Shown in pieces: positions 1 through 64,000 of a stretch of DNA of 64,000 nucleotides (position 1 is its first letter; each line of letters begins with the position of its first letter). Location: NCBI RefSeq assembly GCF_008727925.1, contig NZ_VTWT01000009.1:124001-188000 (forward strand), written 5' to 3'. The notes below the pieces were generated by a model. It saw only the letters and a list, made by a program, of their open reading frames with translations, was not told the origin of the DNA and did not search any database. Made by a program: the position numbers and the translations under genes. The DNA comes from Adhaeribacter soli (GTDB taxonomy: Bacteria; Bacteroidota; Bacteroidia; Cytophagales; Hymenobacteraceae).

Positions 1-70
1 GAATGGTTTCCTGGTTCTGTGCCTCAACAGAACTTTATTTATTTCATAGCTTATTTTCTTTCCAGGCAGG

Positions 71-94
71 AAAAAAGGCTGCCAGGTGGCAGCC
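71..94 (-). terminator. Intrinsic terminator of the minus-strand glycan operon
   Basis: On the minus strand a perfect 7-bp stem (GGCTGCC/GGCAGCC, positions 77-94) with a 4-nt loop is followed directly by six T residues (76 down to 71). It lies about 40 bases past the stop codon of the UbiA-like gene and would end transcription of the whole minus-strand array. Seen directly in the sequence. Confidence 0.75.
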
Positions 95-133
95 CTCGGA
101 TACATTAGCATAACTGAGCCTGGTTTGGTATGA

Positions 134-895
134 CTAGCCTCTTACTTTCTCCTTCGCGAAAAATGCCAGCCAGAAAAGCAGGTAATAACCGTTTATAAGT
201 ACCGGGATATAGGAATTGACCATTACTGTAAGCAATAAACTAACCCCGCCAATTAGCAGATAATAATTTACTTTAAAAGCCGGCTTGGTGCGGGAAGGCA
301 TGTTCAGCAGTTTCTTGCTATCCATATAGGTGAGCGTACGGTAAAGCACATAGCAGATCAGAATGGAAGGCACGATCATCCAGAGCTGGTCGGCGCTGAG
401 AAAAATAAAGATCGGGGCCAGGAAACGCGTAAAAGCCAGATTAATAAAGGTAAACGTTTTCAGCTCTTTCTGTTTAAGTACATTGTGCAGGTAGAAAAAC
501 AGTACGATAGTAGCATAAAAAAACCACCAGATGTAATTATCCAGCAGCCCGAGGTAATGGGTGATGGAAAGAAATACTGCGATCCGGAAAACGATCCAGA
601 TGGTAAGCTGCAGGTTGCTGGGGTTAAAGTTCTTTACCCTTAGCCGCGGGTCGGTTTCGTGGCGTACACTGTACACATCGTTGCCCAGGTAACCGATCTC
701 GTAGATGGCGATAAATGCAAAGTAGGCCAGCAGGAACTGTTCCACGCTTACCCACAGGTTGTAGCCCGAAAAGTAAAAAAGCAGCATAAAGGCCAACAAC
801 CATTCGTAGTAAAAATGGAAAATTATGTCTTTAGCAGCCTGCAGGCGGCTCCGGAAAAAATAACTGAAGGGCAATAAGAATTTAAGCGTATTCAT
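134..895 (-). CDS. UbiA-like polytopic membrane protein
   Basis: A 253-residue, very hydrophobic protein with about seven or eight predicted membrane segments. After the second segment there is an N72-D73 pair followed by D82, which resembles a decayed NDxxDxxxD prenyl-diphosphate motif of UbiA-type prenyltransferases; the second Asp-rich motif is not clear. Its start codon overlaps the stop of the upstream HAD phosphatase (ATGA), and HAD plus UbiA pairs or fusions are a known arrangement in glycolipid and decaprenyl-phosphoribose-type pathways. Possible roles are transfer or remodelling of a polyprenyl-linked sugar at the inner membrane. The degenerate motif makes catalytic activity uncertain; it could be a UbiA-fold protein with another function. 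Confidence 0.5.
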   Translation of the reverse strand: MNTLKFLLPFSYFFRSRLQAAKDIIFHFYYEWLLAFMLLFYFSGYNLWVSVEQFLLAYFAFIAIYEIGYLGNDVYSVRHETDPRLRVKNFNPSNLQLTIWIVFRIAVFLSITHYLGLLDNYIWWFFYATIVLFFYLHNVLKQKELKTFTFINLAFTRFLAPIFIFLSADQLWMIVPSILICYVLYRTLTYMDSKKLLNMPSRTKPAFKVNYYLLIGGVSLLLTVMVNSYIPVLINGYYLLFWLAFFAKEKVRG

Positions 896-1590
896 CAGGA
901 GTAAAGTTTTATAAATTCCGGCTGCAGGTCCTGCCAGAAGTTCAGGGCTTTTTCATTGTACACCACCACAAAGCGGTGGCAGGCCGCCTCTACCAGACCA
1001 CGGTCCGAGAAATTATCGGTTGCCACGGCAAACGGCGCATCTTCCGAAGAAAGCATTTTACGCAGCGCTACCAGCTTCTGCCCCGTCATTTCCCATTGAA
1101 GGTCGCCGGTAAAATTCCCCTGGCTATCATAAGCCAGTTCAGAGCACCGGTAATCTACTGCCAGGGCGTTGGCAATGGCCGCGACCACCGGATCGATGCT
1201 GGCGGAAATCAAGACAACGGTTTTGCCTTCCTTCCGAAGTTGGCGTAGCATCTGGTGGGTTTTTTCTACCATGCGCGAAGCCAGAAACTGCTTTTCAAAA
1301 GCCTCGCCAAGCTGGTAAAGCTCCTTTTTAGACACTCCCTTCAGCAGCCGCAGACACAACTTTTTAGGCCAGTCTTCTTTCGAGAACTTCTGGAAGAAAT
1401 AAAGGCCAATAAATACGGGAGAAGTTCTTTTCGTATATAGATCGAACTGACGCAGTTTGCCGCCCCAGCCTTTCTTCTGCAGCACGAACTTTATAAAATC
1501 GAACGTGGTATTGGAATAAAAAAGGGTATCGCAGATATCGAAAACAAACAATTCGGGTTCCGTTGCCTTATGGTTAACAGGTTTTTCCAT
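895..1590 (-). CDS. HAD superfamily phosphatase
   Basis: A 231-residue cytoplasmic HAD hydrolase, probably subfamily IB (phosphoserine-phosphatase-like). Motif I is near residue 18 as FDICDTLF, where the nucleophile D18 is followed by D21 at +3 instead of the usual +2, a variant seen in some glycan-associated HADs. Motif II is the VLISAS stretch near residue 125, and motif IV is the DNFSD pair near residue 190. It is translationally coupled on both sides, by a one-base overlap with the upstream glycosyltransferase and ATGA with the UbiA-like gene. By context it may dephosphorylate a sugar phosphate or a polyprenyl-phosphate sugar made by its partner. The substrate is inference. Confidence 0.7.
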   Translation of the reverse strand: MEKPVNHKATEPELFVFDICDTLFYSNTTFDFIKFVLQKKGWGGKLRQFDLYTKRTSPVFIGLYFFQKFSKEDWPKKLCLRLLKGVSKKELYQLGEAFEKQFLASRMVEKTHQMLRQLRKEGKTVVLISASIDPVVAAIANALAVDYRCSELAYDSQGNFTGDLQWEMTGQKLVALRKMLSSEDAPFAVATDNFSDRGLVEAACHRFVVVYNEKALNFWQDLQPEFIKLYS

Positions 1591-2819
1591 TAATTCAGTA
1601 CCGTTTTATAAAGCTCGTAATACTTCTCAATGGCATTGTCGAGGTGGTAATAATCGGTGGCATTTTGCCTGATGGATGCAGGATCTTTTCTCAATAATTC
1701 CGGAATATGGTTTACCACTCGCTCATAGCTTTCCTGATTGAAGTCTTCGATGGCAATACCCGAATCGGTGAACTCAATAATTTCCGCCACATCGCCCACT
1801 TTGGAATTACAGATAACCGGTACGCCGAGGGCCAGGATCTCTCCCAGTTTGGTTGGCGAACTGGCAATTTTGGAATAACTCTGCTTAATAAAGAACAGGT
1901 TAATATCGGAGGCGGCGGCAAAAACCGGTACCTCGTTTCGTTTGGCAAACTTGATCACGAATTCCTCTTTTGCCAGCCCGAACTTTTCAGCCCGCTCGTA
2001 TACCATTTCCGGTGGCTCGGGAGTAATGAACAGGAATCTGGCATTGGCATACTTTTTCCGGATCAGAGCATACTGTTCCAGCATTTCATCCAGCATGTAC
2101 CAGGTTCCGATGGAGCCCAGGTAACTGATAACCAGCGTATCGTCGGAAAAGCCCAGCAGTTTGCGGGCGGCAGTTTTGCGCTCGGAATCTACCAATGAAA
2201 ATAGCTCGAAATCGGCGCTGCAGGGAATAACCCCGATGGGCGCCTGCCGGTAGCTGCCCCACTTTTGAATTTCGCGTTTTCCGGCCTCGGTAAGGCTCAC
2301 GATCATGTCGGCATTGGCAATGTAGCCGGCTTCCTGCTTTTTGTAATAATTATAGGCCGTCCGGAAGAAAGGGTTTTTCAGGTTCCACATGCCGCCGTCT
2401 ACCCGCTCGTCTACCCAGAAGCCCCGCATATCGAAAAAGTATTTCACCCCAAAGCGCTTTTTAAGCTTCTCGCCAATAGCCGCGCTTATGTAGCTGCGAC
2501 AATGGGTCATGGCAAAATTCTTTCTTTTATGAAGCTCTACTGCCTTCTGCTCCATTTTGTAAATATCGTAGTACTTGGCCAGAATGGGCGGTTTTGTACT
2601 GAATGGTATCGGCTGCCAGTCAATATCGTGCTCTTTGCAAATGGCTTCGATAATGGCCCGGTTCTTTTCGAAGCGCTCTTTTTTCTCGCAGGAGATCAGG
2701 GTGAATTTATAGCCCTTCCCGCACAAACCAACAATATAAGGCAGCACCTGCGATTGCCCCAAAGGGTCGGTCATGCCGTCGTAGGAAAGGTAAAGGATAT
2801 TCTTATTTTCGTTTTTCAC
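1590..2819 (-). CDS. Glycosyltransferase, family 4 type (GT-B fold)
   Basis: A 409-residue GT-B glycosyltransferase. The N-terminal domain opens with a beta strand and the DPLGQSQ loop (residues about 18-24). The C-terminal donor-binding domain contains SPTKLGEILALGVPVI near residues 328-343, the GT4 E-x7-E-like region that binds the nucleotide sugar. It lacks membrane segments and should act at the cytoplasmic face on lipid-linked glycan. It overlaps the HAD gene by one base and follows the acyltransferase after 7 bases, so it belongs to the same transcript. Donor and acceptor cannot be read from the sequence. Confidence 0.85.
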   Translation of the reverse strand: MKNENKNILYLSYDGMTDPLGQSQVLPYIVGLCGKGYKFTLISCEKKERFEKNRAIIEAICKEHDIDWQPIPFSTKPPILAKYYDIYKMEQKAVELHKRKNFAMTHCRSYISAAIGEKLKKRFGVKYFFDMRGFWVDERVDGGMWNLKNPFFRTAYNYYKKQEAGYIANADMIVSLTEAGKREIQKWGSYRQAPIGVIPCSADFELFSLVDSERKTAARKLLGFSDDTLVISYLGSIGTWYMLDEMLEQYALIRKKYANARFLFITPEPPEMVYERAEKFGLAKEEFVIKFAKRNEVPVFAAASDINLFFIKQSYSKIASSPTKLGEILALGVPVICNSKVGDVAEIIEFTDSGIAIEDFNQESYERVVNHIPELLRKDPASIRQNATDYYHLDNAIEKYYELYKTVLN

Positions 2820-2826
2820 TTTAAAT

Positions 2827-3975
2827 TTATTTAAGCACCGGCGCCGGAGCCGGCTTTTTCTTTAGTCTGGAAATAGCTTTTAGCGACTTTTCTTCTACCA
2901 GGTAATAAACCGGGTAAGATACCAGTACCGCCGCTAATACGCCGATCCAGTAAATGCGGTCGTAAAATAAGTATTTTCCGGTTATTTTATGAATAATTCC
3001 GAATACCAGGATGAGAACCGGGAAGTGGAACAGGTATAACGTATAACTTATTTTACCCATTTCTTTGAAGAACCGGATAACGATATTATCCGGAACGGAA
3101 AAATGCAGGAAGAGGTAAATTAGTCCGGAAGCAAACAAGCCGGCCAATAAAAAGCTGGGTTGATAATAGCCAGCTACGCCTAAACCGATAATTAACGGAA
3201 ACATTACTCCCAGGCTAAGGGTAAGTGCCAGCGGCCTGATGCGGGAAAGGCCGGTCTGCTTTTTCACTAACCAGTAAGTGCAAATGCCGATAGCAAAGAA
3301 AATGCTGAATTCAGAAATGAAATGTACAAATGGATTAACCTTAGGATGGAAGCCAAATAAGTAAGGGCAAAGGAAACCAATGACTGAAATGCCCAGATAG
3401 CTTTTCGGAAAGCGGATCACCCAGGGTGCAATCAGGTAAAAGATTCCTTCGTACAGCAAGGACCAATAAGGGAAATTGTACCCTATATACTGGTTTCCGT
3501 TTGGAAGAAAAGCAAGCCCTAAAAGAACAGACTTCAGATTCAGCAGCGAATACGCTTCTTTCAGGCTAACCGAAAATTCGGTAGCCACCGGGGAATTATA
3601 AGCAGAAGGAAGGAAATTTGCCAGGAAATGCAGCACCCCCACCGCAAAGATCATCGATGCCAAAAAGGGAAGGTAGATCCGGACAAGCCTGTTGGTATAA
3701 AACCGTCTTAGCGACCAATTGTTCTTATCGAAGCTATAGGCTATAAAAAAGCCTGATAAAACGTAAAACACAATTACCATGGCCGTTCCATTGGAACTTA
3801 ACATATCCAGGGCAAAAAGCAGGTAATCGGCTATGGTCCAGCTTTCCCGCGGAAATTTTTCCAGATAAGCCTTTCCTCCGCTCCACAAGGGGAACTTAGC
3901 GTGCGCCACTACAACATAAAATGCAGCAAAGCCCCGGATAGCATGCAGGAGGGTAAGTTTATTAACTGAAAGCAT
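2827..3975 (-). CDS. Acyltransferase family 3 (OafA/YrhL type), copy 1
   Basis: A 382-residue integral membrane acyltransferase with about ten membrane segments. The N-terminal family signature is intact: R14 in HAIRGFAAF, H25 in VVAHAK, and the NRLVRIYLPF block near residue 103. Such proteins move acetyl or other acyl groups from a cytoplasmic donor to glycans at the outer face of the inner membrane. It sits 7 bases after a close paralogue (3983-5125), with the same layout and long identical stretches in the first 110 residues, so the two arose by tandem duplication. It probably O-acylates one residue of the glycan made by this locus. Confidence 0.9.
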   Translation of the reverse strand: MLSVNKLTLLHAIRGFAAFYVVVAHAKFPLWSGGKAYLEKFPRESWTIADYLLFALDMLSSNGTAMVIVFYVLSGFFIAYSFDKNNWSLRRFYTNRLVRIYLPFLASMIFAVGVLHFLANFLPSAYNSPVATEFSVSLKEAYSLLNLKSVLLGLAFLPNGNQYIGYNFPYWSLLYEGIFYLIAPWVIRFPKSYLGISVIGFLCPYLFGFHPKVNPFVHFISEFSIFFAIGICTYWLVKKQTGLSRIRPLALTLSLGVMFPLIIGLGVAGYYQPSFLLAGLFASGLIYLFLHFSVPDNIVIRFFKEMGKISYTLYLFHFPVLILVFGIIHKITGKYLFYDRIYWIGVLAAVLVSYPVYYLVEEKSLKAISRLKKKPAPAPVLK

Positions 3976-3982
3976 CTGAATT

Positions 3983-5125
3983 TTAAACAGCTTTTTTAGA
4001 AGCCAATTTTTTCTTTTTGAGAGTAGAAATTACCCTTATCGATTTTTCTTCTATTAAGGCGTAAAGTGGAAAGGAAACCAGGGTAGCTATAGCAACTCCT
4101 ATCCAGTATATCCTGTCATAAAACACAAAAACCCCGGTTATTTTATTCAGCATGGAATAAAGCAAGATCAGTATCGGAAAATGGATCAGGTATAAAGTAT
4201 AGCTGATCACTCCCAGCTTTTTAAAGAACCTGATTACCAGATTCTCCCGCACATCATAGTTAATAATATAGATAATAAGGAGTATACTTAAAGCACCAGC
4301 CAGAATATGGCCCCAGCGGATCCAATCGAGCAAACCAAAAAGTACGGTAGCTAAAAACAAAGCTATCATTACCAGTTGCAGAAGCGTTTCCGGCATTGGT
4401 TTCTTGCCGGGGTTCGCTTTCATGTAGTGAAACAGGCTCAACCCGGCGGCAAAATAAATACTGAACTCCAGGAAATACCGCAGCAGCGGGAAGTCTGTGC
4501 GATAGAAAGAAGAGATAAAAAGTGCACCGATCGAAATAAGCAGATATGGCTTTAAACGATTAATAGTAACGGGGATCAGCAAATAGAAAATGGCCTCATA
4601 TAAAAGCGACCAGTATACCATATTAAACCCGATATATTTATTCTGACCGTAAGGAAGAAAAAACAGGGAACTAACCACTCCGGCAAAATTCAGGTTAGTA
4701 AAGGCTGCCGCAATCCGGTTATTAAACTGCCGGTCTACATTGGGTTCGGTAAGTACCGGATTGGTTTCTTTAATGACCCAAAGCACCCCCACGGCAAGCA
4801 AAACTGAAAACAGGAAAGGCACATAAATGCGGATGGCCCTGTTAATAAAAAAGTCTTTAAGCGGCCATGCATTTTTATCGAAACTATAAGCAATAAAGAA
4901 ACCCGATAGAACAAAAAAAACGATTACCATAGCGGTGCCATTTGCGCTCAACATATCCAGCGCGAAGGTCAGATAATCAAAAATCCCCCATTCACTACGC
5001 GGGAACTTCGAAATGTAATCCTTCCCCCCGGACCAAAGCGCATATTTTGCATGGAACACAACAACATAAAAGGCAGCAAAGCCCCTTACGGCGTGCAACA
5101 GCGGCATTTTTTCATTTGATAGCAT
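3983..5125 (-). CDS. Acyltransferase family 3 (OafA/YrhL type), copy 2
   Basis: A 380-residue membrane acyltransferase, paralogous to the next gene downstream. Key residues R14 (HAVRGFAAF) and H25 (VVFHAK) and the NRAIRIYVPF block near residue 103 are conserved. About ten hydrophobic segments alternate with short loops, and the C-terminus is Lys-rich and cytoplasmic. A 195-base gap separates its start from the formyltransferase upstream; no convincing Bacteroidota promoter was seen there. The divergence between copies in the middle third suggests each acylates a different position or sugar, but that is inference. Confidence 0.9.
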   Translation of the reverse strand: MLSNEKMPLLHAVRGFAAFYVVVFHAKYALWSGGKDYISKFPRSEWGIFDYLTFALDMLSANGTAMVIVFFVLSGFFIAYSFDKNAWPLKDFFINRAIRIYVPFLFSVLLAVGVLWVIKETNPVLTEPNVDRQFNNRIAAAFTNLNFAGVVSSLFFLPYGQNKYIGFNMVYWSLLYEAIFYLLIPVTINRLKPYLLISIGALFISSFYRTDFPLLRYFLEFSIYFAAGLSLFHYMKANPGKKPMPETLLQLVMIALFLATVLFGLLDWIRWGHILAGALSILLIIYIINYDVRENLVIRFFKKLGVISYTLYLIHFPILILLYSMLNKITGVFVFYDRIYWIGVAIATLVSFPLYALIEEKSIRVISTLKKKKLASKKAV

Positions 5126-5320
5126 TAAAAATATCTATGTTGTTCAGGTAAGTAGATTAAATTAAATTGGCTGGCCCCTGTTTTTTTAAATGTCTTAATT
5201 AAAGTTCGTACCGCCTTTACCCCCTGCATGTCCTTTTTCCGGATCAACCTTAAGTGACTCTAAAAGCCTTCCCTGAAACTTCATGTACTTTGTCTCGAAA
5301 AGGGGTACCAACGTGGAAAA

Positions 5321-6157
5321 TCAGGATCCGCTAACGGCTGGCAAAGGTACCGTTTTAATTGAGGCTCTTCGGCTTTTGAACTCTTCCGAATTAATTACTT
5401 TATTGAACCTTCCGTTTTTTATATTGCTCAGCAGGGCTCTTTTTTTATCTTCTGTCCACATTTTATTGGTATAAAGCGCTCCCTTTGTAATTTCAGCCTG
5501 TTTAATGGAAGGCACACGGGATGCATCTTTTCGGATCAGTCTCAGGGCTTTCAGGTACAGCGCATGCGCATCTTCCATAACTTTCCGGTGAATGGCATTC
5601 AGATCTTCTTTACCGGTAAAATCCACAAATTCGGTGGTTATAATATTTCCGGAATCTATTCCTACACTAAGCCACATAATGGTATTTCCAATTAAGTGGA
5701 ATTCATTGTTGGCCAGGCACCAGTTGGTACAGTTCGGGCCGCCTTTCACGTACGGCGACAGCCCGGTATGAAGATTAACGATCCCTTTTGGCGGGTTCAG
5801 TTCAAAGAAAGGCTTCCGGATAAGGCTCGTTCCTGAGATCATGATCAGGTCGGGCTTTAAGGCTTTTATAAATTCAAAAGTTTCCGGACTGTTGGCGCTT
5901 TCCGTAAAAAAGGTTTTAACGGCCGGAAAGGCGGCATATTTTTCATTGTAGTAGGCCATCAGGCTTTTCCAGGCATCTGCAATGCGTTTGAAGAAGAGCA
6001 GGTCTTTTAATTTCTTCAGCACTTTTTCCAGGCTCGCCTTTTTAACAGGTGGAGCGCTCTTTTCAAGAACCACCCCTGCCAGCTCAAATTCGGCGGCTAC
6101 TTTATTGGCCAGCGCTTTCTGGTTGGGCTGATTGCCGGCTACTAATACTATCCTCAT
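5321..6157 (-). CDS. Formyltransferase-family protein, likely sugar N-formyltransferase
   Basis: A 278-residue member of the formyl transferase fold (Fmt/PurN/ArnA-N). The catalytic triad is visible: N128 and H130 in VNLHTGLSPYVKGG, and D168 in VGIDSGNI. The glycine-rich loop after the histidine replaces the Fmt SLLP motif, as in sugar N-formyltransferases that use N10-formyl-tetrahydrofolate on UDP- or dTDP-amino sugars. The protein lacks the C-terminal OB domain expected of methionyl-tRNA formyltransferase. Its stop-to-start spacing with the deacetylase is three bases, so the two are co-transcribed. Together they suggest that an amino group is exposed and then formylated. Confidence 0.8.
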   Translation of the reverse strand: MRIVLVAGNQPNQKALANKVAAEFELAGVVLEKSAPPVKKASLEKVLKKLKDLLFFKRIADAWKSLMAYYNEKYAAFPAVKTFFTESANSPETFEFIKALKPDLIMISGTSLIRKPFFELNPPKGIVNLHTGLSPYVKGGPNCTNWCLANNEFHLIGNTIMWLSVGIDSGNIITTEFVDFTGKEDLNAIHRKVMEDAHALYLKALRLIRKDASRVPSIKQAEITKGALYTNKMWTEDKKRALLSNIKNGRFNKVINSEEFKSRRASIKTVPLPAVSGS

Positions 6158-6160
6158 ATT

Positions 6161-7093
6161 TTACTTTCCCAAAAATTTCTTAATGTTGGTAACTACTTCC
6201 GCCATCCGCAGCCGGGTTTTAAACATGCTCTCGTTATAGAGCTCGATCCGGGGAATTTCAAAAAGATCCTGTTTTGCCGGGTTGTAAGCATGATGATTTA
6301 CTGCCAACCCTAATTGATAACCTGCTTTCTGCGATATTTTCTTTACCGTTTCGTTATAAGACCCGCCGGGATAGGAAATAGCTACCGGATATTCTCCCAG
6401 CTCCTCTTTTAAAATTTGCCGGGAAAGCACCAGCTCTCTGGTAAGCAGCTCCTGGTCTTCAATTGTAGCCAGTAAAGGGTGCGAAACCGTATGGCTCCCT
6501 ACCTCAAAACCTGCTCCGGCAATCTGACGGATCTCATTCCAGTTCATAAACAGCCCTTCCGGAATAGTTACATCGCTAAAACAGCTTTCCAGGTGCCTGA
6601 TCAATTGGGTCCGTTGGTCATGGGTCAGCTTTTTCAGGGCAGGCTTTATCAATTTCCCGTACCGGATACGCTCTTCATCCGAATTCCAGCCTGCCTTCAC
6701 AAACTCCGGCGGAAGCAGGTCGGTCTCCCAGTTCAGGCTGCGCTGCCGGGTTTTCAGAAAACTATAATCCACTACATAGGTCCAGGGCGGCCGGCCGGTA
6801 GATGCAGAGTCCGTTACAATGTACATGCTGGCGGGCGTCTTATACTCCTCCAGAATAGGCGCCGCATAGGTCAGGAAATCCTTATAGCCATCATCAAAAA
6901 CTACGGCAGCCAGCGGCTTCTTAAAGTTCTGCTTAAAAAACGCTTTATTATAAACCAGGTCTTCCAGCAGGAAGATGGTATAACGTTTATTCAGAAATGC
7001 TATTATCTCCCGGAAGTGTTCCGGGTCCATTGGGTCCCAGAGCGGGTCCCGTTCCGGATTCACCCTATGAAAAAGGAATATCTTTATCTTCAT
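6161..7093 (-). CDS. Polysaccharide deacetylase (NodB homology, CE4)
   Basis: A 310-residue CE4-type deacetylase. Motif 1 is FDDGYKDF with D67/D68, motif 2 is the metal-binding H201-x3-H205 in GSHTVSHP, and the SYPGGSYNE stretch near residue 240 is motif 3. There is no signal peptide, so it probably acts in the cytoplasm on a nucleotide- or lipid-linked sugar, removing an N- or O-acetyl group. It lies between AsnB (3-base gap upstream) and the formyltransferase (3-base gap downstream). The order deacetylase then formyltransferase suggests acetyl-to-formyl exchange on an amino sugar, which is inference. Confidence 0.88.
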   Translation of the reverse strand: MKIKIFLFHRVNPERDPLWDPMDPEHFREIIAFLNKRYTIFLLEDLVYNKAFFKQNFKKPLAAVVFDDGYKDFLTYAAPILEEYKTPASMYIVTDSASTGRPPWTYVVDYSFLKTRQRSLNWETDLLPPEFVKAGWNSDEERIRYGKLIKPALKKLTHDQRTQLIRHLESCFSDVTIPEGLFMNWNEIRQIAGAGFEVGSHTVSHPLLATIEDQELLTRELVLSRQILKEELGEYPVAISYPGGSYNETVKKISQKAGYQLGLAVNHHAYNPAKQDLFEIPRIELYNESMFKTRLRMAEVVTNIKKFLGK

Positions 7094-7096
7094 AAA

Positions 7097-8968
7097 TTAA
7101 CCAGGATTAGAGCCGCTAAAATTTCCTTCATTCTGCAAAAGCCATTTGTGCAAAATTATTAAAAGCCAAATACGGTTGAACAGGAAGTCCCTTCCACCAA
7201 AGAATTGCTTCTGCAGCTCAGCTACCACTTCATATTTTACAATTCCGAACCGTTTAACAACCTTTTCATTCAGATTCTCTTCTATTAAAAACCGTAGATC
7301 CGTTTTGAGCCAGTTAGCCAGCGGAATATTAAAACCCCATTTGGGCCGGTTAAAATACTCCTGCGGCACAAAATCGTAGAGCACTTCTTTTAGTAAATAC
7401 TTGCTTACGCCCTTATGCCGCTTCAGCTCCGGCGATAGGTTCAGGGCAAATGACACGATCCGGTAGTCCAGCAGGGGTACCCGGGTTTCGAGGGAATGCC
7501 GCATGGAGGCCCGGTCTATTTTCACCAGCAGGTCGTCCTGCAGGTATTGCTTCAGGTCAAAGAATGCCTGCTGCTCCATTACGGAAAGCTTGCGCGCCTT
7601 AACGTCCCATAATTCCCGGATGCTAGGTGCCTGCCGAAAGTCCGGCGTTAGCAAATGCGCAATTTCTGCTTCGGTAAACATGTACTGTTCCTGCGAAAAG
7701 GTATTGCTTCTTTTCTTGCTTTCATCCGGATAATTAAAAAGAAAAGAAGCACGCTCGTACCGGTTTCCCAGCTTTGCCAGAAGGGTACCGATCGGCCGCC
7801 GAAAAGTCTTCAGGAAAGGATTTTCCAGTCGGTCGGCCCAGGTGTACATACTGTAGCCCATAAAACTTTCGTCGCCGCCATCTCCGGATAGAGTCATGGT
7901 TACGTGGCGCCGGGCCATTTCAGAAACCAGCAAGGTAGGAATGGCAGATGAATCGGAATAAGGCTCATCGTAAATATCGGGAATCTGACCGGCCCATTCC
8001 ACCACTTCTTTCTGGGTAACCATAAACTCATAATGCTCCGTTCCCAGATACCGGGCTACTTCCCGGGCATGCCGGGCCTCACTATGTTTGGCTTCTTTAA
8101 AGTCTATGGTAAAGGTTTTAACCGGTTTGGCAGAATTAAACTGTGCGGCAGCCGTAACTACGCTGGAATCTATGCCACCGCTCAGGAAGGTTCCGAAAGG
8201 AACATCGCTGATCATCCGGTATTTTACCGAACTCAGCACCAGGTCTTTCAGTTGCTCCTTTGCTGTTTTAAAATCAGTGATCAGTTCAGGTTTAACCTGG
8301 TCTTCCAAACGCCAGTAAACTTCACTTCGCATCCCCTGCTTATTTACTACTAAATAGCAGCCGGAATCCATTTTCCGGATCTCGTTGTAAATAGTATTCG
8401 GGCGGGCGATATAACCTACGTACAGGAACTGGCTTATTGCCTCTTTATTCAGGCTCAGTCTCCCCTGCAGGTATTTTATTTTAGTTAGGGCCTTTAGTTC
8501 GGAGGCAAAGGCAAAACCGGTTCTATCCTGGTAAAAGAATACCGGCTTTATTCCCATTCGGTCGCGGAACAGAAAAAGCTCATCCTTTTCCTGATCGTAA
8601 ATGGCAATGGCAAACATGCCGTTGAGCTCATGTACAAACTGAGGCCCCCATTTTGCAAAGGCCTCCAGGATAACCTCCGTATCGGAGGTTGTTTTAAGCG
8701 GCACGTTCAGTTTCGCGGCAATTTCCTGGTAGTTGTAAACTTCGCCATTATAAACCATTACATAACGCCCATTGGCAGAAAAGAAGGGCTGGTTAGCCGC
8801 TTCCGAAAGATCCAGAATACTTAGTCGCCGGTGCCCAAGCCCACAGGTGGTATTATAAAAAAATCCTTCTGAATCCGGTCCCCGATGTGCAATACAGCCG
8901 GACATTTTTCGAAGATCATCTTTGGAAAACTGTTGGGAAAATGTTAAAAAACCGGCAAGACCACACAT
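7097..8968 (-). CDS. asnB: Asparagine synthetase (glutamine-hydrolysing) AsnB, copy 1
   Basis: A 623-residue class II glutamine amidotransferase. The start is fixed by MCGLAGF, where Cys2 becomes the N-terminal nucleophile that releases ammonia from glutamine. The synthetase domain has the pyrophosphate loop LSGGIDSS near residue 265. In housekeeping form it makes asparagine from aspartate. In polysaccharide loci AsnB-like proteins are thought to amidate uronic or other carboxylated sugars. A second divergent copy lies at 39960-41864. A promoter-like sequence is found 29 bases upstream of the start. Whether it serves amino acid or glycan synthesis cannot be decided here. Confidence 0.92.
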   Translation of the reverse strand: MCGLAGFLTFSQQFSKDDLRKMSGCIAHRGPDSEGFFYNTTCGLGHRRLSILDLSEAANQPFFSANGRYVMVYNGEVYNYQEIAAKLNVPLKTTSDTEVILEAFAKWGPQFVHELNGMFAIAIYDQEKDELFLFRDRMGIKPVFFYQDRTGFAFASELKALTKIKYLQGRLSLNKEAISQFLYVGYIARPNTIYNEIRKMDSGCYLVVNKQGMRSEVYWRLEDQVKPELITDFKTAKEQLKDLVLSSVKYRMISDVPFGTFLSGGIDSSVVTAAAQFNSAKPVKTFTIDFKEAKHSEARHAREVARYLGTEHYEFMVTQKEVVEWAGQIPDIYDEPYSDSSAIPTLLVSEMARRHVTMTLSGDGGDESFMGYSMYTWADRLENPFLKTFRRPIGTLLAKLGNRYERASFLFNYPDESKKRSNTFSQEQYMFTEAEIAHLLTPDFRQAPSIRELWDVKARKLSVMEQQAFFDLKQYLQDDLLVKIDRASMRHSLETRVPLLDYRIVSFALNLSPELKRHKGVSKYLLKEVLYDFVPQEYFNRPKWGFNIPLANWLKTDLRFLIEENLNEKVVKRFGIVKYEVVAELQKQFFGGRDFLFNRIWLLIILHKWLLQNEGNFSGSNPG

Positions 8969-8996
8969 AAAAAACGCTGAAATTTAAAGGCAATTG

Positions 8997-9027
8997 CAAA
9001 AATACCACCTATTTAAAGATAAACAAC
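8997..9027 (-). promoter_or_regulatory. Bacteroidota-type promoter upstream of asnB copy 1
   Basis: Read on the minus strand, TATTTTTG (9004 down to 8997) matches the -7 consensus TAnnTTTG exactly. GTTG at 9027-9024, separated by 19 bases, matches three of four bases of the -33 TTTG element. The predicted transcript start is about 20 bases before the asnB ATG, giving a short leader. This would start the block 134-8968. Confidence 0.5.
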
Positions 9028-9181
9028 CCGATTAACCGGCATTCCTTGTCCCGGGTAAAGCCTATAAAAAGTCTGGTTCTGTACCATCGTAAATGCAGCC
9101 CTACCGGAAATCAATAGTTAACATGCAGCAGGGTGCCAATTCAGGCACAAGGCATACTAAAATCCAGCCAGGCAAGCCGGA

Positions 9182-10354
9182 TTACCCGCCAATAACTTCT
9201 TTCAACCGGCTCATATGGGTTTCAAAAGAAAAACGTTCCTGAAAATCCATTAACAGCATGCCTCGGTCCACGTCAAGTTTTCCCTGGTAAACTTGGGTGA
9301 GTTTACTAACTAATTCTTCCGCATTTAACCGTTTAAACATAAAACCATTTTCATCAGGCCGGATGATCTCCGGAATACCTCCGGCGTCTGAGGCTAAAAC
9401 CAGCGCTTGCTGCATCAGGGCTTCAATTACAATATTGCCAAAACCTTCGTGGATAGATGGTATTACTACCAGATCGGCAACCTTCAGAAAGGAAAGCAGA
9501 AGCGGGTTCTCAATATTTCCGGTTACATGAATAAAGGAAGAAAGCCCCTGATCCACAATGTACTGCCGCACTTCTTCTTCCAGTAACCTGCCCCCGGCAA
9601 AAACCACCCGCACCTGCCCGGGATCTTCGATCTTGTTTTGGGCCAGGAACGTTTTAAAAGCATCTGTAAAGAATTTGTGCCCTTTGGAAGGATGGATCCG
9701 GCCCGGCACCACGATCAGGTAATTGCTTTTTATTTCATTATCCCGCAAATACTGCACAGCCAGATCGGCAGAGGTTGGATTGAACGGAACACTGTTATGA
9801 ATGATGACCGGGTTTACGGCCGGAATAAATTCATTTATATCCTGAAAACAGGCTTTGGAAATAAAGATATTGGTATCGTCGGTTCGCTTGCTCAGCAGCA
9901 GGTTCAGTTTATAAAAAACTTTCTTTCCCAAAGTGTTTACCGGGTTGGCCTGGTACTGAAGCGAATGGTGATAATTGATCAGCCTGAACTTTAGGCCTAA
10001 AAGCGGCGCAATAAGCTTGGTAACCCGGAGTATGAAATGCGCCAGGGGCAAATTAGCAATAGCCACCTGTACGCCCTTCCTCTTTAGAAATGAGGCTACC
10101 TGATACCCAAAAAGTTCGGATTTTAAAATAACCTTGAATGAGGGCGTATTATCCGGCTGATCGAGGATCAGGACATTCTCTTTACCAAGTCCGAACTTTT
10201 CCAGCAGGGAATTATCGATCACATTCGACAGCACTGCCAGGCTAACATCATAGCCATCGGCCTTTAAGGCATGCACCTGGGTGACAGCCTGCAACTCTGC
10301 TCCACCCAAAGTTAAAGATGGCAGTACAAAACAAACAGAAGGTTTCCTTTCCAA
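9182..10354 (-). CDS. Glycosyltransferase, family 4
   Basis: A 390-residue GT-B enzyme of the GT4 family. The N-terminal GGAELQ motif (residues about 17-22) is the acceptor-domain glycine loop. The C-terminal domain has VPGRIHPSKGH near residue 215 and SIHEGFGNIVIEALMQ near residues 305-320, which holds the E-x7-E donor site. It is soluble and should work on a lipid-linked intermediate at the inner membrane. The next gene downstream, asnB, begins 213 bases away with its own promoter, so this gene probably ends a transcript. Sugar specificity is unknown. Confidence 0.88.
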   Translation of the reverse strand: MERKPSVCFVLPSLTLGGAELQAVTQVHALKADGYDVSLAVLSNVIDNSLLEKFGLGKENVLILDQPDNTPSFKVILKSELFGYQVASFLKRKGVQVAIANLPLAHFILRVTKLIAPLLGLKFRLINYHHSLQYQANPVNTLGKKVFYKLNLLLSKRTDDTNIFISKACFQDINEFIPAVNPVIIHNSVPFNPTSADLAVQYLRDNEIKSNYLIVVPGRIHPSKGHKFFTDAFKTFLAQNKIEDPGQVRVVFAGGRLLEEEVRQYIVDQGLSSFIHVTGNIENPLLLSFLKVADLVVIPSIHEGFGNIVIEALMQQALVLASDAGGIPEIIRPDENGFMFKRLNAEELVSKLTQVYQGKLDVDRGMLLMDFQERFSFETHMSRLKEVIGG

Positions 10355-10398
10355 TTTTTTACGGTTAAATTCTTGCCAGCCTTACCTGTACTTACTTA

Positions 10399-11295
10399 TT
10401 ACTTATTCAAGTCCAGGAGAGCTGTTTTCCGGGCCTGTTGTTCAGATAGAGCCCGTAATCCATCATGAGAAAAGAACTCAGCTCCGGCATCGGTTACCAG
10501 ATGCCGGATACACTTTAAGGTATTCTTAAGGTCCAGGTCGTAGTCGTGGGAATTTATTACTCCTACGTTCAGCCCATTTTCATTTTCCGGAGAAAATAAA
10601 TTCTTCAGGTTCCGGTCGAAATCTTCTACATAAGGCGTGGCATGTGCCCCAATAAAATTCTGGATACAAAGCATTTTGCCTTTGCCACTTTCCAGGTAAA
10701 ACGATTCGCCGATCCGGACCTGGTTTTCTGACATGATCTGGTCCGAAAATAAATTAAAGAAGTAAGGCGCCCGGGAAAAAGTATAATCGAACCGGAAGCC
10801 GTTAGTAATAAGCATATCTGCCAGAAAAGCATTCATGAACCACCAGCCGCCGGAATAAATGCCGTTATGATCTATATTATGCTTCCGGAACCAGTTAAGA
10901 TCGGCCTCTACCTGTTCTATGAGTGGCTTTAACTGGAAGCTGTTGCAATGGATGGCAAACTCGGCCTTTGGCGTTTTGCTGTTATAGAAATGCCCGTGAT
11001 AACCAAGGGTAGCAACTTTTTCAATATCCCGTAACCGGCTCACGAAATTACTCTCCGAAAAGCCTGCTTCCTTTAAGGATTGGGCCAGTAAATAATTGGT
11101 AGGCGGAATTATAGCACAAATAGCCCGTGCCCCGGTTATCTCATAATAAGTACTGCAAAACTCAAGTAGCCAGGAGAAATAAGTATCGTCATAGATCTGC
11201 TCGGTATGAAAGATATAACCCAGCTTTAATTTATAAGGCTTTAAGGAATCTTTGGGATAGAAGCTGTATATACTCTTTTTAATCAGGTTCTTCAT
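10399..11295 (-). CDS. Deacetylase-like (beta/alpha)7 barrel protein of unknown specificity
   Basis: A 298-residue soluble protein without a clear named family. Three motifs suggest the polysaccharide deacetylase/glycoside hydrolase superfamily: LGYHGHFYN near residue 95, YSGGWWFMN near residue 150 and INSHDYDLD near residue 250, with His and Asp in positions suited to metal binding. The canonical NodB FDDG and HxxxH blocks are absent. It lies between a GT4 gene and a GNAT acetyltransferase gene (5-base gap), and the pair may act together on acetylation of one sugar. The fold assignment is inference; a catalytic role is not proven by visible residues. Confidence 0.5.
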   Translation of the reverse strand: MKNLIKKSIYSFYPKDSLKPYKLKLGYIFHTEQIYDDTYFSWLLEFCSTYYEITGARAICAIIPPTNYLLAQSLKEAGFSESNFVSRLRDIEKVATLGYHGHFYNSKTPKAEFAIHCNSFQLKPLIEQVEADLNWFRKHNIDHNGIYSGGWWFMNAFLADMLITNGFRFDYTFSRAPYFFNLFSDQIMSENQVRIGESFYLESGKGKMLCIQNFIGAHATPYVEDFDRNLKNLFSPENENGLNVGVINSHDYDLDLKNTLKCIRHLVTDAGAEFFSHDGLRALSEQQARKTALLDLNK

Positions 11296-11300
11296 AAAAA

Positions 11301-12197
11301 TTAAAAAACGTCCTTAATGCCAATAAAAAAATTAAAGTTTGCGTTTGTGGTATCCATGGCCAGATCATAGATCACCAGGGCTTCGGTATTAGCCGCTGGC
11401 CGTACATGCAGGAAATTATGAAGGTAAGTATTGGTTTTATTTGCCACGATCTGGAAATAATCAATTTTTTCTTTTGCTGCTATTTCCTTAAACAGGATGT
11501 GCAATAAATGCGGCTTATTAACCACCATACCGCCAACGGCCAGGTACTTCAATTTTAACCCGAACTTTTCCTTATGCTTAATTTTTCCCCAAAGAATATT
11601 ATTGTAGCGATCGTGTATTCTGACTTCCTCCCCGAACTCACCTAACTTCAGCTCCATCACTTCCGCTTCATTGGGCAGGAAGGCATCCTTCACCTTAACA
11701 CCTGCCCCTTGCGTTAACTTCTTCAGATAATGATCAATAAAGAATTTTCCCCCGAAGGCTGCCGGGATCTCTACCTTTACCATCTCGATCTTTCTGAAGC
11801 CTAATTTATTGATAAGGATAGGCTGTGACTGGCTGTTGCCTGCTCCCCAGATAAAAGCACTGCCCCGGTCTAATAAAATGCGTTTAGCTTCATCATAAAG
11901 GAGGGAGAAAAGCCCTTTCTTCCGGTACTGAGGCGAGGTGCCGGCCCAACAGCTCTGATGAGCATATACGGTTTTATTATTAAACTGAAATTCGAAGGCC
12001 ATGAAACAGTTAAAAGCAACTAACCTTTCATTGTGGAAGGCGCCCAGGTACAACGTTTTCCCGTTCCGCGTATAAGTGTTTCTGATGATCTTACTTAGAT
12101 CAATATCCTTCCCAAATGCCTCTTCCAGAAACGATATTATATTATTGTTTATATCCTTTTCGTGAATATCAAGCTCTCTGACAATATACTCTGGCAT
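11301..12197 (-). CDS. GNAT family N-acetyltransferase
   Basis: A 298-residue protein whose first half is a GNAT domain. Motif A is SCWAGTSPQYRKKGLFSLLYDEA near residues 84-106, the acetyl-CoA pyrophosphate loop with the expected Q/RxxGxF pattern. Motif B follows with FIWGAGNSQSQPILINKLGFRKIE near residues 118-141. The C-terminal half (about 150 residues) has no recognised domain and may bind acceptor. It is followed after 5 bases by the deacetylase-like gene and preceded by a 173-base gap. By context it probably N-acetylates an amino sugar of the glycan or its precursor. Confidence 0.75.
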   Translation of the reverse strand: MPEYIVRELDIHEKDINNNIISFLEEAFGKDIDLSKIIRNTYTRNGKTLYLGAFHNERLVAFNCFMAFEFQFNNKTVYAHQSCWAGTSPQYRKKGLFSLLYDEAKRILLDRGSAFIWGAGNSQSQPILINKLGFRKIEMVKVEIPAAFGGKFFIDHYLKKLTQGAGVKVKDAFLPNEAEVMELKLGEFGEEVRIHDRYNNILWGKIKHKEKFGLKLKYLAVGGMVVNKPHLLHILFKEIAAKEKIDYFQIVANKTNTYLHNFLHVRPAANTEALVIYDLAMDTTNANFNFFIGIKDVF

Positions 12198-12370
12198 AAA
12201 ACCTTGTTTATTTTTATTCCTGAATTCTTAACGGCTTCAATTAATTTTATTCCCAACGGCCTGTATCATCGGCGCTAATTGATCTGGCTAGGTACTACTT
12301 TTTATGGAAAAAGCCTACCGTTTAAAATAAATGTTTAACTCGCTAACCACCATCCAGCACCTTTTTAGTC

Positions 12371-13672
12371 TTAAGCCCGCTTTAGCTTGTTTACAAACCC
12401 ATCGTATACCAGCCTGAACGAGAGCCATGGCAGATCAACCAGTTTATTGGTATAATAACTAACCAACACAAGCGAAATAAGATAAGAAATGCAGGTAGCG
12501 TACGCGGCACCTATTACTCCGAATTCCGTTATCAGGAAGTAATTTAATATTAAATTGATAATAATATTTACAATGGAAATATAGGCCATGTACTGGCTTT
12601 TCCTGTAGAATTGAATAAATACCGCAAATATCTGGAAGACGCCCCAGAATACGTGGCTAAGGCATATCCACGAAATATAGGGAATTGAATCGCGGTATTT
12701 TTCGTCGATAAAATTACCGAAAAGAAAAGGGCTTGCCACAGATACCGCCACAAAGGCAAAAAGCAGTAAGCCCATAAAAGCATAGCTTAACTGCAGGATC
12801 TCCAACTTCCTTTTTTCATTTAACTCGTTCAGCCTTTCGTATACAAATGGGGTATGAACCTTTTGAAAAACATTGATAAAAATAAGGATGATACCGGCAA
12901 TCTGATAGGCCATATTGTAATACCCAACATCGCCAATGCCCACAATATTGGCAATAAAGATCCTGTCGGAATAACCGCTGGTGAACTTACCTACCGTATA
13001 GATAATTAAGGGTGCCCCATATAAGAGACCGGCTTTATAATATTTTAATTTAATATCGAATGTAAACAGGTTTTGCCGGTAGAAATAGATGGCGGAAACA
13101 AGAAAGAAAACCGCGGTTGCGATCAGCCAGGCGTAGATCCTGCCATGCCAGCCCATATCAAATTTTACGATGAGCAAAATGGTGAGCAGGATCTCCAGCA
13201 AGGTGCGGGTAATATTAAATATAAAATAAAGGTTTGCCTGTTTCCGGATAACCAGGTAAGCAAAGAAACTCTCTATATAAATAGTAAAGATGGCAAGGAG
13301 CGGAATGGTCCAGGTCATATAGGTAGATCCTTCGGGAATTTCCATCAGCTTCCCGAGTGGTTCGTGAAACAGTATTGAAAGGATGAAAAAAAGAAAAAAA
13401 GGAATTACCGGTATGAGCTGCACCGAAGAAAAAAGAGAAGCATACTCTTTTTTGTCAGGCATTTTGTAGTACTCTACCGAGAGGTAACCCGAAGCTACGA
13501 TCCCGATCAGGGGGATCAGGATCAATACATAGGAGTTAATAATGGCCTGAACCCCATAATCTATGGGAGTTAAATACCTGGACAAAATAGGTAAGACCAA
13601 AAAATTGGCTCCCGTTCCAAAAAAACCTGCTATGGTATAAACGGAAAAGGATTTTAATAATTTAAGATTCAT
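12371..13672 (-). CDS. Oligosaccharide flippase (Wzx/MATE-like), copy 1
   Basis: A 433-residue membrane protein with about twelve segments, a typical length for Wzx. The N-terminus (KSFSVYTIAGFFGTGANFLVLPILSRYLTP) is characteristic of the polysaccharide synthesis flippase family. It would move undecaprenyl-diphosphate-linked repeat units across the inner membrane. Its start overlaps the last base of the upstream polysialyltransferase-like gene, so they are coupled. A second flippase lies at 23647-25071, which suggests either two glycans or two repeat-unit types. No Wzy polymerase is recognised next to either. Confidence 0.88.
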   Translation of the reverse strand: MNLKLLKSFSVYTIAGFFGTGANFLVLPILSRYLTPIDYGVQAIINSYVLILIPLIGIVASGYLSVEYYKMPDKKEYASLFSSVQLIPVIPFFLFFILSILFHEPLGKLMEIPEGSTYMTWTIPLLAIFTIYIESFFAYLVIRKQANLYFIFNITRTLLEILLTILLIVKFDMGWHGRIYAWLIATAVFFLVSAIYFYRQNLFTFDIKLKYYKAGLLYGAPLIIYTVGKFTSGYSDRIFIANIVGIGDVGYYNMAYQIAGIILIFINVFQKVHTPFVYERLNELNEKRKLEILQLSYAFMGLLLFAFVAVSVASPFLFGNFIDEKYRDSIPYISWICLSHVFWGVFQIFAVFIQFYRKSQYMAYISIVNIIINLILNYFLITEFGVIGAAYATCISYLISLVLVSYYTNKLVDLPWLSFRLVYDGFVNKLKRA

Positions 13673-14964
13673 TAATTGACCAGTAAGAAATTCTGAAGCC
13701 TTTGGCCTGACTGCCCGTCGAATTTATACATCCATTTATTAATAAAGGACTCCTTATTTTTTTGTTGTTCAATTTTATAAAGGTGCAGATCCTTTATTGC
13801 CTGCCTGAACTCTTCCACTTTCAACAACGGATGGCCTACCCCACTCTCAACCAGATGCTCAGACAAATATCCTTTCCCGGGGTCCAGTTCCGGATGCGTC
13901 TCAAAGGTAAATAAAACTGTGCCCGGAATAGCTGCCAGGGGCAATAAAAGTGTTGAATAGAAACCTAAAACCAAAGAGATGGCAGAAATGTTCTCCTCCA
14001 GGGTTTCCTGATCTATCAGTTCCACCTGAGAATTTCCTGCAATCACCTTTTTCCAGCAGTTCTGATCTTTAAGGCCTGACGGATGGGATTTTATCAGCAA
14101 CCGATAACCTTCCCCGGTGCAGGCTTTTACCAGTTCAGCTATAAATTGCACTTTATTTTCCTCGGTCCACCCGAACAACCCTTTTGTAACGTGCGGATGA
14201 TCGACAAACAGGGCAATTTTTTCCTTACCTGGTCCAGGGTTGGCTTTCCGAAGCGCTTTATGGAACTTATCGAAATAGGGAATCCCAATAAACTGCACCT
14301 GGTGGGAGGCCGCTAATACATCAAGCTGTTTGTAGCTGTCAAAAACAGCTGGGCTAAAAGATATATAAATATCGGCCCGGCGGAGATCCGAATCTATTAA
14401 CCGGATTGTATCTAAGGTAGAACGTCTGCTTCTAACCCAGTAGTATTTCAATAAAAACTCGGCGATCCGGGTTTCCGATTTTACCGCGGTGCGGAAGTAG
14501 AAAAGAAAGGTACTGATATTTACTAATTTCCTGAAAATGCTGCTTACCCGGTTTAAGCTCATTTTAGAAAAAGAGAATTTTCCATTTACGGATTTTTCCT
14601 TCCTGCCAACATGAATAAGCTCTGCTATGTTTGAATTCCGGAACCCGTGTTCCAGGATGTAGGTGGAAACCCCTTTGGCTTTGCAGGCAACATTCAACGC
14701 TACATGATTATAGCTTTCAATAAAGAAGTAAACAACTTTAGAGGGCTTAAGCTGCTCCAGCAGGTCGTAGGCATCGGTAAAATCTTTCCAGAAAACGTTT
14801 TGCCCATATTCTTTGAATTTAAAGGAAGTTACTTCAGCTTCGGAGGCAAATTCGATGAAATAAAAATTGAAGCTATCTTTCAGATCATCAAACATACTCA
14901 GGAAATCGTTACGATTATAATCTCCTACTATTAATAATGTTTGTTTGGTACTATTCTCTTTCAT
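13672..14964 (-). CDS. Polysialyltransferase-like glycosyltransferase (tentative)
   Basis: A 430-residue soluble protein, probably GT-B. The N-terminal half has ILEHGFRNS near residue 112, like capsule polymer transferases. The C-terminal half contains LFVDHPHVTKGLFGWTEE near residues 252-269, then IKSHPSG near residue 295, an HP motif used by bacterial sialyl- and polysialyltransferases to bind CMP-sugar. Downstream, VLGFYSTLLLPLA near residue 333 contains the conserved Ser of the same families. It lies 1.5 kb from the neuC-neuB-neuA set, which would provide a CMP-nonulosonate donor. The family call is made from motifs only; it might be another capsule-type transferase. Confidence 0.5.
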   Translation of the reverse strand: MKENSTKQTLLIVGDYNRNDFLSMFDDLKDSFNFYFIEFASEAEVTSFKFKEYGQNVFWKDFTDAYDLLEQLKPSKVVYFFIESYNHVALNVACKAKGVSTYILEHGFRNSNIAELIHVGRKEKSVNGKFSFSKMSLNRVSSIFRKLVNISTFLFYFRTAVKSETRIAEFLLKYYWVRSRRSTLDTIRLIDSDLRRADIYISFSPAVFDSYKQLDVLAASHQVQFIGIPYFDKFHKALRKANPGPGKEKIALFVDHPHVTKGLFGWTEENKVQFIAELVKACTGEGYRLLIKSHPSGLKDQNCWKKVIAGNSQVELIDQETLEENISAISLVLGFYSTLLLPLAAIPGTVLFTFETHPELDPGKGYLSEHLVESGVGHPLLKVEEFRQAIKDLHLYKIEQQKNKESFINKWMYKFDGQSGQRLQNFLLVN

Positions 14965-15370
14965 TCAACCTTTGGGTACTTACTACTTTACTTGGGCGGC
15001 TTTCGCTTTATGAACTTTCCTCTCCCCTGCTTCCACAGCCTTATTAAAAATTTGCAAAGCGTTAACCTATTCAGGCCGGTCTTGCTTTATCAGGTTTCGG
15101 GATCTGGTTTCCGGGCTGGTAAGGAGGATTTACTAATACCGGCAAAACATGAAAAGCCCTTACCGGGCTGTTGAGCAGACTACTGATCTTATTTATTCCG
15201 ATATTGCTGTAATCTCAAACAACTTTATCCGGCAGCGTCTGGAAAATATAACTCACTTACAGGATCCTCTCCTACAGGCAATTGCTTTAAACGACAACAT
15301 TCCGCATTTTACAGATCTGCCAGCTAAGGCGGTGGATCTATAAAACGCGGAATAAATCATTTCTGTATGC
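14965..15370. other. 406-base intergenic region, no gene recognised
   Basis: This stretch separates two minus-strand glycan genes. It contains a possible plus-strand reading frame of 64 codons at 15149-15343, but with no plausible ribosome site, no recognisable motif and the opposite orientation to its neighbours. No promoter consensus, terminator or repeat was found. Confidence 0.4.
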
Positions 15371-16165
15371 TTAGGCCGGTATTTTTGGGGTGCCGGTCAG
15401 GGCAACTTCCTCTTTAAAAAAATCGGAGCCAAGCAGGTTATACTTCCCCAGGCGTTCCTCTACTAATTCAAACGTGGTAATATCGCCCCGCTTATCCCAG
15501 CAGAATTCGTATTCCCGCTTAAAATTATTTTTCAAGAAACGGGCGTTATTGGTGCGCCCATCCAGCAGAATAAATGTACCAGGCAGGAAAGTCGGTTCCA
15601 TCAGCAACAGATCGGCTGCCATTACGGTTCTTTCTTCGCAATTAAAGGTAAGGCCGTTTATACTACCTTCCACGGTTTTAGGATCCGGACCATCGAGATA
15701 GATGAAATCGGCTACAATGTCCGGAAGGCTCTCGTAAAAATGGCACAATTGCCCGTTGTGAGTACCAATTTTCACTTTACTGAAATGAAAGTTAACGAAT
15801 TCTTTCAGGTCTTCATGCATCCGGTTTTCGGCAGTGTTAAGCCATAATTCCGAAGAGTCTACCGAGAAGCATTGGAACATAAAGCGGTTGCGGATCTTCG
15901 GTTTATTTTCCAGGGTTTCCCAGTCCAGCTTGTTCTTCTTTAAAGCATCGGCAATTACAATAGTTGAAAATCCTACCCCAAATTCCAGTACGGTAAAGGA
16001 TTTCCGGCTCCTGATCAGTTGGTGGATCCGGGCCAGGTCATCTACATTTGGGGGAATCACCTTCTGCACTTCGCCATTTACCACGGCGGTTTCATCTGCG
16101 TTTAAATTTATATATTTACCTAAGCCTTCGTTAACAAGATATTCAAGGGAGCGGGAATGATCCAT
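15371..16165 (-). CDS. Class I methyltransferase-fold protein, function unknown
   Basis: A 264-residue soluble protein. VLEFGVGFSTIVIADAL near residues 59-75 is a glycine motif I of the Rossmann-like SAM-dependent methyltransferase fold. IYLDGPDPKTVEG near residues 153-165 would be the motif IV region that follows the fourth strand. Between these there is VDSSELWLN, a possible motif II acidic position. It is isolated by gaps of about 400 and 330 bases but lies between the polysialyltransferase-like gene and neuC. It may methylate the glycan or act as a non-catalytic homologue. No family name is claimed. Confidence 0.55.
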   Translation of the reverse strand: MDHSRSLEYLVNEGLGKYINLNADETAVVNGEVQKVIPPNVDDLARIHQLIRSRKSFTVLEFGVGFSTIVIADALKKNKLDWETLENKPKIRNRFMFQCFSVDSSELWLNTAENRMHEDLKEFVNFHFSKVKIGTHNGQLCHFYESLPDIVADFIYLDGPDPKTVEGSINGLTFNCEERTVMAADLLLMEPTFLPGTFILLDGRTNNARFLKNNFKREYEFCWDKRGDITTFELVEERLGKYNLLGSDFFKEEVALTGTPKIPA

Positions 16166-16495
16166 AAGTTTGTTAAAATTTAGTACAGTTATTTTAAGAT
16201 GTTATTTTTCCATTAATAAATTCAGAAATCTCCCTGGCGGGAGCAATCTGTTAAGTCAAATCTCCATTATTATTACAAAATAATGAATTCTCCAGAATTA
16301 TGTGCTGACCAGCTGGTAAAAATATTGTAAACTTTCCACGTTATTTTTCCGCCTCTGTTATTTGTCAGCCCAGGCGTATTTCCTGCCTGTATGCGTTGCT
16401 ATTCTCAAAGGGCTTCCAGGCAAAATTTCCCGGATTAATTCTGACTAATTTCCTGCTGACAGGGTTAAGGCCTGCCCCTCTCAACCTGTAAAAGA
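16166..16495. other. 330-base intergenic region, nothing recognised
   Basis: AT-rich sequence between the methyltransferase-fold gene and the end of neuC. It has no open frame of note on either strand, no match to the Bacteroidota promoter and no strong hairpin. It may hold the leader of the downstream minus-strand gene. Confidence 0.35.
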
Positions 16496-17656
16496 TTAGT
16501 ACATGAGCACCTTTTCGATCCCGAGTTTAGCTACTGCCAGAACATCTGCAATACATTTGCCTGCATTGCCATCGCCATAGAGGAAACTGCTTTTAAACTG
16601 GCCCTGCCCCATCTGTTGCCGGACTGCCGCTATAATGGCATCTTTGTCGTAAGGTACATCAAGCACATTTGCTCCCCGGTCACGTCTGTTCTGGCGATTC
16701 CCCAGATTTACTACCGGCACCCCTAAATAAGAACACTCGCGGATGCCAACGCTTGAGTTTCCGATCAGGCAAAGACTATTACTGAGAATGCGAAGAAAGT
16801 CAGTGCCTTTCATATTTTTAAAGAAATGTACCTTATTAGATCTATTCCTTTCCCTGAAAATACGAATAGCGCGTGAAGTACCATCAGAACCGGCATCTAC
16901 GTTTGGCCAGAAAAGCATAGTAGGCATATCCAGTTCCAGTATAGCATTTAAGGTCGCGTTTATTTCTTCCTGCGCATGCTCATGCGAAGTGGTTACCGGA
17001 TGCTGCATGACCACCAGGTATTTACCCGGCTCAATTATAATATCAGCCCCAACCCCTCCGTATTTTTTAATAGGATCGAAATCCAGTACCGGATTTGCTT
17101 TTACTTCAGCAGCCAAATCAATTGACGGGCAACCGGTAACGTATACACTATCCGGATTTTCACCCATTTTTATTACCCTTTCGGCAGCCATTGGGGTGGT
17201 TACCAGATGAATATCAGACAACTTGGTAATGGCATGCCGTACCTTTTCGTCAATATTACCGGTTACTTCCCCGCCTTGAATATGAGCGAGGGGAATATTC
17301 ATATAAGAGGCCGCAATCGCCGTAGAAATGGTTTCGTAACGGTCGGCAATGGTTACCACTACATCCGGCTTCAGATCGTCGAACACGGAGGCTAATTCTG
17401 AAATACCGATCCCGGTTGTTTTAGCCATGGAGATCAGGTTTTCGCCTTCCAGTACCGTATAGATCTTCCGGGTAATTTCAAGACCGTCTTCTTCTATATA
17501 TTTTACAACGCTGCCATACCGGTCGAGCAAAGCGGAGGCAGCTACTACCAGCTGCAGGTTTAAATCCGGGTGTTCGCGAATAGCAAGTAAAGCGGTTTTA
17601 ACTCTGCTGTAACTAGGGCGGGCGGTAATAACTACACAAACATTTCTTTTTCTCAT
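16496..17656 (-). CDS. neuC: UDP-N-acetylglucosamine 2-epimerase (hydrolysing) NeuC
   Basis: A 386-residue hydrolysing epimerase that converts UDP-GlcNAc to ManNAc and UDP, the first step of sialic acid synthesis. It has the opening ITARPSYSRVK near residues 10-20 and the GGEVTGNIDEKVRHAITKLSD block near residues 127-147, whose conserved His and acidic residues are typical of NeuC and LegG. GNSSVGIRE near residues 301-309 is the UDP-binding loop. It overlaps neuB by four bases (ATGA), so both are translated together. A LegG activity on UDP-diacetamido-bacillosamine is an alternative; no dedicated bacillosamine genes are seen next to it. Confidence 0.88.
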   Translation of the reverse strand: MRKRNVCVVITARPSYSRVKTALLAIREHPDLNLQLVVAASALLDRYGSVVKYIEEDGLEITRKIYTVLEGENLISMAKTTGIGISELASVFDDLKPDVVVTIADRYETISTAIAASYMNIPLAHIQGGEVTGNIDEKVRHAITKLSDIHLVTTPMAAERVIKMGENPDSVYVTGCPSIDLAAEVKANPVLDFDPIKKYGGVGADIIIEPGKYLVVMQHPVTTSHEHAQEEINATLNAILELDMPTMLFWPNVDAGSDGTSRAIRIFRERNRSNKVHFFKNMKGTDFLRILSNSLCLIGNSSVGIRECSYLGVPVVNLGNRQNRRDRGANVLDVPYDKDAIIAAVRQQMGQGQFKSSFLYGDGNAGKCIADVLAVAKLGIEKVLMY

Positions 17657-18666
17657 ACTTCAATATCCTCAGCAGTGAGGAAGGCGTACTTTTCTAAATT
17701 CTTTTTCAGGCGTTTCCCAATTACGGATTTATAATCTGTGGCAGGGAGCCCGTGGTTTGCCGGTTTTTTACTTTCCAGATCTTCTACCGTAAGCACATGG
17801 CCAGCAGGCAAAGCCTTGTTTATAGCAAGCGATTTTTCAAATATCTTTTTTAGTTCGGCGTATTGCTGATTCTGGCTTTTATCGATGGTGCAACTCCGGG
17901 ATTCGGAAATAAACCGCACGCCGCGTACCAGTTCCTTAATTTCTTCGGGGGTAAGCGATGCCACTGTATCTGGCCCGAACATTTTTTTATGGAAAACAGC
18001 ATGCACTTCAACCAGTTCGGCTCCTAAAGTTACCGCTGCCAGCGATGGGAAAATGGTACCGGAATGGTCGGATAAACCAACCCGCAAACCATATTTTTCC
18101 TGCATTTCCGTAATCACGTTCAGCCCAATCTGATCCGGCCGGGTTGGGTAAGCGGTCGTGCACTGCATCAGCGACAATTCGTTGCCAAAGGGTTTCAGAA
18201 AATTCAGGGTACGTTCTATTTCGGCATAGGAACCCATTCCGGAAGAAAGGATAATGGGTTTGCCGGTTCGGGCAATCTTTTCCAGCATTAAGAAGTTGCT
18301 TAACTCGCCGGAGGCTATTTTATACCGTTTTACCTGGAGGCGTTCCAGCAGATCTACGGCTGCCTGAGAAAAAGGAGAACTCATAAATTCCAACCCTACC
18401 CGCTCACAATGTTCCTTTATTCCTGCCCACTGTTCTTCCGAGAACTCCATCCGTTCCCAGTAATCGTACCGCGTGGCATCCTCATACGAGAACTTTACCC
18501 GAAAGGGTTCAAAGATACTGCTCTCTGCTTCGGCAATATGGGTCTGAAATTTTATAACATCTGCGCCGGTTTCGGCCACAGCATCTATATAGGAGTGCAG
18601 AATTCCCAGGCTTCCTTCATGGGCCTGGGCTATCTCCACTATTACTTCTACGGTATTAATCTGCAT
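17653..18666 (-). CDS. neuB: N-acetylneuraminate synthase NeuB
   Basis: A 337-residue sialic acid synthase that condenses phosphoenolpyruvate with ManNAc (or a related hexose) to a nine-carbon acid. The TIM barrel starts with EIAQAHEGSL and ends near residue 255; GLSDHSG near residues 195-201 and KIASGE near residue 115 are conserved family blocks. The last 60 residues (LPAGHVLTVEDLESKKP to the end) are the SAF/antifreeze-like domain that caps the active site. It overlaps neuC by four bases. The partner neuA is divergent across a 129-base spacer. Substrate stereochemistry (Neu versus Leg or Pse) cannot be set from motifs. Confidence 0.9.
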   Translation of the reverse strand: MQINTVEVIVEIAQAHEGSLGILHSYIDAVAETGADVIKFQTHIAEAESSIFEPFRVKFSYEDATRYDYWERMEFSEEQWAGIKEHCERVGLEFMSSPFSQAAVDLLERLQVKRYKIASGELSNFLMLEKIARTGKPIILSSGMGSYAEIERTLNFLKPFGNELSLMQCTTAYPTRPDQIGLNVITEMQEKYGLRVGLSDHSGTIFPSLAAVTLGAELVEVHAVFHKKMFGPDTVASLTPEEIKELVRGVRFISESRSCTIDKSQNQQYAELKKIFEKSLAINKALPAGHVLTVEDLESKKPANHGLPATDYKSVIGKRLKKNLEKYAFLTAEDIEV

Positions 18667-18795
18667 TAAAATTTCTTCCGGGGGGAATCAGCCGGAAGGC
18701 TACACCCACAATATTACTATATATTTGCGTAAAATTAGCTTTAACAGCAATTTTAGTTTTAGGCTAAAAAGGCTATCGGTTTCAGAAATTAGATC

Positions 18796-19497
18796 ATGGA
18801 GAATGTACTGGCAGTAGTTCCGGCCCGGGGTGGGTCCAAAGGAGTGAAGGATAAAAACATCTATTTAATTAATGGGAAAGCCCTGCTCTGCTATGCTGTT
18901 GAAACTGGTCTGAAATGCCCGCACGTAACGGAAACCTACATCAGTACTGACTCTGGCTTATACGAAGAAATTGCCAAAAGTTGCGGTGCAGAATCTGTTG
19001 GTTTAAGAAGTCCGGAATTAGCGTCCGATTCCGCTAAAACAGCAGATGCCCTGATCGACCTTGTTACCCGATTGCAATCTCTGGGCAAAAATTTTGATTA
19101 TGTTGTATTGCTGCAACCTACTTCTCCGGTTCGCCGTCCGGAGGATATTAGTAACATGCTCAACATCCTCAGATCACGGCCTGACGCCTCAGGCATTGTG
19201 TCAGTTTCCCGGTTGATCGAGCCTCACCCTTATAAATTAAAAAAGATTACTCCGGAGGGATTTCTGAATAGTTTTATTGACGGCACTTCATCAGAGATAC
19301 CCAGACAGCAAATGCCACCTGCTTTTAAATTAAACGGAGCCATTTACATTGTAAGAACGGAATTTATGCTGCAGAACCGGAAATTACTGGATAATAGAAC
19401 TTTACCCTATGAAATGGAAGAAGGAGTTAATATCGATTCGGCAGCGGATCTGGAATACCTCCATTACCTGGTTTCCACAGGCAAAATAAATTTATAA
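18796..19497 (+). CDS. neuA: CMP-N-acetylneuraminate cytidylyltransferase NeuA
   Basis: A 233-residue cytidylyltransferase that activates nonulosonic acid as the CMP-sugar. The nucleotide-binding motif PARGGSKGVKDKN near residues 9-21 and LQPTSPVRRPED near residues 105-116 are diagnostic. It is the only plus-strand gene between 134 and 47253, divergent from neuB. TATATTTG at 18720-18727 fits the -7 promoter consensus, but no -33 element is present at the right distance. It converges on the glycosyltransferase at 19624 with a 126-base gap. The product is probably used by the polysialyltransferase-like protein at 13672-14964. Confidence 0.92.
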   Translation: MENVLAVVPARGGSKGVKDKNIYLINGKALLCYAVETGLKCPHVTETYISTDSGLYEEIAKSCGAESVGLRSPELASDSAKTADALIDLVTRLQSLGKNFDYVVLLQPTSPVRRPEDISNMLNILRSRPDASGIVSVSRLIEPHPYKLKKITPEGFLNSFIDGTSSEIPRQQMPPAFKLNGAIYIVRTEFMLQNRKLLDNRTLPYEMEEGVNIDSAADLEYLHYLVSTGKINL

Positions 19498-19623
19498 TAA
19501 AAGGCAGGCGCAATTTTTAAAGTAGCGGTAATTTGCCGTCCGGATTTTAACTGGTTTTCCATAACGTTTCGGAGAAAGCTGATCCAAAAGTTTCTTTCCG
19601 TTTAGCCTGACCAGGTAAGTACT

Positions 19624-20685
19624 TTATTTTAAGCTATTCCCGTAAATCTGGTACAACCCCTTGAGGTAACTTTTGTGGGAGGCTAACTTCAGGGCAAAGG
19701 CATGCGCCTGCTCAGCATGCAGCTTCAATTTATCGGCCTGCCCCATTGCTTCCTGAACTTTACCTGCAAAATCTTCCGGCCTTTGGGGATTAAAAAAAAC
19801 CGCATGCCCACCGGAAACCTCGTGCATGATAGGAATATCGGATAAAAAAACGGGAAGCCCAACTGCCATCGCTTCTACCGGAGCCAGCCCGAAGCCTTCG
19901 TGCATGGAGCAAAGCACATAAGCATCGTATTGCGGCAGTATAGTATGGATATTTTTGGCTGTTCCTTTCAGCTTAATGGGAAGTTGGTATTTATCTATTT
20001 CCTGCTGCAGAGTTTTCTGCAAATACCCCTGGCCATAAATATCCAGGGTAGCCGATACGCCTTTTTCTTTCAGAATTTTAAACGCCTCGATCAGGTACTG
20101 GTAATTTTTAGCTTCTTTCAGGTTTCCTACAGCCACGAATTTTTCCAGCTTATTATCCGGCTTCAGGCGAAAATTCTGAAAGAACTGGTCCGGGATAAAA
20201 TTGTACAACACATGAGCAGGCCCGCGCAAACCAACTGACTGATCATAATCGCTCTTTACATATTCAGAAACAAAAATGGCGGTATGCCAGGGTTTATAAG
20301 TCACCTTTTCGAGAAACAGACTTAGCTTGTTTTTCCCGAAAGCATCTTTACTTAAAGTGCTGTGCACAGAAAAATAAAACGGAATACTTTTCGGAGTTGC
20401 CAGCCGGGCAATAAAAGTACTCCAAAGCAGATGAGCATGCACGATATCGGGGCAATAGCTGGTTATTAATTTCCGGAGTTTCAGAACAGTAGTCGGTATA
20501 GTCAGCTTTCCTTTGAAGTCGAGGCAATGAACAGAATGGCAATTTAATTCCGGAAGCAGATCATCGCCAGGATACAAGGTAACGACCACAATCCTGAACT
20601 CCGGCAGATTGTTAATAGTTTCGACCAGCAACCTTTCGGCACCACCTACCGACAGGGAATCGATGACGTATAAAATGGTTTTCAA
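19624..20685 (-). CDS. Glycosyltransferase, family 4
   Basis: A GT-B glycosyltransferase of about 353 residues. The start chosen is TTG at 20685, just before KTILYVIDSLSVGGAE, because GT4 proteins normally begin at this strand; an upstream ATG at 20742 would add 19 residues of unlikely sequence. The GGAER loop lies in the N-terminal domain, and the C-terminal CSMHEGFGLAPVEAMAVGLPVFLSD block contains the E-x7-E donor site. It is read towards the convergent neuA gene. A 12-bp perfect hairpin stands 66 bases upstream of the chosen start. Donor and acceptor are unknown. Confidence 0.85.
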   Translation of the reverse strand: MKTILYVIDSLSVGGAERLLVETINNLPEFRIVVVTLYPGDDLLPELNCHSVHCLDFKGKLTIPTTVLKLRKLITSYCPDIVHAHLLWSTFIARLATPKSIPFYFSVHSTLSKDAFGKNKLSLFLEKVTYKPWHTAIFVSEYVKSDYDQSVGLRGPAHVLYNFIPDQFFQNFRLKPDNKLEKFVAVGNLKEAKNYQYLIEAFKILKEKGVSATLDIYGQGYLQKTLQQEIDKYQLPIKLKGTAKNIHTILPQYDAYVLCSMHEGFGLAPVEAMAVGLPVFLSDIPIMHEVSGGHAVFFNPQRPEDFAGKVQEAMGQADKLKLHAEQAHAFALKLASHKSYLKGLYQIYGNSLK

Positions 20686-20750
20686 ATGTGATCGGCTTAT
20701 TGTTAAAATGATAAAGAAGCGTGAGCCGGCCGGAATTTTCACCTCTCGTT

Positions 20751-20779
20751 AGCCGGCTCTAACCGCATTAGAGCCGGCT
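20751..20779. repeat. Perfect 12-bp inverted repeat hairpin
   Basis: AGCCGGCTCTAA and its exact complement TTAGAGCCGGCT are separated by CCGCA. It lies between two minus-strand glycosyltransferase genes. No T-run follows on either strand, so a classical intrinsic terminator is unlikely; it may be a REP-like unit, an mRNA-stability hairpin or a weak terminator. Confidence 0.7.
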
Positions 20780-20816
20780 ACAGCCTAAAGACCAATATTA
20801 TGATCCTGGTAAAAAA

Positions 20817-22094
20817 TCAGACTTTTGCTCCGCTTTTAGCATCGGTTTTACTTAAGAAGGTATACAGCTTCTGGAACTGGCTTCTTCTGGAGTATTCATT
20901 AATTCTGGAATCGATGCCGTTAAATTCCAGTTTCCCGGTTTGCTCCCACTCCCGATACCAATCCATAATAACGGAACAAAACTCTTCCGCAGAATGCGGG
21001 GCTTTACCGCTTTGCGTGTAATTCAGCAGCTCCTCCACCACATCACCATCGCCGGGAACCTGAATAATGTTCTTTCTTAAACCCAGGTATTCAAAAACCT
21101 TGGTAGTATAAACCCCTTTCATGGTATCGAACCCGGCTAATAAAAGCACATGCGAACGTGCAGCTACTTCTAACGCTTCACTCCGGTTAACCCTATGGGT
21201 CAGGTTCAGCTTACTTTCAGGAATTACATTCTCAAATCTTTTTGCAACGTCAGGCAGGGCTTTAACGCCTATTAAATTAAATTTAATTTTAACGGATGGG
21301 TTTTCCCTGAAAAGTAATTCTATGCCTTCCAGCAGGGTATCTATATTGGCTTCTTTGTATAACGTACCAATAACCGAAATATTAAAAAGATCCGGGTATG
21401 GCTCCGCTCTAATGGTAGAAACCAGATCATCAAAACCATTGGTCAGGGTAAAGACTTCCTTATCAGTTTTTTTTGCAATAAAGGTTGTAAATGGGGGACT
21501 GGCAGTAAAAATACAGGCGGCTCCCTTTATCCATTTTTGAAAATACATCATTAATACTCGAAACTGAAGCTTGCGTAAAAGGGATAATCTGGGCTCCTGG
21601 TAAAGCAGGATATCGTTTTCGAAGTCCCGGATATCGACTAAAAGCTTGGTAGCCGTATTTTCAGAAGCATCTGCAGCAACCTTTAAAACGGTTAAAGGTG
21701 GACTAGACGCGAGCACATAGTTGAATTTCTCTTTTTTAATCAGCTCAGCGATATAATCCTGATATTGGTCAAATTCCAATTCAAAATGAAAACGGCCGGT
21801 TAAATTACGGGTAGCTGTTTTTAAGGAGGCAAGTATTCTATTCTCTGGAAACCTAAAGGCTTTATACGGTAAATAATGGATCTTAACGCCGGAAGCTTCC
21901 TTTACGATGCGGGGCTCTCCTTCCTGGCTATCCAGGTAATCTTCCCAAACTTTTTCTGTTCCCGTCCAGGCCCTGGTAACCACGGTTACATCCCATCCTT
22001 TTTCGGCAAAGAAATCGGCAAATGCGTTGGCTCTGTTAGCACCTACATAATTACATGGCCTGAAATAGTAAGCAACCAGAAGTATTTTATTCAT
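20817..22094 (-). CDS. Glycosyltransferase, family 4-like
   Basis: A 425-residue soluble GT-B protein. The N-terminus KILLVAYYFRPCNYVGANRANAFADF is the pattern of GT4 proteins that act in capsule loci, with the VVTRAW strand following. The C-terminal domain includes SVIGTLYKEANID near residues 240-252 and VYTTKVFEYLGLRKNII near residues 344-360, which supplies the donor-binding Glu in KVFEYLG. It is soluble and probably adds one sugar to the lipid-linked repeat. The gene precedes the hairpin at 20751 and follows the epimerase across a 187-base gap. Specificity unknown. Confidence 0.83.
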   Translation of the reverse strand: MNKILLVAYYFRPCNYVGANRANAFADFFAEKGWDVTVVTRAWTGTEKVWEDYLDSQEGEPRIVKEASGVKIHYLPYKAFRFPENRILASLKTATRNLTGRFHFELEFDQYQDYIAELIKKEKFNYVLASSPPLTVLKVAADASENTATKLLVDIRDFENDILLYQEPRLSLLRKLQFRVLMMYFQKWIKGAACIFTASPPFTTFIAKKTDKEVFTLTNGFDDLVSTIRAEPYPDLFNISVIGTLYKEANIDTLLEGIELLFRENPSVKIKFNLIGVKALPDVAKRFENVIPESKLNLTHRVNRSEALEVAARSHVLLLAGFDTMKGVYTTKVFEYLGLRKNIIQVPGDGDVVEELLNYTQSGKAPHSAEEFCSVIMDWYREWEQTGKLEFNGIDSRINEYSRRSQFQKLYTFLSKTDAKSGAKV

Positions 22095-22281
22095 TATAAA
22101 TTTACTGCTTTGTCTTTAAGCGGATTAATAGTTTACCAGTCTCTCGATTACAGCCCGATTTTAAATATTGAATTAAAGTTTCAAATCTAGCGGCATTTCA
22201 ATTAAAACAGGTTAAAGACCGGTATTTTATTTCAGCACTTTGTAAAGTATTAAAGGACTGCCCTCTTTATACCTGCAGGTT

Positions 22282-23352
22282 CTAAGCCTTCGCCAGTGCC
22301 TTTTCGCCTATTACGAATTCTTCGATAATTGCAACAATGGCTTCCGCTGCATGTCCATCGCCGTATAGATCTTTAAATTCTTTTGCCTCGTCATTTTCCA
22401 GAATTGAACGAAGAGATTCCAACTCCTCAAATACCAGCATATTACAACCGCCATCTAAAGTTTCCACCCATTCGGTTTCTTTCCGGATGGTGATGCAGGG
22501 TTTCTTCAGCATATAAGCCTCTTTCTGGATCCCGCCGGAATCGGTGATAATATAATCGGCAAAAGTCTGATAGGAAAGACACGCTTCATAACCCACCGGA
22601 GGAATAAAAATAATATTATCGAAGGTATCAAGATCTATCATCCATTTCTTCAAGTTATTCTGGGTCCGGGGATGAATAGGAAAGACCACTTTTTTGCTTA
22701 ACCCATTCAATATCCCTAGAATATAAACCAGGCGGTCTTTTTCGTCTGTATTGTAAGGGCGGTGTAAGGTAACAAAGTAATAGCTTTCATTCAGCTTCTT
22801 TTCCAGAAACGGCTTCATCAGATTCAAGGAGTCGCACATTACATCTCCCACCCGGTAAACCCCTTCTTTAATACCTTCGTTGGCTAAATTGGCAATGGCG
22901 CTGGAAGTGGGTGCAAACAGGAGCTTAGATAAGTGATCCGTTAAAACCCGGTTAACTTCTTCCGGCATTTCCCTGTTAAAGCTCCGTAACCCCGCTTCTA
23001 TATGAACGATCGGAATATTAAGCTTTGCCGCTGCCAGCGCACCGGCTAGTGTAGAGTTGGTATCGCCGTACACTAAAACCACATCGGGAGACTCCCGGAT
23101 AAGGATATTTTCAATTTCCTGAAGCATGATGGCCGTCTGGGCACCGTGCTGGCTGGCCTTACCAATATTCAGCATATAGGTTGGTTTAGGCATTTTTAAT
23201 TCCTCAAAAAACACCTGGCTCATATTCTGGTCGAAATGCTGACCGGTATGAATGGTGATGGAATCAAACTTACTCTGAAGGGCTAAAGCTACCGGAGAAT
23301 GCTTAATAAACTGAGGCCGCGCCCCGATAATGGAGACTATTTTTGGTAACAT
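22282..23352 (-). CDS. wecB: UDP-N-acetylglucosamine 2-epimerase (non-hydrolysing), WecB/WbpI-like
   Basis: A 356-residue epimerase that interconverts UDP-GlcNAc-type and UDP-ManNAc-type sugars. IIGARPQFIKHSP near residues 8-20 and VHIEAGLRSFNREMPEE near residues 117-133 are the substrate-binding blocks, and TDSGGIQKEA near residue 270 is the UDP site. In the Wbp pathway the homologue WbpI epimerises UDP-GlcNAc3NAcA to UDP-ManNAc3NAcA. Because the WbpB, WbpD and WbpE homologues lie at 31.5-34.5 kb, a WbpI role is plausible. Plain ManNAc supply (WecB) is the alternative; motifs do not separate the two. Confidence 0.85.
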   Translation of the reverse strand: MLPKIVSIIGARPQFIKHSPVALALQSKFDSITIHTGQHFDQNMSQVFFEELKMPKPTYMLNIGKASQHGAQTAIMLQEIENILIRESPDVVLVYGDTNSTLAGALAAAKLNIPIVHIEAGLRSFNREMPEEVNRVLTDHLSKLLFAPTSSAIANLANEGIKEGVYRVGDVMCDSLNLMKPFLEKKLNESYYFVTLHRPYNTDEKDRLVYILGILNGLSKKVVFPIHPRTQNNLKKWMIDLDTFDNIIFIPPVGYEACLSYQTFADYIITDSGGIQKEAYMLKKPCITIRKETEWVETLDGGCNMLVFEELESLRSILENDEAKEFKDLYGDGHAAEAIVAIIEEFVIGEKALAKA

Positions 23353-23646
23353 GCTTTAATTTTGATCCAGGATCTGAAAAAGTAGTTAAATGCAAAAAGA
23401 ACTCACCTAACCAACACTAATACTTTAAATTTAGCAGTTAAAACGTCCAAACCGGCATATCCACCAATTAATTCGGGAGGAGCCCTAAATTAATAAAGGA
23501 ACACTGGCTTTCCGGTTGGTTTTTACCCGCAAACAGATAGCGTTCTGCTGTTCAGCGCCATTGAAGCCTTCTATGAAAAGCATCGGCATATAATTAAACA
23601 GGTTTAACAACCGCCTGCGTATCCTTTTCTTTGCCTCCTATTGGAA

Positions 23647-25071
23647 TTACTTAAATTGCTTTAAAGGCAGCAACTCTTTTACTTTCTTTCTGAAAACCAA
23701 TAATAAGCCCGCAAATAGAACGGCCGCAATCCCTATTTTTTCCAGCAGGTTGAGGTTTAACTGCAGCATGCCGGAAAACACCAACGTGCAAAGAAGAAAG
23801 AATAAGATTATCCGCTTGAAGTTATAAGGAATAAAATAAAGCCTTTGGGCTTTATACGTTAGTATTATACACATTACTATGTTGCCAACAATCATGGCTA
23901 AAGCCGCACCCTCCTTTCCAAATTGAGGAATAAGCATAAAGAACAGAATTACGGTTACAAGAGCGCTAATAGGCATAGAAACGGCATACGATATATTATT
24001 TTTCGCAATGCTGTTGGCGATCGCCAAAATATTAGGCACGCCCATCATAACCACGTTAATGGCAAGCAGGCCAATTATTTGCCAGGCATCTATGTAGCTT
24101 TCCCGGGTGAAAATAATTAAAATATCTTTGGCAAAGAAAAGCAGCAAAAAAGCACAGGAAAACCCTAAAACACAGTACCATTCAAAAACTTTGCTATACG
24201 TTCTCCGGGCATTTTCTTCTTTGGAAATTGATAAGGCAAATGGGGTCCAGGCCTGAAAAAAGGCCCAGGTAACCAAACTCAGAATATTTGAAATGCTGGC
24301 GCCAACCTGGTACAGCCCGATCTCGGCATTATCCTTCACTAATAATTTTAAGAAATAGATAGAAGCCATGTTCATAACCCAATAAAGCAGGGAGGCCGGC
24401 ACCAATGGCAACGAAAACCGGAGCATATCCTTTAGCCGCACGTACGAAAAGGAGCCCGGTTGCACCCATTTCCCTAAAAGCAGCAGCATGAATATGAAGC
24501 CCATAAAGCCCGCAATTAACTGCGAATAAAAAACGCCCTGTACCCCAATTCTTAAATAAAGAATAAACACAATATTAAAGCACAGAGTAGTAGCCAGAAG
24601 GATCAGCGAATAAGTCATAGCTTTTAATGGCTGGTGCAGCATTCTGCACCAGATATTGACCACCTTCTGAAAGCCCACAAAAAGCAAATTCAGGCCAATT
24701 AAAATAAATAGCAGGCTATACGCTTTTGTATCAAAAAACAATAAAGAAAGCTGGCTGCTGAACGCAACTACAATAAGCATTGCGACCAGTCCGGTACCTG
24801 CTAAAAAGACCAGCCAGGAATTGAAAGTAACTTTCCTTTCCTTCTCATCCGGTTTATCCCAGAACCAGACTGCGGCCGAATTATCTAAACTAAAAATCAG
24901 GAGAATATTTAAAAAGGCTGACGTAGTGGTCAGAATGGAAATAACGCCGTAATCGGCCGGTTCAAAGACCTTCGTATAAAGGGGAATTAAAAAGATGCTG
25001 ATGAAGGAGGAAATGATCCCGGATAGCCCATAAATGAAGGTATCCTTAAAAAGTGATTTAAACTGCTTCAT
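23647..25071 (-). CDS. Oligosaccharide flippase (Wzx-like), copy 2
   Basis: A 474-residue polytopic protein with about twelve to fourteen membrane segments. The N-terminus FIYGLSGIISSFISIFLIPLYTKV is typical of the polysaccharide transporter (RfbX/Wzx) family. It shares overall layout with the flippase at 12371-13672 but is not a close copy. It overlaps the next downstream-orientated gene boundary by one base with the glycosyltransferase at 25071-26306, so both are coupled. It is visibly AT-rich, as expected for genes exchanged between O-antigen loci. It should export one of the repeat units assembled here. Confidence 0.87.
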   Translation of the reverse strand: MKQFKSLFKDTFIYGLSGIISSFISIFLIPLYTKVFEPADYGVISILTTTSAFLNILLIFSLDNSAAVWFWDKPDEKERKVTFNSWLVFLAGTGLVAMLIVVAFSSQLSLLFFDTKAYSLLFILIGLNLLFVGFQKVVNIWCRMLHQPLKAMTYSLILLATTLCFNIVFILYLRIGVQGVFYSQLIAGFMGFIFMLLLLGKWVQPGSFSYVRLKDMLRFSLPLVPASLLYWVMNMASIYFLKLLVKDNAEIGLYQVGASISNILSLVTWAFFQAWTPFALSISKEENARRTYSKVFEWYCVLGFSCAFLLLFFAKDILIIFTRESYIDAWQIIGLLAINVVMMGVPNILAIANSIAKNNISYAVSMPISALVTVILFFMLIPQFGKEGAALAMIVGNIVMCIILTYKAQRLYFIPYNFKRIILFFLLCTLVFSGMLQLNLNLLEKIGIAAVLFAGLLLVFRKKVKELLPLKQFK

Positions 25072-26306
25072 TAATATGAATTCATTAGCCCTCTTCTAAC
25101 CGCATTTTTAACTACGGCCGGATCTCCCTTAAAAAAGCGGCCAGCCACCTTCGCGCTCATTTCGAGATTTTCCCTACTTAACACCACTCCCTGAGGCAAT
25201 TCGAATAACCGCAGATAAAAATCCGGGGTATATTGCTGATGCTCCCGGACCAGGCTTGAAATTATTTGCTGAGCCACTTTTTCCGGCCGGTTGTTTTCCT
25301 CAACATACGCCTTCCCCTTAAAGGCCAGATGAGCCTTATTTGGATCGTCGAGAAGCTTTTTTAACTGATCATAAATGTTTTCCGGATTGATATTGATAAC
25401 GGGCGGGTTAAAAATATCCTTGTAAACATTTAACGTTCTGGTTGCTACAATACAACCTGCTGCCATCGCCTCCAAGCTTAATACTCCAGGGCCATGCAAC
25501 AGAATCTCGTCAATGAGAATATCGGCATTGGTTAGTTCCTTTAGCAGTTCGCGGTTAGGCAGATTCTGAAGGAGGCGAAATTCAAATCTGTATCCATCAG
25601 CCTGGAGCTTCTCCACTGCCTTACAGATTATGGAAGTTCCTTTTATTCCGGATCTGGACGGCGCGTGAACAATTACGGGAACTTCCCTCCCAGGCACCTG
25701 GAACCCTATCTTCTCCATACCCTTTAAGGGAATATGCAAATGATTATAGCCTCTTATCGCCAGTCCTTCCTGATCGGGAACTGAAAAGATCACATCTGCA
25801 AAAAGCTCATGAAGTCTGATCTTTTTAATTTTTTCATTGAGATCTTCTTCATGGAAAAAGCGCTCCCATAAACTTACATCTTCGCTAAACTCCTGCTTAT
25901 AAGCGGCAATATGGCGCACATCACTTCCTACGTGCAGGCAAACAATCTTTTTATTGGCAGCTTTTATCCTTTTAAATATTTTCTCCTCCGGAAGCCAGGG
26001 CCGCCAGATAAAAATAAACAGATCGTAGGCCTTTATCAGATCATCGGTGATGCGCTCTAAGGCCAGCCTGGAAGTAAAATTATCTGTATGCTGTAAAATG
26101 GCTTTAACCGGCCCCGGTATCTTTTTATCCTGGAAATTCAGCTTAGCTTTGAAAAAAGGCTCCTGAACAATATCATATTGCACATCCGGATAAAACTTAT
26201 TCCTTTCCAGCACAAAAGTAGTAACCTCATGGCCGGCATCTCTAAACCCTTCCGCTAAGCCAGACAAGATGGAGGCAATATCAAAACAACCTATAAATAC
26301 TTTCAC
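25071..26306 (-). CDS. Glycosyltransferase, GT-B fold
   Basis: A 411-residue protein with two Rossmann-like halves. The N-terminus KVFIGCFDIASILSGLAEGFRDAGHEVTTF carries the acceptor-side glycine loop. The C-terminal half has VIVHAPSRSGIKGTSII near residues 212-228 and LLHGPGVLSLEAMAAGCIVATRT near residues 269-291, where E-x-MAAG matches the GT4 donor-binding region. It overlaps hisF2 by four bases (ATGA) on the 5' side and the flippase on the 3' side. Placed beside the acetamidino genes, it may transfer the amidinated sugar; this is inference. Confidence 0.78.
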   Translation of the reverse strand: MKVFIGCFDIASILSGLAEGFRDAGHEVTTFVLERNKFYPDVQYDIVQEPFFKAKLNFQDKKIPGPVKAILQHTDNFTSRLALERITDDLIKAYDLFIFIWRPWLPEEKIFKRIKAANKKIVCLHVGSDVRHIAAYKQEFSEDVSLWERFFHEEDLNEKIKKIRLHELFADVIFSVPDQEGLAIRGYNHLHIPLKGMEKIGFQVPGREVPVIVHAPSRSGIKGTSIICKAVEKLQADGYRFEFRLLQNLPNRELLKELTNADILIDEILLHGPGVLSLEAMAAGCIVATRTLNVYKDIFNPPVININPENIYDQLKKLLDDPNKAHLAFKGKAYVEENNRPEKVAQQIISSLVREHQQYTPDFYLRLFELPQGVVLSRENLEMSAKVAGRFFKGDPAVVKNAVRRGLMNSY

Positions 26307-27064
26307 CTGGATATTGCTTCTTCTAATTTGTTCCGGTCAGGGAAATTAACTAACACCCCCAGGCCTTTTGCCTGATAAACAACCATACTACCTAAGGCAA
26401 CAGCAGAAGCTCCTGTTTCTACCGCCTTAACGATATCGTTAATTTGTCCGGCTCCTCCATTGGCGATCACCGGAATATTCACTGCTTCTGTTATTTGTTT
26501 AATTAAAATTGTATCATAGCCACTCCAGGTACCATCATGGTCCATGGAAGTGAGCAGTATCTCGCCCACGCCGTTTTGTTCCAGCTTTTTTGCCCAGGTA
26601 ACCGGGTCAAAATCGTGTTGCCGCTTTCCGTCGTTGCTGTAAACTTTATATTTCCCCCAGAAATTCTTTTTTACATCAATAGAGCCTACCACACTCTGTA
26701 CCCCGCTGTGATCTGCAATCTCCCGGATTATTTCCGGATGGTCGAAAGTAACGGTATTCAGGACGATCTTTTCAAACCCAATAGATAATATTTGCTGGGC
26801 CATGGCTGCTGAGGTTACTCCGCCGCCGTAAGAAAGGGGCATAAAGCATTCATCTGCTATTTGTTTCAGCAGCTCCAGGTTTGGCTTCCTTTTTTCCAGC
26901 GTGGCCCGGATATCCAGAAAGCAAAGCTCATCTACTTCCAGTTCATTAAAGATCCGGACGGTATTTATTGGATCGCCGATATAGCCAAACTTATTGAACT
27001 TAACCGTTTTAACCAGGCTGTCTCCGATAAGTTGCAGGCAAGGTATAACCCTGGTTTTAAGCAT
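26303..27064 (-). CDS. hisF2: HisF2/AglZ-like protein of acetamidino sugar synthesis
   Basis: A 253-residue TIM barrel clearly homologous to HisF, the cyclase half of imidazole-glycerol-phosphate synthase. In HisF the catalytic residues are Asp11 and Asp130; here position 11 is Gln (IPCLQL), while the second Asp is kept in GSIDVKK near residue 128. Loss of Asp11 argues against histidine biosynthesis. It is followed by a HisH-like glutaminase (one-base gap) and an N-acetyl sugar amidotransferase, the same trio as hisF2-hisH2-wbpG in Pseudomonas O-antigen loci. Its expected job is to pass ammonia from HisH to the amidotransferase that forms an acetamidino group. Confidence 0.85.
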   Translation of the reverse strand: MLKTRVIPCLQLIGDSLVKTVKFNKFGYIGDPINTVRIFNELEVDELCFLDIRATLEKRKPNLELLKQIADECFMPLSYGGGVTSAAMAQQILSIGFEKIVLNTVTFDHPEIIREIADHSGVQSVVGSIDVKKNFWGKYKVYSNDGKRQHDFDPVTWAKKLEQNGVGEILLTSMDHDGTWSGYDTILIKQITEAVNIPVIANGGAGQINDIVKAVETGASAVALGSMVVYQAKGLGVLVNFPDRNKLEEAISR

Positions 27065-27065
27065 A

Positions 27066-27680
27066 TTACAATTCAGAAAAATTCTTAAACAGTTTCATCC
27101 CGAATTTATGGGACTTTTCAGGATGGAATTGGGCACCAAAGATGTTTTCTCCGTTGGTAATTACGGAATCAAATTCATGCCCATAAGTGGTGCGCATCAA
27201 TACATCCATTTCTTCGTCTGCTTTTACAAAATAAGAATGAACGAAGTAAAAACGGGGGTCAGGAGGAAAATCTGCAATTAAGGGCGATGCATTAACCTGC
27301 TTTACCAGGTTCCACCCCATGTGCGGCACTTTTAAATTCTGAGTGCGGGTAAAAGAGAACTTAATAGTTTTGCCTTTTATCCACCCAAGGCCCGGCAGTA
27401 CACCCTCCTCGCTGCAGTCAGTAAGTAATTGCATGCCGAGGCAGATCCCCAGTACCGGAACCTTATCTTCCAATGCTTTTTTATTCAGGATTTCTTCAAA
27501 TCCACCCGCCTTAATTCTGGACATGGCGGCATCGAAGGCCCCTACCCCGGGCAACAGGATCTTGGTGGCATCGGCTATCTCATTGAGGTTATCCGTAACT
27601 TTTGCCTCCACGCCAACTTTTTTAAACATGTTAAGCACCGAACCCAGATTGCCCATGCCATAATTAACGATCGTAATCAT
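27066..27680 (-). CDS. hisH2: HisH2-like glutamine amidotransferase
   Basis: A 204-residue class I glutaminase. The nucleophile C80 is in GICLGMQ, and the triad is completed by H186 and E188 in QFHPEKS. The oxyanion region PGVGAFD near residue 44 is that of HisH. It would hydrolyse glutamine and deliver ammonia through the neighbouring HisF-like barrel. It is packed between hisF2 (one-base gap) and wbpG (one-base gap), with no other his gene in the window. This supports a glycan role rather than histidine synthesis. Confidence 0.87.
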   Translation of the reverse strand: MITIVNYGMGNLGSVLNMFKKVGVEAKVTDNLNEIADATKILLPGVGAFDAAMSRIKAGGFEEILNKKALEDKVPVLGICLGMQLLTDCSEEGVLPGLGWIKGKTIKFSFTRTQNLKVPHMGWNLVKQVNASPLIADFPPDPRFYFVHSYFVKADEEMDVLMRTTYGHEFDSVITNGENIFGAQFHPEKSHKFGMKLFKNFSEL

Positions 27681-27681
27681 G

Positions 27682-28824
27682 TTAACTATCTTTTCGCGGG
27701 AAACAGTATTTCAAATAAAAACTCATCGGCACCCTGTTGGATTCCGCCATTACTTTAAAGAAAGGACGCCATTTTTCGAACCGCTTTTTATAAGTTTTAA
27801 AATCTTTCCAGCTCCGTTTTATGCCGCTATTCATTATATTATCATACTCGAGATCCGTAAGGCCCATTCGCTTTTTAACATACTGAACAATCTCCGGGTC
27901 TACTACTATTGGAGTATTATAGATCTTCAGAGCTTCCTCCCGCGGTATTTCGCCTCGCCTGGCTGCTGCTGCCAGACTCCAGTTGCGGTTATCGATCCCG
28001 AACTTCTGGGGATTATAAACTGTATGCAAAAAACCCGTTGCCCGGTTTTCCAAATGATGGCCTCCGTAGTACTGCCAGCCGGTATGTTCGGTAAGCCAGC
28101 TCATAGCCTCCTTCTTCGAATAATCCATATACCATAAAGGCCGGATAAACTGCACCTGATGGAAAAGAATTGACTTCAGAAACTTAAAAAAGGTCATATT
28201 CGGGTAGGTCTTCATGGGAAACCTGCCGTACTTTTTATGAATATCCTCAATGTACTTACCATCGAAGTAGTTATTTCCCTGCGGTGAAATGCCTTCTGCC
28301 TGGTACGAATGTCCTTCTAATACATATTTAATATTATATTTAGCGCAGGCATCTCGCAATACCTGGGCAAAACCAATATCCGTAGAAGCATCGAATTCCG
28401 GGACCTGAGCCATAAAAAAAGACCGGAAAATGTCATCTGCTTCCTTATTATCGATTACGTAAGTGTATAGATCAGCATTACAATACTTCGTAACTTTTCT
28501 GATATTTTCTGTAGAAATGGCTGTATTCCAGGTATTATCATAATGTACTGCCAAGGGTCTTAAACCCCATTCAACTGCCTTACATAATAAGTAAGAAGAA
28601 TCTGTTCCTCCGCTTACTCCCAGAATACAATCATATTTTTTGCCTTTCCCTTCTGCTTTTATTTTTGCAATAATACTTTTTAAAGCTTCTTCTCCTTTTG
28701 CTGTACCGGGCTGATACTGGGCGTTCAGCATTTCTACCTGCCGACAATAGCTACAAACCCCATCCTTATCAAATTCAATATTGGGAATGGTTTCGTCGTA
28801 AATGCACTTTGAGCAGATTTTCAT
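27682..28824 (-). CDS. wbpG: N-acetyl sugar amidotransferase (WbpG/PseA family)
   Basis: A 380-residue enzyme of the ATP-pyrophosphatase fold. A zinc-ribbon-like N-terminus has C4-x2-C7 and C24-x2-C27, followed by the PP-loop SGGTDSS at residues 71-77, which binds ATP and activates the acetamido oxygen. With ammonia from HisH2-HisF2 it would convert an N-acetyl group of an amino sugar to acetamidino. Homologues act on ManNAc3NAcA (WbpG) or pseudaminic and legionaminic acids (PseA/PtmG). It overlaps the hexapeptide acyltransferase gene by four bases. Which sugar is modified here is open, since both a Wbp-like and a sialic pathway are encoded. Confidence 0.88.
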   Translation of the reverse strand: MKICSKCIYDETIPNIEFDKDGVCSYCRQVEMLNAQYQPGTAKGEEALKSIIAKIKAEGKGKKYDCILGVSGGTDSSYLLCKAVEWGLRPLAVHYDNTWNTAISTENIRKVTKYCNADLYTYVIDNKEADDIFRSFFMAQVPEFDASTDIGFAQVLRDACAKYNIKYVLEGHSYQAEGISPQGNNYFDGKYIEDIHKKYGRFPMKTYPNMTFFKFLKSILFHQVQFIRPLWYMDYSKKEAMSWLTEHTGWQYYGGHHLENRATGFLHTVYNPQKFGIDNRNWSLAAAARRGEIPREEALKIYNTPIVVDPEIVQYVKKRMGLTDLEYDNIMNSGIKRSWKDFKTYKKRFEKWRPFFKVMAESNRVPMSFYLKYCFPRKDS

Positions 28825-29414
28825 TTAGCAGAATACTTAAAGTTTATTTTTCCTTCATCATCAATTAATACCGAGCCTGTAACTTTACCAGGTTGCCCCA
28901 TAACAATTGAATTATCAGGTACATCTTTGTTAATTAAGGAAAAAGCTCCGATAACCACGTTATTCCCAATGGTAGTTCCTTTGGTAATTATGGCCTGCGG
29001 CCCTACATACACATTGCTGCCAATGGTAACCGGCTCTCTTTCTATTGGCATTGCTTTACCGGATAATGTTTGTTTTACATTATCGTGCGTATAAATATGA
29101 ACTCCTGCAGAAATCGTACAACAATCTCCGATTACCAGATGCCCGGATCCATCAAGAATTGTGTTGGGCCCAATCCAGCATTCGCTTCCAATTTTCACCT
29201 GCCCCAATACTAACGAGCTGTCGTAAATATTTGTACCTTTTCCAAAGCCTAATAATGCTGCTCGTTGCCATCTGTCAACAAAAAGGTCAGGTAAGGGCGG
29301 AAGCCGATCCAGTTCCGTTATGAACTTATTGCTAAGTCTCTTGTAGATTTCTTGCAAATTGACGTAAAGCTCCCTGAGTTCTTCATTATCATCGAAAGCT
29401 GAAGGTCTGTCCAT
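28821..29414 (-). CDS. Left-handed beta-helix (hexapeptide) acyltransferase
   Basis: A 197-residue acyltransferase. The first 55 residues are helical, and the remainder shows hexapeptide repeats (IGSECWIGPNTILDGSGHLVIG and similar) that build a left-handed beta-helix. H113 or so in IYTHDNVKQ fits the catalytic His of maltose/galactoside-type O-acetyltransferases. It overlaps wbpG by four bases and is preceded after 7 bases by an NAD-dependent epimerase. It probably O- or N-acetylates a sugar of the same branch. It is distinct from the WbpD-type protein at 32734-33315. Confidence 0.82.
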   Translation of the reverse strand: MDRPSAFDDNEELRELYVNLQEIYKRLSNKFITELDRLPPLPDLFVDRWQRAALLGFGKGTNIYDSSLVLGQVKIGSECWIGPNTILDGSGHLVIGDCCTISAGVHIYTHDNVKQTLSGKAMPIEREPVTIGSNVYVGPQAIITKGTTIGNNVVIGAFSLINKDVPDNSIVMGQPGKVTGSVLIDDEGKINFKYSAK

Positions 29415-29421
29415 CAGAAGT

Positions 29422-30375
29422 TTAAAGTAAGGTTTTCATCCATTCAGCCGTTTTTAGCACCCCTTCTTCCAGATCAACTTTAGCCTTAAACCCAAGAACC
29501 TCTTCGGTTTTCTTTACGGAAGGTATCCGGATAGCAATATCTGCTGATAATGGTGGATCGAAAACGATCTGAGATTCAGATTTTAGCACCCTGGCCACTG
29601 TTTGCGCCAGACCCAGAATCGTTATTACTGCCCGCGCATTGCCTAAGTTGAAACTTTCTCCTACGGCTTTCGGGTCTTCAATACACCTGATCAGACAGTT
29701 CACAAAATCGTCTACATAGCACCAGGCTCTGATCTGGCTGCCATCGCCATCAATGTGAATGGTTTCGTTCTTTAATGCCTTTTTAATAAAGATCTGAATT
29801 GCGCCTTCACCTGTCTGCCCAGGTCCGTAAACATTGAATGGGCGCACTGTTACAACCGGCAGCTTGTACTGGTTATAATAGGCATGAGCCAGGTGTTCTC
29901 CTGCCAGCTTACTTACGGCATAGGTCCAGCGGGCTTCACCGGCAGACCCGGAAACGGTCTGGTCGCTTTCCGTTGACTTAAATGCCATAGACCCAAAGAC
30001 CTCGGAGGTAGAAAAATCTACGAACCTGTCTTTTACGCCATTTATTCGGGCGGCTTCTAGCGCATTAGCGGTCCCGATCATATTTACCTGCATTGTTCTT
30101 ACAGGATTTTTTATTACAGTATCAATGCCGGCAATACCAGCGGCATGAACCACTATATCTGCCCCTTTCATAGAAGAAGTAAGCAGCTCCAGGTCCAGAA
30201 CATCCCCTTTAATAATGGTAAGGTTCGGATGGCCGGCCACTTCACTTGAGGTTAAAGTATCGCGGTGAAAATTATCGTAAACAATGATTTCATTTTCGCT
30301 GATATAATGTTTTATCAACGTATTGGCAATAAAGCCGGCGCCACCGGTAATAAATATTCTTTTATTCTGTAACAT
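29422..30375 (-). CDS. NAD-dependent sugar epimerase/dehydratase (SDR)
   Basis: A 317-residue extended short-chain dehydrogenase. The cofactor loop [12 protein letters not shown] is near residues 11-22. The active site has STSEVFG (Ser near residue 122) and Y-x3-K in [10 protein letters not shown] near residue 152. [15 protein letters not shown] near residues 177-191 is the UDP-sugar contact. Homologues epimerise at C4 or C5 or dehydrate UDP/dTDP sugars; the exact reaction is not decided by visible residues. It is one base from the aminotransferase upstream, so they are likely sequential steps in one nucleotide-sugar pathway. Confidence 0.85.
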
Positions 30376-30376
30376 T

Positions 30377-31483
30377 TTATCTGGTTAACTTATTAAGTAC
30401 GCTGGCAATCTGCCGGATCTGTTCTTTCTGTAGCTTTTCGTATATCGGAATGGCCAGCCCGGACTTGAAAGCCCGTAAAGCGTTCGGGAATTCTTTGGCA
30501 GAATCCAGTCCGTATTTTTTCAGGTAATACTGCTGCGCCGGAATGCACTGCGCACCATAATTGGTCCCGATGCCTTTCTCCCGCAATTCAGTTATTACTT
30601 TGTCCCGATCGAAATCGCTATCTAAAACCACGTGAAAAGTCTGCCAGGTGTGGTTCCGATCAGCGGGCACAACCGGTAGCTTTATGCCGGAATGGTTTAT
30701 TTCGTTAAAGTAAACTTCGGCCAGTTCGTTTTTATAGTCAATAATTTTTAGCAACCTTTTCAGCTGACTATTTACCAGCGCAGCCTGAAAATCGGTCATG
30801 CGGTAATTGAAACCTGCAGCTACGAATTCCATTTTCCCGTGCTGCATTTCTACCCCATGGTTCCGCAAAATTCTTACTTTGGCCGCTAGGGCATCGTCTG
30901 AGGTAGTCAGTATTCCGCCTTCGCCGGAGGAAACAGCCTTGCGGGGATGAAAGGAAAAAGAACCGAAAATACCGAAGGAGCCGGTATGTTTTCCGTTCTG
31001 CGTTGCCCCTAAAGCGCATGCTGCATCTTCAATTACAGGTAAGCCGTGCTTTTCTGCCAGCTTCATTACAGCTTCAATATCGCAGGCCAGACCGAACTCA
31101 TGTACCGGCATAATGGCTTTGGTTTTGCTGGTAATTTTAGCTTCAATGGCGGCTACTTCAATATTAAAAGTATCAGTATCCACATCCACAAAAACGGGGG
31201 TTGCTCCAACCAGCTCTACTACATTAGCGGTAGCCACATACGAAAGCGCCGGTATAATTACCTCATCGCCGGGCCCAATACCCAGCGCCACTAAGGCCAG
31301 GTGCAAGGTTGCTGTACCGTTCGAAACTGCAATGGCATTTTTGGTTTGGGTAAAAGTAGCTACGCCTGCCTCAAAGTCCTGCACGTTCTGCGCCTGCACC
31401 AGCATGCCGGACTTCAAAACTTCCACCACGGCGTTTATGTCTTCATCCCGAATATCCGGGGAAGTTAAAGGGATGAATTCCAT
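30377..31483 (-). CDS. DegT/DnrJ/EryC1-type sugar aminotransferase, copy 1
   Basis: A 368-residue PLP enzyme. Lys182 in [14 protein letters not shown] is the Schiff-base lysine, and [11 protein letters not shown] near residue 150 gives the Asp that binds the PLP pyridine. It would transaminate a keto-sugar nucleotide using glutamate. It overlaps the start region of wbpB by 19 bases and runs into the SDR epimerase gene. Two aminotransferases are present in this cluster; the other (33321-34451) lies beside the WbpD homologue and is the better WbpE candidate. This one, paired with the epimerase, may make a 4-amino sugar. Confidence 0.87.
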
Positions 31484-32505
31484 TTCTGCTTGCAGCTATA
31501 TATGCGTTCAATAATATCCACCACTTTCAGGCCTTCCAATGCATTGGTCGTGATCGGGCCACGGCCTTTCAGCACATCCACCACGTTCTCGATCACATAA
31601 TGATGATTCTGGGCGGAGCCTTTATACGCGCCGTAATCATTGCCTGGGTTGGTTGGCGCGAGTTCGGGCATTTCGTAATCTTTCACGTGGCAATATTCCA
31701 CTTCATTCATGTACTGCCCGCCGATCTTCACACTGCCTTTTTCCGCAATAATGGTCATGCTGCTTTCCAGGTTCTGGTTCCAGATCGAAGTAGAATAATT
31801 GATACAACCCATACCCCCTTCTACAAAATCGAAACTTACCAGGCCCGAATCTTCAAAGTCCGTCAGGTTTGCGTGGTTAAAGTCGTTGAACTTGGCCTGA
31901 ATATTCTCGATATCGCCGAAAAGCCAGTACATAATATCGATAAAATGCGAAAACTGGGTAAACAGCGTACCGCCGTCCAGATCTTTTTTACCGTGCCAGT
32001 TATCGGCTTTGTAATACCGGTCGTCGCGGTTCCAGTAGCAATTCAGCTGCACCATGTAGATCTTGCCAAGTTTTCCGGATTCTACCATATCCTTTATCCA
32101 TACCGAAGGCGGCGAATAGCGGTTCTGCATCACGGCGAAAAGATTCCGGTGCACATTCAGGGCTTTGTAAATAACCTTTTCTGCATCGAGTTTCTTTAGC
32201 GCCATTGGTTTTTCTACCACAATATGCTTTTTGGCCGAAAGCGCTTGCAGCGCCTGCTCAGAATGGTACCCGTTCGGCGAGCAGATATTCACCACATCCA
32301 GCTCCAGATCAGCTTGCAGCAATTCCTCCAGGGATTTAAATAAAGGAACATCCAAATGGTCTATCCCCAACGCGCCTTTTTCCTTTATATCTACCAACGC
32401 AACAAGTTCCGATTCCGGGTTACGCTGGATCATTTCGGCGTGCCGCTTGCCAATATGGCCGCAACCAACAACTGCAAATTTTACTTTTTGTTCTTTACTA
32501 ACCAT
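31465..32505 (-). CDS. wbpB: Gfo/Idh/MocA oxidoreductase, WbpB/WlbA-like
   Basis: A 346-residue NAD(P)-dependent oxidoreductase. The dinucleotide loop GCGHIGKRH is at residues 14-22 and the EKP motif at 98-100 (Lys99 catalytic). GTLFTQFSHFIDIMYWLFGD near residues 178-197 has the family His. WlbA/WbpB oxidise UDP-GlcNAcA at C3 to the 3-keto sugar, which WbpE then aminates. The neighbouring WbpD-like and WbpE-like genes (32734-34451) support this assignment. No UDP-GlcNAc 6-dehydrogenase of WbpA type is seen to make its substrate. A 228-base spacer lies upstream. Confidence 0.8.
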   Translation of the reverse strand: MVSKEQKVKFAVVGCGHIGKRHAEMIQRNPESELVALVDIKEKGALGIDHLDVPLFKSLEELLQADLELDVVNICSPNGYHSEQALQALSAKKHIVVEKPMALKKLDAEKVIYKALNVHRNLFAVMQNRYSPPSVWIKDMVESGKLGKIYMVQLNCYWNRDDRYYKADNWHGKKDLDGGTLFTQFSHFIDIMYWLFGDIENIQAKFNDFNHANLTDFEDSGLVSFDFVEGGMGCINYSTSIWNQNLESSMTIIAEKGSVKIGGQYMNEVEYCHVKDYEMPELAPTNPGNDYGAYKGSAQNHHYVIENVVDVLKGRGPITTNALEGLKVVDIIERIYSCKQKWNSSL

Positions 32506-32733
32506 GAAAATAAATGGTATACCTATGGGCCTGAAAACTATCCTTCAGACTTGCATAATTCAAATGAAAAACCTGCGTCAGCGAATGCCTGGCAACGGTT
32601 CTCACCTTCCGAGCTTTTGACCTTTTCTGAAGATCCTGGTTCTGGAACAGAAACTTTTACCGGAGCTTCAGCTTTGCTAAAACGCTATTTTTTAAGTTAT
32701 AAAAGTAGCCAACATATTTCAGAATGCCACCAG

Positions 32734-33315
32734 TTACTTTGTTCTTTTTACCTGATTATTCTCCCGCAGGTACTCCTGACCACTTTCCGGGCAAACCGCT
32801 TTGTTTTCTTCGTTGAATTCCAACCGATGGCCGAATTCACTCATCCAGCCGATCTGCCGGGCCGGATTACCAACCAGTAACGCAAACGGCAGAACGGTTT
32901 TCGTTACCACCGCACCTGCGCCAATGAAAGCAAATTCGCCGATATCATGTCCGCAAACAATGGTAGCATTTGCCCCAATGGAAGCACCTTTGCCGACGTG
33001 CGTTCTGGAATACTGCCCCCGGCGGTTAACGGCACTGCGCGGATTAATTACATTCGTAAATACCATGGAAGGCCCCAGAAAAACATCATCGTCGCAGGTT
33101 ACGCCTTCGTAAATAGAAACGTTGTTCTGCACCTTCACATTATTCCCAAGTACCACCCCTGGAGACACCACAACGTTCTGACCGATATTACAATTTTCGC
33201 CAAGGGTACAGTTCGGCATTATGTGGCTAAAGTGCCAGATCTTAGTACCTTTTCCTATGGTGCAGCCTTCATCCACAACAGCAGTGGCATGCGCAAAGTA
33301 TTCTTGTTCGTTCAT
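32734..33315 (-). CDS. wbpD: WbpD-like UDP-3-amino sugar N-acetyltransferase
   Basis: A 193-residue hexapeptide-repeat acetyltransferase. Repeats begin at [26 protein letters not shown] (residues about 23-48), the characteristic WbpD/WlbB opening, and the helix ends near residue 155 with [21 protein letters not shown]. It would acetylate the 3-amino group of UDP-GlcNAc3NA to give UDP-GlcNAc3NAcA. It sits 5 bases after the WbpE-like aminotransferase, matching the order of reactions. The trimeric beta-helix fold and acetyl-CoA use are family knowledge. Confidence 0.86.
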
Positions 33316-33320
33316 GCTGG

Positions 33321-34451
33321 TTAAGCGCTAAAAAATCCGGTTACGGCGGTTGAAATCAGGTTAAGCTGGTCATCTGTCATTTCGGTGTGAATTGGAAGAG
33401 ACAATACTGACGAACACAGCGCTTCGGCAACCGGGAAATCTTCCGGTTTGTATTTTTCGTTTTTAAAAGCTTCCTGCGCATATAAGGGCAAGGGATAATA
33501 CACCATGGAAGGAATTCCATTTTTCTCCAAATGTGCTTTCAACGCATCGCGCTTCCCATCCTTTACCATTAATGTGTACTGGTGAAAAACGTGCGTGGAA
33601 TTTGCCTGACGGCGTGGGGTTTGCAATCCTGAAATGCCGGAGAAAGCGTTATCGTAATAGGTGGCGGCCGCATTGCGGCTGGCAGCATAACGGTCCAGAT
33701 GTTTCAGTTTCACATTCAGAATACCGGCCTGCAGGGTATCGAGCCGGGAGTTTACGCCTACCATCTGGTGATAATATTTTTTCGACTGACCATGGTTCGC
33801 GATCATCCGGATCTGTTGCGCCAGGGCATCGTCGTTGGTGTACATAGCGCCGCCATCGCCGTAGCAGCCCAGGTTTTTGGAGGGGAAGAAGGAGGTGCAG
33901 CCTACCGACCCGATGGTACCGGCACGCATTACCTTACCATCGCTGAAGGTGTATTCGGCTCCCAGGGCTTGGGCAGTGTCTTCGATCACAAACAGATTAT
34001 GCTTTTCCGCCAGGGCCATGATTGGCTCCATATCGGCGCATTGCCCAAACAAATGCACCGGAACAATGGCTTTTGTCTTATCCGTAATAGCAGTTTCAAT
34101 GTCTTCAGCCCGCACGTTAAAGGTATGCAGGTCGCATTCCACCATTACCGGCGTAAGCCCCAGCAACGCAATAACTTCGGCGGTTGCTACATAAGTGAAG
34201 GTTGGTACAATTACTTCATCACCCGGCTTTAAACCTAATGCCATCATGGCAATTTGCAGGGCGTCGGTACCGTTTGCGCAGGGAATTACGTGCTTTACAC
34301 CCAGGTACTTTTCCAGGTTTTGGGCAAATTCTTTTACCTGTGGACCGTTAATGAAAGCTGTGGTTTCGAGGCAGTGCGCAATGGCGGCATCTACTTCATT
34401 TTTTATTTTTAAATATTGACTTTTCAAGTCAACCATTTGGATAGGCACCAT
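33321..34451 (-). CDS. wbpE: DegT-type aminotransferase, WbpE-like
   Basis: A PLP aminotransferase of 376 residues from the chosen start at 34451 ([10 protein letters not shown]), because the family begins with the DLKxQ segment; an upstream ATG at 34538 would add 29 residues without homology. Lys192 in [14 protein letters not shown] is the Schiff-base lysine, and [11 protein letters not shown] near residue 155 holds the PLP-ring Asp. WbpE/WlbC aminate UDP-3-keto-GlcNAcA. The WbpD homologue follows after 5 bases and the WbpB homologue lies just beyond, which supports the assignment. It begins the minus-strand module that runs to 22 kb. Confidence 0.86.
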
Positions 34452-34646
34452 GAAAACTAAATCGTATTTTGAATTGGTTAATTGAGCAGATAATTTAAAC
34501 CTAACACCCCTTGTAACAAGAAGACGAAAAACAAACACTTCTAATTTAAACCACTAGCAGACTTCCTGGCATTTGCTGTTCACCATGTACATCATGGCAA
34601 TTTACGAATTTACATTGTTTTGCCTGACCTTTAACGTAATAAAATT

Positions 34647-35933
34647 CTACCGGATCAGGCCGGCGCCAATTGTTTCGAAGCTCCGCGGACAAATGAAAAT
34701 GAGGCTGCCGGTCCCCTTGTTAACCAGGTAAGGACCGTAATAAAGCGGTTCTTCTGTTTGCAGCAATACTTCCCCGATCTCATTCATTTCCAGACCGTTT
34801 TGAGCTGGCATTTGCTTCAAGGTAGCGACATCGGTTTTGTGTACAATTTCCAGAACCTCCGCCTTCACAAACCTGGTAGTATGTTTTACCAGCAAAGGTT
34901 GTCCGACTAAAAGCTTTCCGGGACCAAACCAGCATACTTCCACTTTTATTTTATCCGAAATGAGAGGCAGATCACCTGTTGCTGAAAGCAAATTTCCCCT
35001 TTGGAGCGGTTTTCCTTCATCCAGCACCAGGCTGACCGAGTTGGTCGCCACTGCTTCCTCCAGGGTTTGGTCCATTAGCTGGATTTTCAATACTGTTCTT
35101 TCTTCTCCTCCCGGATGTACCTGAACTTTATCTCCAACTTTAATCCGCCCGCTTTCAACTTGTCCGGCTAAAACTACGTTATCCTGAACAGGTAAAACTA
35201 ACTGCACCGGGAACCGAAAAGGTAATTGCTCTAATTCAGCGGCAACATTTACTTCTTCCAGTTGTTCCAGCAGGGTTTTGTCCTTGTACCAGGGCATTGA
35301 AGCTGATGGCTGAACCACATTGTCGCCCTTCAGGGCGCTAACCGGTACGCAGCTAATAGAAGGAATGTTTAACGTAGCGGTAAAAACCTTAAAAGCTGCA
35401 ACTAGATCTTCGAATACCGCTTCTTTAAAGCCAACCGTATCCATTTTATTTACGCAAAGGATCAGGTGTTTGAAACCCAGCAACGAGGCCAGCAAGGTAT
35501 GGCGGTAAGTTTGCTCCGTTAAGCCGTTGCGGGCATCGACCAGGATAAGCATCAGGTCGGCGTTGGAAGCGCCGGTTACCATGTTGCGGGTATACTCCCA
35601 ATGCCCGGGCGTATCGGCGACAATAAATTTGCGCTTCGGGGTGCTGAAATAACGGTATGCTACATCGATGGTAATGCCCTGCTCCCGTTCCGCCTGCAGC
35701 CCGTCAGTAAGAAAAGAGAGGTCAAGAAAATCTTTTCCTTTATTCTGACTGGCCCGGGTAACAGCTTCCAGCTGGTCTTTCATTACAGCTCTGGAATCGT
35801 AAAGCAAACGCCCGATCAGGGTACTTTTCCCGTCGTCTACGTTGCCGGCAGCCAGGAAACGGAGTACATCTGTTGGAGTTTCAGTACTTAAAAGGTTAGT
35901 TTTTTTGCCTTCCGGCATACGGTTTTGCTGCAT
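34647..35933 (-). CDS. cysN: Sulfate adenylyltransferase subunit 1 (GTPase) CysN
   Basis: A 428-residue EF-Tu-like GTPase from the chosen start at 35933. That ATG begins 5 bases after the cysD stop, while the longer frame to 36041 would run through cysD. The G1 loop GNVDDGKST, G3 DTPGHWEY and G4 NKMD are present. It drives ATP sulfurylase: sulfate plus ATP to adenosine 5'-phosphosulfate, with GTP hydrolysis. There is no C-terminal APS kinase fusion; a separate cysC lies upstream. It lies 110 bases downstream of nothing on this strand but before the wbpE gene. Context suggests PAPS supply for assimilation or glycan sulfation. Confidence 0.93.
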   Translation of the reverse strand: MQQNRMPEGKKTNLLSTETPTDVLRFLAAGNVDDGKSTLIGRLLYDSRAVMKDQLEAVTRASQNKGKDFLDLSFLTDGLQAEREQGITIDVAYRYFSTPKRKFIVADTPGHWEYTRNMVTGASNADLMLILVDARNGLTEQTYRHTLLASLLGFKHLILCVNKMDTVGFKEAVFEDLVAAFKVFTATLNIPSISCVPVSALKGDNVVQPSASMPWYKDKTLLEQLEEVNVAAELEQLPFRFPVQLVLPVQDNVVLAGQVESGRIKVGDKVQVHPGGEERTVLKIQLMDQTLEEAVATNSVSLVLDEGKPLQRGNLLSATGDLPLISDKIKVEVCWFGPGKLLVGQPLLVKHTTRFVKAEVLEIVHKTDVATLKQMPAQNGLEMNEIGEVLLQTEEPLYYGPYLVNKGTGSLIFICPRSFETIGAGLIR

Positions 35934-35937
35934 AAAT

Positions 35938-36840
35938 TTAAAAGTAGCCTTCCAGCTTACGATCTTCCATGGCGGTTTCGGAACGAAGGTCATCGGCGCG
36001 GGTATTTCGTTCGGTGGTCTCAGAAACGCTGATCTCCGCAATTATTTCAGCAATGGTTTCCGCCCTGGATTCTACCGCTCCGGTACAGGTAGCATCGCCC
36101 ACGGTCCGGAACCGCACCTGCTTTTCTTCCGGGATTTCGCCGGGCAGTATATTTATAAATTCGGTATGCGCCAGTAAACTTCCCTGCCGGTTAACAACCT
36201 TGCGGTTGTGAGCAAAATAAAGGTCCGGAACCTCCAGATTTTCCTGCTGAATATAGCGCCAAACGTCTAGTTCGGTCCAGTTGCTGAGCGGAAAAATACG
36301 AAAATGCTCGCCCGGTAAATGCAGGCCGTTAAATAAATTCCAGAGTTCGGGGCGTTGGTTGTGCGGGTTCCATTTTCCGCTGGCATCGCGGTGCGAGAAG
36401 AAACGTTCTTTAGCCCGGGCCTTTTCCTCGTCGCGGCGGGCGCCGCCAAATGCTGCATCGAACCCGAATTCGGCAATGGCATCCAGCAAGGTTACTGATT
36501 GTTGCCGGTTGCGGCTGGGGTTCAGGCTTTTTTCTTCTTCCACCCTACCGTTCCGGATCGAATCTTCTACTTCCCGGACTATGAGTTCCATACCGGTTTT
36601 TTGTACCAGTTTATCCCGAAAAGTAATGGTTTCCGGAAAGTTATGGCCCGTATCGATGTGCAGCAAGGGAAAAGGCGGCAAAGCCGGCCAGAAAGCCTTT
36701 CGAGCCAGATGCACCAGCACCAGCGAATCTTTGCCGCCGGAAAAAAGCAGCACCGGCTTTGCGCATTGGGCCACTGCTTCGCGGATCACAAAAATAGCTT
36801 CGGATTCGAGATAGGTTAAGTAATTATTTGCGGCAGGCAT
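35938..36840 (-). CDS. cysD: Sulfate adenylyltransferase subunit 2 CysD
   Basis: A 300-residue ATP-pyrophosphatase-type enzyme, the usual CysD length. LLFSGGKDSLVLVHLA near residues 31-46 is the PP-loop, followed by HIDTGHNFPE near residues 61-70. It forms the catalytic half of ATP sulfurylase with CysN. It lies between cysC (29 bases upstream) and cysN (4 bases downstream), in the order C-D-N on one transcript. No PAPS reductase or sulfite reductase gene is in the window, so the use of the activated sulfate is not shown. Confidence 0.94.
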   Translation of the reverse strand: MPAANNYLTYLESEAIFVIREAVAQCAKPVLLFSGGKDSLVLVHLARKAFWPALPPFPLLHIDTGHNFPETITFRDKLVQKTGMELIVREVEDSIRNGRVEEEKSLNPSRNRQQSVTLLDAIAEFGFDAAFGGARRDEEKARAKERFFSHRDASGKWNPHNQRPELWNLFNGLHLPGEHFRIFPLSNWTELDVWRYIQQENLEVPDLYFAHNRKVVNRQGSLLAHTEFINILPGEIPEEKQVRFRTVGDATCTGAVESRAETIAEIIAEISVSETTERNTRADDLRSETAMEDRKLEGYF

Positions 36841-36869
36841 TGAAAACGGTATAGGATAGGCTTAAAAAC

Positions 36870-37430
36870 TTAGGCCATTTTAATTCTGGGCAATAACGCA
36901 TCAAAAAGCTGGCCGGTACATTGGTCTACCGAATAATAATTGGTTCTTAATTCCAGCCAGGGTTTTTCCGGGGCTTCGTAAGGCGCATCCACGCCCGATA
37001 AATTCTTAACCAATCCGTGAAGCGCTTTGCTGTACAAACCTTTCACGTCGCGCTGCACACAGGTTTCCAGGGGGCAATTTACGTAAACTTCCAGAAAATC
37101 AGCTTTGCCAATTATATTACAGGCAAGTTCGCGGATGGCAAGGGTAGGACTGATGAACGTACAAATGGTGATGACACCGTTATGAAGGGAAAGTTTCGCT
37201 ACTTCGGCCGCGCGGCGGATATTCTCGGTACGGTCTTCATCGGAAAAGCCCAGATCAGAGGTCAGGCCATCGCGCAAAACGTCGCCGTCGAGCCATTGGG
37301 TGAAAAAGCCGGCTTCTACCAGCCGTTTTTCCAGTTCGGTAGCAATGGTGCTTTTCCCGGCGCCGGAAAGCCCGGTCATCCAGATCACTACCGGGGTCTG
37401 GTTCAGCAGCGTCCGTTTTTTGTCTTTCAT
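36870..37430 (-). CDS. cysC: Adenylylsulfate kinase CysC
   Basis: A 186-residue APS kinase from the ATG at 37430; the longer frame to 37559 adds 43 residues unlike the family. The P-loop GLSGAGKST is near residues 20-28, and the DGDVLRDGL segment (WLDGDVLRDGLTSDLGF) follows the usual APS-binding pattern. It phosphorylates APS to PAPS, the sulfate donor for sulfotransferases or reductive assimilation. It begins the cysC-cysD-cysN unit, which lies between uxs/ugd and the Wbp-like module. Confidence 0.93.
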   Translation of the reverse strand: MKDKKRTLLNQTPVVIWMTGLSGAGKSTIATELEKRLVEAGFFTQWLDGDVLRDGLTSDLGFSDEDRTENIRRAAEVAKLSLHNGVITICTFISPTLAIRELACNIIGKADFLEVYVNCPLETCVQRDVKGLYSKALHGLVKNLSGVDAPYEAPEKPWLELRTNYYSVDQCTGQLFDALLPRIKMA

Positions 37431-37588
37431 AATGGTATTGTGGAGGTCATTAGAAAAGGGATTCACGGGAGGCTGTTTTTGAAAGAAGTGATATTTTGGG
37501 TTTTTATTCCGGAAAAGGTACTGTTTTCTGAAACTCAGGTTACAGCCTTTTCGGAACAAAGATTTTAAATAAAATTCAGAATTAAGGG

Positions 37589-38530
37589 TTAAACCTTGTC
37601 TTTAAAATACTCATAAGTAAGGCGCAGGCCTTCGGCCCGATCGACCTTCGGCTCCCAGCCCAGTATTTCTCTGGCCTTGGTTATATCCGGACGGCGTTTC
37701 TGCGGATCGTTTTCCGGCAGCGGCTGGTATTTGATATTCAGCTCTACGCCGGTCAGCTTGCAGATCTCTTCGGCAAACTCCTTGATGGTTATTTCGGAAG
37801 GGTTACCAATATTTACCGGCAGGGCATAGTCGCTGAGCAATAAACGGTAAATACCTTCGATCAGGTCGTCTACATAGCAAAAGGAACGGGTCTGGGAACC
37901 GTCGCCAAAAATAGAAAGCGGTTCGCCCCGCAAAGCCTGGCCCAGGAAAGCCGGCAGCACGCGGCCATCATCCAGGCGCATGCGCGGTCCATAGGTATTG
38001 AATATCCGGACAATGCGGGTTTCCAAACCGTGGTGCAGGTGATACGCCATGGTAATGGCCTCCTGAAAGCGTTTGGCTTCGTCGTAGCAGCCACGCGGGC
38101 CAACCGGGTTTACGTTACCCCAGTATTCTTCTACCTGCGGATGCACTTCCGGATCACCGTAAACTTCGGAAGTGGATGCGATGAGCATACGGGCCTTCTT
38201 GCTTTTCGCCAAACCAAGCAGGTTATGGGTACCCAGCGATCCAACTTTCAGAGTCTGGATCGGGATCTTCAGGTAATCGATAGGCGAAGCCGGCGAGGCA
38301 AAATGCAGGATGTAGTCCAGTCGGCCGGGTACGTGCACGTACTTCGACACATCGTGGTGGTAAAATTCAAAATCTTTTTCCTTAAAAAGGTGCTCGATAT
38401 TTGCCAGGTTACCCGTTATCAGGTTGTCCATAGCAATTACCGAGTACCCTTCCTTTAAAAAACGATCACAAAGATGAGAACCTAAAAAGCCGGCGCCGCC
38501 GGTAATCAGAACGCGTTTTTTTGCTGCCAT
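37589..38530 (-). CDS. UDP-glucuronate decarboxylase (UDP-xylose synthase)
   Basis: A 313-residue SDR enzyme. The NAD loop [10 protein letters not shown] is near residues 11-20. The UXS signature is strong: [12 protein letters not shown] near residues 77-88, [14 protein letters not shown] near residues 118-131, and the catalytic Y-x3-K in GCYDEAKR near residue 146. It decarboxylates UDP-glucuronate to UDP-xylose through a 4-keto intermediate. It lies 7 bases after ugd, whose product is its substrate, so together they convert UDP-glucose to UDP-xylose. The glycan is therefore predicted to contain xylose or a xylose derivative. Confidence 0.9.
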
Positions 38531-38537
38531 TTCAACG

Positions 38538-39884
38538 TTAAGCGATGTCTACAGTAGAGTGGTATTGCGGTTTCACGCCTATACCGTAATAAGTAAAGCC
38601 GGCTTCCTGCATCTGTTTGATGTCGTAAATATTACGGCCGTCGAAGATGATCCGGTCTTTCATGAGCTTGCTGAGCACGTTAAAGTTCGGGGAGCGGAAT
38701 TCCGGCCATTCGGTTACAATAAGCAGGGCATCGGCATCGATCAAAGCATCGTACTGATCGTTGGCGTAGGTAATTTTATCGCCTAAAATATGATGCGCTT
38801 CTTTCATGGCAACCGGATCGTAGGCTTTCACATGACAACCGGCTTCCAGAAGCCTGTCAATTATAGTAAGCGATGGCGCTTCGCGCATGTCGTCGGTTTT
38901 CGGCTTAAAGGAAAGGCCCCACAAAGCAAAGGTTTTTCCGGCAATATCGCCCTGAAAGTGCTTGTAAACCTTATTGAAGAGTACGTTTTTCTGATTTTCG
39001 TTTACCGCCTCTACTGACTTCAGGATCTTCATTTCATAGCCATTATCGCAGGCCGTTTTAATAAGAGCCTTTACATCTTTCGGGAAACAGGAACCGCCGT
39101 AACCAATACCCGGATAAATGAATTTATTTCCGATACGGGCATCGGAGCCAATGCCTTTGCGCACCATGTTCACGTCGGCGCCCATAATTTCGCACAGGTT
39201 GGCAATATCGTTCATGAAGCTGATCTTGGTAGCCAGCATGGAGTTAGCCGCATATTTGGTCATTTCCGCGGAAGGAATATCCATGAAAATGATCGGGTGA
39301 CCATTTAATAAGAATGGCTTATATACACGCTGCATAATTTCTTCGGCCCGTTCGCTTTCAATCCCAACCACAATGCGGTCCGGTTTCAGGAAATCGTCGA
39401 TGGCAGCGCCTTCTTTCAGGAATTCCGGGTTGGAGGCAACATCAAAATCGAAAGGCATTTCGCGGATCTGTAATTCCTCTTCAATGGCGGCGCGTACCTT
39501 TCTGGCTGTACCTACCGGCACCGTACTTTTGGTAACGATTACCATGTAGTTATTCATGCTGCGGCCAATAGCACGAGCAACAGCAATCACATGTTTCAGG
39601 TCGGCACTTCCATCGCCATCCGGAGGGGTTCCCACCGCAATAAAGGCCACATCGGCTCCTTTAATGCTTTCGGCTAAGTCGGTAGAAAAATATAGTCTGT
39701 TCTTGGAAGTGTTCCGAACCACCATTTCCTCCAGGCCGGGTTCGTAAATCGGCAGAATACCCAATTTCAGATTATCGATCTTCCGTTGATCGATATCGAT
39801 GCAGGTAACCTCCATACCTACTTCTGCCAGGCAAGTGCCTGTTACCAGCCCTACATACCCGGTACCTATTACTGCTATTTTCAT
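38538..39884 (-). CDS. ugd: UDP-glucose 6-dehydrogenase
   Basis: A 448-residue dehydrogenase. The NAD loop [18 protein letters not shown] is near residues 6-23 and the active-site Cys lies in [14 protein letters not shown] near residue 258. [10 protein letters not shown] near residue 117 is the second cofactor-domain block. It oxidises UDP-glucose twice to UDP-glucuronate. The sequence fits the Ugd/TuaD branch ([10 protein letters not shown]) rather than the WecC/WbpA branch (usually GLGYVGLPLA), so it is not the UDP-GlcNAc dehydrogenase required for the Wbp-like genes. It is co-transcribed with the UDP-xylose synthase. Confidence 0.92.
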
Positions 39885-39959
39885 ATTTTTTCTGGCTTTA
39901 AGTTTAATTAAAATCCGCTGCTAAAAGCAGTAAAAAAACAGAACACTTATTAGGTAAGC

Positions 39960-41864
39960 CTATTGCATCCACTTTTTCCACCAGTGCTGGAACACGATCA
40001 AACCCCAGATGCGGGCGTGAATGTCTTCCGGGTTGTTGGAAAACAATTTTGCTTTCAGCTTCCGGATCTCGTCCACGTCGAATAAGCCTTGGGCTTCAAT
40101 AAACTGGTCCGAAAGCAATTCATCCGTGATCAAAGGCCGGAGCTCGTTGCGGAACCATTTCAGCAAAGGCACTTCAAAACCGTGCTTCGGGCGCTTGTAA
40201 AGCTCTTCGGGCAGCATCGGCCGGAAAGCGTCCTGCACGATCTTCTTTTTCATCTTGCTGTCTATCTTCGAAGACTCCGGCAAGGTAAAGGCAAAGTTCA
40301 CCACGTTGTAATCCAGGAACGGCGTGCGCACCTCCAGGCTGTTGGCCATACTCATCAGGTCCACTTTGGGAAGCATATCGTTCTGTAAAACCAGATGCAT
40401 ATCCGTGTAAAGCACTTCGTTTATATCGCCATCCTGGTGAATGTGTTCCAGAATTTTCTTCCTGCGTTTTAGGTACAACCGCTTGCCCAGCGTTTTTGTT
40501 ACCGATTTTTTAAAGAGCTTTTTTGCATCTTTTTCATCGGTAAAGGTAGCCAGCTGCCAGTAGCGGTCTTTATTGGAAAGCGTCATGCCCTTGGCGAAGC
40601 GCTGGAACTGACGCACTTTATTACCAATGAACGAGTTACGCGATTTCGGCAATACATCCCAGAGCGGAGAAAGCGCCAGCAGCGCTTCGGCTTTAAAGCC
40701 GCCCTGTCGCATCAGGTAATCGCCCATGTGCTTGTTGTAGCCCGCAAAAAGTTCGTCAGCGCCGTCTCCCGATAAGGCAACGGTAACCTTCTCGCGCGTC
40801 CGTTTGCTCAGAATATTCACGGCCAGAGCTGAGGAATCGGCGAAAGGCTCGTCGATGTAATTCAGCACGTCGAAAATATGGTCGTAAAGGTCGTTATTGG
40901 TAAGCGAGAAAACGGTGTGGTTGGTCTTGTATTTATCGGCTACCAGTTTGGCGTACTTCGTTTCGTCGAAGAAAGGCTCGTCTTTATAACCGATCGAGAA
41001 TGTATTCAGGTGTTCGGTATGGCGGGAAGCCAAGGCCACGATTACGGAGCTGTCGATGCCGCCGCTCAGGAATGCGCCCAGCGGCACGTCGGAGATCAGG
41101 CGGCGCTGCACGGCTTCATCCATGAGCTTTACCAGCTCCTTTTGTTGCTGGTCGTAGCTGAGCGGATTGTTTTTAACCTTCTTTTTATCGTAAGGGATCT
41201 TGTACCAGGCTTTGGTCATGATCTTCCCGTTCCGGATGTGCAGGTAATATCCCGGACGCAATTTTTTCACCCCTTTAAAGATAGAGGCCGGCCCCGGAAT
41301 ATAATTCAGCTGCAGGTAATTATAAAGCGATACCAGATCGAGTTTGCGGGGAATTCCGAAGGCCAGCATGGCTTTCATTTCCGACGCAAAAATCACCTTA
41401 TCGTTGTCTTTGTAAACCAGCAGCGGCTTAACGCCCATGCGGTCGCGGGCAATGAAAAGGCTTTCTTCTTCGCGGTCGTAAATGGCAAAGGCAAAGAAAC
41501 CGTTCAGCTTCTTCAGAAAACCTTTTCCCTCGTGAATGTAAAGCTTAAGCAGTACTTCGGTATCGGTTTGCGACTGAAAAGTATGCCCTTTCTCCTGCAG
41601 CTTTTTCTTCAGTTCCGGGAAGTTGAAGATTTCGCCGTTGAAAACAATGGTGTACCGGCCGGTTTCGTCGTGCATCGGCTGACTGCCGTCGGCCGTAAGA
41701 TCGAGAATGGACAAGCGGCGGTGCCCTAAGCCAACACAGGAGCTCACAAAATGGCCCTGCGAATCGGGTCCGCGTTTTTCTATGGCATCGGTCGAAGCTT
41801 TCAGGTTGCCAATAAAATGACGACCAGCTTCATTAAAAGCGTATATTCCTGAGATTCCACACAT
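39960..41864 (-). CDS. asnB: Asparagine synthetase (glutamine-hydrolysing) AsnB, copy 2
   Basis: A 634-residue class II amidotransferase. The start at 41864 is chosen so that MCGISGIY leaves Cys2 as the N-terminal nucleophile; the ATG 12 bases upstream would bury it. The synthetase domain has the PP-loop LSGGIDSSVIVA near residue 260 and the C-terminal KMKKKIVQDAF helix of the family. TATTTTTG lies 10 bases upstream on the minus strand as a possible -7 box, without a matching -33 element. It differs throughout from copy 1. It may amidate a uronic acid of the glycan or make asparagine. Confidence 0.92.
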   Translation of the reverse strand: MCGISGIYAFNEAGRHFIGNLKASTDAIEKRGPDSQGHFVSSCVGLGHRRLSILDLTADGSQPMHDETGRYTIVFNGEIFNFPELKKKLQEKGHTFQSQTDTEVLLKLYIHEGKGFLKKLNGFFAFAIYDREEESLFIARDRMGVKPLLVYKDNDKVIFASEMKAMLAFGIPRKLDLVSLYNYLQLNYIPGPASIFKGVKKLRPGYYLHIRNGKIMTKAWYKIPYDKKKVKNNPLSYDQQQKELVKLMDEAVQRRLISDVPLGAFLSGGIDSSVIVALASRHTEHLNTFSIGYKDEPFFDETKYAKLVADKYKTNHTVFSLTNNDLYDHIFDVLNYIDEPFADSSALAVNILSKRTREKVTVALSGDGADELFAGYNKHMGDYLMRQGGFKAEALLALSPLWDVLPKSRNSFIGNKVRQFQRFAKGMTLSNKDRYWQLATFTDEKDAKKLFKKSVTKTLGKRLYLKRRKKILEHIHQDGDINEVLYTDMHLVLQNDMLPKVDLMSMANSLEVRTPFLDYNVVNFAFTLPESSKIDSKMKKKIVQDAFRPMLPEELYKRPKHGFEVPLLKWFRNELRPLITDELLSDQFIEAQGLFDVDEIRKLKAKLFSNNPEDIHARIWGLIVFQHWWKKWMQ

Positions 41865-41972
41865 AATAGCCGGCAAAAATACGAGATATTGGGGAAATTA
41901 GAATTTATATTTTGAAATCAGGCAGTTCTTTTTAACAGAACGGTATGGAACGCAAACGAAAAAGCCGGGTTG

Positions 41973-43112
41973 CTATTTTATTCGGAGAATTCTGCCGGAA
42001 AAATTAAGGGTGGTAGCGATGGTAAAAACATTGCTTTTCCGGAGCCCGGCATAAGTGGCCGGACTAAAAGAAAGACGGGTCCGGAAACTGGTTTCGGCTT
42101 TTTCGCGAATCCCTAAAAACCCGGGAACAAGGTTGATCCGGTGCCGAAGCTTGTAATCCGCAACAAGGCCGGCACTGAAGGAATGATCGGCCAGTTCGTT
42201 TTCTTTATAAACTTCTATGCGATCGTTGGCAGCAAATTCCACCCAGCTCCAGCCGGCAAAGGGCTGCACTCTAAGCTTAGCCTTGTCCCATACCCGATAA
42301 CCGATAGAAGCCTCCAGCAAGGTCATTTTTGAATTCAGATTAGTTTCCCAGTACTGGGTTTGCAGGCGGGTAAAAGCCTGGTTTGTTTCGGTAAATCCCA
42401 GGGTTGCGTTCAGCAGCAGCGCTGCTTTTTTATAGCCTACATCTACGCCGGCCACCAGGTTCATTGGATTCCGGAAATACCGGCCAATGTCGCCGGAGCT
42501 AGCACTGTAGCCTATTCCGCCATTAACGGCATAACTGATCTTGCTTCGGCGAAGCGGCGGCCATTCTTCCTTAGGGATTGTTAAAAGCTGGTTTTCAGTA
42601 TAGACCAGATATTGCTGCACTCCAATGGCATCCTGCCCGTTTCGGGTCTGCTCCGCGAACCGGGAAATTTCAAAATCCAGCTGATCTGACAAACGGTTTA
42701 AAATCGGCTTGGCCTGAGAAATATTCCGGATCCGGTAAAGTTCAGATTGCAGCCGCCGGTCATGAACTTCTATCAGGTTAAAAACGGCCTGGTTATATTT
42801 CAGAAGCGTTTCGTCTTTTTCTCCCGTCCGGAACCAGGACCGATACTGATCCATGTAGCTATAAGTGTGGAGCCAGAAAATGGTGGTATCGTCTTTATAG
42901 GACTTCTCCGGCAGATACCCGAGCTGGTAATCCAGAGCCGACTGCTGGTCGGTATTTTTGGGCGGCCGTCCCTGAAAATCTGAAATGGTTAACCTCCCTT
43001 TTTCCCACTGCTTCTGATACGGTTTCAGTTCCAGTTTCCCATACTCCTGTCCTATAGCAGCGAAGGGCAATAAGGCCGCAAGAAGAAAACAGGAAAGGCT
43101 TTTAAACATCAT
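41973..43112 (-). CDS. Secreted protein with DUF922-like N-terminus, paralogue A
   Basis: A 379-residue exported protein. Residues 1-21 form a signal peptide ending AAIGQ. The segment WEKGRLTISDFQGRPPKN near residues 35-52 resembles the W-x-DF-x-G motif of DUF922-type Bacteroidota proteins. The region 60-190 is helical and hydrophilic. The last 180 residues alternate aromatic strands (GYKKAALLLNATLGFTET and similar) as in small outer-membrane barrels. It is paralogous to the protein at 43697-44815, with the shared stretches KPYQKQWE/KPHQKQWE and LNYQL. Function unknown; location is probably the outer membrane. Confidence 0.65.
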   Translation of the reverse strand: MMFKSLSCFLLAALLPFAAIGQEYGKLELKPYQKQWEKGRLTISDFQGRPPKNTDQQSALDYQLGYLPEKSYKDDTTIFWLHTYSYMDQYRSWFRTGEKDETLLKYNQAVFNLIEVHDRRLQSELYRIRNISQAKPILNRLSDQLDFEISRFAEQTRNGQDAIGVQQYLVYTENQLLTIPKEEWPPLRRSKISYAVNGGIGYSASSGDIGRYFRNPMNLVAGVDVGYKKAALLLNATLGFTETNQAFTRLQTQYWETNLNSKMTLLEASIGYRVWDKAKLRVQPFAGWSWVEFAANDRIEVYKENELADHSFSAGLVADYKLRHRINLVPGFLGIREKAETSFRTRLSFSPATYAGLRKSNVFTIATTLNFSGRILRIK

Positions 43113-43274
43113 GGCAAAAGGCAGGACAGTGTTAATAAATACCGCTTTCGTTTTGCTTTGTTTATTTTAACTGATTTATTAGGCTTTAGGAAACCCAATT
43201 TAAAACCGTAAGCAGAAACAAAAATGCTATGGCTTCCTGCCGAAAAGATGCTCAAAGGCATTTATTTTCAAACC

Positions 43275-43391
43275 TTCATTGCCGTCTGCTTTAGCTGATG
43301 GAAAGCAGGATGTTTAAATAGCAGTAAAATGGGTTAGGCTAAAGCAATATTATCTACCCAAAATCCGTCAGCTAAAGCAGACGGCAATGAA
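43275..43391. repeat. MITE-like element with 24-bp perfect inverted repeats
   Basis: The arm at 43275-43298 starts TTCATTGCCGTCTGCTTTAG and is the exact reverse complement of 43368-43391. Pairing continues a few bases inward with one mismatch (TGATGG against TGACGG). The 69-base centre has no open frame. Such short palindromic units are scattered through many Bacteroidota genomes; copy number in this genome cannot be seen from one window. Confidence 0.7.
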
Positions 43392-43429
43392 ATGAATAGT
43401 CACATGGAAGTTTTGCGTAAGGGCAATAG

Positions 43430-43559
43430 TTACCCATACAACTTACTCAACTTCAGCAGTGACAGATAAACCCCGTCAATTACTTTGGCCATCCGGAAAA
43501 GATCGAGCGTTTCGATGGTATCGGTAGATTCGTGGTAGCCGGACCAACAGCGTATCGCT
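43430..43559 (-). pseudogene. Remnant: C-terminal end of an M28-family metallopeptidase
   Basis: On the minus strand the frame ending in TAA at 43430 encodes a C-terminal tail: WSGYHESTDTIETLD, then LFRMAKVIDGVYLSLLKLSK. This matches the ending of M28 (Zn-aminopeptidase) proteins, where a YHxxxDT block carries the last metal-ligand His and is followed by an amphipathic helix. The rest of the gene is missing; upstream codons run into unrelated sequence after about 43 residues. Assignment rests on these motifs only. Confidence 0.55.
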
Positions 43560-43574
43560 GTGGCCTTGCCCCTA

Positions 43575-43622
43575 CGCCAGCAGACTCCCGAAAAACATAA
43601 AAATGGTAGTAAAAAGCTTCAT
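43575..43622 (-). pseudogene. Remnant: signal-peptide start of a third paralogue of the secreted-protein family
   Basis: From ATG at 43622 the minus strand encodes MKLFTTIFMFFGSLLA and then a TAG stop. The intact paralogue at 44815 starts MKLFAAILLLFWSLLA. The match extends upstream of the start codon at nucleotide level (GCTTC/GTTTC-ATAAAAGT on the plus strand), so the two are clearly homologous. Only about 60 bases remain, joined to the M28 remnant in another frame. Confidence 0.65.
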
Positions 43623-43696
43623 AAAAGTAGAATTCTGGAACAAACTGCTTAGCACCCGGAGCTGTTAAGATACAAACTGTTAATATCCGATACAGC

Positions 43697-44815
43697 TTAA
43701 TAAAGCTTCTTGCTCTTAACTATCCGGCTGAAAATGTAGGGAGCCAGGGTAAGGCAGATAGAAGTTCCTTTCAGGGTATGGTCATATTTTGCCGGCATAA
43801 CCGAAATCCGCGCCCTTAGTCCGTAATCGGCAATCTCCTTGGGGTTAAAAGCGCTTGGCAGCAACCAGATCCGTTTCCGGAATTTAAAATCTATATTTAA
43901 CCCGGCATAAAAAGCGGATGTATTGTTTATGCCATTTAAATATTGATTTCGCGGTTGAATGCCTAAAGCAGCAACTCCGACGAAAGGTGTAAATCTTACT
44001 TTATTTTTATCGGCTGCAATAAAACCGTAGGAAACCCCAGCCTGTAGCATGGAAGTCTGCATACCCACTTCCCATTGGGGGCGTTTCAAATATTGCCGGT
44101 CTATCTGATTGAAGCCAAGCGAAAGGTCCAAGTTCAAAAGCGAACGCTGGTAAGCCAAAGCCAGATTATATTCCCAACCAAGCGGGTTGGTAAAATGCCT
44201 GCCCAGCGTTCCGCCAAGACCCCGGTAGCCAAAACCCAGATGCGTCCCACACCCGAAACCTGCAGTTCTGAATTCAGGCTGGGTAGTTTTGCCTGTAACC
44301 TGAAGCACCTGCCCGGTACTATCCAGAAAAGCATTTACTAGGGTTGCATTCCGGCCGTTTTCTGCTGCGGTTTGAAATTGATCCATGGCATTCTTCAGGT
44401 TCATGAGCGTTCTGCCAGCGGCCCAATGCGCATCGCGGCTTCGGATCGGGCTTTTTAGTTCTGCCTGCAATTCCCGCCGGTGAATTTCCAGCAAATTGAA
44501 TTTTGCCTGATTAAACTTCAATTCCCCTTCGGTTTTAACAGCATCGTTTACCCAGCTTCGGTTTACATCCACGAAGCCATAAACCTGATAAATAAAAAAG
44601 GTAGAATCCGCAAATCTTACTTTTCCGGGGGAGTAAACCAGCTGGTAATTTAGCTCCGAGCCAATGGCATTTGATGGTAATATTCCCTGAAAATCGTTCC
44701 AGGTAAGCGCGCCCTGCTCCCATTGTTTCTGGTGCGGCTTCAGTTTAAAAGCCTGCATTTGTGCCTGGGCCAGCAAACTCCAAAACAGTAGCAAAATGGC
44801 AGCAAAAAGTTTCAT
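43697..44815 (-). CDS. Secreted protein with DUF922-like N-terminus, paralogue B
   Basis: A 372-residue exported protein from ATG 44815, chosen because MKLFAAILLLFWSLLAQAQ is a clean signal peptide; the frame upstream to 44953 adds 46 residues lacking one. WEQGALTWNDFQGILPSN near residues 33-50 carries the W-x-DF-x-G motif. A helical middle part is followed by about ten amphipathic strands rich in Tyr, Phe and Gly (LGFGYRGLGGTLGRHFTNPLG and similar), suggesting an outer-membrane barrel. Same family and layout as 41973-43112, with which it shares the order motif-helices-barrel. Function unknown. Confidence 0.65.
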   Translation of the reverse strand: MKLFAAILLLFWSLLAQAQMQAFKLKPHQKQWEQGALTWNDFQGILPSNAIGSELNYQLVYSPGKVRFADSTFFIYQVYGFVDVNRSWVNDAVKTEGELKFNQAKFNLLEIHRRELQAELKSPIRSRDAHWAAGRTLMNLKNAMDQFQTAAENGRNATLVNAFLDSTGQVLQVTGKTTQPEFRTAGFGCGTHLGFGYRGLGGTLGRHFTNPLGWEYNLALAYQRSLLNLDLSLGFNQIDRQYLKRPQWEVGMQTSMLQAGVSYGFIAADKNKVRFTPFVGVAALGIQPRNQYLNGINNTSAFYAGLNIDFKFRKRIWLLPSAFNPKEIADYGLRARISVMPAKYDHTLKGTSICLTLAPYIFSRIVKSKKLY

Positions 44816-44915
44816 AAAAGTTGATGAAGGATTTCTCACTATCGACACCATCGGTTTTAGCTTTGATGCACCACCAATAATAACTTTAATCCCAAAGAAA
44901 AAAGCAATTTCATAA

Positions 44916-45236
44916 CTACTGCTTTTTGCGGCGGAGAAGATAAGAATGGGCAAGTGAATTACCGATTATGCTTTCATTTGAAAATAATTCATAACCTTGA
45001 GCTTCGAATTTGTTTATTGCGGAATAAGCTGCATTTAAGGTACTTTTCTCATTCTTAACAGCTTCCTGAATTCTTTCCTTTCCTTGTTCAAATATTATCA
45101 GGGTTCCATTATTATTATAAACAACAGTTACATATTCATAAACAGCCTTACTCTCCGGTTTCGCATTTGAAAACGCTACCAGAAACGATCCAAAAACTAC
45201 CAGTAAAGCAAGCATTAAAAAATTACGGTTCTGCAT
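44916..45236 (-). CDS. Small exported protein of unknown function
   Basis: A 106-residue protein from ATG 45236, which starts a signal-peptide-like segment (MQNRNFLMLALLVVFGSFLVAFSNA). The mature part contains YEYVTVVYNNNGTLIIFEQGKERIQEAV, then a helix and FEAQGYELFSNESI, a pattern reminiscent of small Bacteroidota DUF4177-like proteins with a YE-x-V-x3 strand and a GWELV-like end. That resemblance is weak. It lies between the secreted paralogue B and the SdpI-like gene on the same strand. Confidence 0.5.
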   Translation of the reverse strand: MQNRNFLMLALLVVFGSFLVAFSNAKPESKAVYEYVTVVYNNNGTLIIFEQGKERIQEAVKNEKSTLNAAYSAINKFEAQGYELFSNESIIGNSLAHSYLLRRKKQ

Positions 45237-45269
45237 TTCTTTTAAATTATAGTTGAAATGCAAATTACG

Positions 45270-45626
45270 TTATTTCCGCCGTCTTCCCTTCTCATCGAAA
45301 TGTTTGCTGATGTGTTTTTCGGTAAAATAGATCTGCATTACTACCGTCAGGATAACCAAGGCAATACCGGCCAGCCCACCAGTAACCGGCGACGGCGGCA
45401 GCACAAACGTAATCACGCCCACTCCCACCAGCAAAGCCCCCATTTGGATCATGAGCTTTGCCGCAAATTGGTTAGCCGATTGCCAGGTTTCCGGGTTCCG
45501 CATGGAAGAAGAAGTGCGGTAACCGTAGATCGAATTGATATCTTTCGGCGGAAAGAACTTAAAAACCAGCCCCATCAGCACAAACGGAACCCCGGTAACT
45601 AAAGCAATAATGGCAAGCTGGTTCAT
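45270..45626 (-). CDS. SdpI family membrane protein
   Basis: A 118-residue protein with three hydrophobic segments (residues about 3-24, 57-77, 83-102). FPPKDINSIYGYRTSSSMRNPETWQSAN near residues 25-52 is the conserved loop of the SdpI/YhfL-like family, named after the Bacillus immunity protein against the SDP toxin. In Bacteroidota single-domain copies are common and their role is not known. It is 33 bases upstream of the small exported protein gene. No SdpC-like toxin gene is seen nearby. Confidence 0.8.
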   Translation of the reverse strand: MNQLAIIALVTGVPFVLMGLVFKFFPPKDINSIYGYRTSSSMRNPETWQSANQFAAKLMIQMGALLVGVGVITFVLPPSPVTGGLAGIALVILTVVMQIYFTEKHISKHFDEKGRRRK

Positions 45627-45631
45627 TTTTT

Positions 45632-45855
45632 AAGATTTGGAAATTTGAAGATGTGAAAATTTGAAAATGAATAATTAAGGAAACGAAAACGGTAGCTTCT
45701 GGATTAAGAAAATTAAAGAACGTAATTTCCATTCAATTTTATCAACCAACAATTCTGCTTAGTGGAAAGGGCAATTCTTTCTTCTGAATACCAGATCAAG
45801 CAAAATTTAACCGGCAACATTTTCAAATCTCCAAATCTTCAAATTTTCAAATCTA
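45632..45855. repeat. Imperfect inverted repeat flanking an AT-rich spacer
   Basis: AAGATTTGGAAATTTGAAGA (from 45632) and its continuation to 45669 is mirrored by 45818-45855, whose complement starts AGATTTGAAAATTTGAAGAT. Both arms are A/T-rich strings of GATTTGAAAATT units, about 38 bases each with several mismatches. The right arm touches the stop codon of the GlcD-like gene. Such strings are common between genes in this phylum. Confidence 0.5.
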
Positions 45856-47253
45856 AAAGATTTTCCCCGGGTTCATAATCCCGTGTGGATCGAATACTTT
45901 TTTAATGCCCCGCATCAGGTTCAGTTGCACTTCGCCCAGGGCAATGCCGATGTAAGGTTTTTGCACCAATCCGATACCGTGTTCGCCGGAAATGGTGCCG
46001 CCCAGCTTTACGCACAAGGCAAAGATTTCCTTTATACCTTCGGTCAGTTTGTTATTCCAGTCATCGTCGCTCATGTCGCCTTTTATGATGTTTACGTGCA
46101 GGTTTCCGTCGCCGGCGTGGCCGTAGCAAACCGATTTAAACCCGTAGCGTTTGCCAATTTCTTTTACGCCCTTCAGCAATTTTGGCAGTTCCGCGCGCGG
46201 TACTACGGTGTCCTCTTCTTTGTAAACCGAATTGTACCGCACGGCATTGGCTGCATTCCGGCGAAGTTTCCAGAGTTCGGTTTTCTGGGCTTCCGTATCG
46301 GCCAGCAGGAGCTCGCCGATGTTGTAGTTTTGCAGTAATTCGTAGAGTTGTTCGGCTTCTTTGTACAGTACATCCAGGTCGTTTCCGTCAAGTTCTATTA
46401 ACAAATGCGCCAGAATATCCGCCGGAAGGTCAATTTCAATTTTCAGGTATTCTGCCGCCCATTCAATCGCTTCGCGTTCCATAAACTCCAGCGCCGAAGG
46501 AATTAAACCCAAGCGAAAAATTTGCGAAACGGCCGCGGCCGCCGCTTCCTCTTCCCGGAAAGGCACCAGCATCAGAATGTTTTTGGTCGGGTAAGGAATT
46601 AAGCGGAACACGATCCGGGTAATAATGCCTAGCGTGCCTTCGCTGCCGATCATGAGTTGGGTCAGGTTGTAGCCGGTCGCATTTTTCAGTACGTTGGCGC
46701 CGGTCCAGATAATTTCGCCGGTCGGCAAAACCACCTGCAGGTTCAGTACATAATCTTTCGTTACGCCGTATTTTACCGCTTTCGGTCCGCCGGAAGATTC
46801 GCTCAGGTTTCCGCCTAAAAAACAGCTGCCTTTGCTGGCCGGGTCCGGCGGGTAGAACAAGCCTTTTTCCTGCACCGCCTGCTGAAAAACCTCGTTTATC
46901 ACGCCAGGCTCCACGGTTGCCTGCAGGTTCCGCTCGTCGATCTCGATAATTTTATTCAGCCTTTCGGTAGAAATAACCACCCCGCCGTGCACCGGCAGCG
47001 CGCCGCCGCTCAAACCTGTACCTGCGCCGCGCGGCGTAACCGGAATAAAGTTTTCGTGGCAGAGGGTTACAATTTGCGCAATTTGTTCCGCGTTAGCCGG
47101 TTTAAGCACCACTTCCGGAAAATACTTCAGGTCTTCGGTTTCGTCGGAAGCATAGCGGTGAAAGTTCTCATGTTCGGCCACCAGCATAAACTCCTCGCCC
47201 ACGATGGTGCAGAACTGGTTTAAAAGGGTATCGGAAACGGGGGAAAAAGTCAT
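45853..47253 (-). CDS. FAD-binding oxidase, GlcD/D-lactate dehydrogenase type
   Basis: A 466-residue flavoprotein of the PCMH fold. The FAD site is TPRGAGTGLSGGALPVHGGV near residues 74-93, and GSEGTLGIITRIVFRL near residues 203-218 is the second FAD contact. The C-terminal cap has YGHAGDGNLHVNI near residue 378 and SGEHGIGLVQKPY near residue 420, the substrate-binding region of GlcD and D-lactate dehydrogenases. It should oxidise a 2-hydroxy acid (glycolate or D-lactate) and pass electrons to the quinone pool. No glcE or glcF gene is adjacent, so a stand-alone D-lactate dehydrogenase is more likely. Confidence 0.9.
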   Translation of the reverse strand: MTFSPVSDTLLNQFCTIVGEEFMLVAEHENFHRYASDETEDLKYFPEVVLKPANAEQIAQIVTLCHENFIPVTPRGAGTGLSGGALPVHGGVVISTERLNKIIEIDERNLQATVEPGVINEVFQQAVQEKGLFYPPDPASKGSCFLGGNLSESSGGPKAVKYGVTKDYVLNLQVVLPTGEIIWTGANVLKNATGYNLTQLMIGSEGTLGIITRIVFRLIPYPTKNILMLVPFREEEAAAAAVSQIFRLGLIPSALEFMEREAIEWAAEYLKIEIDLPADILAHLLIELDGNDLDVLYKEAEQLYELLQNYNIGELLLADTEAQKTELWKLRRNAANAVRYNSVYKEEDTVVPRAELPKLLKGVKEIGKRYGFKSVCYGHAGDGNLHVNIIKGDMSDDDWNNKLTEGIKEIFALCVKLGGTISGEHGIGLVQKPYIGIALGEVQLNLMRGIKKVFDPHGIMNPGKIF

Positions 47254-47376
47254 TTTTGAAAAACGGGTTTTTACTTTAACTTTAGACCATGGTTCAAATT
47301 CATTTCCGAAGGCTTAACGGCTCCGGGAGTGAAATTTAAGCCGGCGCTAAAGTTGGTAATCTGAAAAAGCTAAGTT

Positions 47377-48009
47377 ATGGGTTTACGTGCGTTAATTAAA
47401 AAATATCCCTTATTTCTCGTAATCGCGTTGCTTGCCTTTGCCTCCTGCCGTTCGTTCCATTTAAAATCTGAAGGCCCGGTTTCTTCCGACGATGTGGAAC
47501 AACAACAACTGGCCCGCGAATTTAAAAAGCTGGAAAAGAAAGCCGCCCGCCAGGCTAAAAAAGACATCTGGCGCACCGAAAAACGGAAATCGAAAATTGC
47601 CAAAAACCGGAGCAACCCGAAGATCGATAAAGTGATCAGCGTGGCCCGCTCTTACCGCGGCACGCCCTATAAATTCGGCGGCACCACCCGCATCGGCATC
47701 GACTGCTCCGGTTTACTGTGCCAGAGCTTCAATGCCATCGATTATAAATTACCCCGCAACTCCACCGAACAAAGCTATGTAGGCCCCACCGTGCGGGAAA
47801 AAGACCTGCAGAAAGGCGACCTCGTATTTTTCAGCGCTTCCCGCGGCAGCAACCAGATTACGCACGTAGGTTTGGTAACCGAAGTAAGAAAACCTCAGGA
47901 AGAAGTTATGTTCATTCATTCCTCCACCCGCCTGGGCGTAATTGAAGACAACCTCTACGGCGGCTACTGGCGTAACCTCTACATCAAAGCCGTTCGCCCA
48001 AGCCTCTGA
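47377..48009 (+). CDS. NlpC/P60 family lipoprotein peptidase (C40)
   Basis: A 210-residue exported cysteine peptidase. The N-terminus has a signal peptide ending in a lipobox-like AFASC (Cys24), followed by a Lys/Arg-rich linker of about 55 residues. The C40 catalytic domain shows C110 in GIDCSGLLCQ, H163 in ITHVGLV and H181 in FIHSSTRLG. Such enzymes cleave between D-Glu and diaminopimelate in peptidoglycan stems. It is divergent from the GlcD-type gene with a 123-base gap, and it is followed by the Oar-like receptor gene on the same strand. Confidence 0.9.
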   Translation: MGLRALIKKYPLFLVIALLAFASCRSFHLKSEGPVSSDDVEQQQLAREFKKLEKKAARQAKKDIWRTEKRKSKIAKNRSNPKIDKVISVARSYRGTPYKFGGTTRIGIDCSGLLCQSFNAIDYKLPRNSTEQSYVGPTVREKDLQKGDLVFFSASRGSNQITHVGLVTEVRKPQEEVMFIHSSTRLGVIEDNLYGGYWRNLYIKAVRPSL

Positions 48010-48133
48010 TTTTCAGTTCCTAAATTAATCCATTCTTTTACCCATAAAATTCTAACAAAAGTCAACCTTTAAAATTTGCATAGGTTTTTAGAATAGAGAA
48101 CGGGCCATTTTGTCCTGACTTTATGCTGTGCCT

Positions 48134-51100
48134 ATGAAAAAGCTTTACCCAATTCTTACCTTTCTTCTGGCTTTCTTTTTTTTAATTCCTGAAAGCCGGA
48201 GCCAAACCCCCACCACCGCCGCCCTTTCCGGCGTAATTACCGATGAAAGGGGCGAAACCCTGCCCGGCGCTACCGTAATTGCCATTCACACGCCCACCAA
48301 CACCCAATATGTAGCTTCCTCCAATTCCGACGGCCGCTACAATATCCAGAACATGCGCATCGGCGGGCCTTATACCGTCCGGGCCACGTTCGTAGGTTTC
48401 CAGGACCAGGTACAAACCGGCATCAACCTGCGCCTGGGCGATATTACCCGCCTCGATTTCCGCATTTCCGAAACCACCACCACGCTGGGCGAAGTGGAGG
48501 TTGTTTCGGAACGCAACGCGGTGATCAGTTCCGAACGAAGCGGGGCTGCTACCAATATTTCAACCAAAGCCATTGAGCGGTTGCCCACCATTTCCCGGAG
48601 CTTTCAGGATTTTACCCGCCTTACGCCCCAGGCCAGCGGCAACTCTTTTTTAGGCCGGAGCAACCGGTTCAACAACATCCAGATAGACGGCGCCTCGAAC
48701 AACGATCTTTTCTCGGCTTCCGGCTCCACGAGCGGGGCTCCGGGCGCGGGCGCGGGCACCAACCCTATCAGTTTAGATGCTATTGAAGAATTTCAGGTGG
48801 TACTTTCGCCTTATGATGTGCGCCAGGGCCGCTTCAGCGGTGGCGGCATTAACGCCGTAACCCGAAGCGGCACCAACGATTTCAGCGGGTCGGCTTTCTT
48901 TTTCGGCCGCAACCAAAACACTGCCGGCAAAAGCCCCGAACCCGATGCCAGCGGCAACCGCACCAAACTCAGCAAATTCAAAGATTACCAGACCGGCTTC
49001 CGCCTGGGTGGCCCCATCCTTAAAAACAAGCTTTTCTTTTTTATAAACGGGGAAATCACCCGCCGCACCGAACCCCTGGTTTTACGGGTAGGCAATCCCG
49101 GCGAAACCGGCACCGATGTGGTCGGCTTTGTGAATACCAACCAACTGGCCCAGATAGACAGCGTTTTCCGGAACAAATACGGCTACGACCCGGGAAGCTC
49201 CGGCGACGTGATCCGCGATACGGAAAGCAACAAACTCTTTGCCCGCCTCGACTGGAACATCACCAACAACCACCAGTTAACCCTCCGCCATAATTTTGTA
49301 GATGCCTCTCAGGATGAAATAACCCGGGGCCAGACCGAATTCCGCTTCAGCAATAACGGCTACCAGTTTACCAGCCGCACCAATTCCACGGTTCTCGAAC
49401 TGAAAAGTCGTTTTTCCAACCGTTTTTCCAACAACCTGCTCCTGGGTTATTCCACCATCCGCGACCGCCGCGAACCCTTCGGCAGCCTGTTCCCTTCGGT
49501 TACCATTGCCGTGGGCAACGGCACGGTGGTAGCCGGCAGTCAGCGGAGTTCCACCCAGAACAAGCTCGATCAGGACGTACTCGAAATTACCGACAACTTC
49601 AGCATTTTTGCCGGCAAGCACATTGTAACCGTAGGTACCAGTAACGAAATCTTCCGCTTCGATAACCTCTTTATAAACGATGCCAACGGCCGCTACGATT
49701 TTCCCAGTCTGGCCGATTTCTTTGCCGGCGTTTCCACAAGCCGCGATTATCGTTACCGGCAGCAGTACGTAATTCCCGGCCGCAACCGCTCTGCAAAATT
49801 CAGTGCCGCCCAGTTCGGCATTTATGCTCAGGATGAATACAGCGTATTGGATAACCTGCGGATAACCGGGGGCATCCGGGCTGATATTGCCGCGTATTTC
49901 AAAGAACCGACTTATAACCCGCGGGTAGAGGAATTATTCGGCCGAAGAACCGACAAACTTCCTCCTTCCAAAGTACAGTTCTCCCCTCGCTTAGGCTTTA
50001 ACTGGGATGTTTTCAATAACCAGAAATCGCAGCTTCGGGGCGGCGTGGGCTTGTTTACCGGCCGGCCGGCTTACGTCTGGATCGCCAACCAGTTCAGCGG
50101 CACGGGCATGGATATCGCTTCGGTAGACCTTCGCGGCAACTCCAACCCGCCTGCGCCGCCTTTAGATCCTTCCGTGCCCGATTCCCTCGCCAATTTACCG
50201 GGAACCATTCCGCGCACCAGCATTGCCGTTACCTCGCCCGATTTTAAAAACCCCCAACTGCTGCGCGCCAATTTAGCCGTAGATCAGAACCTAGGCGCCG
50301 GCTTTGTATTCACCCTGGAAGGTATTTACTCCAAAACCCTGAACGACGTGTTGCCTCGCGACCTAAACCTGGTGGAACCGACCGGCACCCTGCCCGGCGA
50401 CGGCCGTCCGGTTTTCCCGAACAACCGCAACGTTACCACCGAATATTTCAACGTAATTGAACTGGGTAATACCAAAAAAGGCTACCAGTACAGCATTACC
50501 GCCCAGTTGCAGAAGCAATTCACCAAAGATTTCTTTGCCATGGCGGCTTACACCTACGGACAGGCCCGCGACCTTTATTCCGGCACCAGTTCCACCGCTG
50601 TTTCTACCTGGGAATTTAATCCGCACGTACTGGGGCCGAACAACCTGACCCTCTCCTACTCTAATTTCGATGTGCGGAGCCGCGTAATCGCCACGGGCTC
50701 CTACCGGAAAGAATACCTCAACCACCTGGCAACCACCGTTTCCCTGTTTTATAATGGTCAGAGCGGGCAAGCCTTTTCCTACACCTATTACGGCGGCGAC
50801 ATCAACAACGACGGCGGCCAGAACTTCAGCAACTCCAACGACCTGATCTACATTCCCCGCAACCAGGACGAAATTATCCTGTCTACGGCCAGCGCCAACG
50901 ACCCGCGCACTACCGGCCAGATCTGGAGCGAACTGAACGCCTTTATTGAGAACGACAAATACCTGCGGGAACACCGGGGCCAATACGCTGCCCGCAACGG
51001 CGCCCGCGCACCTTTTCAGCACCGCTTCGACCTCCGGATCATGCAGGACATCTTTACCAAGATCGGGGAAAAAGACCATACCCTGCAACTTACCGTTGAC

Positions 51101-51322
51101 GTGACCAACATCGGCAATTTATTTAACCGCAACTGGGGCCGCGACTATTTCATCCTGAACGAAAACTTCGGCCTGATCCGGTTTATGGGCGCGGAAGGTC
51201 CGGGCGGCCGGCCTACCTTCACCTTCGGCGACGGTGTAAATCCAAGTCCGCGGGTAGGTTACCAGGTAAGCCAGCTGGCTTCGCGGTGGCAGGCACAATT
51301 CGGGGTTCGCTACTTATTTTAA
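48134..51322 (+). CDS. Oar-like TonB-dependent receptor with carboxypeptidase-regulatory domain
   Basis: A 1062-residue outer-membrane protein from ATG 48134; GTG at 48128 is an alternative. A signal peptide (to about residue 24) is followed by a CarboxypepD_reg-like fold (GVITDERGETLPGATV), then the plug with RSFQDFTRLTPQ and IQIDGASNNDLF, and a long barrel ending in a terminal aromatic (RYLF). The Oar pattern LSPYDVRQGRFSGGGINAVTRSGTN is present near residues 215-239. It is not of SusC type, as no SusD gene follows. The gene is clearly GC-richer than the glycan locus. It is followed after 22 bases by a DUF4397 lipoprotein gene. Ligand unknown. Confidence 0.9.
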   Translation: MKKLYPILTFLLAFFFLIPESRSQTPTTAALSGVITDERGETLPGATVIAIHTPTNTQYVASSNSDGRYNIQNMRIGGPYTVRATFVGFQDQVQTGINLRLGDITRLDFRISETTTTLGEVEVVSERNAVISSERSGAATNISTKAIERLPTISRSFQDFTRLTPQASGNSFLGRSNRFNNIQIDGASNNDLFSASGSTSGAPGAGAGTNPISLDAIEEFQVVLSPYDVRQGRFSGGGINAVTRSGTNDFSGSAFFFGRNQNTAGKSPEPDASGNRTKLSKFKDYQTGFRLGGPILKNKLFFFINGEITRRTEPLVLRVGNPGETGTDVVGFVNTNQLAQIDSVFRNKYGYDPGSSGDVIRDTESNKLFARLDWNITNNHQLTLRHNFVDASQDEITRGQTEFRFSNNGYQFTSRTNSTVLELKSRFSNRFSNNLLLGYSTIRDRREPFGSLFPSVTIAVGNGTVVAGSQRSSTQNKLDQDVLEITDNFSIFAGKHIVTVGTSNEIFRFDNLFINDANGRYDFPSLADFFAGVSTSRDYRYRQQYVIPGRNRSAKFSAAQFGIYAQDEYSVLDNLRITGGIRADIAAYFKEPTYNPRVEELFGRRTDKLPPSKVQFSPRLGFNWDVFNNQKSQLRGGVGLFTGRPAYVWIANQFSGTGMDIASVDLRGNSNPPAPPLDPSVPDSLANLPGTIPRTSIAVTSPDFKNPQLLRANLAVDQNLGAGFVFTLEGIYSKTLNDVLPRDLNLVEPTGTLPGDGRPVFPNNRNVTTEYFNVIELGNTKKGYQYSITAQLQKQFTKDFFAMAAYTYGQARDLYSGTSSTAVSTWEFNPHVLGPNNLTLSYSNFDVRSRVIATGSYRKEYLNHLATTVSLFYNGQSGQAFSYTYYGGDINNDGGQNFSNSNDLIYIPRNQDEIILSTASANDPRTTGQIWSELNAFIENDKYLREHRGQYAARNGARAPFQHRFDLRIMQDIFTKIGEKDHTLQLTVDVTNIGNLFNRNWGRDYFILNENFGLIRFMGAEGPGGRPTFTFGDGVNPSPRVGYQVSQLASRWQAQFGVRYLF

Positions 51323-51344
51323 AATCTCGCCTTATTTCTCAGCT

Positions 51345-52205
51345 ATGAAAACTTTGTTACCTTATATAAATAAGCTGGGCTTTCTGCTCATGCTTCTCAT
51401 CTTTACCAACGCCTGCGACGAACCCGATTACCCGGATCCCAACCTGAATGCCCCGGCCGCCCAAACCAACCTGCTGATCGTGAACGCTGCCCCGGGCACC
51501 ACCGCCAGGGTTTCCCTGGAAAATCAGGAAATAAATGCCGGGCTGCCTTATACCGGAATTCACAATAACGGCTACTTCCAGACCACCGGCGGCCAGCGGC
51601 TCATCGGGTTTGAAGTTCCCGGCAACCCGGTACCTTTGGTGGGAGCCCGGCAGGCCTTTAACGCAAATGCCAGTTACACCATTTTCTTAACCGACGCCAC
51701 CACCCGTCCAGCTTCGGGATCTGACCGGGGCGGCGTCCGCACCCTGGTGGTACCCGATAACCTGGAAGCGCCCGCCGCCGGAAAAGCCGGCTTACGCTTT
51801 CTGAATCTGGCGCCCGGCGCATCGAGCATGAGCTATGGCTTGTTCAACACCCTGTCGGTGCCGGCGCAAAGCATATTACCCACCAGCAAAACCTTTACCA
51901 CCAAGGCCGGCACTACCGGCACCCTGAACAACCTGCATTTGCGTAGCTTCCGCGAGGTTTCCAAAACCCTGACCATTACCAACCCGGACAATACCCGCGA
52001 AACCTTTACCGAACCCCTCACCAATTTTACCAGCGTAGATCCCGGCACTTACAGCCTCGATGCCCGCGCTTCGGCGGTCGGTTTGCCGGTGGCTACGCTG
52101 CCCAACGTTACACTGGAACCCGGCAAACTTTACACCATTTACCTCTACGGCATGAACGGTGACCCCAATACGCCTTTGCGTTTAGGAATAATTCAACATA
52201 ACTAA
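51345..52205 (+). CDS. DUF4397 domain lipoprotein
   Basis: A 286-residue lipoprotein: residues 1-23 are a signal peptide and Cys24 is in a lipobox-like FTNAC. The mature chain has two repeats typical of DUF4397 (LLIVNAAPGTTARVSLENQ near residue 43 and LRFLNLAPGASSMSYGLFN near residue 150), each an immunoglobulin-like sandwich. The C-terminus LEPGKLYTIYLYGMNGD is also typical. It lies 22 bases after the Oar-like receptor gene, so the two are probably co-expressed and may work together at the cell surface. The partner role is inference. Confidence 0.85.
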   Translation: MKTLLPYINKLGFLLMLLIFTNACDEPDYPDPNLNAPAAQTNLLIVNAAPGTTARVSLENQEINAGLPYTGIHNNGYFQTTGGQRLIGFEVPGNPVPLVGARQAFNANASYTIFLTDATTRPASGSDRGGVRTLVVPDNLEAPAAGKAGLRFLNLAPGASSMSYGLFNTLSVPAQSILPTSKTFTTKAGTTGTLNNLHLRSFREVSKTLTITNPDNTRETFTEPLTNFTSVDPGTYSLDARASAVGLPVATLPNVTLEPGKLYTIYLYGMNGDPNTPLRLGIIQHN

Positions 52206-52280
52206 CGCTATGATTATGAGGCAAAAAAGTCACTAAGCCCGAATTCGACAAAAATTTATTAATAAAAAGATGCTTAAAAG

Positions 52281-52311
52281 TTTGAGTTTTTAAAATTCGT
52301 TAGTAGTTTTG
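52281..52311 (+). promoter_or_regulatory. Bacteroidota-type promoter of the tRNA unit
   Basis: TTTG at 52281-52284 and TAGTTTTG at 52304-52311 are separated by exactly 19 bases, a full match to TTTG-N19-TAnnTTTG. The expected transcript start is near 52318, ten bases before the degenerate tRNA and about 100 bases before tRNA-Ala. Confidence 0.7.
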
Positions 52312-52328
52312 CAACGCAATAGCACAAA

Positions 52329-52401
52329 GGAATTTACTCAGCTGGAGAAAACGTCCTGAATGCTTTCGAAAAGACCATCGGTTCAACTCCGATAATCTCC
52401 A
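52329..52401 (+). pseudogene. Degenerate tRNA (tRNA-Ala-like remnant)
   Basis: A 73-base segment. The T arm is perfect (ATCGG-TTCAACT-CCGAT) and the 3' acceptor strand plus discriminator (AATCTCCA) resembles tRNA-Ala. The D arm retains CTCAGCTGG but lacks its first base, the acceptor stem has two mismatches, and no 5-bp anticodon stem can be formed. No CCA is encoded. It shares about the last 25 bases with tRNA-Ala 90 bases downstream, suggesting a decayed duplicate. Confidence 0.6.
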
Positions 52402-52415
52402 TCGAAATTGCAAAA

Positions 52416-52495
<80 letters not shown>

Positions 52496-52528
52496 AAAGC
52501 CTGATCAGAAATGGTCAGGCTTTTTTTT
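52496..52528 (+). terminator. Intrinsic terminator after tRNA-Ala
   Basis: AGCCTGA and TCAGGCT form the core stem, extended by A-T pairs to about 10 bp, with loop TCAGAAATGG; eight T residues follow. It starts one base after the encoded CCA. A near-identical copy lies at 53011-53042. Confidence 0.85.
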
Positions 52529-52731
52529 GTTTATGGGGGCTTTCTTTTTAATTCTTTTTTATGAGACCGAAATATTACATAGGCCATACTGAAGACTTTT
52601 AGAACATCATTAAAACCAAAACTCCGGTAGAAAAAAATCAAAAACAGGCGGTCCCGTGCAATTTAAATATCTTTGTTTTAAAATATTCAAAAGAAAAAAG
52701 GCATTTCAGAGTCAATCATAAAGGGAAAAGT

Positions 52732-52989
52732 ATGAATCAATTTTTAATTGGCTTTTTAATCTTGTGTTCTCCAACTTTACTATCAATTATCTTCTTACTA
52801 GTTTTCTATAAAAGTAAAAGAATTAAAATTGCACTTGTCTTAAATAACATCCTGTGGCTAATTCACACATTTATATTTAGTTCAGGTTTAACAGGCATTT
52901 ACAGTAGTGATATTTATCCTTTCATCCTTGTATGGGTGCCTATAACTGTTATCTTGGGCTTAACGATATTTAAAACAGTTTCGAAGTAA
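52732..52989 (+). CDS. Small membrane protein of unknown function
   Basis: An 85-residue hydrophobic protein with three likely membrane segments (residues about 3-26, 31-50, 61-81) and a positively charged first loop (YKSKRIKI). No family recognised. It lies in an AT-rich islet between two copies of the tRNA-Ala terminator. TATCTTTG at 52668-52675 fits the -7 promoter consensus, with no matching -33 element. Its codon use is AT-rich, unlike the flanking receptor and lipoprotein genes. It could be a cargo gene of a small inserted segment. Confidence 0.5.
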   Translation: MNQFLIGFLILCSPTLLSIIFLLVFYKSKRIKIALVLNNILWLIHTFIFSSGLTGIYSSDIYPFILVWVPITVILGLTIFKTVSK

Positions 52990-53010
52990 ACTCGTCCTTT
53001 GGACATACTA

Positions 53011-53042
53011 AAAGTCTGATCAGAAATGGTCAGGCTTTTTTT
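53011..53042 (+). terminator. Second copy of the tRNA-Ala terminator
   Basis: Positions 53007-53042 match 52492-52527 in 34 of 36 bases, including the stem, loop and T-run. One change in the left arm turns a G-C pair into G-U, so the RNA hairpin still forms. It ends the transcript of the small membrane protein. Confidence 0.8.
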
Positions 53043-53185
53043 GCTTTACACCTACCGTTTTCCATTTTTTACCTCTCCGAAACGTCCGAAACGAATAAGA
53101 AACAGAGCCTTGTCCAGTAAAATCTGCCCTTTACAGGCAAGCTCCCAAGCCCTACCCGCCGCAAGCTATTCCAGCAGAAATTTTT

Positions 53186-53204
53186 ATTTAAAACTAGTCT
53201 AAAT
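53186..53204. promoter_or_regulatory. Possible Fur-like operator before the iron cluster
   Basis: ATTTAAAACTAGTCTAAAT is a 19-bp imperfect palindrome (ATTTA/TAAAT outer arms) about 53 bases upstream of the DUF4856 gene start, of the size and AT composition of Fur boxes. The downstream genes fit iron regulation. No experimental consensus for this organism was available. Confidence 0.35.
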
Positions 53205-53256
53205 AAGAAAAACATTTTACCTTTACTCCGCTTATTAAGACTAAATGTAAATAACT

Positions 53257-54357
53257 ATGAAAAATATATTTACGCGGTTTCCCTTGCTTACCCTTGCCTG
53301 TGGACTGATTGTCATGAGTTCCTGTAAAAAGGACGACGACAAAGTTGAACCAACTCCTCAGCCGCTGCCATACGCAGTGCCTGCTACCTATAATTTTGCA
53401 GGGACAGATTTTACCAGCTCTACCAACCGCATTAAAATGGCAGTGGAATTAAACTCCTACCTGGGTTCAGCCACCAACACAATATTAAGCCAGTCTAAAG
53501 CCGATAACTTATTCAACAACACCAATGCGCCGTTTGCCAATGCGGAATTAAACACCTCCGGCGTGAACCTGGCAGAGAAAACGGCCGATGCAAGCGTATA
53601 TAAAGGTTTTATCGATCAGCAGGTTATTACCAGCAACTCTAACTCAACTCCGGCCGCGAATGGCACTGCTGGTTATGTACCGCGCGGTTCCGGTAAAATA
53701 TTAGTTAACCCGCAAGGTCTGGAATACAACCAGGCGGTAGCCAAAGGCATGATGGGCAGCCTGTTCTTTAAAGAAGCCATGGCAATTATGGCCGACATTA
53801 AGAACCAGGATAATGCAAACCAGATCAACGGCGCCACAGCCATGCAACGCAAGTGGGACGAAGCCTTCGGTTACCTGGCCATCCCAACAGACTATGATTC
53901 GGCTAAAGTTTATCAGAACACAGACCAGAACAGACCACTCTTGTGGGGCGGTTATTTACGCGAAAGAGGCCGGCCAATAAAAGCAGGTGGTCTTCTTTTT
54001 GAGGCATTCCGGAAAGGCCGGGCAGCAATCGGCGCCAAAGACTACGCTGTTCGCGACCAACAAGTTAAAACGATCCAGGAAACCTGGGAAAGACTGGCCG
54101 GCGCCGCTGCTTTAGCTTACGTAACTTCTCCCCAGGCATCCACCGCTGATCTTGGAAGCAAGTTCCACGCACTTTCCGAAGGCTACGGTTTTGTACTTTC
54201 TTTAAAATTCCGTCCAGCCGGAAGCAAACTGACCGAGGCGAATTACCAGAAGCTGCTCTCTATTATGGAAACTAATTTTTATACGTTGGTTAATGAGCCC
54301 AACTACACCAAATTAAAGGAAGCTGAAGCTATTTTAAGAAGCACTTATAACCTGTAA
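53257..54357 (+). CDS. DUF4856 domain lipoprotein
   Basis: A 366-residue lipoprotein. The signal peptide ends in the lipobox-like VMSSC (Cys23) and is followed by an acidic KKDDDK tract, the Bacteroidota lipoprotein export-like region. The rest is helical. YNFAGTDFTSSTNRIKMAVELNSYLGS near residues 45-71 and the C-terminal NYQKLLSIMETNFYTLVNEPN are typical of DUF4856 proteins, which are found next to imelysin and TonB-dependent receptor genes. It probably sits at the outer membrane and takes part in iron or haem handling. It is separated from imelysin by a strong hairpin. Confidence 0.85.
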   Translation: MKNIFTRFPLLTLACGLIVMSSCKKDDDKVEPTPQPLPYAVPATYNFAGTDFTSSTNRIKMAVELNSYLGSATNTILSQSKADNLFNNTNAPFANAELNTSGVNLAEKTADASVYKGFIDQQVITSNSNSTPAANGTAGYVPRGSGKILVNPQGLEYNQAVAKGMMGSLFFKEAMAIMADIKNQDNANQINGATAMQRKWDEAFGYLAIPTDYDSAKVYQNTDQNRPLLWGGYLRERGRPIKAGGLLFEAFRKGRAAIGAKDYAVRDQQVKTIQETWERLAGAAALAYVTSPQASTADLGSKFHALSEGYGFVLSLKFRPAGSKLTEANYQKLLSIMETNFYTLVNEPNYTKLKEAEAILRSTYNL

Positions 54358-54376
54358 TGCTATTCTTTTTCTCCTG

Positions 54377-54422
54377 TAAACGGAAACTCCCGGCAATTTT
54401 TATTCCCGGGAGTTTCCGTTTA
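54377..54422 (+). terminator. Long hairpin after the DUF4856 gene
   Basis: TAAACGGAAACTCCCGG at 54377-54393 pairs perfectly over 17 bp with CCGGGAGTTTCCGTTTA at 54406-54422; the loop is CAATTTTTATTC-like. The downstream flank is A-rich instead of T-rich, so it may terminate in a partial manner or stabilise the upstream mRNA 3' end. Confidence 0.6.
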
Positions 54423-54463
54423 TAAAAAAACCAATGGCTAAGGGCATCCGGATGGCGTAAAAG

Positions 54464-54494
54464 TTTGATTCCATGTTTGGTTAACGTAATTTTG
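54464..54494 (+). promoter_or_regulatory. Bacteroidota-type promoter upstream of the imelysin gene
   Basis: TTTG at 54464-54467 and TAATTTTG at 54487-54494 are separated by 19 bases, a full consensus match. It would start transcription of the imelysin-HTTM-receptor operon at about position 54500. Confidence 0.6.
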
Positions 54495-54628
54495 CAGCCC
54501 GTTTAATAACTGACATTCAGCTTTCAAGGAAATTCTAATCCGGAATTGGACATTAGCCGCAAAAACCATTTTACCAACCGCTAATTGTGAAATACCTGCT
54601 CAGCGCAACCCACTTTAAGTACCTTACC

Positions 54629-55708
54629 ATGAAATTATCCGGAAGAAAGTTAATGACGGCGTGGCTTACGGCAATTACCCTGCTCGTAACGGCCTGTAAG
54701 GAGAACAATAATTCCCAGGTGGTGCCGGAAACCGGCTTCGATAAAACGGCCATGCTGACCAATTACGCCGACAGCCTGATCATTCCTGCTTATTCCGGTA
54801 TGCAGCAGCAGCTGCAGGTACTGGAGCCGGCCGTTAATGCCTTTCTTGCTAACCCAACGGCTGCCAATCAGCAGGTCCTGAAACCGGTATTTAAAGATGC
54901 TTACCTCCAGTTCCAGCGGATCGCGGTTTACCAGCTTGGCCCGGCCGAAACGGTAATGCTGAACAACTTCCTGAACATGTTCCCGGCCAATACCGCCACC
55001 ATCGAAAACAACATCAGCCGCGGAAGCTACGACCTGACCGGTAATTTATCCGTCGATCAACAAGGCTTTCCGGCGCTGGACTACCTGCTGTTCTCACCTG
55101 ATGCGGTGCAGCAATTAAATGATCCGAACAGCGCCAACCGGAAAAAATACGTGCAGGACCTGATGACCCGGATGAAATCACTGACCGGTACGGTGCTTAC
55201 CGAATGGAACAACTCCTACCGCGCGCAATTCATTGGCAACACCAAAGCCGATGTTGGTAGCCCGCTTGGATTCATGATAAACCGCTTTGCCTTTGAAATG
55301 GACCAGCTGAAAGGCCCCCGGATTGGCTGGCCGTTTGGCAAGCAGTCGGGCGGGATTGTTTTTGCCGACAAATGTGAAGCCTATTATTCCGGAATTTCCA
55401 GAGACCTGGCCGTAGAAAACCTTTCCAGCCTTAAAAAAGCCTATATGGGCGGAAATGGCTCCGGCATAGACGATTACCTGGTTGCCCTGAAAAAAGAGCA
55501 GCTGAATACAGATGTCCTGAACCAGTTCGATCTGACCATCAATAAACTGAAAGCCATTCCGGACCCGCTGTCTGCTTCGTTTACCAATAACCCCGCCCAG
55601 GTAGATGCCGCTTACCGGGAGATCCAGACCTTGCTTACGCTCCTAAAAACGGATGTTGCTTCTGCTACCGGGGTACGGATAACCTACCAGGATAGTGATG
55701 GTGACTAA
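54629..55708 (+). CDS. Imelysin family lipoprotein
   Basis: A 359-residue lipoprotein from ATG 54629; an in-frame ATG at 54587 would add 14 residues ahead of the signal peptide. MKLSGRKLMTAWLTAITLLVTAC gives a lipobox at Cys23. The mature protein is helical and matches imelysin (peptidase M75/IrpA/EfeO-like). The GxHxxE metal motif is replaced by GFPALD in QGFPALDYLLFSP near residue 148, while KQSGGIVFADKCEAYYSG near residue 245 fits the family. Imelysins are iron-regulated outer-membrane or periplasmic iron-binding proteins. It overlaps the HTTM gene by 11 bases. Confidence 0.87.
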   Translation: MKLSGRKLMTAWLTAITLLVTACKENNNSQVVPETGFDKTAMLTNYADSLIIPAYSGMQQQLQVLEPAVNAFLANPTAANQQVLKPVFKDAYLQFQRIAVYQLGPAETVMLNNFLNMFPANTATIENNISRGSYDLTGNLSVDQQGFPALDYLLFSPDAVQQLNDPNSANRKKYVQDLMTRMKSLTGTVLTEWNNSYRAQFIGNTKADVGSPLGFMINRFAFEMDQLKGPRIGWPFGKQSGGIVFADKCEAYYSGISRDLAVENLSSLKKAYMGGNGSGIDDYLVALKKEQLNTDVLNQFDLTINKLKAIPDPLSASFTNNPAQVDAAYREIQTLLTLLKTDVASATGVRITYQDSDGD

Positions 55709-57080
55709 CGGGAAAAGTGGTTCCTTTTCCGGGGAAGCCTGGCTGAAAGGCTTACAGCGGCCGGTTCATATTGCGCCGCTCGTTATGTTCCGGATTTTGT
55801 TCGGACTCATGATGTTTGCCAGCATGGTCCGTTTCTGGATGAAAGGGTGGATCACGGAATTGTACGTAAAGCCTTCCTTCTATTTTCCCTATCCGGGCTT
55901 TGAGTGGGTGCGCCCCTTGGGAGAGACCGGAATGCATTTACTCTTTGCCCTTATTGCGCTATCGGCTTTGCTGGTGGCGCTTGGCTTGTTTTACCGGGTT
56001 GCCATAACGCTTTTCTTTTTAACGTTCACGTATGTGGAGCTGATCGACAGCACCAATTACCTGAATCACTATTACTTCATTAGCCTGGTGAGCTTTCTGC
56101 TGATCTGGCTGCCCGCCAACCGCTATTTTTCCCTCGACGTTCGGTTAAACCCGGAAATCCGGCAGGAGATTGTACCGCGCTGGATCGTGGGCGTGTTCCG
56201 CCTGCAACTGGGAATGGTATATATCTTCGCCGGTATTGCCAAACTGAATCCGGACTGGCTCCTGGAGGCCCTGCCCTTGAAGATCTGGCTGCCGGCCAAA
56301 AGCCACTTACCAATTATCGGCAACCTTATGTATGAAGCCTGGGTGGCTTACCTGTTCAGTTGGTTCGGGGCAATTTACGACCTGTTTATTGTCTTCTTTC
56401 TGTTGAACCGGAAAACAAGGCCAGTGGCATACGGGTTTGTACTGCTATTCCATCTGGCAACCGCAATCTTCTTCCCGGGCATCGGCATGTTCCCTTACGT
56501 CATGATCGTTTCCAGTCTGGTATTTTTCCATGCGGGTTTTCATCAGAAAATTATAGCGTTTTTGAGCGGATTGACCGGCCGATCTTTAGCAGCTCCTTCT
56601 TATACTTCCAAACAGCAGCATTTTAAACCTTACCTGCCGGTTTTATTAGGAATTTATTTTCTGTTGCAGGCGGCTATTCCTTTCCGGTATCTTTTATATC
56701 CGGGGCATCTGTTCTGGAACGAAGAAGGCTTCCGTTTTTCCTGGCGGGTAATGCTGATGGAGAAATCCGGGAATACTTTTTTTTACGTGAAAGAGCCTTC
56801 CACCGGGAAAACCTACGAAGTGAGCAACTCTAAATTCCTAACGCCTTTGCAGGAGAAAATGATGAGCACCCAGCCGGATATGATCCTGCAGTATGCCCAT
56901 TTTTTGGCCGAAACTTATGCCCAGCGCGGCATTAAAGACCCGGAGGTATATGTGGAGTGTTTTGTTGCCTTGAACGGGGAACGGTCACGCCTGTTTGTAG
57001 ATAAAACGGTAAACCTGGCAAAGCAATCGCTTGGCTGGAACCATTATAACTGGGTTTTGCCTTACCGGCAGCCTGAATAA
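55698..57080 (+). CDS. HTTM domain membrane protein (gamma-carboxylase-like)
   Basis: A 460-residue protein from ATG 55698 (GTG at 55695 is possible). About eight membrane segments make up the HTTM domain, homologous to vitamin-K-dependent gamma-glutamyl carboxylase: FRILFGLMMFASMVRFW near residues 30-46, LNHYYFISLVSFLLIWLPANR near residues 120-140, and AGIAKLNPDWL near residue 180 with the conserved Lys. The C-terminal 160 residues are soluble and probably periplasmic. The gene overlaps imelysin and precedes the receptor by 8 bases. Whether it is catalytic is unknown in bacteria; its conserved placement suggests a role in iron uptake. Confidence 0.85.
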   Translation: MVTNGKSGSFSGEAWLKGLQRPVHIAPLVMFRILFGLMMFASMVRFWMKGWITELYVKPSFYFPYPGFEWVRPLGETGMHLLFALIALSALLVALGLFYRVAITLFFLTFTYVELIDSTNYLNHYYFISLVSFLLIWLPANRYFSLDVRLNPEIRQEIVPRWIVGVFRLQLGMVYIFAGIAKLNPDWLLEALPLKIWLPAKSHLPIIGNLMYEAWVAYLFSWFGAIYDLFIVFFLLNRKTRPVAYGFVLLFHLATAIFFPGIGMFPYVMIVSSLVFFHAGFHQKIIAFLSGLTGRSLAAPSYTSKQQHFKPYLPVLLGIYFLLQAAIPFRYLLYPGHLFWNEEGFRFSWRVMLMEKSGNTFFYVKEPSTGKTYEVSNSKFLTPLQEKMMSTQPDMILQYAHFLAETYAQRGIKDPEVYVECFVALNGERSRLFVDKTVNLAKQSLGWNHYNWVLPYRQPE

Positions 57081-57088
57081 ATACTTGA

Positions 57089-59479
57089 ATGAAGTACATT
57101 TTTCTTTTTCTGTTCGCTTTGCTTGCCGCTGTTGCTCAGGCCCAGCAGTTAAAAATAAGCGGGACCATTAAACTGGAAGGGGTTGCCATTGAAGGCGCAA
57201 CGGTATTGCTGCAACCCCGCAATTTACAAACCAGCAGCAAGGAAGGCGGTTATTTCCAGTTCAGCTCCTTACCGGCCGGCAATTACGAAGTGGTGGTTAC
57301 TTATTTTGGAGCAAAGGAATACCGCAAACGGGTGGCGCTGACCAACGAAGATGTTACGCTGCAGGTAACGCTGACGAGTGCAGATCCCACGTATTTAAAC
57401 GAAGTTACCATTACCCATGCTACCGAACAAGCCGGCGGAAACCTCCGGCAGGTGGAAGGCGTTGCGATCTATGCCGGCAAGAAAACCGAAGTGATCCATA
57501 TCGGTAACATTAACGCGAACCTGGCAACAAATAATGCCCGGCAGGTTTACAGCCGCATCGCCGGCCTTAATATTTACGAAAACGATGGCGGCGGCATTCA
57601 GCTGGGAATCGGCGGCCGGGGACTTAATCCCAGCCGGGTTTCCAACTTCAACACCCGCCAGAACGGCTACGATATCAGCGCCGATGCCTTGGGTTATCCT
57701 GAAAGTTACTATACCCCGCCCACAGAAGCCGTAGAGAAAATAGAAATTGTAAGAGGGGCGGCAAGCCTGCAGTACGGCACCCAGTTTGGCGGCCTGATTA
57801 ATTTCCAGCTAAAGAAAGGCCCTGCCGAAAAACCCTTTACCCTGGTAAGCCGCCAGACCGGAGGCTCCTTCGGCTTCTTCAATTCCTTTAACAGCATAGG
57901 CGGCACCGTCGGCAAATTGAATTACTATACCTATTACCAGTACAAAAGAGGCGATGGCTGGCGGCCAAACAGTCATTTCGACCAGCATGGCGCTTATGCC
58001 CACGTAGCTTATGCCTTTACCGATAAGTTTAAAGTAACCGGCGAATACACGTTCATGCACTATCTGGCCCAGCAACCCGGCGGCCTGACCGATGCCGATT
58101 TCGAAAAAGATCCTTCTATTTCAGTTAGAGATCGCAACTGGTTCCGGGTTAACTGGAATCTGCTAAGCTTATCCTTCGACTACCGTTTCACCGAAAAAAC
58201 CAAACTGAACTGGCGCACTTATACCTTAAACGCCGGCCGCGAGGCCCTAGGCATTCTTAAGTACATTAACCGCCCCGATCCGGGAGGACCACGGGATATG
58301 ATGGCTGACAAGTATAACAATTATGCTTCCGAGATCAGGCTCCTCCACCAGTATGCGCTCGTAAAGGAAGTTCCCAGTACGTTCCTGGTTGGGTTGCGCG
58401 TATACAAAGGCCTGACAAAGCAAAAGCAAGGCACTGCCGACGAGGGTTCTGGACCGGCCTTCGATTTTGCCCCAACGGAACCCAACCGGACAAACTACAC
58501 TTTCCCGGGTACCAACGTAGCCGCCTTTGCCGAAAATATTTTCCAGTTATCCGAGAAATGGAACGTTACGCCCGGGGTACGGTTCGAATATATTTCCACC
58601 AAAGCAAACGGTTATTACTTCCGGACCATGCGTTTTGTACCGGACGTGAAAGTGCCCGAGAAGAAAGAAAACAACCGGGCCTTTGTGTTGTTCGGCATCG
58701 GTACTTCATACGACCTGAGCAAAGGAATTGAAGTGTATGCCAACATTTCCCAGAATTACCGCTCCATTAACTTCAACGACTTACGCATTGTAAACGACAA
58801 TGCCAAAGTAGACTCCCTCTTAAAAGACGAAACCGGTTATACGTTCGACGGAGGCGTAAGAGGCAAGATCAACGAATGGCTTTACTACGACCTGAGTGTT
58901 TTCTATTTAAGGTATAATAACCGCATCGGATCGGTGTTCACCAAAAACACCGACAATATGGTTTACCGTTTGCGGACCAACGTAGCTGACAGCCGCAATG
59001 CAGGCTTTGAAAGTTTAGTTGAAGCCGATATTCTGAAAGCGGTAACTCAGGGAAGAAGCCGCTATAAATTATCGGTTTACACCAATTTTTCCGCTATCGA
59101 TGCCCGTTACATCAACACGCAGGAAACCGCGATCAGCAATAAACTGGTAGAGTTTGTGCCGCCCCTGCTGTTTCGTTCCGGCGTTTCTTTCGGCGACAAG
59201 CGGTTTAATATAACGTACCAGTATTCGTATGTAGCTAGGCAGTATTCCGATGCTACAAACGCCGAATTCACCCCAACAGCCGTAGATGGCGTGGTACCGG
59301 CCTACCAGGTAATGGACCTCAGCGCCAGCTACGAATGGAAGTGGTTCGGTCTTTTCGCCAGCATGAATAACGTAGCCGATGTCCGGTACTTCACCCGGCG
59401 GGCAGATGGTTATCCAGGCCCCGGAATCCTGCCTTCCGACCCCAGAAGCTATTATTTAACGCTGCAGGTGAAATTGTAA
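57089..59479 (+). CDS. TonB-dependent receptor of the imelysin-HTTM cluster
   Basis: A 796-residue outer-membrane receptor. A signal peptide (ALLAAVAQAQ) is followed by a CarboxypepD_reg-like domain (ISGTIKLEGVAIEGATVLL), a plug (IGNINANLATNNARQVYSRIAGLNIYENDG near residues 137-166; GGRGLNPSRVSNFNTRQNGYD; VRGAASLQYGTQFGGLINF) and a barrel ending in YYLTLQVKL. The layout is that of FecA-like ferric-chelate receptors. It is the last gene of the imelysin-HTTM operon. It probably imports a ferric chelate, with imelysin and HTTM as surface or membrane partners. Confidence 0.9.
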   Translation: MKYIFLFLFALLAAVAQAQQLKISGTIKLEGVAIEGATVLLQPRNLQTSSKEGGYFQFSSLPAGNYEVVVTYFGAKEYRKRVALTNEDVTLQVTLTSADPTYLNEVTITHATEQAGGNLRQVEGVAIYAGKKTEVIHIGNINANLATNNARQVYSRIAGLNIYENDGGGIQLGIGGRGLNPSRVSNFNTRQNGYDISADALGYPESYYTPPTEAVEKIEIVRGAASLQYGTQFGGLINFQLKKGPAEKPFTLVSRQTGGSFGFFNSFNSIGGTVGKLNYYTYYQYKRGDGWRPNSHFDQHGAYAHVAYAFTDKFKVTGEYTFMHYLAQQPGGLTDADFEKDPSISVRDRNWFRVNWNLLSLSFDYRFTEKTKLNWRTYTLNAGREALGILKYINRPDPGGPRDMMADKYNNYASEIRLLHQYALVKEVPSTFLVGLRVYKGLTKQKQGTADEGSGPAFDFAPTEPNRTNYTFPGTNVAAFAENIFQLSEKWNVTPGVRFEYISTKANGYYFRTMRFVPDVKVPEKKENNRAFVLFGIGTSYDLSKGIEVYANISQNYRSINFNDLRIVNDNAKVDSLLKDETGYTFDGGVRGKINEWLYYDLSVFYLRYNNRIGSVFTKNTDNMVYRLRTNVADSRNAGFESLVEADILKAVTQGRSRYKLSVYTNFSAIDARYINTQETAISNKLVEFVPPLLFRSGVSFGDKRFNITYQYSYVARQYSDATNAEFTPTAVDGVVPAYQVMDLSASYEWKWFGLFASMNNVADVRYFTRRADGYPGPGILPSDPRSYYLTLQVKL

Positions 59480-60283
59480 AAAACAGGTTTTGATTGGAAG
59501 CTATCTCTAAAAAAGCACCTGACATCGTGCCTGTCCCGGAGCATTCCGGGGAGCGCCAGCGAAGGACCTCGTTGACTCTCAGCACTAAAGCTAGATTTAA
59601 CGTTTTTACTACTAGCTGGCGAGTTGTTTCAGAGCTTCGCTCGCAAGTTCCGCGCTCCCTCGCGCTTACTTGAGCTCAACATGACACCCATTTTTGAGAT
59701 AGCTCCTAATAACTACGATACCATAGGTCAGGTGTACAATAGGTCGGGTCTCCAAAAGAATAAAAGTTCCTTGCGTAACGTCAGTTTGTAATTCCTGCCT
59801 TTTCCAGAATCCGATGGCTATCCCCCTGACAGCCATCTTTCCTACTTTGAAAAGAAGTAAGCCAAGACGCAAATGAAGTTCTGTCGGGGGAAAAAGCCTG
59901 GCTGCCCTTATTGCCAATTTGCATAAAGCACACTTTAATGGCATTATAAATAACATACAAAACAAGCATTTTAAAAACGCGATCCCTAACCTGCATTAAT
60001 CATTATTAAAGAATCCGATTTTTTGCAACACAAGCCAGTTCATAAATACTCAGCCTTTTTTGATTTACATGAGTTTAATGCGGTATTTTCGCCGTTGGCT
60101 AAATACACATTACAGAATTCTTATAGCCATAGTTGTCACCCAAACCTACAAGATCTGCTTTAACAAATTGCACATATCAGTAGTATTCGATTTCCGAAAA
60201 ATAATATTTTGTCGATTCCTATTTTCTTGCAACTTTACCTTCTTTTAGCGTTTAAAGGGTTTCAAGTAGTTAAAAACATAAAA
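59480..60283. other. 804-base intergenic region
   Basis: It contains the 211-bp terminal-inverted-repeat element (59496-59706) and a perfect 7-bp hairpin at 59813-59837 (GATGGCT/AGCCATC). The remainder, 59840-60283, is AT-rich with short frames that show no recognised motif. The end of the region is the presumed leader of the acyltransferase. Confidence 0.5.
59496..59706. repeat. MITE-like element with terminal inverted repeats
   Basis: GGAAGCTATCTCTAAAAA at 59496-59513 is the near-complement of TTTTTGAGATAGCTCC at 59691-59706 (GGAGCTATCTCAAAAA when reversed), with two single-base indels. The 211-bp element is GC-rich inside, with a CCCGGA/TCCGGG hairpin near 59536-59551 and no open reading frame of note. 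It follows the receptor stop by 16 bases. Confidence 0.6.
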
Positions 60284-61321
60284 GTGAAAACCAAGAATTT
60301 TGTAACCGCAATTCCAGAAGTTACCCCGCCAGAAGTTAAACATAGAAGTTTCACGGTAGACAACTTCCGGTTACTTGGAGCACTAACGGTTATAATCCTT
60401 CATACCATCCATTTTGAAGATGTACCTCAGGGCATTTTCTTCGGAATTAAGAACCTGACCCGCTGGGCAGTGCCTTTCTTTTTCCTGGTTAGCGGGTTTT
60501 ATTTTGAAAAGGCGTATAGCTCGGAACCGGGAATTGCCCTAACTAAAAGACTGAAGAACCTGATCGGGATATTTATAAGCGTCAATATCATTTATTTCTT
60601 TTTTTCCCTTTATGAAGGCACCCCGCTTACAGCTAATTTTTCAATCAGTACCTTAATTTTAGGCTTTTATCATCATCTGTGGTTTATCGGAGCCATGATC
60701 TTCGGGTATTTGTTTATGTGGTTTGTCCTGGAGCAAAAGCCCTCCGCAAAAGCGCTGCTTACCATTATTGTAGCTTCCTTGCTTTTTGTATTATTTACCG
60801 GATCCTATGCGCGGGTATTAGGCCTTTATGAGCCCAACACTGCCTATTCCAGAACTTTAATTGCCATCCCCTTTCTGCTTACCGGCTTCTTTTGCGCCAG
60901 GTATAAGCTTTTGAATCGGATCAACTTACCGGTTGCTTTTATCATTACAATAGTTGGAATTTTCCTGCAACTTGCCGAGCCCTTTGTACTTTATTACACA
61001 ATAAAAGATTTTAGCCCGGTAGGCAATGACCTTCTATTTGGCACAGTATTCTTTTCAATTGGCATGTTTCTGCTGGCAATGAAAATTAATAATCCCAAAG
61101 ACACCTTAACTACAAAGTTTGGAAGAGATTACTCGCTGTTGCTTTACCTATACCACCCGCTTATCATGGGCCTTTTGCCGTGGGCAGCCTTATCGGGGCA
61201 TTATAGCTTTTCCTGGTTAAAGCCACTTATTGTTTTTGCTATATGCACCTTCCTGATTGTCTTCCTTGATAAGAAAATGCCTCCGGTTTACCGGTTTATT
61301 AATGGCAGTTCCTGGAAATAG
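60284..61321 (+). CDS. Acyltransferase family 3 (isolated copy)
   Basis: A 345-residue membrane acyltransferase from the GTG at 60284 (KTKNFVTAIPE follows); the longer frame begins at a TTG at 60209 and adds a hydrophobic stretch of doubtful origin. The family signature is FTVDNFRLLGALTVIILHTIHF near residues 20-41, with the Arg and His that match R14 and H25 of the glycan copies, but the sequences are otherwise distant. About ten membrane segments follow. It is not in an operon with either neighbour. Its substrate is unknown; it may act on lipopolysaccharide or a teichoic-like polymer. Confidence 0.78.
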   Translation: MKTKNFVTAIPEVTPPEVKHRSFTVDNFRLLGALTVIILHTIHFEDVPQGIFFGIKNLTRWAVPFFFLVSGFYFEKAYSSEPGIALTKRLKNLIGIFISVNIIYFFFSLYEGTPLTANFSISTLILGFYHHLWFIGAMIFGYLFMWFVLEQKPSAKALLTIIVASLLFVLFTGSYARVLGLYEPNTAYSRTLIAIPFLLTGFFCARYKLLNRINLPVAFIITIVGIFLQLAEPFVLYYTIKDFSPVGNDLLFGTVFFSIGMFLLAMKINNPKDTLTTKFGRDYSLLLYLYHPLIMGLLPWAALSGHYSFSWLKPLIVFAICTFLIVFLDKKMPPVYRFINGSSWK

Positions 61322-61517
61322 TTACCTCTTATGGTAACTAGCCTTTACCATGCGCCAAATGCCCGGTCAAAATTTAACCGGCCGTTATGAATTCCCTTTA
61401 AAATTCATTTTATAAATAGATATAAAGTAGAAAATAAATAAGCAGCTTCTTCCCTTTCGAAACCCATTCCGGTCAAAACAGTATCTGTTCTAAACGAAAA
61501 ACTAAACCAGCAAGACT

Positions 61518-61991
61518 ATGGAATTAAATATCGGTTTATCGCCTGATCAATTGAAAGGCAGCGTGGAGCTGCTCACCAAAGTACTGGCCAACGCGAACGT
61601 ACTTTATACCAAAACCCGCAATTACCACTGGAACGTGGTCAGCACAGATTTCAAGGAACTGCATTCGCTTTTTCAGGAACAATACGAACAACTTGCCGAA
61701 GACATCGATGAAATTGCCGAACGCATTCGCACACTGGGTTCCAAAGCCATCGGCACGCACATCGAATTTACCCAGCATGCTTCCCTGAAAGAATACCCCG
61801 GCGAATATCCGGATGCCAAAACCATGGTGGGCAACCTGCTCCGCGACCACGAAGGCCTGATCCGGGAAATGCGCGAAGACGTAAAAAAATGCGAAAACGA
61901 TTTTGAAGATAAAAGCACCGCCGATTTTATTTCCCAGCTTCAGCAAAAACACGAAAAAAACGCCTGGATGCTCCGCTCTTATTTAGCCTAG
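61518..61991 (+). CDS. dps: Dps family ferritin-like protein
   Basis: A 157-residue protein of the Dps/bacterioferritin fold, the usual length. The intersubunit ferroxidase site is intact: H37 in NYHWNV, then D64 and E68 in EDIDEIAERI, with the 27- and 4-residue spacing of Dps. It oxidises iron(II) with hydrogen peroxide, stores iron in a 12-subunit shell and may shield DNA in starvation. The gene is followed at 62014 by a strong terminator, so it is a single-gene transcript. Location near the iron-uptake cluster may be coincidence. Confidence 0.93.
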   Translation: MELNIGLSPDQLKGSVELLTKVLANANVLYTKTRNYHWNVVSTDFKELHSLFQEQYEQLAEDIDEIAERIRTLGSKAIGTHIEFTQHASLKEYPGEYPDAKTMVGNLLRDHEGLIREMREDVKKCENDFEDKSTADFISQLQQKHEKNAWMLRSYLA

Positions 61992-62013
61992 AAAACCGTA
62001 TGATTTGGCCGGC

Positions 62014-62047
62014 AAAAGCCCCGGCTGCTCCCGCAGCCGGGGCTTTT
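62014..62047 (+). terminator. Intrinsic terminator after dps
   Basis: AAAAGCCCCGGCTGC and GCAGCCGGGGCTTTT form a 15-bp perfect GC-rich stem with loop TCCC, with the T-run being part of the stem. It follows the dps stop by 22 bases. Confidence 0.85.
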
Positions 62048-62145
62048 CCGTGTAAAAACGCTACCGAAATCAGACAAAAAGTCGGAAAAGAGAAAGCTGC
62101 TTAATTGTTGTTTACCGTATCAGGGCTAAATAAAATCTCACGTTT

Positions 62146-64000
62146 ATGGCATTCTGGTCGAATCTGTTTTCCAACCCCACCCGGCGCACTTCCGATAAAC
62201 CACCTTTAACCATAAAGGAACGGTTTTCGGCGCTCAAAAACCTGCCGGCTTTCCTGAAGCTCATCTGGCAAACCAGTCCGCGGATGGCTTTCGCCAACAT
62301 CGTATTGCGCATCGTTAGGGCCGCTATTCCGCTTTCCACGCTCTACATCGGCAAACTGATTATCGACGAAGTAGTGCGGCTGGCCAGAACGCCTGACAAC
62401 CTGGAGCTCAATTACCTGTTCCTGCTAATCGGCCTGGAATTCGGCTTAGCCATCATTTCCGACCTGCTGAACCGCGCCACCACCCTGCTCGACAGCCTGC
62501 TTGGCGATCTGTTCGCGAACCAATCCTCCATCCGCTTAATGGAACACGCTGCTTCTTTAGACCTCGACCAGTTTGAAGATGCCACTTTTTACGACAAACT
62601 GGAACGTGCCCGTCGCCAAACCCTGAGCCGCACCGTGCTCATGACCCAGGTTCTCGGGCAGGCCCAGGATATTATTACCATGGCATTTTTATCGGTCGGT
62701 TTAATCGCGTTCAATCCCTGGCTTATTCTATTATTAGTAGTAGCGGTAATTCCGGCGTTTCTGGGGGAATCGCATTTTAACGAACGGAGTTACTCGCTGG
62801 TACACGGCTGGACGCCCGAACGCCGCGAACTCGATTACCTCCGCATGACCGGTGCCTCCGACGATACGGCCAAGGAAGTAAAGATCTTCGGCCTTTCCGG
62901 CTTTCTTACCGATCGCTTCCGGCAACTTTCCGACGAATTTTACAACGTAAACAAACGCCTGGTATTAAAACGGGCGGCCTGGGGGAGCTTGTTTGCATCG
63001 ATCGGCAGCGCCGGCTACTATGGCGCTTACGTGTTCATCATTTACAAAACCGTTACCGGACACCTTTCTTTAGGCGATCTAACCTTCCTTTCCGGCTCGT
63101 TCATGCGCATGCGCGGCCTGCTGGAAAGTATCCTGAACCGGTTTTCCGGCATTGCCGAAGGGTCGCTCTACCTGCAGGATTTCTTCGAGTTCTTCGAATT
63201 GCAACCCCGCATTACTCCGCCGGTTGCCCCCAAGCCCTTCCCCCGCCCCATCCGTCAGGGTTTCACCTTCGAGAACGTTGGCTTTAAATACCGCAACGCC
63301 GAGAAATGGGCCATCCGGAACCTGAATTTTGAACTGAAAGCGGGAGAAAAACTGGCTTTGGTGGGAGAAAACGGCGCGGGTAAAACTACCCTGGTAAAAC
63401 TTTTGGCCCGCCTTTACGACCCCACCGAAGGCCGGATCCTGCTCGACGGCACCGACCTGCGCGAATACGATCCCGCCGAATTGCGGCGCGAGATCGGCGT
63501 AATTTTCCAGGATTTTGTCCGCTTCCAGCTTTCGGCCGGAAACAACATTGCCATTGGCCGGATCGAAGAAAAAGAAAACCAGCCCCGCATCGAAACGTCT
63601 GCCCAGCTTAGCCTGGCCGATTCGGTTATCAAAAAACTTCCGGAAGGCTATAACCAGATCATCGGGCGGCGGTTTTCCAAAGGCCTCGATCTTTCGGGCG
63701 GCGAGTGGCAGAAAATTGCTTTAGGCCGGGCTTACATGCGCGATGCCCAACTTCTGATCCTGGACGAACCGACTGCCGCCCTGGATGCCCGTGCCGAGCA
63801 CGAAGTTTTCCAGCGCTTCGCCGAACTCACCAAAGGTAAAACCGCTGTGCTTATCTCCCACCGCTTTTCCACCGTACGCATGGCCGACCGCATTCTGGTG
63901 ATCGAGAACGGGCAATTCGTAGAAATGGGGTCGCACACGGAACTCCTGCAGAAAGGTGGCCGCTACGCCGAACTGTTTCATTTGCAGGCCGCCGGTTATC
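62146..64000 (+). CDS. ABC transporter, fused permease and ATPase (partial at window end)
   Basis: The frame from ATG 62146 (MAFWSNLFS) stays open to the window edge, about 618 codons without a stop, so the 3' end is missing. The first 330 residues have about five or six membrane segments (ABC type 1 exporter fold). The ATPase domain has Walker A GENGAGKTT near residue 406, the signature LSGGEWQKIALGRA near residue 516 and Walker B LLILDEPTAALD near residue 535, with the H-loop SHRF near residue 572. It exports an unidentified lipid, peptide or drug, probably as a homodimer. No accessory gene is visible in the window. Confidence 0.92.
   Translation, partial: MAFWSNLFSNPTRRTSDKPPLTIKERFSALKNLPAFLKLIWQTSPRMAFANIVLRIVRAAIPLSTLYIGKLIIDEVVRLARTPDNLELNYLFLLIGLEFGLAIISDLLNRATTLLDSLLGDLFANQSSIRLMEHAASLDLDQFEDATFYDKLERARRQTLSRTVLMTQVLGQAQDIITMAFLSVGLIAFNPWLILLLVVAVIPAFLGESHFNERSYSLVHGWTPERRELDYLRMTGASDDTAKEVKIFGLSGFLTDRFRQLSDEFYNVNKRLVLKRAAWGSLFASIGSAGYYGAYVFIIYKTVTGHLSLGDLTFLSGSFMRMRGLLESILNRFSGIAEGSLYLQDFFEFFELQPRITPPVAPKPFPRPIRQGFTFENVGFKYRNAEKWAIRNLNFELKAGEKLALVGENGAGKTTLVKLLARLYDPTEGRILLDGTDLREYDPAELRREIGVIFQDFVRFQLSAGNNIAIGRIEEKENQPRIETSAQLSLADSVIKKLPEGYNQIIGRRFSKGLDLSGGEWQKIALGRAYMRDAQLLILDEPTAALDARAEHEVFQRFAELTKGKTAVLISHRFSTVRMADRILVIENGQFVEMGSHTELLQKGGRYAELFHLQAAGY

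What the first reader, a model, noticed from the sequence alone, without database searches (positions are those of the whole stretch)
26303..28824. HisF-like protein with Gln in place of catalytic Asp11 beside HisH and WbpG homologues
The HisF homologue keeps the barrel and the second catalytic Asp but has Gln at position 11, so imidazole-glycerol-phosphate cyclisation is unlikely. It is packed with a glutaminase (C80, H186, E188 intact) and an N-acetyl sugar amidotransferase (SGGTDSS loop). This is the acetamidino-forming trio of Pseudomonas O-antigen and related loci (established for hisH2-hisF2-wbpG), here in a Bacteroidota locus that also encodes sialic acid enzymes.
Basis: partly seen in the sequence, partly recalled or inferred. 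Interest (0 to 1): 0.75.

Follow-up and report, generated by a model that had tools for sequence, protein, structure and literature searches.

The report
Sugar-amidine enzyme trio, no histidine pathway
Three neighbouring genes, two of them descended from a histidine-making enzyme, very probably add a nitrogen to a surface sugar; this is a known kind of enzyme set, but here it sits in a bacterium whose genome lacks the histidine genes we looked for, which suggests that the set does not need that pathway.

Summary
Window 26303-28824 (minus strand) holds HisF-, HisH- and WbpG/WbuX-like genes, with Gln at HisF position 11. The HisF passes NCBI's AglZ/HisF2 acetamidino-modification model (340.9 bits, cut-off 310) and fails the HisF model. 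The WbpG homologue passes WbuX and folds like Legionella NASAT 8WEX. Loss of Asp11 is a family hallmark: 0 of 85 relatives have Asp (75 Leu, 6 Gln). The ammonia-gate residues and Asp130 are kept.

New facts. (1) The genome (estimated 100% complete) and its sister species have no canonical HisF, HisA or HisG, although 35/35 other same-family genomes have HisG. (2) Position 98 is Glu in 84/85 AglZ proteins but Asp in 35/38 true HisF; D98E hyperactivates Thermotoga IGPS. (3) The trio lies in one operon with WbpE/D/B, an aminotransferase, a decarboxylase-type SDR (absent from 58 relatives) and an acetyltransferase. A homologous block elsewhere lacks the trio. The predicted product, a triamino-pentose with one acetamidine, we did not find described. 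The substrate is inference.

The parts
26303..27064 (-). AglZ/HisF2-type barrel, Gln11, Asp130, ammonia-gate residues R5/E46/K99/E167 (Tm numbering), Glu98
   Evidence: NF038364 340.9 bits over cut-off 310; TIGR00735 hisF 212, below cut-off 294.6; residues; AF2 pLDDT 89.6, best PDB hits HisF/IGPS
27066..27680 (-). HisH-type class I glutaminase, Cys80-His186-Glu188 intact
   Evidence: TIGR01855 229.5 bits; triad intact here and in 77/77 homologues
27682..28824 (-). WbpG/WbuX-type N-acetyl sugar amidotransferase (PP-loop SGGTDS, tetracysteine motif)
   Evidence: TIGR03573 227.9 bits over 203.2; AF2 pLDDT 91.4, best fold match 8WEX Legionella NASAT, E 1.8e-14
28821..29414 (-). Hexapeptide N-acetyltransferase, overlaps the amidotransferase start by 4 bp; likely makes the acetamido group that is amidated
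   Evidence: best PDB match 8VR6, 179.9 bits; directly upstream of NASAT (gap under 100 bp) in 13 of 80 related loci
29422..30375 (-). NAD-dependent SDR with STSEVFG motif, decarboxylase-type; proposed UDP-uronic acid decarboxylase
   Evidence: 8VR2 446 bits; aligned with human UXS1 STSEVYG; E<=1e-90 match in none of 58 relatives and in 3 other genomes of 395 in the phylum
30377..31483 (-). PLP sugar 4-aminotransferase (ArnB/PseC-like), proposed partner of the SDR
   Evidence: 9BGP/8VR3/8VR5 262-268 bits; adjacent to the SDR in L162 and L163
31465..32505 (-). WlbA/WbpB-type UDP-sugar 3-dehydrogenase
   Evidence: 3Q2I/3Q2K 186-188 bits
32734..33315 (-). WlbB/WbpD-type 3-N-acetyltransferase
   Evidence: 3MQG 215 bits; homologue in 40 of 59 genomes of relatives, own included
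33321..34538 (-). WbpE-type 3-aminotransferase (true start probably internal)
   Evidence: WbpE 3NYU 350 bits, match begins at residue 33
25071..26306 (-). Glycosyltransferase overlapping the HisF-like gene by 4 bp; possible user of the modified sugar
   Evidence: weak Glycos_transf_1 match, 21.1 bits, below cut-off 26.4
22282..23352 (-). Non-hydrolysing UDP-GlcNAc 2-epimerase, WecB/WbpI-like
   Evidence: TIGR00236 283.7 bits over 210
16496..19497 (.). NeuC/NeuB/NeuA-type nonulosonate genes in the same glycan locus (16496-17656 -, 17653-18666 -, 18796-19497 +); alternative substrate source
   Evidence: TIGR03568 371 bits over cut-off; NeuB 294.8 bits, below cut-off 399.7

Best explanation
The trio is a three-subunit, glutamine-fed N-acetyl sugar amidotransferase. 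HisH hydrolyses glutamine. The HisF-like barrel, having lost the cyclase residue Asp11, acts as an ammonia conduit and HisH partner. The WbpG/WbuX-like subunit uses ATP (to AMP and PPi) to activate an N-acetyl group of a surface-glycan sugar and replaces its oxygen with NH, giving an acetamidino group. Shown here: family identity, intact HisH and PP-loop sites, conserved ammonia gate, loss of Asp11, co-occurrence, operon packing, absence of canonical HisF, HisA, HisG and HisD from this genome. Inferred: channelling, NH3 transfer to the third subunit, working without PrFAR, Glu98 as a built-in glutaminase activator. The sugar is less certain. From gene order I propose UDP-GlcNAc(3NAc)A (WbpA elsewhere in the genome, WbpB/E/D here), then decarboxylation and 4-amination (29422, 30377), N-acetylation (28821), then amidination, probably of that new acetamido group. 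The confidence below is for the amidotransferase reading; for this particular sugar it is about 0.4.
For: Curated family models. Position 11 is never Asp in 85 AglZ-type proteins but Asp in 38/38 true HisF; R5 83/85, E46, K99, E167 and D130 85/85; Glu98 84/85 against Asp98 35/38. Asp11 essential and D98E hyperactive in Thermotoga HisF (PMC8115485). True HisF form one clade, 100/100 support. HisH in 77 and NASAT in 75 of 80 loci; HisH triad 77/77; PP-loop in 71 of 71 full-length NASAT. No canonical HisF/HisA, HisG or HisD in a genome rated 100% complete; HisG in 35/35 other same-family genomes. NASAT fold matches 8WEX. Transposon insertions in the WbuX, HisF2 and HisH genes of a Sphingomonas surface-polysaccharide cluster change colony morphology (PMC11340318). 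Substrate: PDB matches, AcT-NASAT adjacency, homologous WbpE-D-B-AT-SDR block without the trio in L162, WbpA.
Against: No glycan structure or assay. D98E activation was measured with ProFAR present, and 3 of 38 true HisF carry Glu98 naturally, so PrFAR-free activation is not demonstrated. Phosphate-site residues (G82, N103, S225, G177) are largely kept, so a ligand may still bind. WlbB is widespread in relatives that lack the trio, so WbpB/D/E may mainly serve another glycan such as the T9SS linking sugar. The decarboxylase reading rests on one motif and homology. The organism and reaction of the 8VR entries could not be verified here.
Confidence: 0.87

Rival explanations
1. Same trio, other substrate: the 3-acetamido group of UDP-(Glc or Man)NAc3NAcA, as in P. 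aeruginosa O5 (ManNAc3NAmA), the SDR/aminotransferase genes serving another sugar.
For: WbpE, WlbB and WlbA homologues lie in the same operon, a WecB/WbpI-type epimerase at 22282, WbpA elsewhere; WbpG does this in P. aeruginosa (PMC10607449).
Against: WlbB occurs in 40 of 59 genomes, nearly all without AglZ, so these genes are not tied to the trio; the acetyltransferase next to NASAT is not WlbB but the 8VR6-like one.
Confidence: 0.3
2. Same trio, amidinating a nonulosonic acid made by the NeuC/NeuB/NeuA-type genes at 16.5-19.5 kb (Leg5Am/Pse5Am-like).
For: Leg/Pse amidines are known (Legionella, Campylobacter, Tannerella); the sister species has NulO-type genes with its own divergent trio.
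Against: The Neu-type genes are about 8 kb away, one on the opposite strand, outside the operon; NeuC passes the UDP-GlcNAc epimerase model, which suggests a Neu5Ac-type path; only 5 of 80 trio loci have NeuB nearby.
Confidence: 0.2
3. HisF-HisH is a working IGP synthase for histidine and the WbpG homologue is a chance neighbour.
For: Full-length homology to HisF/HisH; Asp130 retained.
Against: Asp11 lost; fails the HisF model; no HisA, HisG or HisD in the genome; conserved linkage to NASAT.
Confidence: 0.02
4. The trio is a decaying, horizontally acquired remnant without function.
For: Variable glycan locus; the sister species carries a non-orthologous trio (46% HisF, 37% NASAT) in the corresponding locus.
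Against: All catalytic motifs intact, overlapping or 1-bp gene packing, no stops.
Confidence: 0.04

Closest known systems
P. aeruginosa O5 WbpG-HisH2-HisF2 (ManNAc3NAmA)
   Same: Same three protein families; WbpE/D/B-type genes in the same locus
   Different: Here an 8VR2/8VR3/8VR6-like SDR-aminotransferase-acetyltransferase set lies between them, and the genome has no canonical HisF, HisA, HisG or HisD
E. coli O145 WbuX/WbuY/WbuZ (L-FucNAm)
   Same: WbuX model passed (TIGR03573)
   Different: WbuZ model TIGR03572 just missed (289.4 against cut-off 299.7); no FucNAc pathway noted next to the trio
Legionella pneumophila NASAT, PDB 8WEX
   Same: Best fold match, PP-loop and Zn-type tetracysteine motif
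   Different: Only 17% identity
Sphingomonas LM7 cluster B (PMC11340318)
   Same: Aminotransferase, WxcM-type acetyltransferase, MviM dehydrogenase, SDR, WbuX, AglZ/HisF2 and HisH in one surface-polysaccharide cluster; mutants alter colony morphology
   Different: A different organism and gene order; its amidine was not reported in the passages read
Imidazole glycerol phosphate synthase HisF-HisH
   Same: Fold, ammonia gate, glutaminase triad
   Different: Cyclase Asp11 lost, ten near-fixed differences, no histidine pathway
Enzymes of PDB 8VR2/8VR3/8VR5/8VR6 (from memory possibly the Psychrobacter cryohalolentis 2,3,4-triacetamido-2,3,4-trideoxy-L-arabinose pathway; not verified)
   Same: Best or near-best PDB matches of three adjacent genes, 8VR2 at 446 bits
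   Different: Here followed by the amidotransferase trio

Membership tests
AglZ/HisF2 (NF038364) | score above curated cut-off 310 | tested here: met
   340.9 bits
AglZ/HisF2 (NF038364) | next to HisH-type and WbuX-type genes | tested here: met
   1-bp spacing; conserved in about 75 of 80 loci
AglZ/HisF2 (NF038364) | non-Asp at cyclase position 11 with the ammonia gate conserved (derived here from 85 members) | tested here: met
   Gln11; R5/E46/K99/E167
AglZ/HisF2 (NF038364) | acetamidino product in the glycan | not testable with these tools
   needs MS/NMR
N-acetyl sugar amidotransferase WbpG/WbuX (TIGR03573) | model score above cut-off 203.2 | tested here: met
   227.9 bits
N-acetyl sugar amidotransferase WbpG/WbuX (TIGR03573) | PP-loop SGGxDS and CxxC...CxxC | tested here: met
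   SGGTDS at 71; Cys 4, 7, 24, 27
N-acetyl sugar amidotransferase WbpG/WbuX (TIGR03573) | fold of 8WEX | tested here: met
   Foldseek E 1.8e-14, TM 0.64
Imidazole glycerol phosphate synthase HisF (TIGR00735) | score above cut-off and Asp11 | tested here: not met
   212 against 294.6; Gln11
Imidazole glycerol phosphate synthase HisF (TIGR00735) | histidine pathway in the genome | tested here: not met
   HisA, HisG and HisD absent
P. aeruginosa Wbp pathway | WbpA, B, E, D homologues in the genome | tested here: met
P. aeruginosa Wbp pathway | amidine at C3 of ManNAc3NAcA | not testable with these tools
   needs MS/NMR
UDP-uronate decarboxylase (SDR 29422) | T-S-E in place of the T-D-E of 4,6-dehydratases | tested here: met
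   STSEVFG aligned to UXS1 STSEVYG; the dehydratase motif is from established knowledge
UDP-uronate decarboxylase (SDR 29422) | CO2 release from UDP-GlcNAc(3NAc)A | not testable with these tools
   needs an enzyme assay

The most novel reading that the evidence does not exclude
The AglZ/HisF2 family is a decommissioned IGP synthase: cyclase Asp11 lost, ammonia gate kept, and the glutaminase-activating D98E change nearly fixed, so that HisH runs without PrFAR. In this organism, which lacks the histidine genes searched for, it feeds an amidotransferase that makes a previously undescribed acetamidino derivative (probably at C4) of a 2,3,4-triamino-2,3,4-trideoxypentose.
Probability: 0.27. Interest if true: 0.62.

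Novelty: new member of a known kind. Interest (0 to 1): 0.42.

Why it matters
In the papers I could read, the role of HisF2/HisH2 in sugar amidination is assigned from genetics and gene neighbourhoods; whether the HisF-like barrel is only an ammonia conduit, and how HisH is switched on without PrFAR, appears open. A genus that seems to lack the histidine pathway yet keeps such trios is a clean system in which PrFAR is unlikely to be the activator. The near-fixed Glu98, which hyperactivates Thermotoga IGPS, makes a specific, cheap test possible. The operon also predicts a sugar that I found no description of.

Tried and rejected
Gln11 as a special catalytic innovation: rejected; position 11 is Leu in 75 of 85, Gln in 6, never Asp. 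IGP synthase function: rejected on residues, model score and missing pathway. WbpB/D/E as specific partners of the trio: weakened, since WlbB is common in relatives without it. Constitutive glutaminase through loss of HisH Tyr138/Lys181 (as in the constitutive mutant 2WJZ): by eye both residues are kept, so probably not the route. The paper behind 8VR2-8VR7 was sought and not found in the library. IGPD (HisB) and HisI/HisC were not searched. One literature query failed on syntax.
Full report
CHECK. The three genes are present at the stated coordinates on the minus strand with 1-bp spacing. Gln11, Asp130, the HisH triad C80/H186/E188 and SGGTDSS are all there, and the WbpG homologue also has the four N-terminal cysteines. 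The neighbouring genes are equally tight: HisF overlaps the downstream glycosyltransferase gene by 4 bp, and NASAT overlaps the upstream acetyltransferase by 4 bp. From 34538 down to about 25071 all genes run on one strand, mostly with gaps of a few bases or overlaps (the largest gap, 228 bp, is between 32505 and 32734), so they look like one operon.

IDENTITY. The HisF-like protein scores 340.9 bits on NF038364 (AglZ/HisF2 acetamidino modification, cut-off 310), 289.4 on WbuZ (cut-off 299.7, just missed) and 212 on HisF (cut-off 294.6, failed). The WbpG-like protein scores 227.9 on WbuX (cut-off 203.2). AlphaFold models (pLDDT 89.6 and 91.4) match HisF/IGPS structures and Legionella NASAT 8WEX best. 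In a tree of 95 proteins the true HisF form one clade with 100/100 support. The window protein sits with Pedobacter, Flammeovirgaceae, Balneolota and Ignavibacteriota relatives (L034, L035, L036, L040), which share Gln11; the bootstrap had not fully settled (residues).

WHAT THE FAMILY HAS CHANGED. Over 85 AglZ-type proteins and 38 true HisF (28 of them from genomes that carry a trio), position 11 is Leu 75, Gln 6, Ser 2, Thr 2 in AglZ and Asp 38/38 in HisF. The ammonia-gate residues R5, E46, K99, E167 and also K19, F23 and D130 are essentially invariant in both. Near-fixed differences are at 11, 20, 28, 39, 43, 44, 79, 98, 224 and 228. Position 98 is Glu in 84/85 AglZ and Asp in 35/38 HisF. 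In Thermotoga IGPS, D98E drives the complex into the active conformation and the ProFAR-stimulated glutaminase turnover is 179 per minute against 63 for wild type; Asp98 contacts HisH Asn12, which touches the catalytic Glu (PMC8115485). The equivalent Asn is invariant in 77/77 AglZ-partner HisH. My inference: the family lost cyclisation, kept the conduit, and carries an activating residue. Limits: the measurement was with ProFAR, and three true HisF (L178, L181, L185) carry Glu98 naturally. The gate assignment (R5, E46, K99, E167) is established knowledge of IGPS, not tested here.

GENOME CONTEXT. The genome (4.97 Mb, 16 contigs, estimated 100% complete) has one full-length His_biosynth protein, this one, and no HisD or HisG. 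The sister species lacks HisG too and has only its own AglZ-type protein. All 35 other same-family genomes have HisG. IGPD, HisI and HisC were not searched. Elsewhere 25 of 30 trio genomes keep HisG, so the loss is a property of this genus, not of the system.

SUBSTRATE. Upstream are homologues of WbpE (350 bits to 3NYU), WlbB/WbpD (215 bits to 3MQG) and WlbA/WbpB (188 bits to 3Q2I). WbpA is on another contig (50% identical to a WbpA-type protein). Between these and the trio lie an aminotransferase, an SDR and an acetyltransferase whose best or near-best PDB matches are 8VR3/8VR5 (with 9BGP), 8VR2 (446 bits) and 8VR6 (180 bits). The neighbouring codes suggest one deposited pathway; I recall the Psychrobacter cryohalolentis triacetamido-L-arabinose work but could not verify it. 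That O-antigen sugar itself is documented in PMC8040287. The SDR has the STSEVFG motif, aligned with UDP-glucuronate decarboxylase STSEVYG, instead of the TDE of 4,6-dehydratases (established knowledge). In L162, from another family of the same class, a WbpA-type gene lies two genes upstream of WbpE-WlbB-WlbA-aminotransferase(62%)-SDR(79%) without the trio, which supports the idea that these act in series and that the trio is an add-on. In L089, a gammaproteobacterium, the order is WbpA-type, WlbA, WlbB, WbpE, WecB-type, aminotransferase, SDR(72%), acetyltransferase, NASAT, HisH, HisF. The acetyltransferase is directly upstream of NASAT in 13 of 80 loci from several phyla, so the acetyl group it adds is my preferred amidination target. 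In papers held I found acetamidino groups named at C2, C3, C5 and C7 but no '4-acetamidino'; the library is partial.

ALTERNATIVES. WlbB occurs in 40 of 59 genomes of relatives, nearly all without AglZ, and the genome has at least 150 T9SS sorting-domain matches. So WbpB/E/D may well make the T9SS linking sugar (Wbp/Vim pathway, PMC7468200) and be shared or unrelated. The sister species keeps the same flank (AsnB, Ugd, UXS, WbpE, WlbB, WlbA at 80-91% identity) but has a different cassette, with NulO-type genes and a divergent trio in another order: a variable surface-glycan locus.

VERDICT. The trio is a known kind; what is added is the genus-level loss of histidine genes alongside retained trios, the near-fixed Glu98, and a specific predicted sugar. 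Known precedents in the phylum: L-FucNAm in Flavobacterium columnare (PMC3210612), Pse5Am in Tannerella (PMC6120980) and unexplained hisF2/hisH2 copies in Chryseobacterium and Maribacter (PMC8305728).

Noticed in passing
G000 and G001 (own genome and same-genus genome): No HisF/HisA (other than the AglZ-type protein) and no HisG in either; no HisD in G000 (not searched in G001). 35/35 other same-family genomes have HisG: an apparent genus-level loss of histidine biosynthesis.
   Followed up: partly
window 34647-37559: CysN-, CysD- and CysC-like sulfate-activation genes (read from sequence, not scored) sit inside the glycan locus; in the sister species (L154) the UXS and WbpE genes are only about 320 bp apart and these genes are missing there.
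   Followed up: no
L154/L155 (G001 C11:436000-475999): Same locus flank at 80-91% identity but a different cassette: NulO-type genes and a divergent HisH-HisF-NASAT trio, suggesting a swapped surface-glycan module.
   Followed up: partly
window 7097-8968 and 39960-41876: Two AsnB-like amidotransferases closest to the XrtA/PEP-CTERM-associated family TIGR03108 (510 and 515 bits, below cut-off 817), perhaps related to the WbpS uronamide enzyme type.
   Followed up: no
L055:6692-7840: A Saprospiraceae NASAT 71% identical to the window's, although its HisF is only 57% identical: the subunits may have different histories.
   Followed up: no
L178, L181, L185 (canonical HisF loci): Three true HisF from trio-bearing genomes (Deltaproteobacteria-type) carry Glu at position 98, otherwise an AglZ mark.
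   Followed up: no
L093 (Chryseobacterium gleum), NASAT-like match at 6901 on the opposite strand, HisH at 9393: The hisF2/hisH2 pair reported without explanation in PMC8305728 for this species has a NASAT-like gene nearby on the opposite strand, so it is probably an acetamidino trio too.
   Followed up: partly
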